Origin: Emticicia sp. BO119 | GTDB taxonomy: Bacteria; Bacteroidota; Bacteroidia; Cytophagales; Spirosomataceae | Direction: 5' to 3' | DNA length: 64,000 bases | Assembly: GCF_013912375.1 (NCBI RefSeq) | Contig: NZ_JACETV010000014.1 | Coordinates: forward strand, 1-64,000 | Shown: in pieces, positions 1 through 64,000 of the stretch | Numbering within the stretch: position 1 is the first letter of the stretch | Layout of the letters: every line of letters starts with the position of its first letter | Position numbers and translations under genes: made by a program | Notes under the pieces: generated by a model | Told to the model about the DNA's origin: nothing | The model's input: only the letters and a program-made list of their open reading frames with translations | The model's database searches: none

Positions 1-1953
1 ACTCCAGGGTACATTCGCCTGCCAGTTCAACCGTACTTTCTGGGCATCTGATACCGCCGACAACCGTACACTACTCGCTACCTGACTCTCCGACAGGGGC
101 TTGTCTGTCTCATAAATAAAGGCCACTTTGTAGGTATAGCCATTCTGTTCGGTGTTCAGCCCCTTATCTACAAAGATCGTATCCGCTGCCTTGTCTGTCA
201 CTTTGCTCGGAAGGGTGGCTACTAACTGGAATATACCCCCACTGATACCGGTCGCCCTGTATAACCTGTATGCATAGGGACCTTTGGTTTCAGTGGCATC
301 AAAGTTCAGTGGCCGCGACCATTTCACTGTAATCTGACCCCCTGTCGCACTGGTCACATCTACACTTACATTGGTAATCACAGGAGCTTTCTGTGGAATC
401 TCACTCCCGATACACGCTTCATTCGAGGGTACACTCGGCATCATCACAAAGTCTGAGGTAGACAGGTTCGCCACTATGCTGTAACTGTATATGACTCCAC
501 TCTGTGCTTTGGTATCTAAATAAAACGTGTCTCTGGCAGATACTCTGGCTACTTCTACAAAACCCAGTGAAGCCGGCAAGCCTATCTGACAATTGCCAGG
601 AATGAAGTTTGAACACCCTTCTTTCCGATAAATTACTATTTCGGCGTCTTCTTCAGGAATGTTACAGTCTGGGTATTGTTGCCAGCGTAATTCAACGCCC
701 CGCTCTGAATTGGTGGCACTTAAGCCTCTCGGACGAGGTGGAATCACCCTGATCCTGACTGTTTTAATGTCTGTCAGCTGAACGGCTGTCCGACCAGGAA
801 AGTCTTCTACTTTAAACAAAACATCATACGGCTGTTCTCTGACGTGCTTGCAGTTGGTCTCCCAAGTAAAGGTGCCTGATGCAGGACTGTTCTGGGTTGT
901 GTTTAAGGGGGTGAAACTTGCTGCCTGGGGAGAAACAAATTCTATCGGCCCTTCTGCATCACGGTTGTACACACCACTATTCGTCGATATTCTGATTTTA
1001 TGATTATCCGGGTCACGGGCGGTGACAGTAAACTCAATTTTCTGGCCTGCTTCTACGCAGATTGGCGAGGGGGTGGTCAGTAAGGGTCGCTTATTAGGCG
1101 TTTCTACTACGATAATCTGCATGTCACGGGTGATCTCCCCTATTTTGGTGTAGGTGCCATTCACCCCTTTCCGCCATTCCTCTACAATAAAGGCTACATT
1201 GACCTGATACTGATTCACTGCCAGTCGGCCAGGGGCATCCCAGATCAAATCACCGGTGATCGCATCTATCCTGAAAAATGAAGGATTCAGACCATCTTCT
1301 GTTAAGCGTGAGTCCCCTAAAGCGGAGGGATCTCTATAACCAGCGGCGAAGCCTCCTACCCCAGTTCCATCTCCAAAATCTCTTTTAGGGGCCGTCAGCC
1401 GATAAGCCAGACTATCACCGTCAGCATCAAATGCCCCCGGATTATGAATAAACCGTTTGCCAACTCCGGCAGTATCGACAGGAATATTCAACAGAACTGG
1501 TGTATTGTTCAGCCCTAATGAACCATTTACTAATATGGTGGTTTCAACAAAAAAACTAATCTGATCGGTAGGCCCCTGCAGGTTGACAGTATTGGCATTT
1601 CTGTTTGAGATACCACAAGTAATGGTATAGGTACCCTGTGCCGGAAAAGTAAAAGTAGTATCATATACGTTACACATGGTTCCTGAGTTAATCAGAAACT
1701 TCTTCTTGCGTTTTACATCGTATAAGGGTACACCGGTTACACCAAAGTAAAATTTCACAAAATTGGCACCTTCATTGGCTTGTACACCATTGATCTGATC
1801 GGTATAGGTAGTTAAGGTAACACGATATGTAAGGGTTGTGGCAGAAATTCTTTTAGCAGTTATTTCACCTGCACGTAAGTGGGTGGCATGGGTCTTTGTA
1901 GCAGCTAAAACTATAATAATAAAACAAAATAAAGTAAACTTCAACGCTTTCAT
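1..1953 (-). CDS. large secreted Ig-fold surface protein, likely T9SS substrate (3' end outside window)
   Basis: An open frame runs from an ATG at 1953 to the left edge without a stop (651 codons visible), so the gene is truncated by the window. The N-terminus has a signal peptide (KALKFTLFCFIIIVLAA) followed by ATHLRAGEITAKRISATTL. That mature start is typical of Bacteroidota surface proteins that end in a gliding-motility-associated (type B) T9SS sorting domain, although the C-terminus cannot be seen here. Further on are Ig/fibronectin-like beta segments (for example ERGVELRWQQYPDC and GGQITVKWSRPLNFDATET) with paired aromatic and Thr-rich strands. It is probably exported across the outer membrane and attached to the surface, with an adhesion or matrix role. 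No enzyme domain is recognised in the visible part. The assignment of class is good; the function is unknown. Confidence 0.8.
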   Translation of the reverse strand, partial: MKALKFTLFCFIIIVLAATKTHATHLRAGEITAKRISATTLTYRVTLTTYTDQINGVQANEGANFVKFYFGVTGVPLYDVKRKKKFLINSGTMCNVYDTTFTFPAQGTYTITCGISNRNANTVNLQGPTDQISFFVETTILVNGSLGLNNTPVLLNIPVDTAGVGKRFIHNPGAFDADGDSLAYRLTAPKRDFGDGTGVGGFAAGYRDPSALGDSRLTEDGLNPSFFRIDAITGDLIWDAPGRLAVNQYQVNVAFIVEEWRKGVNGTYTKIGEITRDMQIIVVETPNKRPLLTTPSPICVEAGQKIEFTVTARDPDNHKIRISTNSGVYNRDAEGPIEFVSPQAASFTPLNTTQNSPASGTFTWETNCKHVREQPYDVLFKVEDFPGRTAVQLTDIKTVRIRVIPPRPRGLSATNSERGVELRWQQYPDCNIPEEDAEIVIYRKEGCSNFIPGNCQIGLPASLGFVEVARVSARDTFYLDTKAQSGVIYSYSIVANLSTSDFVMMPSVPSNEACIGSEIPQKAPVITNVSVDVTSATGGQITVKWSRPLNFDATETKGPYAYRLYRATGISGGIFQLVATLPSKVTDKAADTIFVDKGLNTEQNGYTYKVAFIYETDKPLSESQVASSVRLSAVSDAQKVRLNWQANVPWS

Positions 1954-2103
1954 AAGCTCTCGATTAGGATTGTCCGTAAATATAAACGAAAAAAAAATTG
2001 ATTCGTTGTATATGTTTTGATTAGTATTTTGAAACATTTGGTAAAATAAACGCTTCTGTATTTTCACTATATAATTATTTAATAAAAAAGGGCATTATTT
2101 TTA

Positions 2104-2148
2104 TTGATTCTAAATAGTTTGTGGCTTACTTTTGACGCGCAAAAGTAA
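2104..2148 (+). promoter_or_regulatory. sdh operon promoter with perfect inverted repeat
   Basis: A Bacteroidota-type -7 element TACTTTTG (2127-2134) lies 20 nt after TTG (2104-2106), which fits the -33/-7 layout and points towards sdhC with an untranslated leader of roughly 80 nt. The -7 element is one half of a perfect inverted repeat, TTACTTTTG (2126-2134) and CAAAAGTAA (2140-2148), with 5 nt between. A -7-like element therefore also faces the divergent surface-protein gene, though I see no good -33 on that side. The repeat could be an operator or simply two overlapping promoters. Confidence 0.55.
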
Positions 2149-2219
2149 TTGTACTTTTCTAAGTATTTTTCTCTATAACTAAAATAGTCAATTTTTTAGT
2201 TTTCAAACTGGAATAAAGT

Positions 2220-3011
2220 ATGTCTTGGCTTACAAAAACACTATCAAGCTCCATAGGAAAAAAAGTTCTGATGTCATTGACTGGACTTTTTCTTTGTACT
2301 TTTCTTGTAGTACACCTTTCGGGTAATTTACAACTTTTTTATAAAGACGGCGGGTATGCTTTTAATACCTATGCAGTCTTTATGACTACGTTTCCGCTTA
2401 TTAAAGTTATTTCTTATGGCAACTATTTTTTCATACTGTTTCATGCGTTCTGGGGTTTATACCTCGAATACCAAAACCGCAAGGCTCGTTCGGTAAGATA
2501 TGCTGTTGTCAGAAATTCTTCGTCTTGGTCAAGCCGTAATATGGCAATTTTAGGAACTGTTCTTTTGGTGTATATTGTTGTTCATATGGGCGATTTCTGG
2601 TATAAATACCATAATGAACCGCTTCCTTATGTACAATACAGAGAAAATGTGGTAACAGGTGAAAGAATGTTTGCCGAAATGCCTTCCTCATATAAGCAAG
2701 ACGTAAAAAAGGTTGAAATAAGCGACTTAGAATCAGGCACACACCTGGTAATTGTGAAAGACCTTTATAAAGAGGTTTCTGTAGCATTTCAAAATCCTTT
2801 GTTAGTTTTGCTTTACATCATAGGTATGCTTGCCGTAGGGTTTCACTTATATCACGGTTTCCAGAGTGCCTTTCAGACTTTGGGTTGGAATCACCCTAAG
2901 TACACGCCTCTGGTCAGGGGTATCAGTACCTGGATTTTTGCGATTCTGATTCCTATCGGTTTTGCGGCCATGCCGATTTTCTTTTATGTAAAACATTTAA
3001 TGGGTAATTGA
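2220..3011 (+). CDS. sdhC: succinate dehydrogenase/fumarate reductase cytochrome b subunit
   Basis: This 263-residue membrane protein is the haem-b anchor of complex II and passes electrons between the iron-sulfur subunit and menaquinone in the inner membrane. The N-terminus ([20 protein letters not shown]) and [11 protein letters not shown] are typical of the Bacteroidota cytochrome b558 type. About five hydrophobic segments are visible, with candidate haem-ligand His residues in [23 protein letters not shown] and [16 protein letters not shown]. It is first in an sdhC-sdhA-sdhB operon, 25 nt before sdhA. A single anchor subunit fits this type-B arrangement, and no sdhD is needed. The family assignment is secure. 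Confidence 0.95.
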
Positions 3012-3036
3012 TTTTCAGACTAACAGATATATAGAT

Positions 3037-5019
<1,983 letters not shown>

Positions 5020-5042
5020 CCCCCTTGCCCCGGCAGGGGTGA
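5020..5042 (+). repeat. dispersed C-rich/G-rich palindromic repeat, copy 1
   Basis: Directly after the sdhA stop lies CCCCTTGCCCCGGCAGGGG, a short palindromic element with CCCCT/AGGGG ends, followed by TGATTATAA. Closely similar elements follow the stops of sdhB (5851-5876) and glpF (28545-28571), always in the same orientation. Here it sits inside the operon between sdhA and sdhB, where the RNA hairpin might act on mRNA stability or partial termination. That role is inference. Confidence 0.55.
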
Positions 5043-5061
5043 TTATAAAATATTTAAAATT

Positions 5062-5829
5062 ATGTCAGAAGGTAATATGAACCTCACACTGAAAGTGTGG
5101 AGACAAAAAAATGCAAAAGTGAATGGTAACCTTGAAACCTATCAGGTAGCTGGTATCTCAGAAGATATGTCTTTTCTTGAAATGTTTGACGTACTGAACG
5201 AACGTCTTGTATCTGAAGGAAAAGAACCTATCGCCTTTGACCATGATTGTCGTGAAGGTATCTGTGGCATGTGCTCTATGTATATCAATGGTCGCCCGCA
5301 TGGACCTTTGGAAGCAGTTACTACCTGTCAGTTACATATGCGTAGTTTCAAAGATGGCGATACCATTGTGGTTGAGCCCTGGAGAGCAACGGCATTCCCT
5401 GTTATTAAAGACTTAGTAGTAGACAGAACAGCTTTCGACCGTATCATCGCCTCTGGTGGTTACATTTCAGTAAATACAGGTAATGCACAAGATGGTAACT
5501 CTTTACCAATTCCGAAAGAAGAAGCAGATAAGGCTTTTGCAGCAGCAGCTTGTATTGGTTGCGGTGCTTGTGTAGCAGCTTGTAAAAATGCTTCGGCGAT
5601 GCTTTTTGTATCGGCTAAAGTTTCTCAATTAGCTTTATTACCCCAAGGACAGCCGGAGCGTGAAGAAAGAGCCATCAAAATGGTAGCGCAAATGGATGCC
5701 GAAGGATTTGGTAATTGTACTAATACTGGTGCTTGTGCCATTGAGTGCCCTAAAGAGATTTCTCTGGAAAACATTGCGCGTTTGAATCGTGAATTCTTAA
5801 GTTCAAGTATTGCTTCTACTGTGGCGTAA
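5062..5829 (+). CDS. sdhB: succinate dehydrogenase/fumarate reductase iron-sulfur subunit
   Basis: This 255-residue subunit carries electrons from SdhA to the SdhC haem/quinone site through three iron-sulfur clusters. The [2Fe-2S] ligands are in [13 protein letters not shown] plus the later Cys in VTTCQLHM. The [4Fe-4S]/[3Fe-4S] ligands are in [15 protein letters not shown] and [17 protein letters not shown] start at the second Met (5077, [12 protein letters not shown]) is equally plausible and closer to the usual family N-terminus. It is the last gene of sdhCAB, 42 nt after sdhA, with a palindromic repeat on either side. Assignment is secure. Confidence 0.95.
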
Positions 5830-5850
5830 CAACGCCCCGCGCGGCGTCCG

Positions 5851-5876
5851 CCCCGCCCCTGAAGGGGAGCTAAGGC
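5851..5876 (+). repeat. dispersed C-rich/G-rich palindromic repeat, copy 2
   Basis: Soon after the sdhB stop, CCCCGCCCCTGAAGGGGAGC followed by TAAGGC repeats the pattern found after sdhA and glpF (a C-run, GCCCCT, AAGGGG, then TAAGG). The 5831-5850 stretch before it is also unusually GC-rich for this AT-rich region. It lies upstream of a separate intrinsic terminator. Confidence 0.55.
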
Positions 5877-5902
5877 ACAGATTCGGGAATATTATATATG
5901 TG

Positions 5903-5937
5903 AATGCCTGTCATTTTTTGGAATGGCAGGCGTTTTT
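5903..5937 (+). terminator. intrinsic terminator of sdhCAB
   Basis: AATGCCTGTCATT pairs with AATGGCAGGCGTT (one mispair and a G-U) around a short T-rich loop, and a T-run follows. It lies about 75 nt beyond sdhB and upstream of the LytTR regulator gene. The remainder of the 5830-6151 gap holds only AT-rich leader sequence with no convincing gene. Confidence 0.7.
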
Positions 5938-6151
5938 TGTTTGTTAAATAGTATTCCTGCTTTATTTTATCTTCTATCATATCTTAAAAGAGATAAGATA
6001 AACCATATTAGTATAAATCACTGCACTAAATCAAAAACAACTCACTCTTCATTTTTATACCATTCACCTTTAGGTTTTGGCTATTCATTCCCCAAAGTTT
6101 TGCAGTTCACTTAGTTTTTTGATAATTTGTTTGAAAAACCTATCTACCGAA

Positions 6152-6922
6152 ATGAATGCCATCATTATTGAAGATGAAAAGATTGTTGCCAGAGAATTGT
6201 GTATAAAAATTGCCAAGACAAATCCTGAAGTAAAAATCCTTGACATACTGCCAAGTGTCAAGACTGCTATTAATTGGTTTGTCGCAAATGCTGAACCTGA
6301 TGTAGTTTTTGCAGATATTCAGTTGGCTGACGGTGTAAGTTTTGAGATTTTTGAGAGATTTAAACTTAGTTGCCCTATTATTTTCATTACTTCTTATAAT
6401 GAATTTGCCATTCGTGCTTTTAAGGTCAACGGAATTGACTATTTATTAAAACCCGTAGAACCTGTTGATTTGCAAAATGCCATTGAAAAGGCAAAAAGCA
6501 TCAATCAGAAGCAAACCAAAACACCCATTGATATGAATAAATTGATGGAAATGCTCCAGACAGGCAATGTACCAAAACCTGCTTATAAAGAGCATTTTCT
6601 ATGCAACCATCGTAATGCCTGGATATTGGTAAAAACCAAAGACATTGCCTATTTCTATTATGAAATGGTAGTTCATATTGTTACAAAAACTAATGAAAAA
6701 TTTAGCTTAGATAATACAATGGAAGAAATTGAGACTACGCTTGACCCTGACCTTTTCTATAGAGTCAACCGGCAATACATTGTTAATATAGATATTATTC
6801 AGAAGGTCTGGGGGTTAGAAAACCTGAAATTAATGGTGAAACTGAAAGATCCTCATCAATCTACTGAGATAGACATCAGCCGCCAGAAAGCACCTCTTTT
6901 CAAGAAATGGTTAGAGAAATAA
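6152..6922 (+). CDS. LytTR-family response regulator
   Basis: This 256-residue cytoplasmic regulator has an N-terminal receiver domain (about 1-115) and a C-terminal LytTR DNA-binding domain (about 155-250). Receiver acidic residues are in IIIEDEK, and the phosphoacceptor Asp is in DVVFADIQLADG. The switch Thr/Ser lies in IIFITSY, and the conserved Lys is in YLLKPVEP. The LytTR domain shows TKDIAYFYYEMVVHIVTKTNEKFSL and FYRVNRQYIVNIDII. The ATG at 6152 is preferred because the in-frame extension to 6077 has no domain content. It is followed 35 nt later by its likely partner kinase, forming an AlgR/LytR-type pair. Targets are unknown. Confidence 0.92.
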   Translation: MNAIIIEDEKIVARELCIKIAKTNPEVKILDILPSVKTAINWFVANAEPDVVFADIQLADGVSFEIFERFKLSCPIIFITSYNEFAIRAFKVNGIDYLLKPVEPVDLQNAIEKAKSINQKQTKTPIDMNKLMEMLQTGNVPKPAYKEHFLCNHRNAWILVKTKDIAYFYYEMVVHIVTKTNEKFSLDNTMEEIETTLDPDLFYRVNRQYIVNIDIIQKVWGLENLKLMVKLKDPHQSTEIDISRQKAPLFKKWLEK

Positions 6923-6957
6923 AACACGTATAGAGACTCATGGATATGCCATTCAGC

Positions 6958-9900
6958 ATGAATAATGAAAAATTCAGTATCAATAGAAGACGCATCTATA
7001 TTTATATATTTAGTTTATTCCTCTCTTTGCAATTTAGCTTTGCTCAACGTTTACCATTTACTTTCAATCAGGTTAAAATATCAGATAATAGTCTTGAAAA
7101 CAGGATTTATTGTATGCTCAAAGATCGAAGCGGTTATCTATGGCTTGGCACTGCAAGCGGGCTTAAGAGGTACGATTCAGAACTGACCATTACACTAAAA
7201 CATAAAAGAAATGATGATAAATCACTAGTAAGCAACGGAGTGTTGGCTTTATGTGAAGATAATCAAGGGAGAATATGGGTAGGCACGGGTGAAGGTATCT
7301 GTTATTTTGATAAGCAAAAAAACCAGTTTATTACCATTAAAGAGTTGAACAAACCTGATTATGCGTGCTTTAATATTGTCTGCGATTCGAGGGGAGATAT
7401 ATGGTTTACAATACGTGACCGGGGTTTGTTTAAGTTTGATTCACGTACCAGTAAGTTGCAAAATTTCAGACACATCGAAGGCAATAACAAAACGATAAGC
7501 TCTAGCAGGATTATCCAGAACGGATTGATTGAGGCTCCTGATAAAAAAGGGTTATGGATTATCTGTAATAATGATTATAGCTTAAATTATTTAGATTTTT
7601 CGAGCCAGAAAATATTCAACCGTGGTTTTAACCCTACCAATATTCCGATTTTTGAAATTAAGACTCCTTCGGCAATAACTATTAATCAAAACAAAATCGT
7701 ATTTGTCAACAACGATACGCAGGAAATTGTCTGGTATGATACACAAAATAAGAAAATAGCAAAGAGTTTCAAGCTCAGTAGCGACTGGTCGTTTTTGTTT
7801 GAAATTGAAAATATTTTTTTTGATGCAAATCAGAACCTTTGGCTAGGCTCATTTAATAATCGAATAGCCTATATTGACTTTGGGAAAAATCAGACCACTG
7901 AGATTAAATACGAGAAAGGAAATAATAACTCTATTACAGCTAATCGTCTATTTGATATTTTGCAGGAAAAAAATGGTACTATCTGGCTTGCTACTTTAAA
8001 TGGTGTTTCAACAATAAATGGGCTATCGGCGCTTTATCCGAACAAAAAAGCCTTTGATATTTTTGATTTTTCGAATGCTTTTTTTAAAAATGATGAAAAG
8101 AATGGCTTAATGTGTCTTGTTGAAGACTCCAGAGATAGTTCGTGGTGGATAGAAACCAGTGATAATCGTCTGATTAATTATGAACCTGAAACAAATCAAT
8201 CAACCACAATTCAAATACCGGAGAACAAAAAATACCTAAACTATGATATACCCATTGCGCTACATGATTATCAGCAAAAGCTACTTGTTGTAAAGCCTTA
8301 TGAAATTTTTCAATTTGAAAAAAAGACAAAGCAATTTGAAAAAGTAAAAATGCCCGCATTGATTTTGTACGGTGTAAGCTACTCTATTTCTCATACAAAT
8401 CTTATGGGTGATTCCTTGTGGGTTTTTCTGATGGGGAAAAAGATTTATAAAACGCTTAATTATCATCTGAAAACAAAAACCTGGAAAGAGTATCCCATTA
8501 TATTCAGTAGAGGTGCCGAACTGAAAAATACTGATAAATATGTTGCTCCTAATTTCTCCTTATATAGCAAGAGTGACGAGTTCTGGATTGCTATTCATTC
8601 AGGTGGTTTAGCAAAATTTTCGAAAGAAAAGCAAGCTTTTGAGGTGGTAAAAACCAAGCAGGATATTGATTTCACAAAGATTGGATATACGGGCTTTGTA
8701 GAAGATAAAAATGGCAAATTCTGGCTTGGCAGCTACGACTTAATCAAATTTGACCCGAAAACGTATGATTTCCAGACAGCGCTCGATATGGATTTAATTG
8801 ACGGCGTATCTATTGATGACCATGATAATCTGTGTGTGACATCACTTGATAATATTCTCTATTACAATGAAAAAACAGGGGAGAAATTTACGTTTAATTT
8901 TCAAACCAACGATTTATTTTCGGAGTGGGGAAACAGACTAACTGTGCTTAAAAATAAAAAAATAGTTTCCACCTATAAGCAAATGGCCGTTTTACTTAAT
9001 TTTAAGCGCTTTAAGCTACCTTCTTTCAAAGATCAATTATTCTTCAACCGCGTCTCAACCGCAGATACTTCTATCGTTATTTATAAAAATAATTCGCAAG
9101 TCAACTTTAATGCTAACCAGAATTCATTTTATATTTATTTTGGTATACTCACCCCTCCTAATAATGGTAATTATGAAATGTCTTATCAGCTGGAAGGTTA
9201 TGATAAAAGCTGGGTTTTGGATAAAGAAGGCAAAAAGATGGCCGTCTACGGGCATTTGGATGGTGGAGATTATTTGTTTAAAATTAGAGCTAAAGACATC
9301 AATCAGAATTATCTACCTATTCAGACACTCAGGATTCATATAGATACGCTTTTCTACCGAACCCTTTGGTTTAAAGTATTATGTGTTTTTGCCGGTATTC
9401 TTATGATCATTTCGTTTTTCCGCTACCGGACTAATCACCGAAAGAAGATTCATCATTTACAGATTCAATCAACCCGTTTAGAAAAAGATAAGACCGAAAT
9501 TCAGTACCAAAACCTGATTAATCACCTGAACCCGCATTTTCTGTTCAATAGCCTTACGTCGTTGAATGGCTTTATTTTATCAGAGCCTGATGTGGCTTCT
9601 GATTTCCTACAAAAGTTATCGTCTATCTATCGATATATTTTACAGAATAAAGATACTGAAACGGTTAGTTTAGGTCAGGAATTAGCTTTTGTAAAAAACT
9701 ATGTTAATCTTCAGAAATCGCGTTTTGAGGAGGGGTTACAGGTAAATATTGTTATTGAGGATAAGTATATGCTCAATGGTATTGTACCTGTGACGCTTCA
9801 GAATCTTTTTGAGAACGCCATTAAACATAATACCATTGAGGAGGATAAACCACTGGTGATTGACGTTTTTATTCAGGGCGAACAATTGATAGTAAAGAAT

Positions 9901-10047
9901 AATATACAGAAGAAGAAATTTGTAGAAACATCTAATAAACAAGGGCTTGATAGCCTGAAAACACTTTATAAATACCTCAGCACGGCACCTTTAGAAACCA
10001 TTGAAACAGAGACTGAATTTATAGTAAAAGTGCCTTTGTTGAGTTAA
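6958..10047 (+). CDS. propeller-type LytS-like sensor histidine kinase
   Basis: This large membrane sensor (about 1029 residues) has a signal peptide (RRIYIYIFSLFLSLQFSFAQ). A periplasmic two-component-regulator propeller follows, with repeats of the form WLGTASGLKRYD, IWVGTGEGICYFD, IWLATLNGVS and WLGSYDLIKFD. Then come a Y_Y_Y domain (YEMSYQLEGYDKSWV), one membrane segment (about 800-820, LWFKVLCVFAGILMIISFF) and a LytS-like kinase core. The phosphorylated His is in NHLNPHFLFNSLTSLNGF, and the N-box is LQNLFENAIKHNT. The ATP lid is reduced to KQGLDSLK. Upstream ATGs at 6940 and 6946 are possible starts, but 6958 gives a cleaner signal peptide. No DNA-binding domain is fused, so it should signal through the LytTR protein encoded just before it. 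The ligand is unknown; related propeller sensors often sense glycans. Confidence 0.9.
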   Translation: MNNEKFSINRRRIYIYIFSLFLSLQFSFAQRLPFTFNQVKISDNSLENRIYCMLKDRSGYLWLGTASGLKRYDSELTITLKHKRNDDKSLVSNGVLALCEDNQGRIWVGTGEGICYFDKQKNQFITIKELNKPDYACFNIVCDSRGDIWFTIRDRGLFKFDSRTSKLQNFRHIEGNNKTISSSRIIQNGLIEAPDKKGLWIICNNDYSLNYLDFSSQKIFNRGFNPTNIPIFEIKTPSAITINQNKIVFVNNDTQEIVWYDTQNKKIAKSFKLSSDWSFLFEIENIFFDANQNLWLGSFNNRIAYIDFGKNQTTEIKYEKGNNNSITANRLFDILQEKNGTIWLATLNGVSTINGLSALYPNKKAFDIFDFSNAFFKNDEKNGLMCLVEDSRDSSWWIETSDNRLINYEPETNQSTTIQIPENKKYLNYDIPIALHDYQQKLLVVKPYEIFQFEKKTKQFEKVKMPALILYGVSYSISHTNLMGDSLWVFLMGKKIYKTLNYHLKTKTWKEYPIIFSRGAELKNTDKYVAPNFSLYSKSDEFWIAIHSGGLAKFSKEKQAFEVVKTKQDIDFTKIGYTGFVEDKNGKFWLGSYDLIKFDPKTYDFQTALDMDLIDGVSIDDHDNLCVTSLDNILYYNEKTGEKFTFNFQTNDLFSEWGNRLTVLKNKKIVSTYKQMAVLLNFKRFKLPSFKDQLFFNRVSTADTSIVIYKNNSQVNFNANQNSFYIYFGILTPPNNGNYEMSYQLEGYDKSWVLDKEGKKMAVYGHLDGGDYLFKIRAKDINQNYLPIQTLRIHIDTLFYRTLWFKVLCVFAGILMIISFFRYRTNHRKKIHHLQIQSTRLEKDKTEIQYQNLINHLNPHFLFNSLTSLNGFILSEPDVASDFLQKLSSIYRYILQNKDTETVSLGQELAFVKNYVNLQKSRFEEGLQVNIVIEDKYMLNGIVPVTLQNLFENAIKHNTIEEDKPLVIDVFIQGEQLIVKNNIQKKKFVETSNKQGLDSLKTLYKYLSTAPLETIETETEFIVKVPLLS

Positions 10048-10084
10048 AAAAACTCCCTTAAAATGGATTCATTTTCAGGGAGTT
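10047..10084. terminator. bidirectional intrinsic terminator
   Basis: AACTCCCT (10051-10058) and AGGGAGTT (10077-10084) form a perfect stem with further TAAAATG/CATTTT pairing inside and A/T-runs on both sides. It separates the convergent kinase gene and the tail-fibre-like gene. Confidence 0.75.
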
Positions 10085-10103
10085 ATAATTATAAAGATGA
10101 GTA

Positions 10104-11009
10104 TTATTGGCCAATAGCGATTAAAGAAAAGGATTGATTGCCAAATGAAATTTCTCCAGCTGTTAAATTACAAAACTGAATTTGGCCACCAGCAGCAGTA
10201 ACATTCACAATACTTTTAATAAGATTTAAACCAGACTGAGTTGGTGCAAGGGATTGTCCAAGAAACACCGCCGGAGCCACTGTAAATTGATTACTCGGGA
10301 AACTGAAACTTATCGTACTACAAGTATTAGACCCTATATAAAAATCTCTATTTGATGTGGAAGAGGCAAATGTATACATCTGCAATTGGTTTGCATTTGA
10401 GTTTGTTAAAATTCCTTTTCCTTCTATTGTCAAATTTTCTGCATAGCTTACATCTCCTTCTACTCTCAGTTTTTCTGTATTAGTAGTAGCGCCTATACAT
10501 ATATTGCCACCATATTTTATCAGCATTTTTGTTACTCCCTGACCCCGAAATTCAAATCTATCTGCTGCATCAAAGTTAAAAAGAGTCCAGGTGACTTCGT
10601 CAGTTGAACTTATAATGTCAATCCTCCGGTTTACTATTTCTAATTTTTCAGTGGGTGTACTTGTATTTATTCCTATTCTCCCTTCTACTAATAAAGTATT
10701 GAATCTTGCTCTACTTAAAACGTCAAGCTCATCTAAAGGAGAGTTTTTGCTGATTCCAACTTTTCCCATATAATATATATCCGCATTGCCCTCCCAATAA
10801 GTTGTTATACTCTTCTCAAGCAAATCATCTCCGCAGTATTTAACTGTATTTGTGGGAGTATGATAATAAACTTTACCTGCCTCCCATTGAGGACAAGCAG
10901 TATCTAAATTTTTGGACAATCTGAAAACTTCAGGCTGAACAACTGTAGACTGTGCTGCTAATTCTTGCGAAAAAATTAATATGCAGAAAATTAATAGTTT
11001 TGATTTCAT
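10104..11009 (-). CDS. secreted tail-fibre-like repeat protein, copy 1
   Basis: This 301-residue protein has a signal peptide (MKSKLLIFCILIFSQELAAQ) and is presumably exported. After a Cys-containing N-terminal region (DTACPQWEAGKVYYHTPTN) it carries the short motif seen in phage tail-fibre and Bacteroidota surface proteins: GKVGISKNSPLDELDV and GRIGINTSTPTEKLEIV. A stretch on loss of order (DEVTWTLFNFDAADRFEFR) and a beta-rich Cys-bearing C-terminus follow. It lies 41 nt downstream of a clear paralogue (11051-11974) in the same orientation, so the two probably arose by tandem duplication and share a transcript. No catalytic residues are recognised. A structural or adhesive surface role is inference. 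Confidence 0.7.
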   Translation of the reverse strand: MKSKLLIFCILIFSQELAAQSTVVQPEVFRLSKNLDTACPQWEAGKVYYHTPTNTVKYCGDDLLEKSITTYWEGNADIYYMGKVGISKNSPLDELDVLSRARFNTLLVEGRIGINTSTPTEKLEIVNRRIDIISSTDEVTWTLFNFDAADRFEFRGQGVTKMLIKYGGNICIGATTNTEKLRVEGDVSYAENLTIEGKGILTNSNANQLQMYTFASSTSNRDFYIGSNTCSTISFSFPSNQFTVAPAVFLGQSLAPTQSGLNLIKSIVNVTAAGGQIQFCNLTAGEISFGNQSFSLIAIGQ

Positions 11010-11050
11010 GAACTATAGATTTTATACGTAATAGGTGAATTAAAAAACAT

Positions 11051-11974
11051 TTACAGTCCTATGCATAAAACATTAAAGACCATATTGCTAAGTGTAATAT
11101 TGCTTGTTGTATTATTACAGAAACGAACCACAACGGCATTAGCATTTGCCGAGTCAATATTGATAATCAATTTACCAAAATTGCCCGTTCCTGAAACTAC
11201 ATTACCCAGCTGTGCAGTGGGAGCAGATGTAAAGCCGGCAGAAGTAATGTTTAATGCAGGAGAATTAGTGGCACAGTTTCCGGCAAGAACTGAAAATGAA
11301 GCCCCAAGGTTAAATTGTGCTACATGAACTTTATAAGCAGCGGCGGTAGTAGTTCTGACAATACCTTTACCTCCATTAACGGTTAGATTTCCAGAGAAAC
11401 TGCCATTTCCATCTACTGAAAGTTTAGCTGTTGGAGGGGTCGATCCAATACCTACATTACCACCATTGGCAAATATCATTCTGGTAGCGCCATCTTCTTT
11501 AAGTGCTAAATGATCATTTGCATCTGAGTAATCAAATTTCCATGTTTTGGTATCGACTGTACTTGTAATGGCTATGTCCCCATCTGTTACCATTAATCCC
11601 GATGGGAGTGTAGTTGCTCCTATTCCTATACCACCTACTGCAAACAGAAAACTTGAAATTCTTGCATTACCATTTACATCTAATTCATATTGTGGCGTTT
11701 CGGTATTAATTCCTACTTTTCCGTTGTAGCTGATTGTCTGTGGAGATTGCCCTAGAGACCACTGTGAGGCTGATGGTTTCCATTGAGCCCCATCGCACAC
11801 CAGAATCAGTTTAGAAGAAGTATTGAAATACATCTTGCCTTTGTCGTCAACAGTACAGACCGGAGCTTCTGTTAAGTTAGGGACGACAAAACCATCAGGT
11901 AGCATAATGCCCGATTGGGCAAAAACATGGCACGACAGATGAAGTGTGATAAGCAAAGTCAGTATTTTTTTCAT
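11051..11974 (-). CDS. secreted tail-fibre-like repeat protein, copy 2
   Basis: This 307-residue paralogue of the next gene downstream has a signal peptide ending LHLSCHVFAQ. The conserved N-terminal block is EAPVCTVDDKGKMYFNTSSKLILVCDGAQW. Repeats of the G-x-VGI-x-T-x-x-P-x-x-x-L-x-V-x-G type are GKVGINTETPQYELDVNG and GNVGIGSTPPTAKLSVDG, with DTKTWKFDYSDANDHLALKEDG between them. The C-terminus (NMVFNVLCIGL) parallels that of its neighbour (QSFSLIAIGQ). The repeats resemble the hinge elements of tail fibres that trimerise, so a fibrous surface protein is likely. No functional partner is evident nearby. Confidence 0.7.
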   Translation of the reverse strand: MKKILTLLITLHLSCHVFAQSGIMLPDGFVVPNLTEAPVCTVDDKGKMYFNTSSKLILVCDGAQWKPSASQWSLGQSPQTISYNGKVGINTETPQYELDVNGNARISSFLFAVGGIGIGATTLPSGLMVTDGDIAITSTVDTKTWKFDYSDANDHLALKEDGATRMIFANGGNVGIGSTPPTAKLSVDGNGSFSGNLTVNGGKGIVRTTTAAAYKVHVAQFNLGASFSVLAGNCATNSPALNITSAGFTSAPTAQLGNVVSGTGNFGKLIINIDSANANAVVVRFCNNTTSNITLSNMVFNVLCIGL

Positions 11975-12276
11975 GGTATTCAGCGGTACGCCGCTACGTT
12001 TGTTTTGGGTGATTAATAACTCAAAATTGAAGTCTGACAGGAGATTAATAAAAAAAACGTCAGTGAGTAGCAGGAAAACCTACCTGAATAGCAAAAAGAT
12101 TGATTGTGAGTTGCAGTCAGATTTCTACAGAAAACAATAGGATTGAAAAACTGAATAAGTATTTCAGTTAGCGAAGATAAGAAATCAGGTAGATACCTGA
12201 CTGGAAATCCCAGGCAAAGAAGATTTTTAAGGTTAGATTGGGTCTAATACTCAGATAAGGCTAAATCATTAAGTCG
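11975..12276. other. intergenic region with short palindromes
   Basis: No gene is supported here. It holds a near-perfect palindrome TCAGGTA-GA-TACCTGA (12185-12200) with a second TACCTGA half about 110 nt earlier (near 12081-12087). There is also a small hairpin AGCGG-tacg-CCGCT close to the start of the 11974 gene. The palindrome could be an operator for that gene. I see no clear -7 element. Confidence 0.3.
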
Positions 12277-13263
12277 TTACTTAACTGATTCTTTTGCAAA
12301 TTTCTCTGCCATTATACTGGCAGCAATTAACTGCAAGGCATGGTATATCATGAGCGGCAATAAGATAATACCTATAATACTGCTTTGGGTAAATAGCACT
12401 TTCGACATGACCGTGCCATGAACCAGAGATTTTTTAGAGCCACAAAACATCACGGTTATGGTGTCTGCTTTATTGAATCCTAAAAGACGGCTTATAGAGC
12501 CGGTAATAAATATCACGGCAAAAAACAAACCCAGCAAACCAGCCATTAACATAATAAGCGATACAAATGGTAAATCCTTAAAAAGATTGAAAGCAAAGGA
12601 TTTACAAAAAGAGGTATAGATAATTATAAGGATAATTGACTGGTCGAAGTTTTTTAAGGTTGCTTTATATTTATCAGCAAACCACCCTAACTGCTTATTA
12701 AGCATCATTCCTATAATCAATGGCAAGAGTACTTGTAAACAAAGCTTACCGATAATACTCCAGGCATCAAAATTGCCTGTATCTGCAACAATAAACAACC
12801 CTACCCATAGTAGTGTCATAAATAAGCCTATCAGGCTTGAAATACTGGCATTAAAAATAGCTGCAGGAATATTTCCGTTGGCGATAGAAACCATTACAAC
12901 AGAAGAAGAAACAGTAGAAGGTAAAGCTGCCAGATAAAATATACCCAACCAAAGATTCTGGTTACTTGCGGTAAACAAGGGTTTTATTATTAACGCAATG
13001 AGTGGAAATAATATAAATGTTGTCAGTTGAACTACCATGTGCATTTGCCAGTTAGAGAGCCCTTGTTTTAGCTTATCCGTACTTAGTTTGAGGCCATAGA
13101 AAAAGAAAATACCTGAAACCCCATAATTAGCTATCTGTTCTAAAGAGAAAGGTTGCTGCATCAATCCATATGACGGGAAGTAAAAAGCTAATACAACCAT
13201 TATAATTATGGCTCCCAGAAACCAATCAAGACCTATGCGAGAAAAGAATGTTTTTATATTCAC
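12277..13263 (-). CDS. bile acid:sodium symporter-like (SBF_like) transporter
   Basis: This multi-pass membrane protein of about 328 residues has roughly ten hydrophobic segments. It includes the family stretches GVSGIFFFYGLKLS, AALPSTVSSSVVMVSIANGN and FCGSKKSLVHGTVMSKVLF, as in the YfeH/SBF_like group (PF13593 type) of the bile acid:sodium symporter superfamily. The substrate is unknown. A longer reading from an ATG at 13314 is possible, but its first codons lie inside the dnaN terminator hairpin (13298-13332) and encode the non-hydrophobic MVYRAFCLICSLLKSLE. The GTG at 13263 (VNIKTFFSRIGLDWF) is therefore the better start. It lies directly downstream of dnaN on the same strand but should have its own promoter, given the terminator. 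Confidence 0.8.
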   Translation of the reverse strand: MNIKTFFSRIGLDWFLGAIIIMVVLAFYFPSYGLMQQPFSLEQIANYGVSGIFFFYGLKLSTDKLKQGLSNWQMHMVVQLTTFILFPLIALIIKPLFTASNQNLWLGIFYLAALPSTVSSSVVMVSIANGNIPAAIFNASISSLIGLFMTLLWVGLFIVADTGNFDAWSIIGKLCLQVLLPLIIGMMLNKQLGWFADKYKATLKNFDQSIILIIIYTSFCKSFAFNLFKDLPFVSLIMLMAGLLGLFFAVIFITGSISRLLGFNKADTITVMFCGSKKSLVHGTVMSKVLFTQSSIIGIILLPLMIYHALQLIAASIMAEKFAKESVK

Positions 13264-13295
13264 TTCAAGAGATTTTAGTAATGAGCAAATTAAAC

Positions 13296-13332
13296 AAAAA
13301 GCCCTATAAACCAAACTGATTTATAGGGCTTT
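13296..13332 (-). terminator. intrinsic terminator of dnaN
   Basis: AAAGCCCTATAAA (13298-13310) and TTTATAGGGCTTT (13320-13332) form a perfect 13-bp stem with a 9-nt loop, with a T-run on the minus strand beyond it. It lies 18 nt after the dnaN stop. Confidence 0.85.
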
Positions 13333-13350
13333 ATACTATCAAAAATTCTC

Positions 13351-14475
13351 TTATGCATACGTATTTAACATCACCGGCATAACGAGCATCAGGGTATCTT
13401 CATTATCTGTTTTTTCTACCGGAATGATTAAACCTGCCCGGTTTGGCTGAGACATTTCGAGAGAGATATTCTTCACGCTCAGGTTATTTAACATTTCTAT
13501 TAAAAACTTTGCGTTAAAGCCTATTTCAATTTCATCGCCATCATATTCGCAAGCCAGTTTTTCAGTAGCTTCGTTTGAATAATCTAAATCTTCGGCTGAA
13601 ATCACTAATTCATTCGCTGAAATTTTCAGGCGAATCTGGTGTGTAGTTTTATTTGAGTAAATTGAAATACGTTTCAAGCTACTTAATAATTCAGTACGCT
13701 CTATTTTCAGCTTATTGGGGTTATTTTGGGGAATAACGTTTTCATAATCAGGGAAACGCTCGTCAATCAGACGGCAAATCATTTTGATATTACCAAAACT
13801 GAAAAAGGCATTTGAGTTACTGAATTCTGCTTTAACAGGCATTACCTCGCCAGGTAAAGAAGATTTCAATAAGTTCAGGGCTTTGCGTGGTAAAATCATC
13901 GACGTATTATTCGGTGATTTTACATCTTCGCGGCGGTAGCGAATCAAACGGTGCCCGTCAGTTGCTACAAAAGTAGTGGCTTTGTCTGAAGCCTGAACGA
14001 ATACTCCTGTCATAGCAGGGCGGAGATCGTCAGTGCTTGTAGCAAAGATAGTATTGGCAATAGCTGACGCTAAAGTATCAGAATCCATTTCAATACTGAA
14101 ATTACGATTCACCTGCGGTACGCGTGGAAAATCCATCGGGTTTTCACCTGCCAGCTTATAACGTCCATTTGCTGTTACTAATTCTGTTCCGAAAGTTTCT
14201 TCATCAACATTGATTTGTACAGGTTGTTCCGGCAAGCTACGAAGTGTATCTAATAATAAACGGGCAGGCACGGCAAAAGAACCGCTATCACGAGAATCAA
14301 CCTCAAATTCAGTAATCATAACTGTCTGCATATCAGAAGCTGTTACAGTTAAGTTGCCTTTATTTAATTGGAACAAAAAGTTCTCGAGGATTGGAACGAT
14401 AGGGTTACTGGCAATCACACCATTGATTGTAGAAAGATGTTTAAGCAGGGCGGATGACGAAACGACAAACTTCAT
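13351..14475 (-). CDS. dnaN: DNA polymerase III beta sliding clamp
   Basis: This 374-residue clamp encircles DNA and tethers DNA polymerase III and other partners to the template. The three-domain clamp fold is recognisable by MKFVVSSSALLKHLSTINGVI at the N-terminus, FATSTDDLRPAMTGVFV and VATDGHRLIRYRRE in the middle domain, and a C-terminus ending in DTLMLVMPVMLNTYA (the usual family end is LVMPMRL). The length is normal for Bacteroidota. It is not next to dnaA here. A candidate promoter and a TGCCAA/TTGGCA hairpin lie upstream, and a strong terminator follows. Assignment is secure. Confidence 0.97.
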   Translation of the reverse strand: MKFVVSSSALLKHLSTINGVIASNPIVPILENFLFQLNKGNLTVTASDMQTVMITEFEVDSRDSGSFAVPARLLLDTLRSLPEQPVQINVDEETFGTELVTANGRYKLAGENPMDFPRVPQVNRNFSIEMDSDTLASAIANTIFATSTDDLRPAMTGVFVQASDKATTFVATDGHRLIRYRREDVKSPNNTSMILPRKALNLLKSSLPGEVMPVKAEFSNSNAFFSFGNIKMICRLIDERFPDYENVIPQNNPNKLKIERTELLSSLKRISIYSNKTTHQIRLKISANELVISAEDLDYSNEATEKLACEYDGDEIEIGFNAKFLIEMLNNLSVKNISLEMSQPNRAGLIIPVEKTDNEDTLMLVMPVMLNTYA

Positions 14476-14534
14476 GTGTATATGAGATTTTCTATTAAAT
14501 GCTTGTTTATCAGACTCTTACCATCTAAAACCAT

Positions 14535-14571
14535 GCCAATCGGTTTGGCAGAGGATAAGTCAGCAAAAATA
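14535..14571 (-). promoter_or_regulatory. dnaN promoter -7 and leader palindrome
   Basis: On the minus strand TATTTTTG (14571-14564) fits the TAnnTTTG -7 element, with a TTG about 20 nt upstream (14594-14592). Between it and the dnaN start is TGCCAA (14535-14540) and TTGGCA (14545-14550), a 6-bp perfect inverted repeat with a 4-nt loop. It would lie in the mRNA leader or form a protein-binding site. Confidence 0.4.
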
Positions 14572-14610
14572 GCAAAAAATCTCCTTTTTTCCAAGTAGAA
14601 GACAACAAAA

Positions 14611-14638
14611 AGCTTGCTGATTTTTCAACCAGCAAGCC
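14611..14638 (-). terminator. intrinsic terminator of crtIB
   Basis: CTTGCTG (14613-14619) and CAGCAAG (14630-14636) form a stem with a 10-nt loop. On the minus strand the stem is followed by CTTTTTGTTG. It lies about 20 nt after the crtB stop. Confidence 0.7.
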
Positions 14639-14655
14639 CGTATTTAAGTTAAAAA

Positions 14656-15492
14656 TCAGATGGTGTTTAAGCCGCTCTGCAACCATGTTTTGGCGAGTAA
14701 AGCAAGCTTGATTGTATCCGGCACACGAATACGTTCTTGCTGTATCCGGGCAGCCGAAATTCTTTTTATTCGTTCAAAAAGTTTCAGATAATAACAGTAT
14801 GCTAAATATACCCCTTTCCTTGCACCACCTGGCAATCTAAGAATTCCGATATAGGCATTATCAAAATCTTTCTGAATATCTTCTTCTATCTGTTTTTTTC
14901 CATTCACACAAAAATTATTAAAATCAACATTAGGAAAATATACTCTGCCTCTTTCTGAAAAATCGCTTTGAATATCCCGTAGAAAGTTTACTTTCTGAAA
15001 TGCTGCCCCAAGGCTTTGCGCATACGTTTTTAATTGGTCAAATAAGGCTCCATCTCCCTCACAAAAAACCCTTAAGCACATAAGCCCAACCACCTCAGCC
15101 GAGCCATAAATATATTTATCATAGGCGTTTCGATCATAGACTTTATTTTCCAGATCCATTTCCATACTTTCAAGAAATGCCTTAATTAGTTCGCTCTCAA
15201 TTTTGTATTGCTTCACCACTTTCTGAAACGAATGTAAAACAGGATTCAGGCTAATCCCATCGCTGATAGCCCGGTAGGTTTCTTCACCATATTTATGGAG
15301 TAGTGTCTTTTTATCAAAATCGTGAAAAGTATCCACAATTTCGTCGGCATACCTGACAAAACCATAAATCCCATAAATTGGGTCATGGAATTTGCGATCG
15401 AGCGTCTGTATTCCTAAAGTAAAAGAGGTACTATAGCTCTTTGTTATCAACTTACTACAACCAAAGGTAGTCTTTTCAAACAGATCGAACAT
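14656..15492 (-). CDS. crtB: phytoene/squalene synthase family, phytoene synthase
   Basis: This 278-residue enzyme condenses two geranylgeranyl diphosphates to phytoene, the first committed step of carotenoid synthesis. Both Asp-rich, Mg-diphosphate-binding motifs are present: YADEIVDTF near residue 47 and NFLRDIQSDFSERGRVYFP near 165. YGSAEVVGLMCLRVF is also characteristic. The gene lies 29 nt after crtI on the same strand, so the pair is an operon. No lycopene cyclase or beta-carotene hydroxylase is adjacent, so the final pigment cannot be predicted from this window. The start MFDLFEKTTFGCSKLITKSYSTSF fits the family. Confidence 0.93.
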   Translation of the reverse strand: MFDLFEKTTFGCSKLITKSYSTSFTLGIQTLDRKFHDPIYGIYGFVRYADEIVDTFHDFDKKTLLHKYGEETYRAISDGISLNPVLHSFQKVVKQYKIESELIKAFLESMEMDLENKVYDRNAYDKYIYGSAEVVGLMCLRVFCEGDGALFDQLKTYAQSLGAAFQKVNFLRDIQSDFSERGRVYFPNVDFNNFCVNGKKQIEEDIQKDFDNAYIGILRLPGGARKGVYLAYCYYLKLFERIKRISAARIQQERIRVPDTIKLALLAKTWLQSGLNTI

Positions 15493-15521
15493 TTTTTTTC
15501 ATTTTAATGGTGGGGCAATTT

Positions 15522-17018
15522 TTAAGCAATCGTTATTTCTTTCTGTATTTTTCCGAATTCTTTTATTACCTGATTGGCCACTACCAGGCCTGAAATAAGC
15601 GAGGGGGGTACCCCCGGCCCGGGGACAGTCAGCTGACCCGTGTAATACAGATTTTTAACTTTTTTATTTTTCAGACCCGGCTTAAGAAATGCCGTCTGCA
15701 TAAGAGTATTGGCCAAGCCATAGGCATTTCCACGATACGAATGATAATCATCCTTAAAATCACTAACTGCAAAACTTCTTTTATACACCACGTGTTTTCT
15801 GATACTATGCCCCACATACTTTTCCAGCCGTTCCATTACCATATTGTAGTATTTTTCACGTATTTCTTCTCCGTCAGCTAAATCCGGGGCAATCGGTATC
15901 AGAATAAAAAGATTTTCGGCTCCCCCTGGTGCAACACTTGCATCTGTTTTAGAGGGAGCCGACACGTAAAATAGTGGTTTTGAAGGCCATTTTGGATGCG
16001 TATAGATTTCGTCAGCATGAGTATCGAAGTCCTCATCAAAAAACAAATTATGATGTATCAATCTATTTACTTTGCAATCAACTCCTACATAAAATAATAA
16101 TGATGAAGGGGCCATTGTGCGACTTTCCCAATAAGTTTCGCTATAATTTCTATGTTTCTGATCCAATAACTGGTGATCAATATGGTGATAGTCTGCCCCA
16201 CCTATTATTATATCAGCTTCATATTCTTGGTCGTCCGTTATGACTTTTTTAGCTATTTTATTTTCAACTATAATATATTTTACTGCTTCATTCAATCGGA
16301 TATGTACGCCTTTTTCTTCAGCTAACCTCACCATTGCCTTTACTATCTGGTGCATACCTCCCATCGGATACCAGGTTCCTAAAGCTATTTCCGCATAATT
16401 CATTAAGCTATATAATGCCGGTGTGTTTTTGGGCGTAGCCCCTAAAAACAGAATCGGGAACTCCATCAACTGCAATAATCTTCTGTTTGAGAAAAACTTT
16501 CTGATATATCGGCCAAAAGAGGCAAATAAATCTAAACTAAAAGCCTTTGATACGAGCCTGTAATCAAAAAACTCCGTAATTGATAATCCGGGTTTCCAGA
16601 CAAACTCACCTATACCAACTTCATACTTATATTTTGAATCCTCCAAAAAATCGTCTAATCGTTTACTACTTCCTTTTTCAATACTTTCAAACAATACTTT
16701 TAATTCTTCTAAATCAGCTGGCAAATCAACATCCTCTTTCTGACTAAAAACAACTTTATAAGAGGGGTTTAGTCTTACGAGCTCATAATAATCACTTACT
16801 TTTTTACCAAACTCAGCAAAATATCTTTCAAACACATCGGGCATCCAGTACCAACTTGGCCCCATGTCGAACGTAAACCCTTTCTCTTCAAAAATTCTGG
16901 CCCGTCCGCCAGCCATTGAGTTTTTCTCAAGGATTGTTACATCATACCCGGCGTCTGCCAGTTTGGTGGCTGCCGAGAGCCCTGCAAAACCTGCTCCTAT
17001 CACTATAGCTCTGTTCAT
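15522..17018 (-). CDS. crtI: phytoene desaturase
   Basis: This 498-residue FAD-dependent enzyme desaturates phytoene to lycopene (or neurosporene). The FAD fold is at the extreme N-terminus (AIVIGAGFAGLSAATKLADAG, with LEKNSMAGGRARIF as the second part). The C-terminal signature is YYTGQLTVPGPGVPPSLISG. The length and both ends match bacterial CrtI. It is the first gene of the crtI-crtB operon, transcribed leftwards. Upstream lies an AT-rich inverted repeat (17066-17104) that may be an operator. Close relatives include 4,4'-diaponeurosporene desaturases, but pairing with a CrtB-type synthase favours the C40 pathway. Confidence 0.93.
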   Translation of the reverse strand: MNRAIVIGAGFAGLSAATKLADAGYDVTILEKNSMAGGRARIFEEKGFTFDMGPSWYWMPDVFERYFAEFGKKVSDYYELVRLNPSYKVVFSQKEDVDLPADLEELKVLFESIEKGSSKRLDDFLEDSKYKYEVGIGEFVWKPGLSITEFFDYRLVSKAFSLDLFASFGRYIRKFFSNRRLLQLMEFPILFLGATPKNTPALYSLMNYAEIALGTWYPMGGMHQIVKAMVRLAEEKGVHIRLNEAVKYIIVENKIAKKVITDDQEYEADIIIGGADYHHIDHQLLDQKHRNYSETYWESRTMAPSSLLFYVGVDCKVNRLIHHNLFFDEDFDTHADEIYTHPKWPSKPLFYVSAPSKTDASVAPGGAENLFILIPIAPDLADGEEIREKYYNMVMERLEKYVGHSIRKHVVYKRSFAVSDFKDDYHSYRGNAYGLANTLMQTAFLKPGLKNKKVKNLYYTGQLTVPGPGVPPSLISGLVVANQVIKEFGKIQKEITIA

Positions 17019-17065
17019 ATACTCTTAAAAGACACTTTTTTTCTGCTATAAATGTATAAACTTTA

Positions 17066-17104
17066 TTTGTTTAATTTTGTTCAAAAAAAGTTAAACAAAA
17101 TTAA
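17066..17104 (-). promoter_or_regulatory. candidate operator upstream of crtIB
   Basis: Two nested inverted repeats overlap here: TTTGTTTAA (17066-17074) with TTAAACAAA (17091-17099), and TTAATTTTGTT (17071-17081) with AACAAAATTAA (17094-17104). On the minus strand the second also supplies TAATTTTG, a possible -7 element. This is about 50-85 nt upstream of crtI. A repressor site (MerR-type regulators control carotenoid genes in other bacteria) is inference. Chance in AT-rich DNA is possible. Confidence 0.4.
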
Positions 17105-17163
17105 AAAATATTTTATTACTTTTAAAATTTACGTTAAGATGGTAAAAGTAGATTCAAATAAAA

Positions 17164-17191
17164 AGCTGTTAAGACCAGAATCCTAACAGCT
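17164..17191 (-). terminator. intrinsic terminator of the sodium:solute symporter gene
   Basis: AGCTGTTA (17164-17171) and TAACAGCT (17184-17191) form a perfect 8-bp stem with a 12-nt loop, followed on the minus strand by a T-rich stretch. It lies about 20 nt after the symporter stop. Confidence 0.7.
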
Positions 17192-17212
17192 CAAAAATAA
17201 TAAAATGACAGA

Positions 17213-18802
17213 CTATCTGTAAATCCAGACTACAATAGCTGTAATAATCAAAGAAATAAGAGCCAATACACGGTAATTTTGATACCATGATAACCCTTTT
17301 AGACTGGCTGTGTCGGCATCATAAATTTTTTGCGTGTAAATCATGCCTTTAATTTTCTCATAATCAGGTGCATGTGTAAGAAGGCTAACTACTATAGTAA
17401 TTAATCCACAAATGAGCAACAAAACAGGTGGTGCTACTAAAAAGTGAAATGAACCGAGGAAACTTGTTTCAGGTGAAACAACCGTCCAGATGGCTAAACC
17501 AAAGCCTACCATTAAAGCGACAAATGCCCCCATACCATTAGCCCGTTTCCAGAATAAGCCTAACAAAAAGACAGCTACTACCGGTGGGCTTATTAAGCCT
17601 AATATGCTTTGCATATAATTCATCAAGGAATCAAACCGGGCAATTTGCGGAGACCATAAAACGGCTATCAGCACAAATACTAAAGTAGCCACCTGCCCGG
17701 CTCTTACCAGGGCCTTCTCTCCCATGTTCGGATTGATTTTCTTCACAAAATCCATTGTTACAAGTGTGGAAGCAGAATTGAGTGTAGCAGAAATGGCACT
17801 TGCCATAGCTGCTAAAAAACCTGCTACAACCAAGCCTATCAATCCGTGTGGCAGCAAATTGAATACAAGTGTAGGAAATGCCTGATCGGAATTGGTTAAT
17901 CCGGGAAATAGTTTTAAAGTGGCAATACCCGGAAATACCAATAAAAACAGAATAGGAATTTTTAGCACCCCGGCAAATAAAGCTCCTTTGCGGGCCTCAT
18001 CTACATTTTTGGCACTTAACGCCCTTTGTACAATAAACTGATTATTACACCAGAAATAAAAACCTAATAAAGGCACACCAAATACCAGGCCCTGCCAGGG
18101 CATATCGGGGTGGTCGGAGGGCAGAATCAAGTGCATAAAAGTTGGGCTTTTGGCGTTAGCTGTATTAACAATTTCATTGTATCCTCCTGCTTTGATATAG
18201 GTAATAGTGGCTACAATTACTGCTGATATTAATAAGATAATGGTATTCAGTACTTCAGTTTTCATTACAGCTGACAAACCACCTAAGACCGTATATGACG
18301 CAGCGAACAGAGCTAAAGCAGCAATAACTAATACAGTAGGAACTTCAGGATAAATCAGTTTAACAATTAAAGCTCCTGCAAACAAAGTACCTGCGGTATC
18401 GATAAAAATATTTCCTACTAAAGTAATAAATGAGAAATAGTATCTTGATCTGCTATCAAAGCGTTTTTCTAAGAATTCAGGCATAGTATAAATGCCGGTT
18501 TTAAGATAAAATGGCAGAATAAATACACAAAAGAAGGCCAATACAACAGTGGCCATCCACTCATAGTTATAGAAGGCTATGCCTCCTTTGGTTGCACCAC
18601 CAGTAATAGCGACTAATGAATTAGAAGAGATATTAGCGGCAAACATAGATAACCCAATTGTAAACCAGGTCATATCACGACCACCTAAAAAGTATTCGTC
18701 TGAACTGCCTTTTTTCCCGCTTCGGATACCATACCAGATTATGCCAATCAGATAAAATATAATAATACCAAGATCGATAGGGTTTAAACCAAATTGATTC
18801 AT
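17213..18802 (-). CDS. sodium:solute symporter (SSS family, SglT-like)
   Basis: This 529-residue inner-membrane transporter has around 13-14 hydrophobic segments and couples sodium entry to uptake of a small solute, probably a sugar. SSS family stretches include YFLGGRDMTWFTIGLSMFAANISSNS, ALFAASYTVLGGLSAVMKTEVLNT, and PHGLIGLVVAGFLAAMASAISATLNSASTLVTMDF. The start is set at 18802 (MNQFGLNPIDLGIIIFYLIG) because the 17-residue extension to 18853 is Tyr/Asn-rich and not family-like. It stands alone between terminators, so the substrate cannot be deduced from neighbours. Confidence 0.9.
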   Translation of the reverse strand: MNQFGLNPIDLGIIIFYLIGIIWYGIRSGKKGSSDEYFLGGRDMTWFTIGLSMFAANISSNSLVAITGGATKGGIAFYNYEWMATVVLAFFCVFILPFYLKTGIYTMPEFLEKRFDSRSRYYFSFITLVGNIFIDTAGTLFAGALIVKLIYPEVPTVLVIAALALFAASYTVLGGLSAVMKTEVLNTIILLISAVIVATITYIKAGGYNEIVNTANAKSPTFMHLILPSDHPDMPWQGLVFGVPLLGFYFWCNNQFIVQRALSAKNVDEARKGALFAGVLKIPILFLLVFPGIATLKLFPGLTNSDQAFPTLVFNLLPHGLIGLVVAGFLAAMASAISATLNSASTLVTMDFVKKINPNMGEKALVRAGQVATLVFVLIAVLWSPQIARFDSLMNYMQSILGLISPPVVAVFLLGLFWKRANGMGAFVALMVGFGLAIWTVVSPETSFLGSFHFLVAPPVLLLICGLITIVVSLLTHAPDYEKIKGMIYTQKIYDADTASLKGLSWYQNYRVLALISLIITAIVVWIYR

Positions 18803-18905
18803 TCTACAAAAGTTATTGTTTAGGTATAAATAATAGGAAATGGAATTGTACAAATAAAAGAAAAAATTTCATTTTAATAAACTTTTTCGGGGTGTGGGTA
18901 TTGAA

Positions 18906-18935
18906 AAAGGGCAGGAAAATACTTTCCTACCCTTT
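18906..18935 (-). terminator. intrinsic terminator of the Tyr/Arg-rich protein gene
   Basis: AAAGGGcAGGAAA (18906-18918) pairs with TTTCCTaCCCTTT (18923-18935) with one mismatch and a 4-nt loop, and a T-run lies beyond on the minus strand. Confidence 0.65.
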
Positions 18936-18958
18936 CGGTACACTCTCATTTATTCAAA

Positions 18959-19480
18959 TCAAATAGTCTCTATTATTTCTTCATAAGAATCTTCATCAGT
19001 ATTATACGTCTTTGGTGAAGACTGCTGATTGTTCTCTAAGCGATTATTATAGTATCGGTCATTGTCATTATAACGACGGTTTCTATTTTCATCATAATAT
19101 CTTCGGTCTCTCTCATCATAATAATTCCGGTCTCTTCTGTCATCGTAGTATCTGCGGTCTCTGTCCCGATAATATGTATCATCACTCCAACGATGGCAAC
19201 GACCATTACAATCGTATCCACGACGGTGATAATGACGCCAGCCTCTTCCGCCCCCAATGATGATCGGTGGTGGCGCAATATATACTCTTGATCTGTAACC
19301 CCAGGAAAAACCAATGGCTGGAGGAGGAACGACGATTCGAGGAACAATTACACGAGGAACAACCCGAATATAAGGACGGGGTGGAACGTATCGATACCTA
19401 TATCCACGACGTTGAGCGTTGGTTTCGGTAACGAAAAGCATGCAAAACATAATAAGAATGGCAAAGGCGTTACGTTTCAT
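18959..19480 (-). CDS. secreted Tyr/Arg/Asp-rich low-complexity protein
   Basis: This 173-residue protein has a clear signal peptide (AFAILIMFCMLFVTETNAQ). A proline-rich basic segment follows (YVPPRPYIRVVPRVIVPRIV, PPPIIIGGG), then a His/Cys patch (WRHYHRRGYDCNGRCHRW). Next comes a run of imperfect repeats of the type RDRRYYDD/RDRNYYDE/RDRRYYDE/NRRYNDN (about residues 105-150), and an acidic tail (DEDSYEEIIETI). No enzyme or known fold is recognised. The composition resembles small envelope proteins with charged disordered tails found beside envelope stress genes. A periplasmic or outer-membrane location is inferred from the signal peptide. It is a single gene with its own terminator. Confidence 0.65.
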   Translation of the reverse strand: MKRNAFAILIMFCMLFVTETNAQRRGYRYRYVPPRPYIRVVPRVIVPRIVVPPPAIGFSWGYRSRVYIAPPPIIIGGGRGWRHYHRRGYDCNGRCHRWSDDTYYRDRDRRYYDDRRDRNYYDERDRRYYDENRNRRYNDNDRYYNNRLENNQQSSPKTYNTDEDSYEEIIETI

Positions 19481-19619
19481 AGTATCTGTTCATTTTTGTT
19501 AATGATGCATTTATATAGGCAAAGGTTGCATATATCAGGAATTTTAACAAAGACAGATAAAATCGGGTTTACCCCCATGTCTACAAGGCTTTTAAAGCGG
19601 ATCCCGATAAGATTTATTT

Positions 19620-21932
19620 CTAAATATTCAGCCAGTAGGTCATCTTTAAAATCAGTGCCCTGTTTTTTGGGGCCCAGGCATTTACGTAATATCTGGAAAT
19701 GTTTTCGGCAAAATAATTATCTGTATAAACCAGGAAAATATCACTTACAGGGCGGAATCGCCATTGCAGGCGCGAGTTGATATTGATATTATTGGTTTGT
19801 GTATTGTACTGAAAGAATGTACTGAAAAACAGGCTTTTTGATACTGCCAGCTCTGCCCTCGGCCCTAATAGCCAATACTGCACACTATTATAAGGAGCCG
19901 GAAGGTTTATTTTTGTATAATTACAATCAAACGTGAATATGCCATAAGGCTGAAAACGATAAGCTATACTGCTTTCCCATATAGTTGCTTTCCCGTTAAA
20001 ATACTTTCCGGTACTATAATCAAATGTGCCTGTCAGACTGTATCTTCGGCTACTTGTATAGCCCATATTAAAGAATCTGGAACGATAATCTCCTATCGGT
20101 AATTCTACTACATTCCTGTAAGTATCAGGATCGGGATTATCACTGGCATTCGTAGGATCGAAGCTGGCAAATAAATGAGTGAAACTCCAGCTATAAGCTA
20201 TGTAGGCCTCATCTCCTGCCGAATTATTGGCAAAAACAAAAATATTCGACTCACTATCTAATCGTTTTCCTTTTAGGTCAAATACGTCGCTCCCTTCTGT
20301 TCCAATCCCATAGGCATTAATATACTTCGCAATAGATTTAGATTTCGGGTTTAATATGAAGGTAGCAGGGCGGTACAATTGCCATATTCCTGTACGAGGC
20401 ACAAATCCTATATCAGCCCGATAGTTTTCTCCAATACGCTGCACGCCGAAGTTTAAATCAACATGAGGATGATGATACCCCATAAAATGGGCAGCACTTG
20501 CTGCATCTTTTTTGCCATCGGGCGAAAACGACTGATGATAATAGGTTTCAATCTCAAAACGACTATCTTTTGAATAATAGTTAAATTCTAATCCTCCTAC
20601 CCTGTTGAATCTGCGATAGTTCAGTATCTGCTGTTCGGTCAAATCACTAAACAGGTTTTCTTTATCAGTAAATATCCCACCAATAGTAGAACGATTAAAG
20701 ATTTTTCTTTGAATTGTCGCAACAGAATAATTAGCGGCAGGCAGGTAAGTATCATTCCCAAAATTTACTTTTCTGGTTTGCATATTCATTAACCCAATAC
20801 GCCACTTATCGTTTAGTTTTCCACTTAGTCGTGCTCCTGCCAAAATAGGTACTTGCTGATTCAAACCTGTATTGGGGTTACGTGTAATGCCAATACGACG
20901 AGAGAAAAAAGGGCGGGTATCGGGGAAACCGAAAGTTCCGAAAAGGTCGTTATTCTCTAAAAAAAATTGTCGTCTTTCAGGGAAAAACAATTCAAAGCGA
21001 CTTAGGTTGGTTACCTGTTTATCTACTTCTACCTGAGAGAAATCAGGATTGACTGTCAAGTCTAAATTCAGTGAGGGTGTAACTGCTACCTTGGCATCTA
21101 AACCAATACCTTTAGGATAAGCATTACTTGTTGCTGAAGGGCTTAAATCTTCCTCATTTCTTGGAAAATCTTTTTGTGTGGCTAATGAAATATAAGGAAT
21201 AACCGACACATTAGCTCCCGGTTTTGGCGGTTTTTCGTCCCATATCATCAGACCAGTAAATGCCAGATTGCTTGGTGCAAAATTTCGGGGAACAGGACTC
21301 CAGCTTGATTGTTCGTTTCGTTTCAATACATTTCTCGTAAAGTTTATCCGCCAGGTATTCTGTTCATCTATTACTTTGTAACGAATCGTTTTAAATGGAA
21401 TTGCCATTTCAACTACCCAATACTCTTCGTAATTTTTTACGTGCAAATACCATTTGTTATCCCAATAGTTAGAAATTTCACCACCATTATAAATCAGACC
21501 TTCCCGCTGCACGCCATAAGGATTGGTTACAAACTGAAAGGCATTCAGGCGGTCTTTGAATGTATCTAAGTTTACTACAAATACATCACTCGTACCAGGC
21601 TCAAAGTCTCTCTTCAAAGAGGCAATTGTATAAGTGCTTCGGGGTTGGTAACAGATTGCACCCACATATAAAAAATTATCATCAAAGGCTAACCGAACCT
21701 CTGTTTGTAATTGGGCAAAGGAAGAATCATAAGGACGGTTAAGAAAAAAATCTTTGGCGACGTCGGCAGTCTTCCAGATTTCTTCATCTAAAAGACCATC
21801 TAATTTGATTGGGGCGGCAGATTTTTTAATGTGGATACTGTACTTTTCTTCGTTTGAGGTTTTGTTGTCTTGTGCTGATAGGCTACTCAATACACATAGG
21901 ATAGCTCCTATGGTAGCGTAAAGTTTTTTCAT
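19620..21932 (-). CDS. CBM9-like/DUF5916 outer-membrane protein
   Basis: This 770-residue exported protein has a signal peptide (LYATIGAILCVLSSLSAQ). An N-terminal carbohydrate-binding-family-9-like beta-sandwich follows (about 30-240: IKLDGLLDEEIWKTADVAKDF, AFDDNFLYVGAICYQP, GTSDVFVVNLDTF, WVVEMAIPFKTIRY). The C-terminal DUF5916 region (about 250-770) has the conserved LDLTVNPDFSQVEVDKQVTNLSRF, FFPERRQFFLENNDLF and RPFFSRRIG, and ends in aromatic amphipathic strands that look like an outer-membrane beta-barrel. Proteins of this architecture are common in Bacteroidota; their function is not established, and they may bind glycans or peptides at the surface. No SusCD pair is nearby. Confidence 0.85.
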   Translation of the reverse strand: MKKLYATIGAILCVLSSLSAQDNKTSNEEKYSIHIKKSAAPIKLDGLLDEEIWKTADVAKDFFLNRPYDSSFAQLQTEVRLAFDDNFLYVGAICYQPRSTYTIASLKRDFEPGTSDVFVVNLDTFKDRLNAFQFVTNPYGVQREGLIYNGGEISNYWDNKWYLHVKNYEEYWVVEMAIPFKTIRYKVIDEQNTWRINFTRNVLKRNEQSSWSPVPRNFAPSNLAFTGLMIWDEKPPKPGANVSVIPYISLATQKDFPRNEEDLSPSATSNAYPKGIGLDAKVAVTPSLNLDLTVNPDFSQVEVDKQVTNLSRFELFFPERRQFFLENNDLFGTFGFPDTRPFFSRRIGITRNPNTGLNQQVPILAGARLSGKLNDKWRIGLMNMQTRKVNFGNDTYLPAANYSVATIQRKIFNRSTIGGIFTDKENLFSDLTEQQILNYRRFNRVGGLEFNYYSKDSRFEIETYYHQSFSPDGKKDAASAAHFMGYHHPHVDLNFGVQRIGENYRADIGFVPRTGIWQLYRPATFILNPKSKSIAKYINAYGIGTEGSDVFDLKGKRLDSESNIFVFANNSAGDEAYIAYSWSFTHLFASFDPTNASDNPDPDTYRNVVELPIGDYRSRFFNMGYTSSRRYSLTGTFDYSTGKYFNGKATIWESSIAYRFQPYGIFTFDCNYTKINLPAPYNSVQYWLLGPRAELAVSKSLFFSTFFQYNTQTNNININSRLQWRFRPVSDIFLVYTDNYFAENISRYYVNAWAPKNRALILKMTYWLNI

Positions 21933-22006
21933 AAAAAATCAGTAATACGGATAGTACTCTGTAATACATGAGTACGGCTAAAAAAGTTGCAGTTCGGCCA
22001 GAAATC

Positions 22007-22960
22007 TTAAAAAACAACATTAACAGGAGAACCTTTCTGATACGCTCTGATATTTTCTACCGTGCCTTTCAGCAATAGTTTTCGTGCTTCTACACCTGCC
22101 CAGGCGATATGTGGTGTAATGATACAATTTTGAGCCATTAAGAGCGGATTATCTTGTGCCGGGGGTTCAGTAGAAAGCACATCCAGGCCAGCCCCTGCAA
22201 TTCTTCCTGCATTAAGGGCATCTGCCAGATTGGCTTCGTTAATTAATCCACCGCGAGAAGTATTGATCAATATAGCTGATGACTTCATCAAGCCTAAAGA
22301 TTCTTTATTGATAAAGCCCTGGTTATCTGCCGTTAACGGGCAATGCAGACTTACAAAATCACTTTCTTTCAATACTTTGTCTATTTCGCACAGTTCTACC
22401 CCTTCCATACCACCAGTAGTCAGGTCTCTTTTATTGGCAAGAATCTTCATACCAAAGCCTAAGCCGATATTAGCTACTTTTTTGCCAATATCACCAAAAC
22501 CAATGATACCTAAAGTTTTACCTTCTAATTCAACCAAAGGAGAATGATAAAAACACCAGTCAGCAGAGGACGGCCATGTCTTTTCAATATTTTCAGCATG
22601 TTGAGCTACCCGGTTTGTAAAACTTAATAGTAAAGAAAAAGTCAACTGCGCTACTGAAGCTGAGCTATACCCTTTCACATTGGTTACGATTACGCCATGC
22701 TCTTTGGCCGCTGCTGCATCAATAATATTATAGCCAGTAGCCGTAACCCCAATATATTTCAGATCAGGTAGTTGAGTGATTATCTCACGATTTAACTGGC
22801 ATTTATTAGTTAGTATGACCTCTGCCTCTTTGGCACGTTCAACAATCTGGTCTTTAGTTGTGCGGTCGTAAAGGGTTACATCTCCTAAAGTATGTAATAT
22901 GGATAAATCTAAATCTCCGAGGGCATTAACGGTGTAGGCGTCGAGGTAAACGATTTTCAT
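22007..22960 (-). CDS. D-2-hydroxyacid dehydrogenase (glycerate/hydroxypyruvate type)
   Basis: This 317-residue NAD(P)-dependent cytoplasmic enzyme interconverts 2-oxoacids and D-2-hydroxyacids. The nucleotide-binding motif is GIIGFGDIGKKVANIGLGFG (about 150-169). The catalytic Arg lies in LINTSRGGLINEANLADAL, Glu in LDVLSTEPPAQDNPLL, and His in ITPHIAWAGVEAR. N-terminal substrate-domain features include KYIGVTATGYNIID and GVIVTNVKGYSSASVAQ, the latter closest to glycerate dehydrogenase/hydroxypyruvate reductase sequences. The exact substrate is not certain. It sits 49 nt downstream of the Snf2 gene's end region on the same strand, with no obvious functional link. Confidence 0.88.
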   Translation of the reverse strand: MKIVYLDAYTVNALGDLDLSILHTLGDVTLYDRTTKDQIVERAKEAEVILTNKCQLNREIITQLPDLKYIGVTATGYNIIDAAAAKEHGVIVTNVKGYSSASVAQLTFSLLLSFTNRVAQHAENIEKTWPSSADWCFYHSPLVELEGKTLGIIGFGDIGKKVANIGLGFGMKILANKRDLTTGGMEGVELCEIDKVLKESDFVSLHCPLTADNQGFINKESLGLMKSSAILINTSRGGLINEANLADALNAGRIAGAGLDVLSTEPPAQDNPLLMAQNCIITPHIAWAGVEARKLLLKGTVENIRAYQKGSPVNVVF

Positions 22961-23009
22961 ATGAAGTGCAATTTTAACATGAATTTATTTTGTTGTACTA
23001 TTACCCAAT

Positions 23010-26000
23010 CTACTCCAACAATTTAATAATATCCTCTTTCGATAACGATTTCACAAACGTCTCCTCGGTAGTAATCAGGTTATCGAATAGTTTCCTTTTG
23101 TTTTGTTGCAAAGCCAGAATTTTTTCTTCTACTGAGTTACGTGTGATAAATTTATAGGTGAAAACTGTATTCTGCTGGCCTATTCTATGCGCTCTATCTA
23201 CTGCTTGCGCTTCAATGGCAGGGTTCCACCAGGGGTCCAATAAGAAAACATATTCTGCGGCTGTCAGGTTAAGCCCTAAGCCTCCGGCTTTCAATGAAAT
23301 CAGGAATATCTTAATGGTTTTATCTTCCTGAAAACGGTCAACCTGTTCTTGTCGATTGGTTGTTGACCCATCTAAATAGCAATATGGAATGTTATTTTCA
23401 TCGAGATAATGTCTGAAAATACCGAGGTGTTTTACAAACTGACTGAAAACCAGAACCTTATGATCTTCTTCAATTATGGTTTCTAATCTCTGAAAAACTT
23501 CTTCGTCTTTACCAGAGTTCCCTTCATACCCTTCATCAATCATGATAGGATTATTTGCCAATTGCCGGAGTTTAGTTAAGCCCTGTAAAACTACCATCTG
23601 TGACTTAGCCAAACCATCTTGTTCTATCTGCTCTAAAATAATATTACGGTAGTACGATTTCGCCTCTTCATAAGTCTTTTCCTGCTCCTCTGTCATATCA
23701 CAGTAATGCACACTTTCTACTTTAGGTGGCAATTCAGTAGCTACCTGCGATTTATGTCTGCGAAGCATAAATGGTTTTATCAGGCTATACAGATGCTTCA
23801 TCTGCTTTTCGTCCTGATGTTTTTCGATAGGTATCTGATATTCGTTTTTGAAGAAACTCTGTGTACCCAAAAGCCCCGGATTAATGAAGGTCATTTGTGT
23901 CCACAAATCCATTGTGCTGTTTTCTAAAGGTGTACCTGTCAGGATTAAACGATTGGCACTATTCAACTGCATTACTGCTTTTGAAATAAATGAAGTCGGG
24001 TTTTTGATAGATTGAGATTCGTCCAGTATTACATAGTGAAAACGATAATCTTTTATGAAATCTATATCAATTCTGACAATGCCATAGGAGGTCAGTATCA
24101 AATCATAGTTATCAAATTGCTCGGTGTTTTTCTCCCGATACGTACCTGTATAGACAAAGGTTTTCAGGTCAGGTGCAAATTTTTCAATCTCCTTTAGCCA
24201 GTTATAAACCAGTGAAGTAGGCATAATTAAAAGGCTTGGGTGTTTAGCAAGTCCTAATTCCTTTTGAGATTGTAAGAAAGCCAGCGTCTGAATAGTTTTC
24301 CCTAAACCCATATCATCGGCAAGGCAGCCTCCTAATTTATATTCTGACAAGAACCGTAACCAGTCATAGCCCGCTTTCTGATACGGGCGTAGTGTAGCTA
24401 ACAAGCCTTGTGGTGTGGGATACTGGTTAATTTTCTCAAAATCGCGTAATTTCTCTAATTTTCGTGTAATGACCGAATGAGCCAGCCCTTCGTTAGTCAA
24501 GTCCTGTACCAGAACGAGGTGATGCTTTTTAAGGATAATATCTTCATCGATGGTTTTTTCTACAAAACTGAAAAGCTCTGAATATCGGGTAAACCATTCT
24601 TCAGGAATCACTGCAATTTGCCCATTAGGCAGTGTAAATTCATGCTTATTGCTCATAATCAGGTTGCGGAGTTTCAGAAATGGTATTTCATACTCTCCGA
24701 ACCTTACTTTTGCCTGAATATCAAACCAATCGTTTTTTTCTTCAATATTTATTTCGATGGCTGAATACCCCAGAAAATATTGTTTCTGATTCAGGCTATT
24801 TTCGTCTTGTCTAACTTCAAAATTATTATCTTCTAACAGGTTAGCATGGCTTTGCAGCCATGAAAAAGCCTGTGCTTTCGGGAATGATAACCGACCCTGA
24901 CGCAGGTCTAAACCCCATTCCTTGAGCAGGTTTATCTGATAACGTTCATAAACCAGATCTCGTTTTACTTTATGGAAAATCCAGTCATTGCCATTCTTTT
25001 CTACATTCACATAGGCTTCAGCCGAAAAACTGTCGAAGCGGAAAGTGTAGTTGCCATACTGAAAAGCCAGATCAAATACTATTTTGCTTTCTTTCTCTTC
25101 TTTTTCTTCTTCGTCCTGGTCAAACAATGTAGCCATCATTTTTTGATTGCTATTGACTACCTCTGCTATAGTCAAGACAGGTTTTGAAGAGTGTTTCTCG
25201 AAGCGTATTTCAAAACCCTGCGCAAATACATCAAACTGAGCAATGAGCGGTGCAATGAATTTCTGATAATAAGTTTCCTCAATATTACGTGGAATAATGA
25301 TGTGATTCTTATTCAGGAATGGGCGTAGCTTCTTTCCATCTACGTTTTTCTCGAAATGATATAGTTTGCTATCAATTAAGAGCCAGGCAGGTTCTTCACA
25401 CAAAACACTGGCGTTTTTGAATTGGAATTGTACGCGTTCGCCCTCACATTTTATTGTCGGGAAATAGTGTGTATTTTCTTCGTTGCGAATAAAATTAAAA
25501 AACACCCTTGCGCCTTCCTGTATCATCTTTACCGACTTCCAGGTAGGTTCGCCGTCAGTTCCCATAATAAAGACCTGCTTGTTGAGCAGTTTATCTAAAA
25601 TCTGGGAGCGATGTTTTTCCATATAGCTATGAATTGTTTCCTGCAACAGTTTATCACCTTTATCGGCATCAAACACTTTCAGAAAGAAATCCAGCGGGCT
25701 TATTTTACGTTGATTAAATTTTTTCAGTACTGCATCCTGCTGAATGGCATCAATGAGCTTTACCAATTCAAAGTCTACAGTGTCTAAACGTTCAGAGAAC
25801 TCCCGGATATTTTTTGAGGAAACGTTCTGATTGAGTAGGGTGAGTTCGCCCTTTCCATTGAGTTGAACAATAAAAGACTCAAATAAAAAGCCTAAATATT
25901 CATGTTCAAACAATGAATAGACAATTTCAAATGGTTGTTGAGTAGATACTTTCATGTTTACAAAATATGAAGCCCTGCCAGTAGGATGTTTGGGAGAAAC

Positions 26001-26018
26001 TTTTCTTATCTGTATCAT
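23010..26018 (-). CDS. Snf2/Rad54-family DEAD/DEAH-box ATPase
   Basis: This 1002-residue DNA translocase of the Snf2 family is presumed to remodel protein-DNA or RNA polymerase-DNA complexes. The C-terminal half holds the two RecA-like lobes. Walker A is DDMGLGKTIQTLAFLQ (about 570-585) and the DExx box is VILDESQSIKN, with the bacterial DESQ form. Motif III is LILTGTPLENSTMDLWTQM. Motifs V-VI are SLKAGGLGLNLTAAEYVFLLD and QAVDRAHRIGQQ. The N-terminal half (about 1-540) is family-specific without a recognised SWIM zinc motif. Translation could also start at Met22 (25955, MKVSTQQPFEIVYSLF), which resembles related N-termini more closely. It is likely the housekeeping Snf2 copy of Bacteroidota. 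Confidence 0.9.
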   Translation of the reverse strand: MIQIRKVSPKHPTGRASYFVNMKVSTQQPFEIVYSLFEHEYLGFLFESFIVQLNGKGELTLLNQNVSSKNIREFSERLDTVDFELVKLIDAIQQDAVLKKFNQRKISPLDFFLKVFDADKGDKLLQETIHSYMEKHRSQILDKLLNKQVFIMGTDGEPTWKSVKMIQEGARVFFNFIRNEENTHYFPTIKCEGERVQFQFKNASVLCEEPAWLLIDSKLYHFEKNVDGKKLRPFLNKNHIIIPRNIEETYYQKFIAPLIAQFDVFAQGFEIRFEKHSSKPVLTIAEVVNSNQKMMATLFDQDEEEKEEKESKIVFDLAFQYGNYTFRFDSFSAEAYVNVEKNGNDWIFHKVKRDLVYERYQINLLKEWGLDLRQGRLSFPKAQAFSWLQSHANLLEDNNFEVRQDENSLNQKQYFLGYSAIEINIEEKNDWFDIQAKVRFGEYEIPFLKLRNLIMSNKHEFTLPNGQIAVIPEEWFTRYSELFSFVEKTIDEDIILKKHHLVLVQDLTNEGLAHSVITRKLEKLRDFEKINQYPTPQGLLATLRPYQKAGYDWLRFLSEYKLGGCLADDMGLGKTIQTLAFLQSQKELGLAKHPSLLIMPTSLVYNWLKEIEKFAPDLKTFVYTGTYREKNTEQFDNYDLILTSYGIVRIDIDFIKDYRFHYVILDESQSIKNPTSFISKAVMQLNSANRLILTGTPLENSTMDLWTQMTFINPGLLGTQSFFKNEYQIPIEKHQDEKQMKHLYSLIKPFMLRRHKSQVATELPPKVESVHYCDMTEEQEKTYEEAKSYYRNIILEQIEQDGLAKSQMVVLQGLTKLRQLANNPIMIDEGYEGNSGKDEEVFQRLETIIEEDHKVLVFSQFVKHLGIFRHYLDENNIPYCYLDGSTTNRQEQVDRFQEDKTIKIFLISLKAGGLGLNLTAAEYVFLLDPWWNPAIEAQAVDRAHRIGQQNTVFTYKFITRNSVEEKILALQQNKRKLFDNLITTEETFVKSLSKEDIIKLLE

Positions 26019-26186
26019 GGCTTAGACTTTGGCGGTAGTACAAACTACAAAAATGATGATAGATTAGCTGATTTGCAAGGAAACATTCATAATAAAAAAA
26101 TGTAGCAACACGATTGCTCATGCTGCTACAGGTAAAGGGAAGAAAGATGAGGTTGAGTCTTAGAATACTATATACCTGGTATTTTA

Positions 26187-27530
26187 TTAAATGCCTGTAT
26201 AGTTAAACGGAGTGATACGACGAAGCTCATATTTTACTTTTTCGCCTATGTCAAGTGTATCAATAAACTCCTTTATTTTCTTTTCTGTAATTTTCTCGTT
26301 GGTACGAGTCAGTGATTTAAGTGCCTCATAAGGTTTAGGGAAACCCTCTCTTCTCAAAATAGTTTGTATGCCTTCTGCTACTACTGCCCAGTTGTCTTCC
26401 AAATGATGGTCAATTGCTTCTTTGTTCAACTCCAGTTTATCTAAACCTTTCAGTAGCGACTTCAATGCAATTACCGTGTGGGCTACAGGCACACCCAAAT
26501 TTCTTAAAACGGTAGAATCTGTTAAATCTCTTTGTAACCGTGAAATGGGCAATTTGGCTGAAAAATGCTCAAACAAGGCATTGGCAACACCCAGATTTCC
26601 TTCGGCATTCTCAAAATCAATCGGATTTACTTTATGTGGCATGGCCGAAGAACCGATTTCGCCTGCTTTGATTTTCTGCTTGAAATAACTCATGGATACG
26701 TACGTCCAGACATCACGCGAGAAATCTATCAGGATAGTATTTATACGTTTGATATTATCGCTCAAAGCGGCTAACATATCGTAGTGTTCAATCTGTGTAG
26801 TTTTCTGGCTACGATATAAACCTAATTGTTCATTTACAAATTTATTCCCAAAACTCACCCAGTCAATCTGTGGATAGGCTACATGATGGGCATTAAAGTT
26901 ACCCGTAGCACCACCAAACTTGGCAGAATATGGGATTGTCTTTAAAAGCTCGATTTGTTTTTCGATACGCTCACAAAAAACCAATATTTCTTTGCCTAAA
27001 CGGGTGGGTGAAGCGGGTTGCCCGTGGGTATGTGCTAATAGAGAAATATCTTTCCATTGTTCAGCCAAAGCATAAAGCTTTTCTAAAATTTGCGTGAAAG
27101 CCGGTAATACATTAGCCTCAACCGCTTCTTTCAATGAAAGAGGGATAGCCGTATTATTAATATCCTGTGAGGTAAGACCAAAATGGATAAATTCGGCATA
27201 TTGACCGATACCTAATTTTTCAAAAGCTTCTTTAATAAAGTATTCAACTGCTTTTACATCGTGGTTGGTTGTTTTCTCGATTTCTTTGATTTTCAGCGCG
27301 TCTTCTTCCGAAAAATTCTGGTAAATGGCTCTTAAATCTTTATAAAGTGATTTCTGGAAATCGGAGAGTTGAGGTACCGGCAGCTCAACCAAGGCAATAA
27401 AGTATTCAATTTCTACCCGAACACGGTAATATATCAAGCCAAATTCTGAAAAATATTTCGCTAAGTCTTCCACTTGTTTACGGTAACGACCATCAACAGG
27501 AGAAATAGCAGAAAGGGTATTTAAAATCAT
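26187..27530 (-). CDS. purB: adenylosuccinate lyase
   Basis: This 447-residue enzyme performs two fumarate-releasing steps of purine synthesis (SAICAR to AICAR and adenylosuccinate to AMP). The fumarase/aspartase superfamily signature is GSSAMPHKVNPIDFENAEGN (about 290-309). The active-site region is HTHGQPASPTRLGKEI, and TTNHDVKAVEYFIK and HFGLTSQDINNTA are also characteristic. The length and start (MILNTLSAISPVDGRYRKQV) match the PurB type found in gammaproteobacteria and Bacteroidota. It is transcribed alone, with 168 nt to the Snf2 gene downstream. Confidence 0.96.
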   Translation of the reverse strand: MILNTLSAISPVDGRYRKQVEDLAKYFSEFGLIYYRVRVEIEYFIALVELPVPQLSDFQKSLYKDLRAIYQNFSEEDALKIKEIEKTTNHDVKAVEYFIKEAFEKLGIGQYAEFIHFGLTSQDINNTAIPLSLKEAVEANVLPAFTQILEKLYALAEQWKDISLLAHTHGQPASPTRLGKEILVFCERIEKQIELLKTIPYSAKFGGATGNFNAHHVAYPQIDWVSFGNKFVNEQLGLYRSQKTTQIEHYDMLAALSDNIKRINTILIDFSRDVWTYVSMSYFKQKIKAGEIGSSAMPHKVNPIDFENAEGNLGVANALFEHFSAKLPISRLQRDLTDSTVLRNLGVPVAHTVIALKSLLKGLDKLELNKEAIDHHLEDNWAVVAEGIQTILRREGFPKPYEALKSLTRTNEKITEKKIKEFIDTLDIGEKVKYELRRITPFNYTGI

Positions 27531-27824
27531 AAAATTATAGTTTAAAGTGTAGCCAATACTCTTATGGCAGAGGTTTTAATGAGTAAGATAGCTACATCAA
27601 TAGTAAGTGCATTTTTTATGAGGTGGATAACGACAAATAAATATATCTTAAAGCCTAATAGTCTGCTTAAAGATACTGATGGTTTGCGGCTTTTATTTTA
27701 TCCGCATTTGGGCATTTGTTTAAGCGCCTACAAATTTAATGCTTTAATACCAATGGATTAGATTTTCTATGAAAAAAAAAATTAAATTGCTACTCTTTTC
27801 AACCTAAACCAACAAAACCCATTA

Positions 27825-28538
27825 ATGGAAACTTCTAATTTTATAGGCGAACTCATCGGTACGGCTGTTCTTATCCTTTTAGGCGATGGTGTAGTAGCAA
27901 ATGTATTATTGAAAAACTCAAAAGGTGAGAATGCCGGATGGATTGCTATTACAGCAGGCTGGGCATTTGCCGTTATGTCTGGTATTTTTGTAGCACAAAA
28001 ATTTGGGAGTGCCGCCGCACACCTTAACCCTGCAGTAACCGTAGCAATGGCCGTAAAAACCGGCGATTGGTCTAATGTCGCTCCTTTTATTGCTGCCCAA
28101 TTGATTGGTGCTTTCATAGGGGCAGTTCTGGTTTGGGTGGTATATCTGCCACATTGGAGTATTACCGAAGACAAAGGTGCAAAATTAGGGATATTTGCTA
28201 CCGCACCGGCGGTGCGTCATACAACAGGTAATATTCTATCAGAAGTAATCGGCACTATTGTATTAATATTAGCTTCTTCTTCATTCTATAGTACACCTGA
28301 ATCAGGCTATGGGCCTTTATTGGTTGGCTTTTTAGTATGGTCAATTGGTTTATCATTGGGTGGTCCTACAGGTTATGCCATTAATCCGGCCCGTGATTTT
28401 GGCCCTCGTATTGCTCATGCAATATTACCCATTTCAGGCAAAGGTGCTAATGACTGGGGCTATGCCTGGATTCCGATTGTGGGCCCAATCATTGGAGGGG
28501 TGATAGCTGCTTTACTTATGAATGCCTTTCATGTGTAA
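27825..28538 (+). CDS. glpF: MIP-family aquaglyceroporin (glycerol facilitator)
   Basis: This 237-residue channel has six membrane segments and two half-helices bearing the NPA motifs, AAAHLNPAVTVAMAV and GYAINPARDFGPRIAH. The Asp after NPAR (NPARD) is the residue that distinguishes GlpF-type glycerol channels from strict water channels. It therefore probably passes glycerol and small polyols across the inner membrane. No glycerol kinase or glpD lies beside it, so the symbol rests on the sequence motif alone. The preceding 294-nt gap (27531-27824) contains no convincing gene, and a palindromic repeat follows the stop. Confidence 0.88.
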   Translation: METSNFIGELIGTAVLILLGDGVVANVLLKNSKGENAGWIAITAGWAFAVMSGIFVAQKFGSAAAHLNPAVTVAMAVKTGDWSNVAPFIAAQLIGAFIGAVLVWVVYLPHWSITEDKGAKLGIFATAPAVRHTTGNILSEVIGTIVLILASSSFYSTPESGYGPLLVGFLVWSIGLSLGGPTGYAINPARDFGPRIAHAILPISGKGANDWGYAWIPIVGPIIGGVIAALLMNAFHV

Positions 28539-28544
28539 AAACCA

Positions 28545-28571
28545 CCCCTAGCCCCTAAAGGGGGATTAAGG
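28545..28571 (+). repeat. dispersed C-rich/G-rich palindromic repeat, copy 3
   Basis: CCCCTAGCCCCTAAAGGGGG followed by ATTAAGG begins 7 nt after the glpF stop. It matches the elements after sdhA and sdhB, with shared CCCCTnGCCCC, AGGGG and TAAGG parts. All three lie on the + strand immediately after a + strand stop. Confidence 0.6.
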
Positions 28572-28757
28572 CGATAATTACCAAGTAATACCTTTAATTG
28601 CTAATTAGGCATGGAATCCAGATACGTCAATAAATATTTTTTGAATGTTTATAATTCTATAATAAACTTTTACAAATAATATTCGTTTACGTAAAAAACA
28701 GCTCTTGTAAAGTAGAATTGTTTTGTGTATCTTTAAGAAACCAAAATCATTCGGGAA

Positions 28758-29435
28758 ATGATATTGGATTATCAATTTACCCAACAATCAAGAAATGATT
28801 TGCGGGAGCTCAAGGAGCTTGTAAAGCGCGGAGAAAACAAGCATGTTGAGTTTAAACTCAAGACTAACCATCCAGAGAAGATTATCCGCGAAATTGTTGC
28901 TTTCGCTAATTCTGACGGAGGGCAGCTCATTATCGGTGTCGGTGATGATAAAAGTATCAAAGGTCTCAAATTTGCTGATGAAGATGAATTTATTCTGCGC
29001 AGAGCCATTGAACGACATATTTATCCGACCATTGACTATGAAGTCAGGCATATAGTAGTTGAGGGCGACCGGGAGATATTGATATTTAATATCCCCAAGA
29101 GTCCATTCAAGCCTCACTATGTAGACCTTGACGGAATAATTGAAAACCGACGGGCTTATGTGCGGGTTGAAGACCGTTCTGTACAAGCCAGCCGCGAAAT
29201 GCGTGAGATTCTGAAAGGCGAACGTAAGGCAAATAATATCAGATTTCATTATGGAGACAAGGAAAGAGCCCTGATGAAGTATCTGGCAGATAATGAGCGA
29301 ATTACCGTTGATACTTATGCTAACATTGCCAATATTCCCCGAAAAATTGCTTCTCGTACTTTAGTTGTTTTAGTATTAGCGAATGTCATTAAAGTACAAC
29401 CACACGAGGTGCAGGATTTTTTCATAGCAGCTTAG
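28758..29435 (+). CDS. AlbA_2 (Schlafen-like) domain protein
   Basis: This 225-residue protein has an AlbA_2/divergent AAA-4-type domain at about residues 20-150. The recognisable parts are LKELVKRGENKHVEFKLKTNH, IIREIVAFANSDGGQLIIGVGDD, LRRAIERHIYPTIDYEV and GIIENRRAYVRVEDRSVQASREM. A short winged-helix-like C-terminus follows (MKYLADNERITVDTYANIANIP). Proteins with this N-terminal domain are often annotated as transcriptional regulators or nucleic-acid-binding proteins; some Schlafen-like domains are nucleases. The EFK in VEFKLK is the conserved acidic/basic pair of the domain. No partner is adjacent. It has its own terminator downstream. Function is not established. Confidence 0.8.
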   Translation: MILDYQFTQQSRNDLRELKELVKRGENKHVEFKLKTNHPEKIIREIVAFANSDGGQLIIGVGDDKSIKGLKFADEDEFILRRAIERHIYPTIDYEVRHIVVEGDREILIFNIPKSPFKPHYVDLDGIIENRRAYVRVEDRSVQASREMREILKGERKANNIRFHYGDKERALMKYLADNERITVDTYANIANIPRKIASRTLVVLVLANVIKVQPHEVQDFFIAA

Positions 29436-29454
29436 AAAAATGAATTATATAGAG

Positions 29455-29488
29455 AGTCGGGAATGATCCATTTCCGACTTCTTTTTTT
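29455..29488 (+). terminator. intrinsic terminator of the AlbA_2 gene
   Basis: AGTCGGGAATG pairs with CATTTCCGACT (one mispair) and is followed by CTTTTTTT. The rest of the gap up to 29776 holds only a promoter for the TPR gene; a 69-codon open frame there (29495-29704) is not gene-like. Confidence 0.75.
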
Positions 29489-29671
29489 GGGCTATTGTAT
29501 GCTGTTTTTAAACACTTTGCTCTGCATAACTTACCAACTCTTTCTTTTCCCAAATATTTTTTTAGGGTAAAATCCTTTAAATGGTCTGAAAAAAGACGAA
29601 ACCTGAATAAAAATCATAACAATCAGCATAATTTTTATGAAAGAATACAACAAGTTCGGAATCAATTTCAT

Positions 29672-29679
29672 AACTTTGC
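29672..29679 (+). promoter_or_regulatory. -7 element of the TPR protein gene
   Basis: TAACTTTG matches the Bacteroidota TAnnTTTG -7 consensus, about 98 nt upstream of the TPR gene start. The -33 region (near 29653) is weak. Confidence 0.4.
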
Positions 29680-29776
29680 AGTCCGAAAATTTGCGAACAT
29701 TTAAAAGTATTCATAAAATATCTTGATTGTGTGATAAGTCTCTGATACTCAGGCAATCAACCAAGTGGTTTAAACA

Positions 29777-30472
29777 ATGGCGAAAAAAGAAAAAACAGGA
29801 ATTGAGATTCTTGAAAGTGCAGATGCTTTAAAACAAGAGTTTGGGAAAGCAGAAAGTTTTTTGAAAAAGAATCAAATGTTGCTTACCTATGTGGGTGGAG
29901 GGATTTTGGCAATTATCTTAGGCGTTGTCGGATATAATTATTGGTCGAAATCACAAGACGAAGAAGCGCAGGTGGCAATGTTTAATGCTGTTTATGCTTT
30001 TGAAGCAGACTCTTTGAAACAGGCACTTAATGGCACTGGTGGTAACGAAGGTTTACTAAGTGTAGCTTCTAACTATGGTTCTACTGATGCAGGTAACCTG
30101 GCAAACTTTATGGCAGGTGTTGCTTTGGTAAAACAAGGTAAATATGATGAAGCTATAGAGCATTTAAAAAGTTTCAGTTCAAGTGATTTGCTTGTTCAAG
30201 GACGTGCTTATGCCTTGATTGGTGATGCTTACATGGAAAAAAAGAATACAGAAGAGGCTATCGGCTACTACAAAAAAGCTGCTGAATACAAACCTAACAA
30301 ATTCTTTACACCATTGTACTTAATGAAGTTAGCAACAGCTTACGAAACTGCGAAAGATAATAAATCAGCATTAGATGCCTATAATCAGATTCTGGAGAAA
30401 TTCCCTGATTCTGGCGAGGTAACGAATGCGAAGAAATATAAATCCAAACTCGAAGGCACTGTCGGCGAGTAA
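29777..30472 (+). CDS. membrane-anchored tetratricopeptide repeat protein (YfgM-like)
   Basis: This 231-residue protein has one N-terminal membrane helix (about 35-53, MLLTYVGGGILAIILGVVGY), preceded by a Lys-rich cytoplasmic stretch. A periplasmic domain follows with TPR-type helices, such as ALVKQGKYDEAIEHLKSF, ALIGDAYMEKKNTEEAIGYY and ATAYETAKDNKSALDAYNQI. The layout matches YfgM/Bacteroidota TPR proteins that help periplasmic chaperone traffic, but the exact role is unproven. It starts with MAKKEKTGIEIL and has its own terminator before ribH. Confidence 0.8.
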   Translation: MAKKEKTGIEILESADALKQEFGKAESFLKKNQMLLTYVGGGILAIILGVVGYNYWSKSQDEEAQVAMFNAVYAFEADSLKQALNGTGGNEGLLSVASNYGSTDAGNLANFMAGVALVKQGKYDEAIEHLKSFSSSDLLVQGRAYALIGDAYMEKKNTEEAIGYYKKAAEYKPNKFFTPLYLMKLATAYETAKDNKSALDAYNQILEKFPDSGEVTNAKKYKSKLEGTVGE

Positions 30473-30495
30473 AATTTGGTTATACAGTCATAATC

Positions 30496-30530
30496 AAAGG
30501 GATAAGCCGAATCTGGTTTGTCCCTTTTTT
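30496..30530 (+). terminator. intrinsic terminator between the TPR gene and ribH
   Basis: AAAGGGATAAGCC (30496-30508) pairs with GGTTTGTCCCTTT (30515-30527) through a 6-nt loop and is followed by a T-run. Confidence 0.75.
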
Positions 30531-30576
30531 AATAATTAAATATTCCATATAGTCTATTTTTTTACTCGAATAAATA

Positions 30577-31053
30577 ATGTCATCAGCTCACAAAAATCTT
30601 AGTGTATTCAGTACTACAGGTTTACCGGATGTAAGCCAGAAAAAGTTTGCCATTATAGTAGCAGAATGGAATAGTGAAATTACCGAAGCACTTTTTGAAG
30701 GTGCTTATCTGACTTTATTAAATAACGGGGCTAAGGAAGAGAACATCATCCGTGCCAACGTACCGGGTAGTTTCGAATTAAGTTTCGGCTCACAGATATT
30801 TGCGCAAAAAGCAGATATTGATGCAGTAATTGCTATTGGTTGTGTGATTCAGGGAGAAACGAAGCATAACGATTATATCAATCACGCTGTAGCAGGAGGG
30901 TTGACAGAAGTAGCCTTGAAATATAATAAGCCTGTTATTTTTGGGGTTCTTACACCTAACAATCAACAACAAGCCCTTGACCGTGCAGGTGGTATTCATG
31001 GCAATAAAGGCGATGAGGCTGCCATTACGGCTATCAAAATGTTAGGATTATAG
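30577..31053 (+). CDS. ribH: 6,7-dimethyl-8-ribityllumazine synthase
   Basis: This 158-residue enzyme of riboflavin synthesis condenses the ribityl-aminouracil with dihydroxybutanone phosphate to form lumazine, and usually assembles into pentamers or icosahedral shells. Family motifs are FAIIVAEWNSEITEALFEGA at the N-terminus, VPGSFELSFGSQ, AVIAIGCVIQGETKHNDYI (catalytic His in TKHND) and PVIFGVLTPNNQQQALDRAG. The length is typical. The SRPBCC gene begins only 7 nt after its stop, so the two probably share a transcript. No FMN riboswitch is visible upstream. Confidence 0.96.
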   Translation: MSSAHKNLSVFSTTGLPDVSQKKFAIIVAEWNSEITEALFEGAYLTLLNNGAKEENIIRANVPGSFELSFGSQIFAQKADIDAVIAIGCVIQGETKHNDYINHAVAGGLTEVALKYNKPVIFGVLTPNNQQQALDRAGGIHGNKGDEAAITAIKMLGL

Positions 31054-31060
31054 TAAGGAT

Positions 31061-31537
31061 ATGCCTACAATAACTCTTGAAACACTCATACATGCCCCCG
31101 CCGAACTCTGTTATGATTTATCGTTGAGTGTAGATTTGCACCAACTGTCAACAGCTAAAACAAAGGAGCATGTTGTAGATGGTGTCAGGAAAGGCGTGAT
31201 GAAACTGGGAGAAAGTGTTACGTGGCGAGCAAAGCATTTTGGCATTTGGCAAGAGTTAACCACCAAAATTACAGAAGCTCACCGGCCTTTATATTTTATT
31301 GACGAAATGCAAAAAGGGAGTTTTAAATCTTTGTTGCACAAACATCATTTTATACAAACCGACGAAGGCACATCGATGAAAGACATTTTTATGTTCGAGT
31401 CTCCTCTCGGAATCTTAGGTAAAATAGTAAATAAGGTGGTATTAGAAAATTATCTGAAAGGGTTTCTCATAGAAAGGAATCAGTGTATCAAAGAAATAGC
31501 GGAATCGGGTAAGTGGAGAGAAATATTAGCGAATTGA
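31061..31537 (+). CDS. SRPBCC-family (cyclase/dehydrase-like) protein
   Basis: This 158-residue protein has the START-like fold: an N-terminal strand (MPTITLETLIHAPAELCYDL) with the usual helix, the core GESVTWRAKHFGIWQELTTKI, and a C-terminal long helix (KVVLENYLKGFLIERNQCIKEIAE). Bacterial SRPBCC proteins bind hydrophobic ligands in a deep pocket. In Bacteroidota many close relatives are single-domain proteins of unknown ligand. It is 7 nt after ribH and probably cotranscribed, although no link to riboflavin synthesis is known. Confidence 0.75.
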   Translation: MPTITLETLIHAPAELCYDLSLSVDLHQLSTAKTKEHVVDGVRKGVMKLGESVTWRAKHFGIWQELTTKITEAHRPLYFIDEMQKGSFKSLLHKHHFIQTDEGTSMKDIFMFESPLGILGKIVNKVVLENYLKGFLIERNQCIKEIAESGKWREILAN

Positions 31538-31586
31538 AAAGATTAAATATTTTATTCATAGTAAAACAAAACCAGAACCACAGAAA

Positions 31587-32915
31587 ATGCAAGTTTGGAA
31601 ATTTGGCGGTACTTCCGTAGGGAAACCGGAGCGTATGCACTCTATTCGTAATCTGATTACAGAAGATGGTCAACGTAAGATTGTTGTTTTATCGGCACTC
31701 TCCGGTACAACAAACGCCCTTATCTCTATCGGTGAGTCTCTGAAAGCTAATAATGATGCCGAAGCCACTGAGAAAATAAATGCTTTATATGCACATTATC
31801 AGGCATTTATTAAGGATTTATATAAAACCGAAGCAGGATATAATGCCGGAAAAACGATTATTGACAAAGAATTTAGTTTTATCCGCTCTTTAGTAAGCAT
31901 CAAGCCTTTTACTATTAAACAGGATAAAGAAATAGTGGCCGAAGGTGAATTGCTTTCGACTCAGATGTTTGAGGCATATCTGCAAGAAGAAGGCATTAAC
32001 TCTGCCCTTTTACCTGCTTTAGACTTCATGCTTATTGATGCCGACAACGAGCCGGTTTTGAGTTTTACAGAAGAAAAACTCTCAGCTATGCTTGAGCAAT
32101 TGCCAAACAAGGATTTATTTATCACCCAAGGATTTATCTGTAGAAATCCCCGCGGAGAAATCGATAACCTGAAACGTGGTGGTTCTGATTACACAGCTTC
32201 GTTAATAGGTGGTGCTATTCGTGCGGAAGAGATTCAGATCTGGACCGATATTGATGGTATGCATAATAACGACCCTCGTATTGTAAAAAGAACTTTCCCA
32301 GTACGTGAGCTAACCTTTGAAGAAGCAGCTGAACTGGCTTATTTCGGAGCTAAAATTTTACATCCAAGCACTATTACCCCGGCAAAAATGAGAGGTGTAC
32401 CTGTTCGTTTGAAAAATACAATGGAGCCTAATGCTTATGGAACGCTGATTGCTCACAAAACTAATGAATCTGAAATTAAAGCAATAGCAGCCAAAGATGG
32501 CATTACGGCTATTTATATTCACTCCACCCGTATGCTCAATGCCTATGGGTTCTTAACGAAAGTGTTTGAGATTTTCGAGAATTATAAAACGCCTGTTGAT
32601 ATGATTACTACTTCCGAGGTATCGGTGGCTGTGACGATTGATAATGCCGAAAATCTGGATAAAATAACTGCGGCATTGAGCCAGTTTGCCGAGTTGGAAG
32701 AGCATGACCGTAATCAGAGTATCATCTGTATTGTAGGAGATTTCAAGGCTGATAAAGCAGGCATTGCCCTGAAAGTAATGGAGGCCATGAAAAATATCCC
32801 GATCAGAATGATTGCCTACGGTGCTTCGGAGCATAATATTTCTCTATTGGTTGATACCAAAGATAAAAACGCAGCCCTGGAGGCACTCAACGAAGGCTTA
32901 TTTACTTTTGAATGA
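31587..32915 (+). CDS. monofunctional aspartate kinase
   Basis: This 442-residue enzyme phosphorylates L-aspartate at the head of the lysine, threonine, methionine and diaminopimelate pathways. The catalytic kinase signature is WKFGGTSVGKPERM at the N-terminus. GGSDYTASLIGGAI and IWTDIDGMHNNDPRIV are the nucleotide and aspartate regions. Two C-terminal ACT domains (about 300-440, with KVFEIFENYKTPVDMITTSEVSVAVTID) suggest feedback control by an end product. It is not fused to homoserine dehydrogenase. serS starts 47 nt later. The choice between lysC and thrA-like naming is left open. Confidence 0.93.
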   Translation: MQVWKFGGTSVGKPERMHSIRNLITEDGQRKIVVLSALSGTTNALISIGESLKANNDAEATEKINALYAHYQAFIKDLYKTEAGYNAGKTIIDKEFSFIRSLVSIKPFTIKQDKEIVAEGELLSTQMFEAYLQEEGINSALLPALDFMLIDADNEPVLSFTEEKLSAMLEQLPNKDLFITQGFICRNPRGEIDNLKRGGSDYTASLIGGAIRAEEIQIWTDIDGMHNNDPRIVKRTFPVRELTFEEAAELAYFGAKILHPSTITPAKMRGVPVRLKNTMEPNAYGTLIAHKTNESEIKAIAAKDGITAIYIHSTRMLNAYGFLTKVFEIFENYKTPVDMITTSEVSVAVTIDNAENLDKITAALSQFAELEEHDRNQSIICIVGDFKADKAGIALKVMEAMKNIPIRMIAYGASEHNISLLVDTKDKNAALEALNEGLFTFE

Positions 32916-32962
32916 TATTACAAAGGGGATTATTGAATAATCTCTTATTATATAAGACTACT

Positions 32963-34234
32963 ATGTTACAACTGAATTATATAAAAGAAAATAAACAGGC
33001 TACTATTGATGGCCTGAAGCGAAAGTATTTCAAGAATGCTGAGGAGACCGTAGAAACATTGATTGGTATAGACCAGAAACGTCGTGAAACCCAGGCAGAA
33101 TTAGACGGTACTCTGGCAAAATCAAATGCTTTGGCTAAAGAGATAGGTGGCTTGATGAAAGAAGGCAAAAAGGCAGAAGCTGAGACAGCTAAAGCCCAGA
33201 CAGCAGAACTAAAAGCCCAGTCAAAGGTATTAGAAGAGAACCTGAAGACCCTTGAAAATGACTTATATGAGGTTCTGGTAACGATGCCTAATTTACCTCA
33301 TGCCAGTGTGCCGGAAGGCCGTACACCGGAGGAGAACGTGAATATATTTGAGACAGGTGCGATACCCAACTTGCCAGAAAATGCCTTGCCACATTGGGAG
33401 CTAATCAAACAATACAATATCATTGATTTTGACTTGGGCAATAAGATTACCGGAGCGGGTTTCCCGGTTTATAAAGGCAAAGGCGCACGTATCCAGCGTG
33501 CCATGATTAATTTCTTTCTGGATGAAGCTTTAGCCGCAGGTTATGGAGAAATACAACCGCCGATTCTGATTAATAAGGATTCTGGTTTTGGCACAGGGCA
33601 GTTGCCTGATAAAGAGGGACAAATGTATCATGCAACGGCTGATGATTTATACCTGATTCCAACAGCCGAAGTGCCAATTACCAATATTTATCGGGATTCA
33701 ATTCTGGCAGATAGCGACTTACCTGTAAAGAACGTTGGTTATACGCCATGTTTCCGTCGTGAGGCGGGTAGCTGGGGTGCGCACGTAAGAGGACTGAACC
33801 GCCTGCATCAATTTGACAAGGTAGAGATAGTTCAGATACGTAAACCAGAAGAATCATATCAGGCTTTAAACGAAATGGTAGAACACGTAAAAGGGTTATT
33901 AAACAAACTCGAATTACCTTATCGTATTCTTCATTTATGCGGAGGAGATATGAGTTTTACATCTGCCCTTACCTTTGATTTTGAAGTGTATTCGGCCGCA
34001 CAAAAAAGATGGTTGGAGTGTAGCTCAGTCTCTAACTTTGAAGCCTATCAGGCCAATCGCTTGAAATTACGTTATAAAGTAGAGGGAAAAACCCAGCTTT
34101 TGCATACCCTTAATGGCTCTGCCTTAGCCTTACCTCGTATCTTAGCGGCCATTTTAGAGAATAACCAAACCCCCGAAGGTATCAGAATACCAAAAGTATT
34201 AGTACCTTATTGCGGCTTTGATATGATTAGCTAA
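32963..34234 (+). CDS. serS: seryl-tRNA synthetase
   Basis: This class II synthetase of 423 residues charges tRNA-Ser (and tRNA-Sec in other organisms). It begins with the long antiparallel coiled-coil arm that binds the tRNA (about 25-110, Lys/Glu/Ala-rich). The catalytic core shows motif 2 (YTPCFRREAGSWGAHVRGL, NRLHQFDKVEI) and motif 3 (LNGSALALPRILAAILEN). The ATG at 32963 (MLQLNYIKENKQ) is the family-like start; a longer reading from 32912 would overlap the aspartate kinase stop. A strong terminator follows. Assignment is secure. Confidence 0.96.
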   Translation: MLQLNYIKENKQATIDGLKRKYFKNAEETVETLIGIDQKRRETQAELDGTLAKSNALAKEIGGLMKEGKKAEAETAKAQTAELKAQSKVLEENLKTLENDLYEVLVTMPNLPHASVPEGRTPEENVNIFETGAIPNLPENALPHWELIKQYNIIDFDLGNKITGAGFPVYKGKGARIQRAMINFFLDEALAAGYGEIQPPILINKDSGFGTGQLPDKEGQMYHATADDLYLIPTAEVPITNIYRDSILADSDLPVKNVGYTPCFRREAGSWGAHVRGLNRLHQFDKVEIVQIRKPEESYQALNEMVEHVKGLLNKLELPYRILHLCGGDMSFTSALTFDFEVYSAAQKRWLECSSVSNFEAYQANRLKLRYKVEGKTQLLHTLNGSALALPRILAAILENNQTPEGIRIPKVLVPYCGFDMIS

Positions 34235-34255
34235 GAGATTATTTACAGCTATAAA

Positions 34256-34292
34256 TCAAAAATGCGAGGTTTGTAAGCCTCGCATTTTTTTA
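34256..34292. terminator. bidirectional intrinsic terminator
   Basis: AATGCGAGG (34261-34269) and CCTCGCATT (34278-34286) form a perfect stem with flanking A and T runs, between the convergent serS and secreted-protein genes. Confidence 0.85.
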
Positions 34293-34305
34293 TAGATAAT
34301 CATTA

Positions 34306-36507
34306 TCAGTTACATCCTCCGATTTGTGCTGTAAAAACAGTACCACCAGTGGCATCTGCTTTAAAGTTTGGTAATAAAATAATTGAGTTTGTAGCCTGGT
34401 AGGTAAGGTTAGAGGGGTTTTGAATCACAGTATTAGTAGTTATTTCATTACTTGCTGTGATGCTTCCGCTTGCTACTGCTCTACTATAAACACCCGAATA
34501 ATTGTCTGTATCTGTAAGCGTTAAATTATTCGGACAGAATGTTTTAAAGATATTTACATCATCAACGGCCCATCCGGCAAGTAAAGGACTTGAAGCATCA
34601 GACTCAAAGTGAAAAATGACCCTGATGGTCTTACTGGCAAATTCATTAATTTTAACCCGAAATAAACCCCATCCTGCCGACTCGTTGATAGATGTACTTG
34701 GACTACCAACACTACCAATCATTTTTGGCCCCAGCCACTCCCATACTTTTTTTCTATTTGCTGTTCCAATTTCCTGAATTTCAACATAGGCATAAGCATT
34801 TGTATTAGCTCCATCAGTACCTGCAAACTGATACTTTTGTGTCCATGTTAAATACGCATTATTAACACCTAAGTCGGGAATATAAATGTTAGGAGAAATA
34901 AGGTCACAATTAGTATTAAAATTGTAGGTATTATCGAGGTCAGTTTTCCAGCACTTCGTTCCACCATTAGCTGTAGTTATTGGCGCAAAAGCCGGAGTCC
35001 CACGTTCCCATTCATCTTGCGCACCCGAATGAATAAACCCACCATCGCTGGTTTCAAAATCATTAGTATAAATACTGGTAAGTGTACCAAGAACAGGTGC
35101 CTGCTCTTCTATTTCAATCGCCCAGCTATTCAATGTCCCACTACTCCCTGGCGAATCAATATCAATAGTTAAAGTCCAGTTTCCCTGTGCTAACTGCCCT
35201 TTAAACCATTCCAGGCGATACTCTTTAGGTGGTTGATAAACTATATTACTCACTATCGGAAAACTACCCATAGGAATAGCTGCAGCATCATCTAACTTTA
35301 TATCCATCGGAGAGGCGGCAACAATATCTGTAAATAAAATTACTGTATTTCCCGAAGGAGATGTCAAACGTACATCTAAATCCTCTATCTTACTATGAAA
35401 TAAATTAATTGAAACTTTTAATGATTCAATTCTTTTGTTGACAGGTACATTGATATTTGATGTAATTGACCCTGTAATAGAAGGAATGTCTGTAGTATCG
35501 GTACTATTATAACTTGAAAGATTGGCAGTATTTGCAGGTAAAACACTCGCACTTAATTGGTATGTGCCAAAAGTATTTCCATCTGGCGCAACCACAATAT
35601 AGTAAGTACCACTTGTTTTTACTGTAAGGAATAACGCTTCTGAATTTGGTGATTGCGTGTTGGGGTCACCAGCGGGTAAATAAAAAAAACTGAATTCTCC
35701 TAAAGCAACCTGACCATTCCAGGTAGTTCCGTCTCTTTCGGGGTTAAAATCAAGGCTAATAAAGATGGTATCGCCAGCATTTAGCGAGATAGAATAATAA
35801 TCAGAATCCTGGTCGGAGCTTAAAGAACCATTTACCCAGCCGGAATTAGGAAATACATTAGCGACAGAAGTCCCATTATTAGGCTCAATTTCAGCTGTTG
35901 GTGAGCCGCTTTGTAAACGGAAATATAGAAAATAGGGAAGTAACTTAATACTACTGGAAAGATGTTTAACCCTAATGTAATAGGTTCCAGTAACTAGAAT
36001 AGGAGTACCTGCAATACTTGATGAATTAGCGCCGAAAGTACCATCATTATCATCCGTTTCTAATACCGTAAACCCATCACTTGATAATACATCTAAAATG
36101 CTATCTGTACTTCCAGACGCAGAAAAGGCAGTCTGGGTGGCTACGTACACTCTTTCCCCTGCATTGGCTGTAAAAGAATAATAATCATTATCACCATTCG
36201 GATTAATAAATCCTTTCACTTTTACATCATTCCCTCCTAATGGCATAGCCGTTACTACCTCATTATTTGGCTCAATTTCGTCTTTTGAGACCATCGTGCT
36301 TGTTAAAGCCAGTGTTGAAGAAGGCTGTAAAACCTGTTGCGCTGAGAGTGGGTTAAGAAGAGAGGCGGACTTTTTTGATTGCTTAGTAGGCGGCAAAAAC
36401 TTCTGATTTTTTAATACTTGTGTATTATCGCATGGCATCCCGACTTTTGCTAAAGTAATGTGGATAACAAAAACACATAGCAAACTTAAAAGCGTGCACT
36501 TTTTCAT
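34306..36507 (-). CDS. secreted protein with pre-peptidase, P-domain and 3-coathanger modules, no protease
   Basis: This 733-residue exported protein has a signal peptide (CTLLSLLCVFVIHITLA). Two bacterial pre-peptidase C-terminal beta-sandwiches follow (about 75-195, EIEPNNEVVTAMPLGGNDV; about 206-330, EIEPNNGTSVANVF with SDQDSDYYSISL). Next is a proprotein-convertase P-domain (about 350-470, RIESLKVSINLFHSKIEDLDVRL and NWTLTIDIDSPGSSGTLNSW). A jelly-roll segment (about 480-660, YTNDFETSDGGFIHSGAQDEW) and a C-terminal '3-coathanger'-type tail ending in VFTAQIGGCN complete it. The tail is common on T9SS-exported Cytophagales proteins. No catalytic protease domain is present, although these modules normally accompany one. 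Role: surface or secreted binding protein (inference). Confidence 0.8.
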   Translation of the reverse strand: MKKCTLLSLLCVFVIHITLAKVGMPCDNTQVLKNQKFLPPTKQSKKSASLLNPLSAQQVLQPSSTLALTSTMVSKDEIEPNNEVVTAMPLGGNDVKVKGFINPNGDNDYYSFTANAGERVYVATQTAFSASGSTDSILDVLSSDGFTVLETDDNDGTFGANSSSIAGTPILVTGTYYIRVKHLSSSIKLLPYFLYFRLQSGSPTAEIEPNNGTSVANVFPNSGWVNGSLSSDQDSDYYSISLNAGDTIFISLDFNPERDGTTWNGQVALGEFSFFYLPAGDPNTQSPNSEALFLTVKTSGTYYIVVAPDGNTFGTYQLSASVLPANTANLSSYNSTDTTDIPSITGSITSNINVPVNKRIESLKVSINLFHSKIEDLDVRLTSPSGNTVILFTDIVAASPMDIKLDDAAAIPMGSFPIVSNIVYQPPKEYRLEWFKGQLAQGNWTLTIDIDSPGSSGTLNSWAIEIEEQAPVLGTLTSIYTNDFETSDGGFIHSGAQDEWERGTPAFAPITTANGGTKCWKTDLDNTYNFNTNCDLISPNIYIPDLGVNNAYLTWTQKYQFAGTDGANTNAYAYVEIQEIGTANRKKVWEWLGPKMIGSVGSPSTSINESAGWGLFRVKINEFASKTIRVIFHFESDASSPLLAGWAVDDVNIFKTFCPNNLTLTDTDNYSGVYSRAVASGSITASNEITTNTVIQNPSNLTYQATNSIILLPNFKADATGGTVFTAQIGGCN

Positions 36508-36715
36508 GGGGGGTCGTAAGAATGATTTGGTTAGAAAAGCAAAAACATACCAATTTAAGTTATAATTTTTTAGTTTTATCAGATTCTATCATTTTTTAAT
36601 ATTTTTTTTAATGAATTACGAATGAAAATGTTATCAAACGGACACATTTCTTACCTAAATGCAATTTGAACTATTCTTATAAATGTACAGTTTAATTGTT
36701 AAAACAAACAATGTA

Positions 36716-37411
36716 ATGACAAATAAACCTATTCAGATAGATATAGTTTCTGATGTAGCCTGCCCCTGGTGCTATATTGGTAAAAAACATTTAGAGAAAG
36801 CTTTGGAAGGCATAGAAAATCAAGACTTTCAGGTTACCTGGCATCCATTTCAATTAGACCCTACAATCCCGCAGGAAGGCTTACCTCGTGAAGAGTATTT
36901 TGCTAATAAATTCGGGAGTGCCGAGCGCATTCAGCAAATGCACCAAAGAGTAGAGGGAGTAGGCAAAAAAGCAGGGATTCAGTTTGAATTTGAGAAAATG
37001 CCAAAGGTTATTAATACCATTCCGTTACATAAAATATTACACGTGGCAAGAGAAGAAGGTATGCAAAATGATCTGGAAGAAAAATTCTTCAAAGCCTATT
37101 TTACTGATGGTGTTGATTTTTCAAATAAAGAAAATATAGTAGCCTTTATGGAAGATTTCGGCTGGACTCGTGAAAAAACCGAGGATATTTTAGCCGACGA
37201 CCAGATTAGTTACTGGGTAACACAGGAAATCAGGCATTTTCAGAATTTAGGTGTTTCAGGTGTGCCTTTTTTTATTCTGAATAATAAATATGGTTTAAGC
37301 GGAGCACAACCTACAGAAGTATTTCTGGATGCCTTGGCAAAAGTAGCAGAAGAAATGAAACCTGTTGAAGTAACCGGTGATGCCTGTGAAATTGACAGGA
37401 AAAACTGTTAA
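36716..37411 (+). CDS. FrnE-like DsbA-family oxidoreductase
   Basis: This thioredoxin-fold protein of about 231 residues has the redox motif CPWC near residue 15 (SDVACPWCYIGKKHLEKAL). Later cis-Pro region GVSGVPFFILNNKYGLSGAQPTE is typical of the FrnE/2-hydroxychromene-2-carboxylate isomerase branch of the DsbA family. There is no signal peptide, so it is cytoplasmic. FrnE homologues act as oxidoreductases in stress resistance or antibiotic synthesis. The ATG at 36716 (MTNKPIQIDIV) is preferred over 36683, which adds unconserved residues. It sits just upstream of the lasso-peptide locus but is separated from it by a very strong terminator, so it is probably unrelated. Confidence 0.85.
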   Translation: MTNKPIQIDIVSDVACPWCYIGKKHLEKALEGIENQDFQVTWHPFQLDPTIPQEGLPREEYFANKFGSAERIQQMHQRVEGVGKKAGIQFEFEKMPKVINTIPLHKILHVAREEGMQNDLEEKFFKAYFTDGVDFSNKENIVAFMEDFGWTREKTEDILADDQISYWVTQEIRHFQNLGVSGVPFFILNNKYGLSGAQPTEVFLDALAKVAEEMKPVEVTGDACEIDRKNC

Positions 37412-37418
37412 GAATGAG

Positions 37419-37473
37419 TTATAAACAAAACGAGCGGTCTGGCGATATGTCTGACCGCTCGTTTTGTTTATAA
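37419..37473. terminator. strong terminator hairpin with 21-bp perfect arms
   Basis: Arms at 37419-37439 and 37453-37473 are perfectly complementary (TTATAAACAAAACGAGCGGTC on the left), with a 13-nt loop. It follows the FrnE gene by 7 nt and insulates the lasso locus from upstream transcription. Confidence 0.85.
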
Positions 37474-37526
37474 ATAACTATAAGATAAAGTTAAACGCTA
37501 CTATTAGACTTTGTAAAGTATTTTAA

Positions 37527-37534
37527 TAACTTTG
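37527..37534 (+). promoter_or_regulatory. -7 element of lasso module 1
   Basis: TAACTTTG matches TAnnTTTG and lies 22 nt before the ATG at 37556. The surrounding TATTTTAATAACTTTGA closely matches the module 2 promoter (TATTTTAATATCTTTGA), so the promoter was duplicated with the gene. The -33 region is poor. Confidence 0.5.
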
Positions 37535-37555
37535 AAGGAACAAAACAACTTTGGC

Positions 37556-37834
37556 ATGATGAACAACTCCTTAGCACAGATTATTCAACGAAAAGATGAA
37601 AATATAGTGGTTACGAATTTGGGTAACGAAATGGTAATGATGAATCTGGAAAGCGGTAATTATATAACCCTGAATAATTTAGGTAGTATTATATGGGAAA
37701 AAATAAAAGAACCCATAAAGGTAAGTGATTTGATTAATTACTTACTTTCAAAATATAAAGTAACAGAATCGCAGTGCAAAGAAGAGACTTTTATTTTTCT
37801 TGAAAAATTGAAAGCAGAAGGATTAATAGACTGA
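37556..37834 (+). CDS. lasso peptide RRE protein B1 (PqqD-like), module 1
   Basis: This small PqqD-fold protein of about 92 residues is expected to bind the leader of the lasso precursor (RiPP recognition element) and present it to the B2 peptidase. Typical features are the beta segment NEMVMMNLESGNYITLNNLGSIIWEKI and the helical KVSDLINYLLSKYKVTESQCKEET, ending in LKAEGLID. The ATG at 37556 is used because an extension to the TTG at 37532 overlaps the -7 promoter element. The cyclase gene starts 34 nt downstream, so both are one transcript. It shares a 100-bp identical DNA patch with the damaged module 2 copy (40123-40400). As the only undamaged B1 it probably serves both precursors. Confidence 0.85.
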   Translation: MMNNSLAQIIQRKDENIVVTNLGNEMVMMNLESGNYITLNNLGSIIWEKIKEPIKVSDLINYLLSKYKVTESQCKEETFIFLEKLKAEGLID

Positions 37835-37868
37835 GACCTGTTAGTATATAACCTTAGAACCGATAAAT

Positions 37869-39755
37869 ATGAGTTTGATATTTGGCCTTGTTAAATACGA
37901 CGATGACAAGATTGATGAAAGTCTTTTACAGGCCATGTACAAACCACTAAAAGATTTTCCTCAGGTAAGATATGACAAAATAAGTACCCATGAGGCATCA
38001 TTCGGAAAAATACTGAATTATGGAACACCCGAAGATATGTTTGACTCTCAACCTGTTTATCTGAGCGAACATAATAGGCTTTTTACGGCACAGGGGCGCA
38101 TAGACAATAGAGATGAATTGGCGAAGGTTTTAGGCATGAATGCCCATGATACTGTCTCTGACAGTTATTTCATATTACAGGCCTATTTAAAATATGGAGA
38201 AGAGGTACAGCATAAACTTAAGGGAGAATGGAGTCTGGCGGTTTATAATTACAATACAAAAGAGTTATTTCTGGCTCGCGATACACAGGGTTATACAGTC
38301 TTGTATTTTTATAAGACCGATAAATACTTTTCTTTCAGCACATCTCTTAAATCTATTCTGTCTTTGCCTGTTTTTAAAAAAGAATTAAACGAAGAATACT
38401 TTGTTTCTGCCCTGAATTTGTGGAAAGTAAGAGAGAAATTTGCCAGTAATGAAACATTCTATAAGAATGTTTTTTATCTCCAAGGCGGATGTCTGCTAAA
38501 ATTTAAAAATAGAGAATTTACCATTAAGCAATACTGGCCGCCTGAAAATATAAGGGAGACCTATTATAAAAATAAACAGGACTATGCAGACGAAATGTCT
38601 GACCTTATCTATAAAGCTGTAGACAGGCGATTGCGGAGTTATAAACCTGTAGCATCTATGCTTAGTGGGGGGCTGGATAGCAGTATGGTAAGTTATATAG
38701 CTGCTGACTTGCTAAAAAAACATAATAAAACCCTTACTACTTACAGCCATGTGCCTTTGTATAAACAAGCACTTTTAAACGACCCGATGGCGCAAAAACG
38801 AGTGCTTGATGAAACCCCGTTTATTGAAGCAACGGTAAGGGCATCGGGTAATATTAATTCTCAATATTTATATTCTGAGCGTATTTCACCTGTACAGGGG
38901 TCTTCTGAAAGCCTTGATGTGCTCGACGGCTTTATACACGGAGCCGGAAATGCCTATTGGTTGACAGACATTTATAAAACCTGTGCACAACAGAGTTATG
39001 GCACTTTGCTAACCGGAGAGGGTGGCAACGGCTCTACTTCTTTCTCAGCCATCGATTACAGACAAGCCCATAGTATCCGGAGGTTCATCAGAAACCCCAT
39101 CAACTATTTAAGGAGGCAGGTAGCCAAACCATTGGTTTTGAAATACTTCAGTACAGTTTCTGTTTTTAATACTTTCGAAAAGAGCATTAAAGCCGGATAC
39201 ACCAATGCCCGAATACTGGATAGATACCAGATAATGAAAGATGTCCGGAACAAAAATGAGGGTTTTCTACCATATTATCATCATGTGCTGGAATCAAAAA
39301 AGAACTTTATGACTTATTATCATTTAAGAAGTGTTTTAGGAGCCTCATTTGGAAATTATTATGGGATAGAATTAAGAGACCCAACCACCGATATTGATGT
39401 GATGAACTTTTTCCTGACAATACCCAATGATGTTTTTTTTGATGACAATTTCAATAACAGAATGCTTGTAAAAAGAATGATGCGCAATAAAATGCCCGAT
39501 GAAGTATTATTTGCCAGGAAAAAGGGACTTCAGAGCTCGGATCTCATTTTCAGAGTACGAAATTCAAAAGAAGAACTATTAAATGAACTATCCGGCCTTA
39601 AAAACTCATCTCTGGTTATGGATTATATAGATATGGACAAACTGGAGAATAACCTGAGAATGTATCTTGATAATGACAGCATGCAAACAACCGATAGTGT
39701 ACATCTTGTTATAAAAACAATGCAGGCTGCCCGTTTTTTGCAGAAGAATTTTTAA
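37869..39755 (+). CDS. lasso peptide macrolactam synthetase C (asparagine synthetase-like), module 1
   Basis: This 628-residue ATP-dependent cyclase is expected to adenylate the Asp8 side chain of the core peptide and join it to the free N-terminus. The N-terminal glutamine-amidotransferase-like domain (about 1-200) is degenerate: residue 2 is Ser (MSLIFG), not the catalytic Cys of true asparagine synthetases, so it should not use glutamine. The C-terminal synthetase domain has the PP-loop SMLSGGLDSSMVSYIAADLL (about 263) and LLTGEGGNGSTSFSAIDY. ELRDPTTDIDVMNFFLTIPN and LFARKKGLQSSDL are conserved in its duplicate. It follows B1 by 34 nt and is convergent with precursor A1 downstream. Confidence 0.88.
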   Translation: MSLIFGLVKYDDDKIDESLLQAMYKPLKDFPQVRYDKISTHEASFGKILNYGTPEDMFDSQPVYLSEHNRLFTAQGRIDNRDELAKVLGMNAHDTVSDSYFILQAYLKYGEEVQHKLKGEWSLAVYNYNTKELFLARDTQGYTVLYFYKTDKYFSFSTSLKSILSLPVFKKELNEEYFVSALNLWKVREKFASNETFYKNVFYLQGGCLLKFKNREFTIKQYWPPENIRETYYKNKQDYADEMSDLIYKAVDRRLRSYKPVASMLSGGLDSSMVSYIAADLLKKHNKTLTTYSHVPLYKQALLNDPMAQKRVLDETPFIEATVRASGNINSQYLYSERISPVQGSSESLDVLDGFIHGAGNAYWLTDIYKTCAQQSYGTLLTGEGGNGSTSFSAIDYRQAHSIRRFIRNPINYLRRQVAKPLVLKYFSTVSVFNTFEKSIKAGYTNARILDRYQIMKDVRNKNEGFLPYYHHVLESKKNFMTYYHLRSVLGASFGNYYGIELRDPTTDIDVMNFFLTIPNDVFFDDNFNNRMLVKRMMRNKMPDEVLFARKKGLQSSDLIFRVRNSKEELLNELSGLKNSSLVMDYIDMDKLENNLRMYLDNDSMQTTDSVHLVIKTMQAARFLQKNF

Positions 39756-39775
39756 TGGTATAGAAACACACAATA

Positions 39776-39801
39776 AAAGCCGGGCTATATAACCCGACTT
39801 T
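39776..39801. terminator. hairpin between cyclase 1 and precursor A1
   Basis: AAAGcCGGG (39776-39784) pairs with CCCGaCTTT (39793-39801), with one mispair and an 8-nt loop, between the converging cyclase and precursor genes. Confidence 0.6.
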
Positions 39802-39820
39802 CAAAGTTTTAATACGGGGT

Positions 39821-39967
39821 TTATGATAAAATACCCGCATCAGTAGCACCAGGCCCACCGGCAAGGGTTGTATCTTTTACAGAGAAAATCTCCACTTCAG
39901 GAGTATTCCACTCTAATTTGATTTGCTCATTACCAATTATTGCTTCTGAGTTGTTCTGGTTTTCCAT
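39821..39967 (-). CDS. lasso peptide precursor A1
   Basis: This 48-residue precursor (start MENQNNSEAI) was found by reading the minus strand. The leader contains KLEWNTPEVEIFSVKDTTL. Trp20, Pro23 and Val25 fit the YxxPxL motif that binds the RRE, with Trp in place of Tyr. Thr34 is the penultimate leader residue, as required by lasso peptidases. The predicted core is AGGPGATDAGILS (13 residues), with Asp8 as the ring acceptor and a five-residue tail. The second precursor aligns without gaps up to Asp8, including the identical EWN, SVKD and TL parts. It is convergent with cyclase 1. The exact cleavage site is inferred from the Thr -2 rule; cleavage one residue earlier would give a 9-residue ring. 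Confidence 0.82.
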   Translation of the reverse strand: MENQNNSEAIIGNEQIKLEWNTPEVEIFSVKDTTLAGGPGATDAGILS

Positions 39968-40000
39968 AAATTGCTAAAAGATTAAAGGTGATTAATAATG

Positions 40001-40031
40001 CAAAGAAAAAGATTTTTAAATATCAAGCAAA
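40001..40031 (-). promoter_or_regulatory. promoter of precursor A1
   Basis: On the minus strand TTTCTTTG (40008-40001) is one base off the TAnnTTTG consensus, and TTTG (40031-40028) lies 19 nt upstream as a -33 element. Transcription would start about 30 nt before the precursor ATG at 39967, so A1 should be transcribed independently of the B1-C operons. Confidence 0.45.
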
Positions 40032-40076
40032 AATTTAATCGGAAAATGCCGTCAACACTTTAAATTGCTCAGTTTG

Positions 40077-40106
40077 TTTGCCTTCTATAATATTTTAATA
40101 TCTTTG
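40077..40106 (+). promoter_or_regulatory. promoter of lasso module 2
   Basis: -33 TTTG (40077-40080) and -7 TATCTTTG (40099-40106) are 18 nt apart, a good Bacteroidota promoter, 16 nt before the ATG at 40123. It parallels the module 1 promoter in sequence. Confidence 0.6.
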
Positions 40107-40122
40107 ATAAGACTTAAAAGCC

Positions 40123-40400
40123 ATGACTGATTTTTCCAAAGCAACCATTTTAAACGAAAAGACAAGAATATCCTGATTACCGGATTAGGTAACGAAATGG
40201 TAATGATGAATCTGGAAAGCGGTAATTATATAACCCTGAATAATTTAGGTAGTATTATATGGGAAAAAATAAAAGAACCCATAAAGGAAAGTGATTTGAT
40301 TAATTACTTACTTTCAAAATATAAATTAACAGAATCTCAGCGCAAAGAAGAGACTCTTATTTGTCTTGAAAAACTGAATGCTGAAAACTTACTGGCCTGA
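40123..40400 (+). pseudogene. lasso peptide RRE protein B1, module 2, 1-base frameshift
   Basis: From the ATG at 40123 the frame reads MTDFSKATIL like the intact module 1 B1, then meets a stop (TGA at 40174-40176). Adding one A in the AAA at 40152-40154 restores ILKRKDKNILITGLGNEMVMMN, matching IIQRKDENIVVTNLGNEMVMMN of copy 1 and giving a full-length protein of about 91 residues ending NAENLLA. An internal ATG at 40197 could start a 67-residue version (MVMMNLESGNYITL) lacking the first beta-strands. So the gene is either broken, N-terminally truncated, or affected by a sequencing error. The C-terminal part has no other damage and is 99% identical to copy 1 over about 138 bp. Cyclase 2 follows 37 nt later. 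Confidence 0.75.
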
Positions 40401-40437
40401 AACTTACTCCTAACAACACTTCTAAAGCTAAAAACAT

Positions 40438-42324
40438 ATGAGTTTAATCTTTGGCATTGTAAAGCACAACGATAATCAGAATGATGAGGGGTTATTACAG
40501 AAAATGTACACACCTTTAAAAAACTTTCCTCAAGTACGATTTGACAAAATAAGTATTCAGGAAGCATCATTCGGAAAAATACTGAATTATGGTACACCTG
40601 AAGATATATTTGACTCTCAACCCGTTTATCTTAGCGAACAAAATATACTTTTTACTGCATTAGGACGTCTTGACAACAGAGAAGTACTATCTGAAGATTT
40701 AGGTCTGAAAGAAAATGAGGCTGTTTCAGATACTTATTTTATGCTCCAGGCTTATTTAAAATATGGAGAAGAAGTGCAGCATAAACTTAAGGGAGAGTGG
40801 AATCTGGTAGTTTATAATTATAATACAAAAGAGCTGTTTATTACCCGTGACACAATGGGATATACTGCGTTGTACTTTTATAATACTGATAAATATTTCG
40901 CTTTCAGCACATCCGTTAAATCAATACTCGCCTTACCTTATTTTAAAAAAGAATTAAATGAAGAGTACTTTGTTTCAGCCCTGACCTTATGGAAAATCGA
41001 TGATAAGTTTTTTGGAAATGAGACTTTCTATAAAAATATTTTCTTCCTGAAAGGGGGGCATTCAATAAAACAAAAGAATGGAGAGATAAATATTAACAAA
41101 TATTGGCCGCCTGAAAACATCAAAGAAGTTCGTTATAAAAATAAGCAGGACTATGCTGACCAAATGTCTGAACTGATGTATAAAGCCGTAAAAGTACGGC
41201 TACGAAGTTATAAACCAGTGTCAGCAACGCTAAGTGGTGGTTTAGACAGCAGTATGGTTGCTTATATAGCCGCAGATTTATTAAAGCAACAAGGCAAAAC
41301 TCTGACTACCCACAGCCATGTGCCTTTATTTAAACAAGAGCTCTTAAACACTCCGTTTGCGAGTAAAGTGCTAATTGACGAAACTCCGTTTATCGAGGCT
41401 ACTGCAAGAGCATCGGGTAACATTAATCCAAAGTATTTAAATTCTGAAAGTACTTCACCCGGAAAAGGTATGATAGAAATCATGGACGTTCTGGATGGAT
41501 TTATACATGCGGCATGGAATGCTTATTGGGTGCTGGATATATATAGAACCTGTGCCCAAAAAGGTTATGGAGTAGTACTAACAGGAGAAGGTGGCAATGG
41601 TTCAACCTCGTTTTCAGCTGTTGACTATTTGTTGCCACACAACCTTCAAAGATTCATCAAACAACCTGTTTCTTATTTAAAAAGGCAGATAGCTAAACAA
41701 TTTGTTACAAAATATTTCAATGCCCGCCCAAAGTTTAATCCATTGATTGATTATATAGCTAACGGTTATGTTAATTCTGAAGTCCTTAGTAAGTATTCTA
41801 TTAATGTAGAGATTAAAAAGAATAATAATGGCCTTCTGAAATACTATAAAAATGTCTTAGAATTAAAAAAGCAGTTTATTAATATGTATCATCTCAGGGG
41901 ATTATTTGGCAAGTCATTCGGGAGTTATTATGGTATAGAATTAAGAGACCCAACTGTGGATATTGATGTAATGAATTTTTTTCTGGCAATACCCAATGAT
42001 GTTTTTTTCGATGATGACTACAATGGTAGAATGCTTGTAAAAATGATGATGAAAAACAAGACCCCAGACGAGGTACTATATGCAAGAAAAAAGGGATTAC
42101 AAAGCTCAGACATTTTTTTTAGAGCCCAAAAATCAAAAGAAGAGTTTTTCGAGGAGTTATCTTATTTTAAAAACAGCAACCTGGTAGACAGCCTTATTAA
42201 TATTAATAAAATAGAAAATAATCTAAACCTGTATTTTAATACTGACAATATAGAATCACCAGAAAAGATTCAGTTATTACTTAAAAACATACAAGCAGCT
42301 TCTTTCTTAAGAAGCCGTTTTTAG
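40438..42324 (+). CDS. lasso peptide macrolactam synthetase C (asparagine synthetase-like), module 2
   Basis: This 628-residue paralogue has exactly the same length as the module 1 cyclase. It has the same Ser2 in place of the glutaminase Cys, the PP-loop ATLSGGLDSSMVAYIAADLL, LTGEGGNGSTSFSAVDY, ELRDPTVDIDVMNFFLAIPN and YARKKGLQSSDIFF. Divergence is concentrated around 340-480 (for example NSESTSPGKGMIEIMDVLDG against YSERISPVQGSSESLDVLDG), which may reflect adaptation to a different core. It probably closes the Leu1-Asp8 ring of precursor A2, encoded convergently downstream. All catalytic motifs are intact, so this module appears to be functional except for its B1. Confidence 0.88.
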   Translation: MSLIFGIVKHNDNQNDEGLLQKMYTPLKNFPQVRFDKISIQEASFGKILNYGTPEDIFDSQPVYLSEQNILFTALGRLDNREVLSEDLGLKENEAVSDTYFMLQAYLKYGEEVQHKLKGEWNLVVYNYNTKELFITRDTMGYTALYFYNTDKYFAFSTSVKSILALPYFKKELNEEYFVSALTLWKIDDKFFGNETFYKNIFFLKGGHSIKQKNGEININKYWPPENIKEVRYKNKQDYADQMSELMYKAVKVRLRSYKPVSATLSGGLDSSMVAYIAADLLKQQGKTLTTHSHVPLFKQELLNTPFASKVLIDETPFIEATARASGNINPKYLNSESTSPGKGMIEIMDVLDGFIHAAWNAYWVLDIYRTCAQKGYGVVLTGEGGNGSTSFSAVDYLLPHNLQRFIKQPVSYLKRQIAKQFVTKYFNARPKFNPLIDYIANGYVNSEVLSKYSINVEIKKNNNGLLKYYKNVLELKKQFINMYHLRGLFGKSFGSYYGIELRDPTVDIDVMNFFLAIPNDVFFDDDYNGRMLVKMMMKNKTPDEVLYARKKGLQSSDIFFRAQKSKEEFFEELSYFKNSNLVDSLININKIENNLNLYFNTDNIESPEKIQLLLKNIQAASFLRSRF

Positions 42325-42341
42325 AGTCTATGATAGAAACA

Positions 42342-42413
42342 AACAAAGCCTTCTGAGGAAGTTAATAAAGTATTGATTTACTTGCGTTATTAACTTCCTC
42401 AGAAGGCTTTGTT
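42342..42413. terminator. long hairpin, 27-bp perfect arms, between cyclase 2 and precursor A2
   Basis: Arms at 42342-42368 and 42387-42413 are perfectly complementary (core GCCTTCTGAGGAAGTTAATA, with AACAAA outside), with an 18-nt loop. It lies 18 nt after the cyclase 2 stop and between convergent genes, so it probably terminates both. It is longer than a normal terminator. Confidence 0.7.
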
Positions 42414-42497
42414 GAACAATGATTTAAACATTCTCTAACAACAAAGACCAGAACCCAATCTTATATTAAATCTGAGAGAATACTGCGAAGAGTTAAA

Positions 42498-42653
42498 TTA
42501 AGAAGCAGTTGCAATTATAATTAAGTCTCCTCCAACCCCAAGACCGAGTAATGTTTTGTCTTTTACAGAGAAAACTTCTGCTTCTGGTTTGTTCCACTCT
42601 AATTTAACTTGTTGATCAAGAATTAGTTCTTCGGAGGTAAGTTCTTTTGCCAT
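42498..42653 (-). CDS. lasso peptide precursor A2
   Basis: This 51-residue precursor (start MAKELTSEEL) was found on the minus strand. The leader has KLEWNKPEAEVFSVKDKTL, with Trp20, Pro23 and the penultimate Thr34 in the same positions as A1. The predicted core is LGLGVGGDLIIIATAS (16 residues), giving an 8-residue ring between Leu1 and Asp8, and an unusually hydrophobic tail (LIIIATAS) with no bulky aromatic plug. Leu1 with Asp8 has precedent in citrulassin-type lasso peptides, as I recall. The gene precedes B2 on the same strand in map order, with B2 upstream of it in transcription, so the two could be cotranscribed across a 331-nt gap. Confidence 0.82.
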   Translation of the reverse strand: MAKELTSEELILDQQVKLEWNKPEAEVFSVKDKTLLGLGVGGDLIIIATAS

Positions 42654-42984
42654 AATAAAAAGAGGTTATTTTTTCAGTTACAGTTTCCTTTAAATAAAGT
42701 AACGGTTTTTCTTTATTTAATGCAATAAAAAACCTGTTTTCTTATTATACGGATACATTTACTTTAAGATAACTCTCTTAAAATAAACAAATTAGATTGG
42801 CAAAGCTGACTTTGATGGTTTCTCTTAACACAATTGAACTACTTCATTCATCACATTAATAGAATCTTCAAGATTAGTCATAGCTATTTATTTCATTGAA
42901 AAGCCTTTATTTTGGTCTACTAAATTTCGCTTTTTGAGAAAGATTTCATTCTCTGCATCAGAATTAAAATTTTTGAAAAAAGCA
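42654..42984. other. gap between precursor A2 and B2
   Basis: There is no supported gene in this AT-rich stretch. An 18-codon minus-strand frame (42825-42881, MTNLEDSINVMNEVVQLC) shows no lasso leader motif. A third precursor was looked for by the conserved SVKD/EWN codons and not found. No clear TAnnTTTG promoter for A2 is visible; a weak one could lie near 42690-42730. Confidence 0.5.
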
Positions 42985-43404
42985 CTAACTATAAAAGCTA
43001 CTCAGCACTGTATATAACTCAGTATGTTTGCCCCCTGTAATTATCTCTTCATTACAGATAAGCCAGGCATGTGCCAATAATTCTTTTTCTGGTGCTTCTT
43101 TTCTTACACCAAAATAAATCGTACTTTTTTTATTTCTCAATTTAAGCATTAATTTGGCACATAGTGCCTGTTCAAAGCATGCTGTGCGCCAGAAAGAATA
43201 CCGGCAGGCTCTTGTAATGGCCCTACTTATATGCTTAAAATGATTTTCATTTTTGTATGTGTTTTCATGAATTGCAACACGAGTGCCCAATAATGGCAAA
43301 ATCTTTGAAAAAGGCACAAAAACAAGTATTAACCTTGATATAGCAATAAAAATCCAGGCTTCGGAAAAAAGCAGGAAATCTTTTATAGTAATTTGTTTTA
43401 TCAT
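42985..43404 (-). CDS. lasso peptide leader peptidase B2 (transglutaminase-like)
   Basis: This 139-residue cysteine protease of the lasso B2 family cuts the leader from the core with help from the RRE protein. The catalytic Cys is in WRTACFEQALCAKLML (about residue 78), and the His is in KELLAHAWLICNEE (about residue 113). The region IYFGVRKE before it, ITGGKHTELYTVLSSF after it, and the hydrophobic N-terminus (LLFSEAWIFIAISRLILVFVP) are typical of B2 proteins. It is the only B2 in the window and must serve both modules if both are active. It lies 23 nt after the M13 peptidase gene on the same strand, so it may be transcribed with it. Confidence 0.85.
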   Translation of the reverse strand: MIKQITIKDFLLFSEAWIFIAISRLILVFVPFSKILPLLGTRVAIHENTYKNENHFKHISRAITRACRYSFWRTACFEQALCAKLMLKLRNKKSTIYFGVRKEAPEKELLAHAWLICNEEIITGGKHTELYTVLSSFYS

Positions 43405-43427
43405 TTTCAGTTTTCTTACTTGCTATT

Positions 43428-45485
43428 TTACCAGATTCTCACCCTTTTCTCAGGGGCACGATACATTTTATCGCCTGGTTTTATATTAAAAGCTTCATAA
43501 AATTCATCCATATTCACAATCGGGCCATTCACACGAAGAAAGTTTGGGGCGTGTACGTCTGTCATGATTCTATTAGCTAAGGCTTCGTCGCGCGTATGCC
43601 CCATCCAAGCCAAAGCCCATCCTAAGAAATAGCGTTGAAGGGGTGTAAAACCGTTGATTTTCTTACCTGATTTATATTGCTCGGTTTTCTTGAAAGCCTC
43701 CAAGCCTAAAATCACACCGCCCAAATCAGCAATATTTTCTCCTTGGGTAGCCTCACCTCTTACATACATAGAATCTAAAACTACATAGTTATCAAACTGC
43801 TCAATGATTCCTTTTGCTCTTTTATTGTATTCTTCCCCATCTTTCTTTGTCCACCAGTCAGTCAGATTACCTTTTTCGTCGAACTGTCTGCCCTGGTCGT
43901 CAAAGCCGTGTGTAATCTCATGCCCGATGGTTGAGCCCCCGGCATAGGCATAAATAATAGCATCATCTAATTGCTCATCTGTAAAACCCGCTACAAAGAA
44001 AATAGCCGCAGGCAATACGATTTCATTATTTGATGGATTATAGTAGGCATTATAAGTCTGTGGAGTCATACCCCATTCTGTTTTATCAACAGGCTTACCA
44101 ATCTTATTAGTCTCATACAAATACCACCATTGATTGGCTCTGATGATGTTTTGTACATACGAATCTTTTTTGATGTCTAAAGACGAAAAATCTTTCCATT
44201 TATCAGGGTAGCTCACCTTAGGCATCACCGTCGAGAGTTTCAATAAAGCCTTTTTCTTGGTGCTGTCCGACATCCAGTCTAATTTTTCAATGCGCTCTTT
44301 ATAAGTACTGAATATATTCTTCACCAGTTCTTCGTATCGCTTTTTGGTTTTATCAGAATAGTAATTCTTTATAAAGAGCTGCCCTAAAGCATCTCCCAAC
44401 AAGCGTTCCTCAGCATCTAATACACGTTTCCAGCGAGGCTTCATTTCTTTTACCCCGCGCAAGATAGTTCTGTAAAAATGAAAGTCTTCTTTGGCAAACT
44501 GGCTACTTAATTCACTGGCATAATTACTGATAAAATTCCATGTCAGGTATGCTTTCCAGGTATCTATCGGCGTAGTTTTCAATAATTTATCAACGGCTGT
44601 ATAAAATTCAGGTTGGCCAACAATGGCACTTTTCACCTGTGGCATTTTCATCCTGACAAATAAATCTGTGAATTTCATTGAAGGTGATAACTTATCTAAT
44701 GCTGCCAGATCCATTTTATTGTAGTTCTTATAGGGATCTCTCAAAGCCTCTATCTTGCGGGAATTTTTGGCTAAAGTTTCTTCTAATGCATATACCCTTT
44801 CCATGTTTTTGGTAGCTGTGGCATCATCGTTACCTAACAACTTAAACATACGTTGTATATGCGCCTTGTATTCTTTACGGATATTGGTATTACGGCTATC
44901 TGTATTAAAATAATAATCTCTTTCTGGCAGACCTATACCTCCCTGATAAAGATGTAAAGCTTGCTCTTCACTATTTTTCTCATCCTGAAACACATAATTG
45001 CCAAACAGCGTACCCATACCATAGGTCTGTTGCAAAGCCACTTCGTTTAGCACACCTTGTAAATCTTTGATGGTGACAATACGGTCTAAATCTGATTTGA
45101 CAGGACTGAGTCCTTGTTTTTCAATACCCAGACTATCCATGCCTGTAAACCAGAAATCGCCAATTTTCTGCTCATTTGAGCCAATATTACCAGATTGTTT
45201 GGCTGATTCTTCATTAATGGTTCTTAAACGCCCATAGGTTTCTTCCTGTACCATACTGCCGATACCCCAGCTACTTTCGGAAGCAGGGATAGGGTTCTTT
45301 TTCAACCAGTTACCGACGGCATATTTAAAAAAATCATCCTTAGGCGATACAGTAGTATCCACCACTTCTTTAAGAATATCTCTTTGGGCAGATTCGGAAG
45401 AGTTCGATTGACAGGAAGTAAGGGAAATTCCGGAAACTAATAAAATGCCCGATAGCAAAACTTTAGGTAAAGTAAGAGCTTGCAT
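43428..45485 (-). CDS. M13-family (neprilysin-like) zinc metallopeptidase, lipoprotein
   Basis: This 685-residue periplasmic or surface endopeptidase has a lipoprotein signal (LLSGILLVSGISLTSC, lipobox Cys near residue 25). The zinc site is STIGHEITHGFDDQGRQFD (HExxH) with the third ligand in GENIADLGGV. The substrate-binding NAYYNPSNNEIVLPAAI and the C-terminal MYRAPEKRVRIW are diagnostic of M13. The N-terminal half (about 40-400) is the M13_N helical domain. The length is normal. In other bacteria, M13 enzymes cleave small secreted peptides. The gene sits directly upstream of lasso B2 (23 nt), but related genes are common elsewhere in Bacteroidota and a lasso role is only a possibility. Confidence 0.93.
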   Translation of the reverse strand: MQALTLPKVLLSGILLVSGISLTSCQSNSSESAQRDILKEVVDTTVSPKDDFFKYAVGNWLKKNPIPASESSWGIGSMVQEETYGRLRTINEESAKQSGNIGSNEQKIGDFWFTGMDSLGIEKQGLSPVKSDLDRIVTIKDLQGVLNEVALQQTYGMGTLFGNYVFQDEKNSEEQALHLYQGGIGLPERDYYFNTDSRNTNIRKEYKAHIQRMFKLLGNDDATATKNMERVYALEETLAKNSRKIEALRDPYKNYNKMDLAALDKLSPSMKFTDLFVRMKMPQVKSAIVGQPEFYTAVDKLLKTTPIDTWKAYLTWNFISNYASELSSQFAKEDFHFYRTILRGVKEMKPRWKRVLDAEERLLGDALGQLFIKNYYSDKTKKRYEELVKNIFSTYKERIEKLDWMSDSTKKKALLKLSTVMPKVSYPDKWKDFSSLDIKKDSYVQNIIRANQWWYLYETNKIGKPVDKTEWGMTPQTYNAYYNPSNNEIVLPAAIFFVAGFTDEQLDDAIIYAYAGGSTIGHEITHGFDDQGRQFDEKGNLTDWWTKKDGEEYNKRAKGIIEQFDNYVVLDSMYVRGEATQGENIADLGGVILGLEAFKKTEQYKSGKKINGFTPLQRYFLGWALAWMGHTRDEALANRIMTDVHAPNFLRVNGPIVNMDEFYEAFNIKPGDKMYRAPEKRVRIW

Positions 45486-45571
45486 AGATTAAAAGTGTTG
45501 AATGAAAATGATTGTTAAATTTGAGAAGATTTTCTGAAAAACTTATTCATCTCGTATTTAAAAATACATAT

Positions 45572-46420
45572 ATGCTAAAAATATTCTTCGTTGCCTGTAC
45601 TACTCTTGCTCTGATACTACTAATAGTAAATGCGTGTGGCCCATCCAAGAAGCATCCTGATGAAGAAAAAAAGCCTATTGCTGAAAGCTTCAGAACTTAT
45701 GACCTTGCAAATCCTGCACAAAAGATAAAACTCGCTAAAAGCCTGAAAGAAATATCCGGCTTATCTTATTATAAAGACAATCAATTGATATGTGTAAATG
45801 ATGAAGAGGGGAAAATTTTTATTTATGACCTCGGGAAAGAAGATATTATTAAAAAAACAGACTTTGGTAAGTCTGGCGATTATGAAGGAGTAGAGTTTGT
45901 AGGTAATGAAGTGTTTGCTATGAAAAGCAATGGCAAAATTAAAGCCTTTAACATTAATGGCAACGGTGAAAGAGAAATTGATTGCAGGAATGATGATGTA
46001 GTAGAGTACGAAGGGTTAGGTTATGATAGCCCGTCTAATTGTTTATTATTAGCAACTAAGGAACACATAAAAGCCAAAGATGAGGTAAAGGTTATCTATA
46101 GTTATGATTTGACAAATAAACAACTGGCTATCAGATTTACTATTACTAAAGAGATGATAACTCTGCCGGATGATAGAACAGGCTTCCGTCCTTCTGGTAT
46201 TGCTGTACATCCATTAAGTAGTGATATTTATATTATTGCCTCACAAGGTAAAAAGTTGTTGATACTGACCAATAAAGGGATAAAGAAAGACCTGATAGTA
46301 TTAAATGAAAAACTATTCATTCAACCGGAAGGGATTTGTTTCACGCCATCAGGCGATTTATACATCTCTTCGGAAGGAGAAGATAAGAAAGGTTATATAT
46401 TGAAATTTATTTCCAATTGA
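45572..46420 (+). CDS. SdiA-regulated-like beta-propeller lipoprotein
   Basis: This lipoprotein of about 282 residues (start MLKIFFVACTTLAL, lipobox VNAC) carries a propeller-like periplasmic domain: AKSLKEISGLSYYKDNQLICVNDEEGKIFIYDL, EGVEFVGNEVFAMKSNGKI, FRPSGIAVHPLSSDIYIIASQ and QPEGICFTPSGDLYISSEG. This pattern matches the SdiA-regulated/phytase-like domain family, whose function is unknown. The ATG at 45572 is chosen over the longer frame from 45512, because the upstream stretch overlaps a -7 element TAAATTTG at 45516-45523. It is divergent from the M13 gene with 86 nt between the starts. Confidence 0.75.
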   Translation: MLKIFFVACTTLALILLIVNACGPSKKHPDEEKKPIAESFRTYDLANPAQKIKLAKSLKEISGLSYYKDNQLICVNDEEGKIFIYDLGKEDIIKKTDFGKSGDYEGVEFVGNEVFAMKSNGKIKAFNINGNGEREIDCRNDDVVEYEGLGYDSPSNCLLLATKEHIKAKDEVKVIYSYDLTNKQLAIRFTITKEMITLPDDRTGFRPSGIAVHPLSSDIYIIASQGKKLLILTNKGIKKDLIVLNEKLFIQPEGICFTPSGDLYISSEGEDKKGYILKFISN

Positions 46421-46534
46421 GCGGGATTTAATACGCATTTTTGTTTGTTCTGATATAAACAAAATAGCTTTTCAATTAGCAAAGATGTATAGTTTCTTTG
46501 ACCTTTTAGCTTTGTCAAGATAATCAAAAAGGGT

Positions 46535-46564
46535 TTTGTGAATAAGCTATTTTGTCTAATTTTG
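46535..46564 (+). promoter_or_regulatory. promoter of lpd
   Basis: -33 TTTG (46535-46538) and -7 TAATTTTG (46557-46564) are 18 nt apart, 35 nt before the lpd ATG. This is one of the best consensus promoters in the window and rules out an upstream TTG start at 46552. Confidence 0.7.
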
Positions 46565-46599
46565 CATCAAAATTTATAATAACCAGAAAATTATATATT

Positions 46600-47991
46600 A
46601 TGGCACAGTATGATGTTATAGTACTTGGGAGTGGGCCGGGCGGCTATGTTACCGCAATCCGTGCTTCACAATTAGGCATGAAAACTGCCATTGTTGAGAA
46701 AGAAAACCTTGGGGGTATCTGCCTGAACTGGGGTTGTATTCCAACAAAGGCTTTGTTGAAGTCTGCCCAGGTGTTTGAATATATTAAACACGCAAAAGAT
46801 TACGGAATTGAAGTAGGTGAGTCGAGTGCTAATTTTGAGGCTGTTATTAAACGCTCGCGTGGGGTAGCTGAAGGCATGAGCAAAGGGGTTCAGTTTCTGA
46901 TGAAGAAAAATAAAATTGATGTAATCTACGGAACCGGAAAAGTTAAACCGGGTAAGAAAGTAGAAGTTACCGATGCGGAAGGTAAAAAGACTGAGGTAGA
47001 AGGTAAATACATTATCATTGCTACTGGTGCAAGAGCCCGTCAATTACCTAATATTCCGATTGATGGCAAAAAAATTATTGAATACCGCAAAGCAATGAGC
47101 CTTGAGAAAAAACCGGATTCGCTATTAGTAGTAGGCTCTGGTGCTATCGGTGTCGAATTTGCTTATGTATATGCCAGTATGGGTACTAAAGTAACTATTG
47201 TAGAATTTATGCCAAATATCGTTCCGGTGGAAGATGAAGATATTTCTAAAGAACTGGCTAAATCTTACAAAAAAGCTGGCATTGAAATCTATACCAATTC
47301 AAGTGTTGAAAAAGTAGATACAAGTGGGAACGGTTGTGTTTCGACGGTAAAAACACCAAACGGAGAAATCAAAATCGAAACAGATATGGTGCTTTCAGCA
47401 GCCGGAATTGTAGCGAATATCGAAAATATTGGTCTGGAAGAAACAGGCATTGCTACCGATAGAGGTAAAATTACCGTTAATCAATGGTCAGAAACTAACG
47501 TGCCGGGTTATTATGCTATTGGTGACGTAACACCAGGCCCTGCTTTAGCACACAAAGCATCAGCCGAGGGTATCATCTGTGTTGAGAAAATAGCAGGGCA
47601 TCACCCGCAACCGATGGATTATAAAAATATTCCTGGTTGTACTTACTGTACACCCGAAATCGCTTCGGTAGGTTATACAGAAAAAGCAGCAAAAGAAGCC
47701 GGATACGAAATTAAAGTGGGTAAGTTCCCGTTCTCGGCATCAGGTAAAGCAAAAGCGGCAGGTAGTCCGGAAGGTTTCGTAAAAGTAATTTTTGATGCCA
47801 AATACGGTGAGTGGTTAGGTTGCCACATGATTGGAGCTAACGTAACCGAAATGATTGGCGAAGCCGTTGTAGCCCGTAAACTGGAAACAACAGGTATGGA
47901 AATCATCAAATCGGTTCATCCGCATCCGACCATGTCAGAGGCTATCATGGAAGCAGCAGCAGCAGCTTATGGCGAAGTGATACATTTATAA
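46600..47991 (+). CDS. lpdA: dihydrolipoyl dehydrogenase
   Basis: This 463-residue FAD enzyme is the E3 component of pyruvate and 2-oxoglutarate dehydrogenase complexes (and the glycine cleavage system), reoxidising dihydrolipoamide with NAD. The FAD fold is YDVIVLGSGPGGYVTAIRAS, and the redox disulphide is in LGGICLNWGCIPTKALL. The NAD fold is LLVVGSGAIGVEFAYVYASMG. The catalytic His-Glu dyad is in HPHPTMSEAIMEAAAAAYGE. It is transcribed alone from its own strong promoter, with no E1/E2 genes nearby, and ends at a strong terminator. Confidence 0.96.
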   Translation: MAQYDVIVLGSGPGGYVTAIRASQLGMKTAIVEKENLGGICLNWGCIPTKALLKSAQVFEYIKHAKDYGIEVGESSANFEAVIKRSRGVAEGMSKGVQFLMKKNKIDVIYGTGKVKPGKKVEVTDAEGKKTEVEGKYIIIATGARARQLPNIPIDGKKIIEYRKAMSLEKKPDSLLVVGSGAIGVEFAYVYASMGTKVTIVEFMPNIVPVEDEDISKELAKSYKKAGIEIYTNSSVEKVDTSGNGCVSTVKTPNGEIKIETDMVLSAAGIVANIENIGLEETGIATDRGKITVNQWSETNVPGYYAIGDVTPGPALAHKASAEGIICVEKIAGHHPQPMDYKNIPGCTYCTPEIASVGYTEKAAKEAGYEIKVGKFPFSASGKAKAAGSPEGFVKVIFDAKYGEWLGCHMIGANVTEMIGEAVVARKLETTGMEIIKSVHPHPTMSEAIMEAAAAAYGEVIHL

Positions 47992-48012
47992 TTATTACAT
48001 AGATATAATTAT

Positions 48013-48054
48013 AAAAACGGGTGCTTACCTTAAGCGGTAAGCACCCGTTTTTTT
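48013..48054 (+). terminator. intrinsic terminator of lpd
   Basis: AACGGGTGCTTACC (48016-48029) and GGTAAGCACCCGTT (48036-48049) form a perfect 14-bp stem with a 6-nt loop, followed by a T-run. Confidence 0.9.
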
Positions 48055-48090
48055 GTGCAAATAGGCCGAAATTTCAGACCGTCTACAAAT

Positions 48091-48119
48091 ACAAAAGGGG
48101 CAAAAATTGCCCCTTTTGT
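48091..48119 (-). terminator. intrinsic terminator of the dps operon
   Basis: ACAAAAGGGGCAA (48091-48103) and TTGCCCCTTTTGT (48107-48119) form a perfect 13-bp stem with a 3-nt loop, 22 nt after the dps stop. Confidence 0.75.
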
Positions 48120-48141
48120 ACCACCTTTTTTAACCTAAACA

Positions 48142-48612
48142 CTACCCTAAAAACGCGCGGAGCATCCATGCCATTTTTTCATGCTGCCCCATGAAACCTG
48201 TGAGTAAGTCAGTGGTAACTGCATCTCCCAGTTTTTCATCTATATCTTCAATGTCTTTACGCAAATTTGTTATAAACGCTTCGTGGTCTGCTAACAAATG
48301 GCTTATCTGAGCATCTTGTTTGTCTTCGTAAGGCCCTTCTTTTAATCGGGTTGTTGACAGAAAATCTTTCATTGTACCATTAGACTGATGTCCAAGTTGT
48401 GTGATTCTCTCTGCAATCTGGTCTATTATATCTCTGAGAACTTTATACTGGTCTTCATAAAATTTATGTAATTCCATAAAACGAGGACCTTTGATATTCC
48501 AGTGATAATTACGGGTTTTTGTCAATATCACATGTTCGTCTGCTAAAATAACCTGTAATAAATCAGCAATTTTTTTAATATCATTCTCGGGTAAACCAAT
48601 ATGGGCTTTCAT
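48142..48612 (-). CDS. dps: Dps-family ferritin-like DNA-binding/iron-storage protein
   Basis: This 156-residue Dps protein is expected to form dodecamers that oxidise and store iron and protect DNA during stress. The ferroxidase-site region is TKTRNYHWNIKGPRFMELHKFYEDQY, and IIDQIAERITQLGHQSNG follows. The C-terminal helix HEKMAWMLRAFLG is also usual. It lies 21 nt downstream of a small membrane-protein gene on the same strand, so both are probably one transcript with a perfect hairpin terminator. No OxyR-type site is recognisable upstream. Confidence 0.92.
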   Translation of the reverse strand: MKAHIGLPENDIKKIADLLQVILADEHVILTKTRNYHWNIKGPRFMELHKFYEDQYKVLRDIIDQIAERITQLGHQSNGTMKDFLSTTRLKEGPYEDKQDAQISHLLADHEAFITNLRKDIEDIDEKLGDAVTTDLLTGFMGQHEKMAWMLRAFLG

Positions 48613-48633
48613 GACTATAAAGTTGTGTGTATC

Positions 48634-48816
48634 TTATGCCTGCTTCATTTTTGAAGAAGTAAGCTTCACTCGTTTCATGAAATTATTGAATTCATGATTC
48701 TGAGAACCTCTCGTTCTGCCATCCCAGTTCTGCGTATTGTTATTCACAAATTTTAGCAAAACCACCGCCATACTGAACATGGTAATTATTCCGATTATGA
48801 AGATGATGGGTGTCAT
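48634..48816 (-). CDS. small single-pass membrane protein upstream of dps
   Basis: This 60-residue protein has an N-terminal membrane helix (IIFIIGIITMFSMAVVLLKF) and a polar, basic tail (NNNTQNWDGRTRGSQNHEFN, then MKRVKLTSSKMKQA). No family is recognised. Support comes from its position 21 nt before dps on the same strand, the well-formed start and the helix-plus-tail design. It may be a stress-induced membrane peptide. The 263-nt gap upstream is AT-rich with no other gene. Confidence 0.55.
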   Translation of the reverse strand: MTPIIFIIGIITMFSMAVVLLKFVNNNTQNWDGRTRGSQNHEFNNFMKRVKLTSSKMKQA

Positions 48817-49079
48817 GATTTCAATAATTTGATGAAACGATTCTTATGCCTTAATATTTAAAAACTTTGTACCATATATTTTCCGGGGACATAAAGGCAA
48901 TTTTTTTAAAAAAACTGGGGAAAATGTGGCATTTTGGGAAAATAAGTGTGGATTTTTTACCCCAATTGTGGTTTTATCCATAGTATTGGCAGATGGTATG
49001 TATTATTTATGGTTATATCTATCTACTCTAAATACGCTGTATTATTAAAACATATTTTAAATTTAAGCCACAGCCACTT

Positions 49080-50009
49080 ATGAAATTGTTAAAAGCAAAA
49101 CTGAAAGAGTATTATTCTTTTGCCGAAGAAGTGTTCTCCGAATTCAGCACCGACAATGCTACCAAGTTGAGTGCCTCCTTATCTTATTATACTATTTTTT
49201 CTTTGGCTCCCATGCTTGTAGTTATTATTTCGGTAGCAGGTATTTTTTATGGCCGGGAAGCCATACAAGGTCAACTGTATGGACAAATTGACTGGCTGAT
49301 TGGTAAAGATGCCGCCGCCCAGGTAGAAGAACTAATTAAAAATGCAAGACTCTCACAAAAATCAGGGTTAGCGGCTATTATCGGTACGGTTACACTTATG
49401 CTTGGGGCAACAGGGGTTTTTGCCGAGATTCAAGACTCTATTAATTTTATCTGGTCTTTAAAAGCTAAACCTAAATCGGGAATACTAAAATATCTGTTTA
49501 ACAGATTATTATCATTTTCGTTGATACTCTCTTTAGGTTTCCTTCTCATTGTTTCCTTATTAGTAAATACCTTCCTGGATATTTTCAGTCAGCGATTGCA
49601 GCTACTTTTTGAAAACATGACCGTATATTTATTTATGTTTCTCAATCTGACAATAGTATTCTCTGTTATTACACTATTATTTGCTACCATATTTAAAGTA
49701 TTACCCGATGGTAGAATAGCCTGGAAAGATGCTTTTTTAGGAGCAGGTGTAACGGCTGTGCTGTTTATGGTAGGTAAATTTCTGATAGGGTATTATTTAG
49801 GGCAATCGAAGATTACAAGTACCTTTGGGGCCGCCGGCTCTGTAGTTATTATTCTGCTTTGGGTATATTACTCATCAACTATTCTCTTCCTGGGGGCGGA
49901 ATTTACCAAAGTCTATACCCGACATTACGGCACACCTATACAACCAAACAGGAATGCCGTTTTATTAGTAAAGAAAGAAATAGAAGTAAAAGAACCGAAA
50001 ATTCATTAA
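49080..50009 (+). CDS. YihY/BrkB-family inner-membrane protein
   Basis: This 309-residue protein has about six membrane segments and belongs to the YihY/virulence-factor BrkB family. The family's N-terminal TKLSASLSYYTIFSLAPMLVVIISVAGI, central AIIGTVTLMLGATGVFAEIQDSINFIW and C-terminal SVVIILLWVYYSSTILFLGAEFTKVY are present. The family's function is unsettled; it was once miscalled RNase BN. The tail (KKEIEVKEPKIH) is charged. The TspO-like gene begins 4 nt after the stop, so the pair is an operon. Confidence 0.9.
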   Translation: MKLLKAKLKEYYSFAEEVFSEFSTDNATKLSASLSYYTIFSLAPMLVVIISVAGIFYGREAIQGQLYGQIDWLIGKDAAAQVEELIKNARLSQKSGLAAIIGTVTLMLGATGVFAEIQDSINFIWSLKAKPKSGILKYLFNRLLSFSLILSLGFLLIVSLLVNTFLDIFSQRLQLLFENMTVYLFMFLNLTIVFSVITLLFATIFKVLPDGRIAWKDAFLGAGVTAVLFMVGKFLIGYYLGQSKITSTFGAAGSVVIILLWVYYSSTILFLGAEFTKVYTRHYGTPIQPNRNAVLLVKKEIEVKEPKIH

Positions 50010-50013
50010 AATT

Positions 50014-50847
50014 ATGGAGACAAAATTCAATTCAACCAAAATCAGAACACTGCAAATACTTAACTTTTTGTTTTTTTTAGCAATGGTATTTGTGAATTTT
50101 CTGGCTAATTTTTTACCAATTAATGGTAAAAATACAGGTGAGGTATCTGCACAATATCCCAATTTATTCGTTCCGGCACCACTTACGTTCGCTATTTGGA
50201 GCGTTATCTATTTATTATTATTTGTTTTCTGTATTTATCAGATGACCTCCCTGTTTAAATCAAAGATAGACCCATATGTAGGTGAGGTTGTCAGAAGAAT
50301 CAATATTGCATTTATTCTTACCTGTATCATTAATATCTGCTGGATTGTGGCCTGGCATTATGACTTCATTGTGGTGAGTGTCATATTAATGCTTCTATTG
50401 CTTAGCAGATTGATTTATATTGATACGCAAATCAGATTGTTAGAGCCACATCTTACTAATGCTCAGAATTTTGTTGTTAAAGCACCTTTTGGTTTATATT
50501 TGGGCTGGATTTGTATTGCTACTATTGCCAATATTACGGCTCTATTGGTAAGCTATGGTTGGCGAGGTTTTGGAATGAGCGAAGAATCATGGACATCGAT
50601 GATGGTGCTGGTAGGTTCGTTGATAGGGATTGTTGCTATATTACGCTTCAATAATTTCTATATTGGTCTGGCGGTTATATGGGCCCTGAGTGGTATTATC
50701 GTCGAACGTAAAAACGACAGCGTCTATTATGAATATATTGTGCTGAGTGCCTGGGCAGGTATTATTATGGTAGCTATAAGCGTATTTATAGAGTTATTCA
50801 GAGGAACATTCAGAAAACGACAGCCATTAGCACATGACCGTGTTTAA
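50014..50847 (+). CDS. TspO/MBR-like tryptophan-rich sensory membrane protein
   Basis: This 277-residue protein with about eight hydrophobic segments has the N-terminal layout of bacterial TspO/MBR-like proteins: VNFLANFLPINGKNTGEVSAQYPNLF and APLTFAIWSVIYLLLFVFC. INICWIVAWHYDF and YLGWICIATIANITALLVSY give it the Trp-rich character. Classical TspO proteins are shorter (about 160 residues, five helices) and bind porphyrins; this is the longer Bacteroidota type of unknown ligand. It is cotranscribed with the BrkB-like gene. Confidence 0.75.
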   Translation: METKFNSTKIRTLQILNFLFFLAMVFVNFLANFLPINGKNTGEVSAQYPNLFVPAPLTFAIWSVIYLLLFVFCIYQMTSLFKSKIDPYVGEVVRRINIAFILTCIINICWIVAWHYDFIVVSVILMLLLLSRLIYIDTQIRLLEPHLTNAQNFVVKAPFGLYLGWICIATIANITALLVSYGWRGFGMSEESWTSMMVLVGSLIGIVAILRFNNFYIGLAVIWALSGIIVERKNDSVYYEYIVLSAWAGIIMVAISVFIELFRGTFRKRQPLAHDRV

Positions 50848-50864
50848 AAATCAATAATAACAGC

Positions 50865-50894
50865 AAAAGGCTATCATAAAAATGATGGCCTTTT
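50865..50894. terminator. bidirectional intrinsic terminator
   Basis: AAAAGGCTATCAT pairs with ATGATGGCCTTTT (one mispair) through a 4-nt loop, between the convergent TspO-like and sensor-kinase genes. Confidence 0.75.
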
Positions 50895-50895
50895 A

Positions 50896-52335
50896 TTAGC
50901 TCAAAGAAAAAGTAATAATAAACTCTGTACCCTTTCCTACTTCTGAATTAACGTCGACAGTAGCTTTATGCGATTGAATGATATTAAGTGTGGCGGCAAG
51001 ACCCAAACCAATACCATTATTTTTGGCTGTAAAATAAGGTTCAAACAACCGACTCATATTCTCGGGGCTGATACCTGTACCATTGTCTTTAATGGAGATA
51101 AAATAATAGTTATTAGTTATGTAGCTTTTTATTGTCAATTGTCCTTTCCCTTCTTCCATCGCTTCTACGGCATTGATAATAATATTTAGCAAGGCAATTT
51201 TTATTTTATTGCTATCAAGATTTAATAGTACATCTTCTCCATATTGTTTTTCTAAAGCTATGCTTTTCAGGTTGATGCGATCAATTGCCTGTTCGAGGGT
51301 TTCATCTAAAACCTGATGAATTGATATTTTACTGAAGGCCAGTTCGGAGGGTTTGGAGTTATTAAGCAACTCAGTTATCAGATCACTGATACGTTGTCCA
51401 TTCCGTTTAATAATTCCCAAGAACAGTTTAGAGTCTTCATCTTCCATTTCACCTTCCAATTGCTCTACCGACAAATGGATATTTGTGAGGGGGTTTCGCA
51501 CCTCATGCGCCAAAGTGCGAACCAGACGACCTGTTGCAGCCATTTTCTCTAACATCATGGCTTCACGCTCGGCTTTACGCTGAGCAGTTACATCATGAAT
51601 AATACTGAGAAAAGACTCTTTACCTTCACTGTTTTTCTGTTTCTGGGCATCAATCAGGCAAATCTTTCTTTCGCCTTTTTTTGTAAGGAAAATTGCTTCA
51701 AATTTATCTATATTACCTTTTTCTTCAAGTTTTTCGTTGAATAAATGCCATATTTCAGGCTTTTCAAAGATTTTGGCAGTACTCATATTATTAAGTTCTT
51801 CTGCTTCATAGCCAAGCATCTCTAAGGTGGCAGGGTTATAGTATATAAAACTGCCATCTTTGGGTTGGGTAACAATAATACCCTGCCGCACATGATTGAA
51901 GATAGTACGGTACTGCTGCTCACTTTCCCGAAGGGTTTTAAGGGTATCGGCCCGCTCAAGTGAATACCTGATACAGCGTTCGAGTTTTTCTGAGTCTAAT
52001 TCGCTTTTTATCAGATAATCCACAGCTCCCAATCTCATAGCTTCCATATCAATTTTATGGTCGCCTTTACCAGTAAGCAGAATGATGGGGCTCTGGCAGC
52101 CATCCTGAATTGCTCTTTTTAATAGGTCAAGACCTGTTTTAGCGCCTAATAAGAAATCAAAGAAACAAATGTCATATTCGCAGGATGTTACTTTCCCAAC
52201 AGCTTCATCAAAGTTTTTTGCCCAGTCAATGGCAAATTTTTTACCTCTTATATCATTTAGGTAATCGCTTGTCAGGAAAAAGTCATCTTCATCATCATCT
52301 ACGATTAACACCCTGATTGTGTCAAGATCTTTCAT
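50896..52335 (-). CDS. receiver-PAS-histidine kinase
   Basis: This 479-residue cytoplasmic signalling protein has an N-terminal receiver (about 5-125; DYDICFFDFLLGAKTG with phospho-Asp, ILLTGKG, YLIKSEL). A PAS domain follows (about 137-255; FNHVRQGIIVTQPKDGSFIYYNPATLEMLG). The kinase core has the H-box TLAHEVRNPLTNIHLSVEQL, the N-box IIINAVEAMEEGKG and the G-box DNGTGISPENMSRLFEPYFTAKNNGIGLGLAATL. There is no membrane segment. The receiver-first order suggests it integrates another phosphorelay. Its ATG overlaps the stop of the receiver gene upstream, and the rpoN/NtrC genes precede them on the same strand, so it is a candidate kinase for the NtrC-type activator. Confidence 0.9.
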   Translation of the reverse strand: MKDLDTIRVLIVDDDEDDFFLTSDYLNDIRGKKFAIDWAKNFDEAVGKVTSCEYDICFFDFLLGAKTGLDLLKRAIQDGCQSPIILLTGKGDHKIDMEAMRLGAVDYLIKSELDSEKLERCIRYSLERADTLKTLRESEQQYRTIFNHVRQGIIVTQPKDGSFIYYNPATLEMLGYEAEELNNMSTAKIFEKPEIWHLFNEKLEEKGNIDKFEAIFLTKKGERKICLIDAQKQKNSEGKESFLSIIHDVTAQRKAEREAMMLEKMAATGRLVRTLAHEVRNPLTNIHLSVEQLEGEMEDEDSKLFLGIIKRNGQRISDLITELLNNSKPSELAFSKISIHQVLDETLEQAIDRINLKSIALEKQYGEDVLLNLDSNKIKIALLNIIINAVEAMEEGKGQLTIKSYITNNYYFISIKDNGTGISPENMSRLFEPYFTAKNNGIGLGLAATLNIIQSHKATVDVNSEVGKGTEFIITFSLS

Positions 52336-52796
52336 GAGTTATATTTTGGTAACTGAACAATATCAAACCAGTAATTGCCAAGGTTCTTCATTACTTCTAC
52401 CAACTCAACAAATGTAACTGGCTTGGTAACAAAACTATTTACCCCTAAATCGTAGGTACGCAAAATGTCTTCTTCGGCTTTTGAGGTAGTAAGAACAATT
52501 ACGGGAATACTTTTCAATTCGTCATCAGATTTAATTTCTTTTAAACACTCACGGCCATCTTTTTTGGGCATGTTAAGATCGAGAAGTATTACTCCCGGCC
52601 GTGGTGAACTTTCTGGGTCAGTATATTTTCCTCTTCGTTTCAGATAGTCCATCAGTTGAGCACCATCTTCTACAAAGCGCAGTTCGTTTAATAAAAAATT
52701 TTCTTCTAAGGCTTCTTTGGTCATGCTCCTGTCATCCGGGTCATCATCAGCCATTAAAATCACAATACTTTTTTTATCTTTTTGAATTTGAATCAT
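52332..52796 (-). CDS. single-domain response regulator (Rcp1-like)
   Basis: This 154-residue receiver has the acidic pair in ILMADDDPDDRSM, the phospho-Asp in VILLDLNMPKKDGRECL, the Thr/Ser switch in VIVLTTSKAEED and the Lys in SFVTKPVTF. It has no output domain, so it acts through protein contacts or as a relay shuttle. It resembles the receiver at 57414-57830 (LLDLNMPKKDGREALKEI, LTTSNSPED). The gene overlaps the following receiver-PAS kinase by four bases (ATGA), indicating translational coupling. Confidence 0.9.
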   Translation of the reverse strand: MIQIQKDKKSIVILMADDDPDDRSMTKEALEENFLLNELRFVEDGAQLMDYLKRRGKYTDPESSPRPGVILLDLNMPKKDGRECLKEIKSDDELKSIPVIVLTTSKAEEDILRTYDLGVNSFVTKPVTFVELVEVMKNLGNYWFDIVQLPKYNS

Positions 52797-52869
52797 TATG
52801 TTTTAGTATTAGCGAGCTCAGGTTTAAAATCCATGTTACTCGTGGACGAATTCTCTTGATTACCAAATA

Positions 52870-54300
52870 TTAAAGGTTATAGCTTTTCATTTTATTATAA
52901 AGCGTTTTTCTGTCAATACTTAGTACCTGCGCTGCTTTACTTTTATTATAATTCACCTGTTTTAACACTTGTAAAATCATTTCATATTCAGCATCGAGTG
53001 CCGCAGATTTTAAATTAGGCTTGACCGGCTCCTCTTGTTTCGGAGCTATATCTTCAGTAATAATCGGCTGTGTAGGCTCCGAAAACAATAATCTTGAATA
53101 GTTGATTATTTCAAATGGCAAAGATTTAGACTCTATATAGTCTCCATCTGAAAGTAATGTTGAGCGTTTCACTACGTTACGCATTTCGCGAAGATTACCA
53201 TACCAGGGATAACTAAGAAAAGCGGCTTTTACGTCTTCGTCAAAACCTTTTACGTCTTTTCCCAATTCAGCATTAGTAGTTTCGAGAAAAAACTGGGCAA
53301 ACTCCATAATATCGGTCTTGCGATCTCTTAAAGGTGGAACATCAAGGCTAAACTCATTGAAACGATGGTATAAGTCTTCTCTGAATTTACCCTTCCGGCA
53401 AGATTCCATCAGACGCTCGTTAGAAGCAACCAGGATTCGCACATCAACCGATATTTCTTTATTACCACCTATCCGCCGTAGTTTTCTTTCTTGTACTACA
53501 CGTAGTAAGGCTACCTGAACATCATACGGTAGGTTGGCTACTTCATCTAAGAAGAGTGTGCCTCCATTAGCCATTTCAAAGTGTCCGATTTTTTGATTTA
53601 AGGCCCCGGTAAAAGACCCTTTTTCGTGTCCGAACATTTCACTGGCAGCTAATTCTTTTGAGATTGCCCCGCAGTCCATAGCTACAAACGGGCCATTTGC
53701 TCTTTTGCTTCTTTTGTGTATTTCCTGTGCGATTGATTCTTTACCAGAGCCACTTTCGCCATAGATAATCACACTATAGTTGGTCGGAGCCACAAGGTCA
53801 ATTTGCCGATAAAGGTTTTTAGATTCAGGACCACTGCCAAAAATATAACTGGAGTCTGATTTTGTCCTCGGAGATTTACTGACCGATTTAGTAACGGAAG
53901 TTTCTTTCTCTCCGGTTGTTTGCATACTGCCTTCTGGTCTCTCTCCTCCTAATGCTTTTTTAATTGTAAGCAGGATTTCGTCAGGAAATAAGGGCTTAGT
54001 GATATAGTCGAAAGCACCTTGTTTCATTACATCAATGGCAATTTTGATATCAGAATAACCAGTAATGATAAGTACCGGAACTTCGGGAAAACGTTCTTTG
54101 ATTTTTCTTAAAATTTGCCCTCCATCTAAATCACCTAAACGAAAATCGGTCATGACCAAATCAGGAGAAAATTCTTCTAATAAACTCAGGCCAGTTTGTC
54201 CACTTTGGGCAATAGCCACTTCATAGCCGTTTTTACTTAAAAAACGGCGAAGCAAAAGACAAATATCAGTGTCATCATCAATAACAAGGATACGTTGCAT
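52870..54300 (-). CDS. sigma-54-dependent NtrC-family response regulator
   Basis: This 476-residue activator has a receiver (about 1-120; VIDDDTDICLLL, phospho-Asp in VMTDFRLGDLDGG, Lys in YITKPLFPDEI). An AAA+ sigma-54 interaction domain follows (about 155-385) with Walker A YGESGSGKESIAQEIHKRS, the loop-1 motif GHEKGSFTGALNQ, Walker B NGGTLFLDEVANLP and VDVRILVASNERL. A Fis-type HTH closes it (LKQVNYNKSKAAQVLSIDRKTLYN). The loop motif reads GSFTGA instead of the usual GAFTGA. It lies 35 nt after rpoN and is followed by a receiver and a kinase on the same strand. Target promoters are not evident in this window. Confidence 0.93.
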   Translation of the reverse strand: MQRILVIDDDTDICLLLRRFLSKNGYEVAIAQSGQTGLSLLEEFSPDLVMTDFRLGDLDGGQILRKIKERFPEVPVLIITGYSDIKIAIDVMKQGAFDYITKPLFPDEILLTIKKALGGERPEGSMQTTGEKETSVTKSVSKSPRTKSDSSYIFGSGPESKNLYRQIDLVAPTNYSVIIYGESGSGKESIAQEIHKRSKRANGPFVAMDCGAISKELAASEMFGHEKGSFTGALNQKIGHFEMANGGTLFLDEVANLPYDVQVALLRVVQERKLRRIGGNKEISVDVRILVASNERLMESCRKGKFREDLYHRFNEFSLDVPPLRDRKTDIMEFAQFFLETTNAELGKDVKGFDEDVKAAFLSYPWYGNLREMRNVVKRSTLLSDGDYIESKSLPFEIINYSRLLFSEPTQPIITEDIAPKQEEPVKPNLKSAALDAEYEMILQVLKQVNYNKSKAAQVLSIDRKTLYNKMKSYNL

Positions 54301-54335
54301 AAGTAATATATGGTTGGTTTAAATAGTTATATCTG

Positions 54336-55766
54336 TTATAAAACACGTCTTAATTGTGCCGATTGGATACCCAGATGGTCACGGTATTTTGCAACTGTCC
54401 GGCGTGCAATAGGATACCCCTTTTGTGCCAGTAAATCGGCTAACTGAAAATCATTTAACGGGGTGTTTTTATCTTCATTTGAGATTAAAGTTGCCAATGT
54501 CTGCTGGATTTCACGATTAGACACTTCAGTACCTGAATCAGTGAAAATACCACCCGAGAATAAGTCTTTTAAATGAATTGTTCCAAAAGGCGTTTGGGCG
54601 TATTTGCCGCTGGTTACTCTTGAAACCGTCGAAATATCCATACTTATAATCTCTGCCACGTCTTTTAGAGTCATGGGTTTTAGTTTTTGCACATTTCCGG
54701 TCTTAAAAAACTCTTCCTGCAGTTTTACCAACGTTCGCATGGTTTTGAGCATCGTGGTTTCTCTTTGCTGAATCGCATCTATCAACCAGTTAGCTGCCGA
54801 AACTTTAGTATGGATATAGTGCGTTGCGGCTTTATCTGTATTACCCTGTAATAAATCCTGAAAAGAGTTATTTACTTTTAGTGGCGGAATCTGATTACTA
54901 TTCAATGAAACTTCAATTTTATTGTCTTCAAAGAACACAAGATAGTCTGGTATGATATTATCCTTAACCAGAATAGAGCTGGTGTTTTCTTCTGAAACAG
55001 GTTTAGCATTCAAAGAAGTAATCAGGCTCATTGCTTCTTTAAGCTTCTCAGTACAGATTTCCCGCGAACGCATAATTTTCTCGTAGTTGCGTACGGCAAG
55101 GTCGTCCAGATTATTCAAGACAATCTCATAAGCCAGGTCTACATCGTAGCCTTGTTCGCGTTTATAGTCTAATTGTAGTAAGAGACACTCCTGTAAATTT
55201 GATGCACCTATACCGATGGGGTCTAACTGGCGGATAACTTTTATCATTTCTTCTACATCCGGCACATCAACAAAAATATTGTTAGTAAAAGAAACATCGT
55301 CAGCAATAGCTTCTGCATCATATTTCAGAAAACCATGTTCGTCTAAGGAGTCAATAATGAAATCTCCTAATAAAAGCTGACGTTCGTTTAAAGCTAAAAC
55401 ATGTAGTTGTTCTTTCAGATCTTCGCGCCATGAGATTTGCTGCACAATAGGAGCTGAGTAAAAATCATCGTCAGAACTATAATTATTGAGTTGTGTTTTG
55501 TAGTTGGGAGTATCATCATCATACTCGTCCCAATCAAGGTAATCAGAATTACTACCTTGCATTAAGTCTTTTTCGTCTCGGTCAAAATCGTCTGCCTCTG
55601 CAATATCATCATTAGCAGGTGCTTCTTCTAACAATGGATTTTCTTCTAATTCTGTTTTTATGTGCTCTTCAAGCTCCAAAGTTGAGAGTTGCAAAAAATT
55701 AAGCAACTGTATCTGAGACGGAGAAATTCTTAAAGTTTGTTTCTGGGTCTGGCTGAGATTTAGCAT
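54336..55766 (-). CDS. rpoN: RNA polymerase sigma-54 factor
   Basis: This 476-residue alternative sigma factor directs polymerase to -24/-12 promoters and needs an AAA+ activator. Region I (residues 1-50; LSQTQKQTLRISPSQIQLLN, LQLSTLELEEHIKTELEENP) is present, followed by an acidic region II (about 55-90). The core-binding domain contains DPIGIGASNLQECLLLQL. The DNA-binding part carries MTLKDVAEIISMDISTVSRVTSGKY and the RpoN box ARRTVAKYRDHLGIQSAQLR at the C-terminus. The NtrC-type activator follows immediately, forming a self-contained sigma-54 module. Confidence 0.96.
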   Translation of the reverse strand: MLNLSQTQKQTLRISPSQIQLLNFLQLSTLELEEHIKTELEENPLLEEAPANDDIAEADDFDRDEKDLMQGSNSDYLDWDEYDDDTPNYKTQLNNYSSDDDFYSAPIVQQISWREDLKEQLHVLALNERQLLLGDFIIDSLDEHGFLKYDAEAIADDVSFTNNIFVDVPDVEEMIKVIRQLDPIGIGASNLQECLLLQLDYKREQGYDVDLAYEIVLNNLDDLAVRNYEKIMRSREICTEKLKEAMSLITSLNAKPVSEENTSSILVKDNIIPDYLVFFEDNKIEVSLNSNQIPPLKVNNSFQDLLQGNTDKAATHYIHTKVSAANWLIDAIQQRETTMLKTMRTLVKLQEEFFKTGNVQKLKPMTLKDVAEIISMDISTVSRVTSGKYAQTPFGTIHLKDLFSGGIFTDSGTEVSNREIQQTLATLISNEDKNTPLNDFQLADLLAQKGYPIARRTVAKYRDHLGIQSAQLRRVL

Positions 55767-55949
55767 GGCATAATGTTTTATATAAGCCTATATATATCAA
55801 TTTATAGCCCACATCTGGATAAGTCAGAAAAAAACAAAAAAACTAATTGTAATATTTTGATTATCAATACCTTACAAACGAAACATTTTTTTTCACTTTT
55901 TAACTTTAAAATTTTTACATTCACAAATAATGTAAAAAACTCTACAATG

Positions 55950-55975
55950 TGTGGACAAAAATCCACATTTTTTTT
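55950..55975. terminator. terminator-like hairpin in the rpoN/kinase intergenic region
   Basis: TGTGGA (55950-55955) and TCCACA (55962-55967) form a short perfect stem with a 6-nt loop followed by eight T residues. It lies between the divergent rpoN and CHASE3 kinase genes, 38 nt before the kinase ATG, where no gene needs terminating. It could be a leader attenuator for the kinase mRNA or a protein-binding palindrome. The rest of 55767-56012 is AT-rich with nothing gene-like. Confidence 0.4.
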
Positions 55976-56012
55976 AATTTAACCACTTTTCTAAGCGCAA
56001 TAGCACTATACT

Positions 56013-57401
56013 ATGAAAAAAAGTCTACAGTTTATTTTTTCTTCGTTTGCCATATGTGTTGTGTTATTAGCCATATTAAGCTGGACTTCCTACCAGAAAA
56101 TTAAAGACTCCACTAACTATGCTATATCTGTTGAGCATACACACGAAATAATGAGAAAAAGCGAGGAGCTTATTTCTATTCTGAAAGACTTTGAAACAGG
56201 CCAAAGAGGTTTTATGCTGACCAGAGAAAGAGTTTTTTTAGAACCTTATTATAAGGCTGAAAACCAGATAAATAATGTGTACAGGACATTGCGGTTTCAG
56301 GCCAGAGATAATCCATTGCAGATAAAAAGATTAGACACTCTGAGAATTGCTATCCGGACTAAGATTCGTTTATTAAGGCTGAATATAAGAGAAGCTAAAC
56401 AGAATGAAGATTTAGATAAAGAATCTTTACTGTTGGGTAAAAAAGAAATGGATGAAATACGAGGAGTTGTGAATCGGTTTCAGGCAACTGAAAGACAATT
56501 GTTAGCCCAAAGAAGAGACCTGAAAAGCAAAACCGATAAACAAACAACCAATGTTTTGTTATTATTGTCGTTTTTTTCTTTTGCTTTATTGATTGTAAGC
56601 TTTTTACTGATATTTCTTGAGCTTCAGAGAAGGCTAAAGTTTCAGCATGAATTAGAAAATAAGATTGATGAGCTGAATCGGTCGAATGCAGATCTGGAAC
56701 AATTTGCCTATGTTTCTTCCCATGACCTTCAGGAACCTTTAAGGAAGATAAGGGCATTTAGTGATAGGTTAGCAAGAAAACATAATGATTCGCTAAATGA
56801 AGATGGCAAAGAAACACTTGAGAAGATTACTTATTCGGCCGAACGAATGCAGACGCTGATTAATGACCTGCTTGATTTTTCGAGATTGGTAAACAGAAAA
56901 GAAATTGGTTTTCAGGAAGTGAACCTACAAGAAATTGCCGGAAGGGTAATTAATGACTTATCAGTAAAAATTGAAGAAAAAAAAGCACAGATAAATGTTG
57001 AAAAATTGCCGTATATTTGGGGCATTTCTTTTCAGTTAAACCAGTTATTTCTGAATTTAATCAGTAATGCGTTAAAATTTACGGCTGAAGAAAGAACACC
57101 TGTTATAGACATTAACTATAGTTTAGTAAAAGGTGTCGAAATAAAAGATATTGAGAAAATCAGGAACGAGCTTGATTACCATAAAATAGTGATTAGCGAT
57201 AACGGTATCGGCTTTGAAGAAGAATATGCTGAAAAAATATTTGTTATTTTCCAGCGGCTTCACGGACGAGGTCATTACGATGGTACCGGAGTCGGGTTAG
57301 CAATTTGCCGCAGGATTATGAGTAATCATAACGGTTTTATTTTTGCTGAAAGTCAGTTGGGCGAAGGTGCCAGATTTATATTATATTTCCCTACAAAATA
57401 A
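56013..57401 (+). CDS. CHASE3-domain sensor histidine kinase
   Basis: This 462-residue membrane kinase has a first membrane segment (about 7-25) and a periplasmic CHASE3 domain (about 40-170; HTHEIMRKSEELISILKDFETGQRGFML). A second membrane segment follows (about 180-205), then a phytochrome-type kinase core. The H-box is EQFAYVSSHDLQEPLRKIRA, the N-box LISNALKFT, and the G-boxes VISDNGIGFEEEYAEKIFV and YDGTGVGLAICRRIM. CHASE3 ligands are not known. The receiver gene follows 12 nt later, so kinase and receiver form an operon pair like Rcp1-type systems. Its promoter region is shared with the divergent rpoN operon. Confidence 0.93.
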   Translation: MKKSLQFIFSSFAICVVLLAILSWTSYQKIKDSTNYAISVEHTHEIMRKSEELISILKDFETGQRGFMLTRERVFLEPYYKAENQINNVYRTLRFQARDNPLQIKRLDTLRIAIRTKIRLLRLNIREAKQNEDLDKESLLLGKKEMDEIRGVVNRFQATERQLLAQRRDLKSKTDKQTTNVLLLLSFFSFALLIVSFLLIFLELQRRLKFQHELENKIDELNRSNADLEQFAYVSSHDLQEPLRKIRAFSDRLARKHNDSLNEDGKETLEKITYSAERMQTLINDLLDFSRLVNRKEIGFQEVNLQEIAGRVINDLSVKIEEKKAQINVEKLPYIWGISFQLNQLFLNLISNALKFTAEERTPVIDINYSLVKGVEIKDIEKIRNELDYHKIVISDNGIGFEEEYAEKIFVIFQRLHGRGHYDGTGVGLAICRRIMSNHNGFIFAESQLGEGARFILYFPTK

Positions 57402-57413
57402 TAAATCTTAAGA

Positions 57414-57830
57414 ATGAGTGTATTTTCAATCCTCATCGCTGACGACGATGAAGATGACAAATTTTTGTTAAAATCGGCTTTTGAAGAGAGCGGGATAAAT
57501 GCGCCATTGTCTTTTGTAGATAATGGGCAAGAGTTGTTAGATTTTTTGCAGAAAGCAAAAAAGTTGCCGAGTATCATTCTTTTGGATTTGAATATGCCAA
57601 AAAAAGACGGGAGAGAGGCATTGAAAGAAATAAAGGAGAATCCGAAGTTCAGGAGTATTCCTATTCTGATACTTACTACGTCAAATTCGCCGGAAGATAT
57701 ACGAAACTGTTATTTTCTCGGTGCAAATTGTTTTATAACAAAACCCTCAACTTTTGAGGGTTTAATGAAAGTGATTGGCGAACTGAATAAATTCTGGTTC
57801 AATATTGCCACTATTCCGACGAAACCGTAG
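57414..57830 (+). CDS. single-domain response regulator (Rcp1-like), partner of the CHASE3 kinase
   Basis: This 138-residue receiver has acidic residues in ILIADDDEDDKFL, the phospho-Asp in IILLDLNMPKKDGREAL, the switch residues in LILTTSNSPED and the Lys in CFITKPSTFEG. There is no output domain. It resembles the receiver at 52332-52796 across the divergent region. Its last 20 bases overlap the end of the convergent gene on the minus strand (57811-58434), leaving no room for a separate terminator. Confidence 0.92.
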   Translation: MSVFSILIADDDEDDKFLLKSAFEESGINAPLSFVDNGQELLDFLQKAKKLPSIILLDLNMPKKDGREALKEIKENPKFRSIPILILTTSNSPEDIRNCYFLGANCFITKPSTFEGLMKVIGELNKFWFNIATIPTKP

Positions 57831-58434
57831 TAGGAGTATGCCCATTTACATGAACTACCTGAATAGGCCGTGGTTTTTCTTCGGTTATATCTTTTACCCA
57901 AAGTAAAGCTCTTTCAACAAAAGAGGGCTTATCTTCTTTGGATACGATTTTCAGCTCTGCGGGTTTTTCATCTGTTACATCTTTAACCCATAGCAGGGCT
58001 TTTTCTACTAAAGAGGGCTTTTCAATAGACAAGCCTTTAACCTCGGTCAGTAAGGGTTTAGGAGTCTCTGTAGTTATGTCTCTCACCCACTCAATCCCTT
58101 TCTTCATAATATTATCCTTATTGTTGTGAATAACATTCCCTGCAAAGTTTTTCAGAAAGAATGGCACTAATACTTTCAGTGGCCAGGGCGCTCGTCTTAA
58201 AAGACCATTTCTGATTACAGAATCTACCCCAAGCCCTAAACCTACATTCAATAGCCCTTTATTACGGTTAGTCAGGAAATTCCCTAAGAAACTCACTATG
58301 TGGCGGGCAGGACTCAACTCTTCTTTGATAGCATCTATACTGCTTCTCATTTTGGTTTTAGACAACTCAATTTCGTTTTTGAGTCTTGCTCTTTCGGCCT
58401 TGAGGTCATGAATATTTTTAATTTTCGGCTTCAT
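57811..58434 (-). CDS. membrane-associated protein with threefold C-terminal repeat (YqjK-like position)
   Basis: This 207-residue protein starts with a Lys/Glu/Arg-rich helix (DLKAERARLKNEIELSKTKM). A Gly/hydrophobic middle part follows (about 60-105, GLLNVGLGLGVDSVIRNGLL and KVLVPFFLKNFAGNVI). The C-terminal third has three repeats: WVRDITTETPKPL (from 116), ALLWVKDVTDEKPAEL (from 147) and ALLWVKDITEEKPRPI (from 177). Each looks like an amphipathic helix with a Pro break. No known family is recognised. It overlaps the holin-like gene upstream by 17 nt and the YtxH gene precedes that, an order that recalls E. coli yqjD-yqjE-yqjK. Role unknown; envelope stress is inference. Confidence 0.7.
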   Translation of the reverse strand: MKPKIKNIHDLKAERARLKNEIELSKTKMRSSIDAIKEELSPARHIVSFLGNFLTNRNKGLLNVGLGLGVDSVIRNGLLRRAPWPLKVLVPFFLKNFAGNVIHNNKDNIMKKGIEWVRDITTETPKPLLTEVKGLSIEKPSLVEKALLWVKDVTDEKPAELKIVSKEDKPSFVERALLWVKDITEEKPRPIQVVHVNGHTPTTVSSE

Positions 58435-58780
58435 AGTAGAATTTATGAATTAAAGCGTTAATAACCGGAATTTTAATAAAGGTTTCTCTTCTTGCATAAA
58501 CAATAAACCCTACAATAGCATAAAAGCCTGCTACAATAAACAAACCATAGGCAAGGTTATTCAGACTTTGGCCAATAACCCAGGCAACACCTAAACTTAA
58601 AAAGAAAAGCACAAACAAGGTAATTACACCCACAATAATGATAGAAGTAGCAGATGAAATAGCTTCAGCAGTTTTCTCAGCAGCATTGAGTACACCTAAT
58701 TTCCAATGCGCTTCCAGATGATTAGTCAAATCGTCAAATATATCTCCTGTTTTTTCCTTAATGTCGTCGTAGATTTCCAT
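58418..58780 (-). CDS. holin superfamily III (YqjE-like) membrane protein
   Basis: This 120-residue protein (start MEIYDDIKEKTGDIFDDLTN) has a polar N-terminal helix. Two close membrane hairpins follow (SATSIIIVGVITLFVLFFLSLGV and AYGLFIVAGFYAIVGFIVYA), then a basic tail, which is the layout of the Phage_holin_3_6/YqjE family. The ATG at 58780 is chosen because the longer frame begins with a TTG at 58816 and adds unrelated residues. It is translationally coupled to the downstream repeat protein (17-nt overlap) and follows the YtxH gene. Despite the family name there is no phage context, so a stress-related membrane role is more likely than lysis. Confidence 0.8.
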   Translation of the reverse strand: MEIYDDIKEKTGDIFDDLTNHLEAHWKLGVLNAAEKTAEAISSATSIIIVGVITLFVLFFLSLGVAWVIGQSLNNLAYGLFIVAGFYAIVGFIVYARRETFIKIPVINALIHKFYYEAEN

Positions 58781-58857
58781 AGCAATAGGTGCTTTTTTAA
58801 GTGAAAGATGAGCCAAGGCCGTAGCCCTGACTCATCAGATAAAAATAGCTTCGTGAT

Positions 58858-59166
58858 TTAGCTTACTTGAAGCTTCTTTTTAGTAGCATTGTATTGCTCA
58901 TCAGCTTCGTCAGCCATTTCCTCTACCTTTTGTTGAGCCTTGCCTTTCAATTCGTATGCCTTATTACGTAAATCATCTTTTGCATCCTGATATTGGCTTT
59001 TTCCACGACGAATCGCATTTAATAACTCATCTGCCAGTTCATTAGCTGTCTTTTTCACTTTTGAGCGAATTTCATTCCCTTTATCTGGAGCAAACAACAT
59101 CCCGATTACTGCTCCAGCCGCTGCCGCTGTGATAACTCCTAATAAGATTTTTGAAGTACTTTTCAT
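58858..59166 (-). CDS. YtxH-domain protein
   Basis: This 102-residue protein has a single Gly/Ala-rich membrane segment (KILLGVITAAAAGAVIGMLF) followed by the YtxH signature APDKGNEIRSKVKKTANELADE and a Lys/Glu/Ala/Gln coiled-coil tail (LRNKAYELKGKAQQKVEEMA). YtxH proteins are general-stress proteins in Bacillus; the molecular function is unknown. It begins an operon with the holin-like and repeat proteins, resembling the ElaB/YqjD-YqjE-YqjK set of enterobacteria, which attaches ribosomes to the membrane in stationary phase. That analogy is inference. Confidence 0.85.
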   Translation of the reverse strand: MKSTSKILLGVITAAAAGAVIGMLFAPDKGNEIRSKVKKTANELADELLNAIRRGKSQYQDAKDDLRNKAYELKGKAQQKVEEMADEADEQYNATKKKLQVS

Positions 59167-59384
59167 AATAGTTCAATGTTTAAATAGTTTTCAATATGCA
59201 GTAATGAGTAAAAATCTTATTCCATGTGTGTATTCCGACTTATATGTAAGATTAGCACTTATAGACTGTAGAAGTTTTTGCCCATATTGTGGGAATCGCA
59301 GGACGCGCGCCGAAAAACGGGGAAAATGAGTACTGGCATGGTTTTTTGTATTATATTGAATTATATTATGATAATTGTGCAAAG

Positions 59385-59750
59385 ATGAAAAGCTTAGAAG
59401 AAAACGGATTATCTGCCCTAATAGTAGATGATGAAATAGATACTTGCTTATTGATAAAAATGTATTTGAAAAAGAAAGGAATTGAATCCTTTCATGCACA
59501 TACTTTGCAGGATGGATTTGAAAAAGCAAGTAACCTGACACCACAGCCACAATGGATTTTTTTAGATAATAATTTACCCGATGGTTTAGGCATTGAAAAG
59601 TTATCTGAATTTAAAAAACTACTACCAAATAGTAAGATTGTGATGATTACCGCTGTTGGGAAATTAAAAGATAAAGCGTTAGAGATTGGTGCCCATAATT
59701 TTATTGAAAAGCCTTTATCATATGCTTCAATAGATAACTCTCTATCATGA
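59385..59750 (+). CDS. orphan single-domain response regulator
   Basis: This receiver of about 121 residues begins MKSLEENGLSALIVDDEIDT, with the phospho-Asp in PQWIFLDNNLPDGLG, the Thr switch in IVMITAVGKLKD and the Lys in NFIEKPLSYAS. It ends without an output domain, and its C-terminal helix is short. The ATG at 59385 is used because the extension to 59289 is not domain-like. No kinase is adjacent; it lies between the YtxH operon (divergent) and the GlsB gene, so it may act in the same stress circuitry. Confidence 0.82.
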   Translation: MKSLEENGLSALIVDDEIDTCLLIKMYLKKKGIESFHAHTLQDGFEKASNLTPQPQWIFLDNNLPDGLGIEKLSEFKKLLPNSKIVMITAVGKLKDKALEIGAHNFIEKPLSYASIDNSLS

Positions 59751-59763
59751 GGAATTCAATTTA

Positions 59764-59792
59764 TTGATTTACTAAATCCACACATACTTTTG
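59764..59792 (+). promoter_or_regulatory. promoter of the GlsB/YeaQ gene
   Basis: -33 TTG (59764-59766) within TTATTGATTT and -7 TACTTTTG (59785-59792) are 18 nt apart. The leader to the ATG is about 70 nt. Both elements closely match the sdhC promoter (TTATTGATTC, TACTTTTG). Confidence 0.55.
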
Positions 59793-59870
59793 AGACTTGG
59801 AAAATGTCCAGAATACAGTAAATCAAATTGTCTATAAACTGTTTATTTTAACCCTTTAAAACAAATAAAA

Positions 59871-60125
59871 ATGGAAGGACAAGGATTATTGTACGCAATC
59901 ATTATCGGAGCCATTGCCGGCTGGCTGGCCGGAGAAATTAAAAGAGGTTTCGGTTTTGGTCTTATCGGTAACATTATCGTCGGGATAGTCGGTGCACTGG
60001 TAGGTAGCTGGTTATTTGGCGTTTTAGGCGTTTCTTTAGGCTCTGGTGTTATTGGCCAGATCATTACTGCCGTAATTGGTGCTTTGGTAGTACTGTTTAT
60101 TGTCGGGCTGATACGGCGGGCATAG
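59871..60125 (+). CDS. GlsB/YeaQ/YmgE-family stress membrane protein
   Basis: This 84-residue, very Gly/Ile/Val-rich protein has three membrane segments: LLYAIIIGAIAGWLAGEI, LIGNIIVGIVGALVGSWLF and IGQIITAVIGALVVLFIVGL. The family is also called 'transglycosylase-associated', but it has no enzymatic activity of that kind. Members respond to osmotic, acid or general stress. The GWLAGEIKRGFGFGLIGNI segment is diagnostic. It is monocistronic with its own promoter and an unusually long hairpin terminator. Confidence 0.93.
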   Translation: MEGQGLLYAIIIGAIAGWLAGEIKRGFGFGLIGNIIVGIVGALVGSWLFGVLGVSLGSGVIGQIITAVIGALVVLFIVGLIRRA

Positions 60126-60132
60126 GTACTTA

Positions 60133-60195
60133 TTCTATACACAAAAGCAGAGGGGAATAGTTCAACACTATTCCCCTCTGCTTTTGTGTATAGAA
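60133..60195. terminator. very long hairpin, 29-bp perfect arms, after the GlsB gene
   Basis: Arms at 60133-60161 and 60167-60195 are perfectly complementary (centre GAGGGGAATAGT-tcaac-ACTATTCCCC) with a 5-nt loop. It starts 7 nt after the GlsB stop. It will terminate or stabilise the mRNA. The arm length is well beyond what termination needs. Confidence 0.75.
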
Positions 60196-60544
60196 AGAAT
60201 TATTGATTTAGCTTTGGTTTTAATTTATAAAAAATATCTTATAAAACTGTTTAAACTCCATTGTATGTTTTTAGTCGGAATTAACCGAAAGCTAATCTCT
60301 ATGGCTGATCAGCGTGGAAGTCACACTGCGAAAGACCAGGTTAAAAATCAACATAGCAGGTTTTCTTTACAATAAGATTATTGTTTTGTCTTCCATTGCT
60401 TTTTACTGCTGAATACTCATGCATTGGACCATAAAATAGCAGCCACTTATGCTCAGACTCCTTACCTTATGGCAACATATTATTATCAGAATACTATTAA
60501 AATTCATTTCAGGGTAAAAGGCCAGGCCCGGTAATAAACCCAAA
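60196..60544. other. gap without supported gene
   Basis: About 350 nt with no gene I can support. A 63-codon frame (60184-60375) begins inside the hairpin arm and has no family-like content. No promoter, tRNA or repeat is recognised. Confidence 0.4.
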
Positions 60545-60573
60545 AAAAGCAGCAGATAAAATCCGCTGCTTTT
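60545..60573 (-). terminator. intrinsic terminator of the coiled-coil lipoprotein gene
   Basis: AAAAGCAGC (60545-60553) and GCTGCTTTT (60565-60573) form a stem. On the minus strand a T-run follows, about 35 nt after the stop. Confidence 0.7.
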
Positions 60574-60609
60574 CTAACCATTGCTACTAATCTAAACCAC
60601 CTATTATTA

Positions 60610-61065
60610 TTATTCAATATCTTTCTGAATCTCATCTATCTTCTTATTGAGTCTTTTCTTGAAATCTTTCCAATCTTCCTTCATATCGCTTCTGATATCT
60701 TTTAGATCGTCATCAATATCATTCATTTGTGATTTCAATTTTTGTCTTCTTTCCTCCCAACGATCTTTCTCTTTAGCCGACGCTGACTTAATCTTGTCTT
60801 CTGCTTCTTCTATCTCTCTTTTCAAATCTTTTCGTTGTTCTTCCAGTTTTGCCGCCATCTCGTCTTTTTCTCTCTTCACGTCTTCGGCTGTCTGGTTAAC
60901 ACCATCTTTAATATCACTGGCTACTTTGTCGGCAGCGTTTTCTACTTTATCCTGAGCGTCTTGCACACCATCGGCGGCATCTCTTTTTTCTTCTCTCGAA
61001 CAAGAGGTAAAACTCAGGGTTCCGATTGCTATTAACGCATAAGCGAATATTACTTTCTTTTTCAT
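60610..61065 (-). CDS. charged coiled-coil lipoprotein
   Basis: This 151-residue protein has a lipoprotein signal (VIFAYALIAIGTLSFTSC, Cys at about 22). Behind it is a continuous, highly charged helix. An Ala/Asp/Lys-rich LEA-like part (about 30-70, DAQDKVENAADKVASDIKD) is followed by a Lys/Glu/Asp-rich coiled coil (about 70-151, MAAKLEEQRKDLKREIEEAE, KDRWEERRQKLKSQ). No enzyme motif is seen. It resembles stress-induced periplasmic lipoproteins and could span between membrane and peptidoglycan. It is monocistronic with its own terminator. Confidence 0.7.
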   Translation of the reverse strand: MKKKVIFAYALIAIGTLSFTSCSREEKRDAADGVQDAQDKVENAADKVASDIKDGVNQTAEDVKREKDEMAAKLEEQRKDLKREIEEAEDKIKSASAKEKDRWEERRQKLKSQMNDIDDDLKDIRSDMKEDWKDFKKRLNKKIDEIQKDIE

Positions 61066-61147
61066 TTTAATAATAATTTTAAATGGTCGTTTTCGTATTT
61101 TTTGATTATGTCAATCCTTACAGGATTGTTGCAGTTTAGATTCTGTT

Positions 61148-61804
61148 TCAGAAATGAAATCCGATAGTGGCCTGAAATGAGTTACCTTTAGCGGCAAACT
61201 TACTGGCAGTTTCGGCATTTTTATATTTTACGTCAATAATATCGTTTACATTTCCTTCATAGCGTACATCGAAGTTAAGCTGACCCAAATCAAAACCAAC
61301 CCCGGCCTGATACCCGAAAACAGCTTTTTTATACACACTCTCGGCACTTTCCCCTCTGGCATCTTCAATCGCATCTCCCAACTTTCCATTATCACCTATA
61401 TTAAAGGTGGCTATCGGACCAGCATTAATTCTGAGTACGTTTCCCAGCTTCACCCCTACTAATAATGGTAAATCAAGATTAGTCATACGGAAATCAACTG
61501 TCTTGGTATTATTTCCGTTATCTGTCACTAAATCATATTTACCACCTTTTTGCGATACCAGGATTTCGGGTTGTAGGAAAACTGTCCGCCCGAATCTTAA
61601 AAATACTCCACCTACAAAACCAAATGCTCGGTCTTCATTATTTCTGAAATTAAAAACGGTATTTCCTGATGTAAAAGATAGGTCATTACCTCTTACCTGC
61701 GACAAGTTTGTTCCCAATCTTAACCCCGCTGTAAATCCTTTGGTCTGCGCAAATGTTGAAGCACTGATAAAAGAAGCGATAGCTAATATGATAATCTTTT
61801 TCAT
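61148..61804 (-). CDS. PorT-family outer-membrane beta-barrel protein
   Basis: This 218-residue protein has a signal peptide (IIILAIASFISASTFAQ) and about eight amphipathic beta-strands of an outer-membrane barrel (PF13568 type): GFTAGLRLGTNLSQVRGND, RAFGFVGGVFLRFGRTVFLQPEILVSQKGGKYD, NLDLPLLVGVKLGNVLRINAG, FGYQAGVGFDLGQLNFDVRYEG and a C-terminal FQATIGFHF ending in Phe. Such proteins are abundant in Bacteroidota, and true PorT is one T9SS component; the specific role of this paralogue is unknown. Confidence 0.87.
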   Translation of the reverse strand: MKKIIILAIASFISASTFAQTKGFTAGLRLGTNLSQVRGNDLSFTSGNTVFNFRNNEDRAFGFVGGVFLRFGRTVFLQPEILVSQKGGKYDLVTDNGNNTKTVDFRMTNLDLPLLVGVKLGNVLRINAGPIATFNIGDNGKLGDAIEDARGESAESVYKKAVFGYQAGVGFDLGQLNFDVRYEGNVNDIIDVKYKNAETASKFAAKGNSFQATIGFHF

Positions 61805-61969
61805 GTTGTGTGTTCTTTGTTAAATCTTTTCTGATTATTAAAGAGAAATTTACGTGCCAAATCCACAAAATACTGACAATCAGATACTTACAAAACAAAT
61901 ATTTCTACAAATGAGGAGATTTTTCCACAGGTTGGGAAAGATATTTATTATTTCGGAGACATATTAAGA

Positions 61970-63142
61970 CTACTCTTTTGGTTTGGGGGAGTGCTTTTTC
62001 TTAAAAAAAATCCTTTTCCCACTAATGGTATCTACAATTTCTTTTTCAATCCTATGGGCTCTCTTGCGCTTTGCTTCTGTGTTATCATTAGAAATAGAAG
62101 GTTCTCCCATCAGAAAACCATAAGGCTGTAAATCTGGCACAGAATCAAAAACTACTTTTATAATAGCAATAATTGGTAAACAAAGAGCCATTCCGGCCAG
62201 ACCCCATAACGTTGCACCCATCAATAGCCCTAAAATAGCCGCCAAAGGGTTGATACTCACTTTTGAGCCAACAATGTTGGGTGTAATAAAATTACCCTCT
62301 AACATCTGTATTACAAAAAAGGAAGCAGCCACACCAACGGCATACATCGGAGAATCTTTTGTAACTAAAGCAATAATTATTGGCAAAAGCGAACCGATAA
62401 GAATACCAATATATGGGATTACGAGTAATATCGAAGCCAGAAAGCCAAAGAATATGGCGTAGTCGATTCCTAATAAAAGCAAACTGATGGTGTTAAGTGT
62501 ACCTACGATTATGGTTACGATTATGACCCCTGACAAATAGCTATGAATTACATCATAAATCTTGCTGAGAACTTCGTCTACTTTTTCTTTTTCTGTATTC
62601 TTGAATACCTTATAGAAAAAGTCTTTGAAGAAATCCCGATAAAGTAGCAAGAAAAACATATATACGGGCATGATGGATAAATTACCTAACATATTTGAAG
62701 TAGTTGTCAGGGCCGTACCCACAACAACTCCTCCTCTGTCAAGGAGTTGGTTGGCATAAGTATTCAGCTGGTCAGTCTGGGTTTCTATTGATAAATCAAA
62801 CTTCTCCGAAGTCCAGCGTAAAAGATTATTATAAGCCTTCTCTAACTTATCAAGCAGTTGCGGAATCATTTCTGAAAAACCTGCAATCTGCGTAGAAGCT
62901 AAATAAACAATTACACCTATCAGGACTGTAAATAAGACTAAAGTAATTGTAATAGCTAATACCCTGCCCATTTTTCTTTTCTCAAGCCAGTGGCAAACAG
63001 GAAACAGTAAAATAGATAAGATAATTGAAATAATGAATGGAACAAGCACAGATTCAAGGATACTCAGCCAATACACAACAACAGTAATGGAAATAAGCGC
63101 TAGAGGCAATTTTATATTAAACGGTAAACGTTCTGGAAGCAT
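61970..63142 (-). CDS. AI-2E family (PerM/YdiK-type) transporter
   Basis: This 390-residue inner-membrane protein has about eight membrane segments. The AI-2E exporter family features are IVVYWLSILESVLVPFIISIILSILLFPV near the N-terminus, the MPVYMFFLLLYRD segment, and the conserved C-terminal block ILLVIPYIGILIGSLLPIIIALV followed by LEGNFITPNIVGSKVSINPLAAILGLLMGATLWGLAG. The tail is very basic (IFFKKKHSPKPKE). Family members export autoinducer-2 or act as sodium/proton antiporters; the substrate here cannot be told. It stands alone, transcribed leftwards. Confidence 0.9.
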   Translation of the reverse strand: MLPERLPFNIKLPLALISITVVVYWLSILESVLVPFIISIILSILLFPVCHWLEKRKMGRVLAITITLVLFTVLIGVIVYLASTQIAGFSEMIPQLLDKLEKAYNNLLRWTSEKFDLSIETQTDQLNTYANQLLDRGGVVVGTALTTTSNMLGNLSIMPVYMFFLLLYRDFFKDFFYKVFKNTEKEKVDEVLSKIYDVIHSYLSGVIIVTIIVGTLNTISLLLLGIDYAIFFGFLASILLVIPYIGILIGSLLPIIIALVTKDSPMYAVGVAASFFVIQMLEGNFITPNIVGSKVSINPLAAILGLLMGATLWGLAGMALCLPIIAIIKVVFDSVPDLQPYGFLMGEPSISNDNTEAKRKRAHRIEKEIVDTISGKRIFFKKKHSPKPKE

Positions 63143-63291
63143 GGAAATATGGTTTATGTTTCAATTTACATATAAATTATTAAAAACCTATTCCAGCTGT
63201 TTTCTATAATCCTATGTACGCAAAATAGGCTATAATTTACCATCATAGCCTAACTGGTGTAATCAACTACACAATATCAATCAAATGTTTA

Positions 63292-64000
63292 TTACTTATT
63301 ATTTGTAGCTACCGCATTTGAACTACTCTTAGCATCTTTCTTCAAATCATCATTAGCTACAATCGCTAACTCTACACGACGATTTTTGTCTCTTCCGCTC
63401 TCGGTGGTATTGTCAACAACTGGTGCTGACTCGCCATAGCCTATTACCGACATTCTACTGCGTTTTACACCCAGATTATTCAGCAAATCAGCCACAGCAT
63501 CCGCACGTTTTTCAGAAAGTTTCATGTTATAATCTTCACTTCCTACATTATCGGTATGCCCAGCTACAAGAATATTGGTGTCTTCATATTCTTTCAATGT
63601 CTGTGCTAACTTTTCCAGGTTATCTTTAGACATCTGATTTAAACTATAAGAGTCAAATCCGAAAAGAATGCCCGATTTCATGGTTAATTTAATACCTTCG
63701 CCAATACGTTCTACTTCTGCCACACCCTCTAAATCTTTTTTCATTTTAGCGGCCTGTTTATCCATATATTTCCCGATAAACACCCCTGCTACACCACCTA
63801 CTGCCGAGCCTACAATAGCATACACGGCCGGGTTCTTACTCTTGCTACCAATAGCAGCACCTGCGGCAGCTCCGGCACCGATACCGATAATAGCCCCTTT
63901 TTGTTCATTTGTTAATTTCTTGAATGAATTACAGGAAGTTGTAGCACTCAATAACATCGCTCCACAAACCGACAATGTTACAATTTTTTTGATAGATGAT
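63292..64000 (-). CDS. OmpA-family lipoprotein with glycine zipper (5' end at window edge)
   Basis: The protein has a lipoprotein signal read as SIKKIVTLSVCGAMLLSATTSC. The frame is still open at base 64000, so the true start lies beyond the window, and a TTG at 63975 is not the start. A glycine-zipper membrane hairpin follows (AIIGIGAGAAAGAAIGSKS, IVGSAVGGVAGVFIGKYMDK). The C-terminal OmpA-like peptidoglycan-binding domain has FDSYSLNQMSKDNLEKLAQTL, LVAGHTDNVGSEDYNMKLSEKRADAV and SVIGYGESAPVVDNTTESGRDKNRRVELAI. This is the YiaD-type layout, an outer-membrane lipoprotein tethered to the cell wall. Confidence 0.9.
   Translation of the reverse strand, partial: SSIKKIVTLSVCGAMLLSATTSCNSFKKLTNEQKGAIIGIGAGAAAGAAIGSKSKNPAVYAIVGSAVGGVAGVFIGKYMDKQAAKMKKDLEGVAEVERIGEGIKLTMKSGILFGFDSYSLNQMSKDNLEKLAQTLKEYEDTNILVAGHTDNVGSEDYNMKLSEKRADAVADLLNNLGVKRSRMSVIGYGESAPVVDNTTESGRDKNRRVELAIVANDDLKKDAKSSSNAVATNNK

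Follow-up and report, generated by a model that had tools for sequence, protein, structure and literature searches.

In this member of the Cytophagales, positions 37532-43404 of the window (the whole stretch of 64,000 nucleotides analysed here) very probably hold a gene cluster for lasso-peptide biosynthesis, in which a B1-C-A block has been duplicated in tandem and B2 is present once. B1a, C1, B1b and C2 lie on the + strand, and A1, A2 and B2 on the - strand. The preliminary description had taken the locus for a lasso-peptide cluster, and this is borne out: B1a and B2 scored above the curated lasso cut-offs, and a precursor HMM built from relatives only found A1 and A2. The features are listed below.

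37532..37834, + strand: B1a, PqqD-like leader-binding protein (RRE); NF033536, PF05402, lasso B1 PDB chains
B1a 37616..37790 and B1b about 40182-40355, + strand: gene-conversion tract, approximate; identity bins, dS
37869..39755, + strand: C1, putative lasso-type macrolactam synthetase; NF033535 best match, tree, M-S start
39821..39967, - strand: A1 precursor, leader ...WNTPEV...TL, core AGGPGATDAGILS (13 aa); relatives-only HMM
40123..40400, + strand: B1b, frame-broken second B1; ORF from 40197 of 67 aa
40438..42324, + strand: C2, putative lasso-type macrolactam synthetase; NF033535 best match, tree, M-S start
42498..42653, - strand: A2 precursor, leader ...WNKPEA...TL, core LGLGVGGDLIIIATAS (16 aa); relatives-only HMM
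42985..43404, - strand: B2, transglutaminase-like leader peptidase; NF033537, PF13471, conserved Cys/His

The gene families, the precursor motifs, the duplication, the frame break in B1b and the conversion tract were read from the sequence, and from them we infer the following route. B1a would bind W(-16)xxP(-13) of both leaders and pass them to B2, which would cleave after Leu(-1), immediately behind Thr(-2). Using ATP, C1 or C2 would activate the Asp8 side chain and link it to the N-terminal amino group, which is that of Ala1 in A1 and of Leu1 in A2; the ring would have eight residues and the tail 5 (A1) or 8 (A2). Threading of the tail and the choice of cyclase for each precursor are likewise putative parts of this route, and an HPr-kinase-like enzyme whose gene lies elsewhere in the genome may phosphorylate the C-terminal Ser. 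Systems of this kind are already known; what looks unusual is the duplication and how short the predicted products are. No account of this cluster was found in the titles and abstract openings listed by searches of open-licence PMC papers, one of which names the Bacteroidetes among the underexplored sources of lasso peptides in a passage citing a genome survey (PMC7533575).

Precursor genes and predicted cores

We searched the 1739 stop-to-stop stretches of at least 20 aa in the window using an HMM of 12 precursors from relatives, with the window excluded. A1 was the first hit (1.5e-12) and A2 the second (1.8e-10). The third match reached 8.5 bits (E 0.13), and the maximum in ten mononucleotide shuffles of the window was 8.0 bits. 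The two short minus-strand genes with matching leader and core patterns that had been proposed were thus recovered, sharing W(-16), P(-13) and D8. When the T of the TL or TM before the core is numbered -2, Trp at -16 and Pro at -13 were present in all 14 precursors compared (two from the window, eight from locus L098, three from L099 and one from L026), and an acidic core residue was at position 8 in 13 of them and at position 9 in the other. Both window leaders match the motif [Y/W]xxPx[L/V/I/A/F/Y] given for lasso precursors in a passage of PMC13381572 (as WNTPEV and WNKPEA) and carry Thr(-2) before Leu. Thr(-2), Asp/Glu at core positions 7-9 and phosphorylation of a C-terminal Ser are described for lasso precursors in part of PMC10368454, and both window cores end in Ser. 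As D8 is the sole acid in each core, ring closure is predicted between Ala1 and Asp8 in A1 and between Leu1 and Asp8 in A2. The calculated [M+H]+ of the core less one water is 1068.532 for A1 (1148.498 when singly phosphorylated) and 1451.847 for A2 (1531.813).

Some features of the precursors count against the lasso reading. The first core residue is Ala in A1 and Leu in A2, and both precursors remained below the cut-off of 27 bits for the PadeA family NF033524 (19.6 bits for A1, 14.6 bits for A2); membership of the paeninodin family was rejected on these scores. A core beginning at residue 2, with a seven-residue ring, was thought less likely because Thr would shift to -3 and because the third L099 precursor has Gly right after TL together with Asp8.

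Of the 13 precursors found in the window, L098 and L099, 10 have a 13-residue core, and the A1 core, one of these, falls under the range of 14-24 residues quoted for lasso peptides in a passage of a 2019 review (PMC6784204). The enzymes might therefore act as proposed and yet yield unthreaded lariats (side-chain-to-N-terminus lactams), because a five-residue tail behind an eight-residue ring would be too short to be held; the L024 precursor, with just ten residues behind TL, points the same way. However, the penultimate residue of the 13-residue cores is Leu or Phe and could serve as a plug, the A2 core is longer at 16 residues, and a phosphoserine could add bulk. We consider lariats unlikely. 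Threaded 13-residue cores would lie under the quoted size range and would test the minimum tail length.

Proposed cyclases and leader peptidase

C1 and C2 have 628 aa each, share 66% identity and both contain SGGLDSS. Their top NCBIfam match was the lasso-cyclase model NF033535 (C1, 4.7e-76, 256.7 bits; C2, 7.7e-75, 252.7 bits), followed by TIGR01536 (153.8 and 159.1 bits). The NF033535 scores reach roughly half of the curated threshold, 525, and matches below this cut-off also occurred in 9 of 14 control genomes, both of which count against the lasso reading. The cut-off was reached in none of the 200 family genomes.

Alternatively, both proteins could belong to the ordinary glutamine-dependent amidotransferases, as asparagine synthetase or one of its relatives, and lie by chance beside RRE and protease genes. 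The TIGR01536 matches are significant too (8e-45, 2e-46), and the predicted model of C2 (mean pLDDT 65.8) adopts an asparagine/beta-lactam-synthetase fold, one common to asparagine synthetase and the hydroxyamidotransferase TsnB9. No lasso cyclase was among the 50 fold matches listed for this model of middling quality, and the five matches of a PDB sequence search with C2 were a hydroxyamidotransferase and asparagine synthetases. By contrast, C1 and C2 start with M-S rather than M-C and so lack the catalytic Cys at position 2, the lasso-cyclase model leads by 257 and 253 to 154 and 159 bits, and the tree separated both proteins from seven MCGI-type synthetases with 100/100 support. This tree sampled 28 of 61 listed C-like ORFs, picked by hand, including 7 of the 10 starting with MCGI; some of the remainder duplicate the same genes in truncated form. 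The amidotransferase explanation is accordingly extremely improbable, and asparagine synthetase was rejected on the Ser after Met and the tree split. The grouping with glutamine-dependent asparagine synthetases that might have undone the first proposal was not observed with the seven MCGI-type proteins of this tree.

C1 and C2 were sisters in the tree (100/99), which fits the tandem duplication of B1-C-A put forward at the outset. Their dN was 0.227 and their dS 2.198 (saturated), with a dN/dS of about 0.10.

The single minus-strand B2 gene of the cluster was found where it had been described. The 139-residue protein scored 84.7 bits against NF033537 (cut-off 33) and matched PF13471 (2.1e-20), so it does not fail the lasso B2 profile. 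Cys76 and His112 were invariant across 11 aligned B2 proteins, and no third, acidic residue was invariant in this alignment. A PDB sequence search with B2 gave no match at E up to 1. The suggestion of a single B2 holds for the cluster; elsewhere in the genome there is a second B2-like gene, at contig C3:24933-25181.

The two B1 copies

B1a passed the lasso B1 model NF033536 (82.9 bits, cut-off 80) and matched PF05402 (6.1e-16). It has in-frame ATGs at 37556 and 37559, one of which is probably its real start. The nearest PDB chains by sequence were 9x90_B (2.2e-15), TbiB1 (5v1u, 9.5e-6) and TfuB1 (6jx3, 0.0013), solved lasso B1 proteins that are related to B1a but divergent and from other pathways.

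Two B1-C modules had been described on the + strand; their positions are confirmed, but the second B1 is not intact. In this assembly, the homologous frame of B1b contains no ATG, GTG or TTG before 40197. One base is missing relative to B1a between ATG 40123 and the conserved part, and the frame from ATG 40123 meets a stop after 17 codons. The 67-aa ORF scored 52.2 bits and the entire open frame 60.2 bits against NF033536, both below the cut-off of 80. Of the five proteins for which lasso profile searches had been suggested, B1a and B2 thus exceeded their cut-offs, whereas C1 and C2 (NF033535) and B1b (NF033536) did not.

The identities per 60-column bin in the tract shared by B1a and B1b were 56, 59 and 56, compared with 27-53 in the bins starting at 37855 to 39673, and dS was 0.108 for the B1 tail as opposed to 2.198 for C1-C2. 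Judged by these values, gene conversion has overwritten part of B1b. Both B1 proteins might still work, each with its own C, if the break arose through faulty sequencing or assembly, or if frameshifting or an unusual start codon gets round it. The frame has 89 open codons, and the conversion tract kept B1b close to B1a. However, nine sites differ within the shared part, with changes at conserved sites that include C82R (Cys in 7 of 7 relatives), V77L (Val in 6 of 7) and V64E (Val in 3 of 7). In addition, the dN/dS over 67 codons (0.072/0.108, an estimate from few sites with changes on both copies counted) is far nearer to neutral than that of C1-C2. Two functional B1 proteins therefore seem rather improbable. 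B1b appears to be decaying, and B1a, with B2, thus probably serves both cyclases. With a single intact B1 and a single B2 beside them, C1 and C2 would provide a natural test of cyclase specificity versus leader recognition in the choice of core.

Related loci, the kinase and known systems

A scan of genome contigs with C2 alone found no relative; three came up with a four-row alignment, including one from the Spirosomataceae. L098 and L099 each combine one C, B1, B2 and an HPr-kinase-like gene with eight and three tandem precursors, respectively. The opposite-strand layout, noted earlier as a departure from the usual A-first operons, resembles two units, B1-C and B2-A, that face each other; in L098 and L099 these units are likewise on opposite strands. 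A conserved adjacent precursor, as expected of homologues, was present in these nearest loci but not throughout. In the eight-member C clade, a precursor lies beside five (both window copies, L098, L099 and L005/L024), and none was found near the other three (L062, L006/L025, L063), which counts against the lasso reading. The L024 precursor also counts against it, as it has no acid at position 8 without a gap; if it is cleaved behind TL, its acids fall at positions 4 and 7. It was included in one precursor alignment and left out of the relatives-only HMM and the position counts. Two L098 precursors with different or longer ends (10696-10842, 10859-11014) were left out of two alignments and kept in the HMM and counts. 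The three and eight tandem precursors beside one cyclase provide a ready panel of cores.

No HPr-kinase-like gene lies beside the window cluster, unlike in L098 and L099, and no exporter or immunity gene was seen in the window's gene list; both count against the lasso reading. In an own-genome search, the L098 kinase matched contig C1:52367-53215 (9.3e-53, 38% identity) and weakly contig C27 (0.127), with no match on C6. The breakage of B1b is likewise counted against that reading, as it could signal that the cluster as a whole is decaying. A decaying relic without a product would explain both the broken B1b and the missing adjacent kinase. However, B1a, C1, C2, B2, A1 and A2 are intact ORFs, C1-C2 show a low dN/dS at saturated dS, and D8, T(-2) and the C-terminal Ser are retained in both cores. 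A relic is quite unlikely.

The window cluster resembles paeninodin-type clusters (NF033524; PadeK kinase) in the WxxP leader motif, Thr(-2), the separate B1 and B2 and the C-terminal Ser of the core, and its relatives L098 and L099 also in the HPr-kinase-like gene. It differs in the sub-threshold precursors, the absence of an adjacent kinase gene, the shorter cores and the duplicated B1-C-A. Several precursors per cluster also occur in the caulosegnin, caulonodin and xanthomonin clusters, according to a passage of PMC7549694, whereas the window also duplicates the cyclase and the leader-binding gene and has an opposite-strand precursor behind each cyclase. Within the same phylum, a putative lasso cluster of Amoebophilus asiaticus (Aasi_0899-Aasi_0902) has been published; part of PMC8831229, to which our comparison is confined, presents it as a single cluster of four genes that is upregulated at a late stage of the infection cycle.

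A broader and doubtful reading is that the Spirosomataceae possess a family of lasso or lariat peptides with 13 residues and an eight-residue ring, under the 14-24 residues quoted for known lasso peptides. A phosphoserine at the C terminus would act as the plug that keeps them closed, and arrays with as many as eight precursors would encode them. The window cyclase copies would then have specialised, one for a core rich in A/G/P and the other for one rich in L/V/I, and share one B1 and one B2.

The linear polyphosphorylated peptide (LPP) clusters of Bacillota share an RRE and the same type of leader motif, as a passage of PMC13381572 indicates. They have an HprK kinase, an NTP transferase, another peptidase and no cyclase, whereas the window cluster has two cyclases. 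No cyclase was seen at L095 and L097, from the same genus, and these loci are more like LPP clusters than the window is, though L097 has a B2.

Cluster layout and enzyme families

The window comes from a member of the Spirosomataceae (order Cytophagales) and sits on contig C6 of its own genome (6.57 Mb in total), and the cluster genes were found between the two flanking genes in the following order.

Genes of the cluster and its flanks
36683-37411, left flank, presumably a DsbA/FrnE-like gene (by eye)
37532-37834, + strand, B1a, PqqD-like leader-binding gene
37869-39755, + strand, C1, lasso-type macrolactam synthetase (cyclase)
39821-39967, - strand, A1, precursor
40123-40400, + strand, B1b, second PqqD-like gene
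40438-42324, + strand, C2, second cyclase
42498-42653, - strand, A2, precursor
42985-43404, - strand, B2, leader peptidase
43428-45485, right flank, presumably an M13-type metallopeptidase gene (by eye)

B1a scored 82.9 bits against the lasso B1 model NF033536 (cut-off 80), and B2 scored 84.7 bits against the lasso B2 model NF033537 (cut-off 33). NF033536 was matched at E up to 0.001 in 105 of 200 sampled family genomes, three of which exceeded its cut-off: the window's own, G072 and G099. An alignment of 11 B2 proteins showed one invariant Cys and one invariant His, and no invariant acidic residue C-terminal of the His was found in it.

The top NCBIfam model for C1 and C2 was the lasso C model NF033535, with 256.7 and 252.7 bits, respectively, both below the cut-off of 525. 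No C protein exceeded this cut-off in the 200 family genomes, and sub-cut-off matches occurred in 9 of 14 control genomes; taken by itself, NF033535 is therefore weak evidence. Evidence independent of this model comes from a tree of 28 C-like proteins picked from 61. In it, C1 and C2 were sisters (100/99) and grouped with their counterparts from L098 and L099 (100/100), the loci of G072 and G099, whereas seven MCGI-type proteins fell on a separate side (100/100). C1 and C2 both start with M-S and keep SGGLDS. For C2, the AlphaFold model (mean pLDDT 65.8, 5 sequences) matched the hydroxyamidotransferase TsnB9, asparagine synthetase and beta-lactam synthetase, and these matches to a predicted structure support the fold, not the reaction.

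Precursors and proposed maturation

A search model was built from the precursors of relatives only (12 sequences, none from the window) and run on 1739 stretches of the window. A1 ranked first (1.5e-12) and A2 second (1.8e-10), while the third-ranked stretch reached 8.5 bits and ten shuffled windows reached at most 8.0 bits. We compared 14 precursors (two from the window, eight from L098, three from L099 and one from L026), numbered from the pre-core TL/TM with Thr at -2. Trp at -16 and Pro at -13 were present in all 14, an acid occupied core position 8 in 13 and position 9 in the remaining one, and Ser was the final residue in 12. Asp8 is the sole acid in the A1 and A2 cores, and the L026 precursor carries additional acids. 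The A1 core AGGPGATDAGILS resembles AGGPGASDFGIFS from L099 and AGAVGVTDAGIFS from L098. However, the precursor of L024, a locus of G006 in the window's genus, has a shorter region after TL, in which positions 4 and 7 are acids; this speaks against a uniform precursor picture.

From the family roles described in PMC13381572, PMC10368454 and PMC9266682, B1a would bind the WxxP leader motif, B2 would remove the leader after Thr(-2)-Leu(-1), and C would join residue 1 to Asp8. The 13-residue cores are thus predicted to form an 8-residue ring with a 5-residue tail, which may or may not stay threaded. A 2019 review gives lasso peptides a length of 14-24 residues (PMC6784204), and a 2022 paper (PMC9784485) describes the smallest one, found in Streptomyces huasconensis, as a Gly1-Asp7 macrocycle. 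We met no report of 13-residue cores with an 8-residue ring in the portions of the open-licence literature searched.

C-terminal phosphorylation is already known: in paeninodin, the kinase PadeK phosphorylates the C-terminal Ser of the precursor prior to maturation (PMC9266682). The window keeps the C-terminal Ser but has no PadeK-like kinase gene beside the cluster. Elsewhere in the genome, the L098 kinase has one clear homologue, with 38% identity, at C1:52367-53215, besides a single weak match; the former is a candidate kinase for the Ser of the window precursors.

Duplication and the second B1 copy

B1-C and A-B2 form two units in the window that point towards each other. As in L098 and L099, the precursors share a strand with B2, which comes first, and C shares the other with B1. 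Tandem copying of B1-C-A would give the gene order of the window and would account for the opposite-strand position of a precursor behind each cyclase. Lasso clusters are known, Bacteroidota included (PMC8831229), as are multiple precursors per cluster (PMC7549694, PMC13381572); a cluster with B1-C-A duplicated in tandem and a single B2 was not met in the open-licence literature, as far as its searched portions extend.

C1 and C2 differ by a dN of 0.227 and a saturated dS of 2.198, an indication that purifying selection has acted since an old duplication. For A1 and A2, dN was 0.391 and dS was 1.545. In contrast to both pairs, the B1 tails (67 codons) showed a dS of only 0.108. About 175 bases (37616-37790) are near-identical between the B1 copies while their flanks differ, a pattern best explained by gene conversion.

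Compared with B1a, B1b is one base short in the stretch from the ATG at 40123 to the conserved part. The frame from this ATG ends after 17 codons, and no ATG, GTG or TTG was found upstream of 40197 in the B1 frame. The lasso B1 profile match starts at position 22 for the 67-aa B1b ORF, as opposed to position 3 for B1a. This frame break may be an assembly error. At nine B1a/B1b differences compared with seven relatives, the commoner letter was in B1a at five sites and in B1b at two; at one of the nine, the Cys shared by B1a and all seven relatives is replaced by Arg in B1b. The B1 tail dN/dS was 0.67, from few sites. We infer that B1b is probably decaying and that B1a would serve A1 and A2, which have similar leader motifs.

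Relatives and related loci

L098 and L099 both come from another genus of the window's family. In both, B1-C occupies one strand, and the opposite strand holds an HPr-kinase-like gene, B2 and the precursors (eight and three, respectively). A nucleotidyltransferase gene lies behind C; PF14907 was tested for that of L098. The eight precursors of L098 form an array (10696-12929) beside one cyclase and include two pairs of identical cores. In the eight-member C clade of the tree, a precursor lay beside five members (the two of the window, L098, L099 and L005/L024) and was not seen beside three (L062, L006/L025 and L063) within the stretches read. At L062, a kinase gene, B1 and B2 follow some kilobases downstream of C (read as L100).

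Precursor model A6, scanned at E up to 0.001 over 390 sampled Cytophagales genomes of 129 genera, matched four genomes in two genera: the window's own, G072 and G099, which had supplied its rows, and additionally G002. With the same threshold, the broader precursor model A2 gave six matching genomes among 200 of the family; five had supplied its rows, and the sixth was G205 (7.2e-4). The precursor family is thus either uncommon or unevenly distributed, unless the models detect only close relatives.

The lasso-like L024 locus (4642-7524) includes a sulfotransferase gene (PF00685), and its precursor has just ten residues after TL (FGADKGEFAS), short for a usual lasso peptide. Contig C3 of the window's genome carries a lone B2-like gene (L030, 7733-8206; 46.2 bits against NF033537, cut-off 33); the 17 kb examined around it contained nothing that matched B1, C or the precursors of the window.

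Two loci of the window's genus, L097 (6571-10285, G001) and L095 (5940-9222, contig C1 of the window's genome), showed no cyclase in the stretch read, and NF033535 matched nothing in G001 at E up to 0.001. Both hold an HPr-kinase-like gene, B1 and an NTP transferase, and resemble the loci of linear polyphosphorylated peptides (PMC13381572). L097 additionally carries B2, as well as three short ORFs in tandem, whose leaders contain WxxP and whose ends have G.NLLDPH in common; no B2 match lay between B1 and the kinase gene in L095. The NTP transferase is one ORF of 388 aa in L097, whereas in L095 (5940-7106) it is split into two ORFs of 224 and 153 aa.
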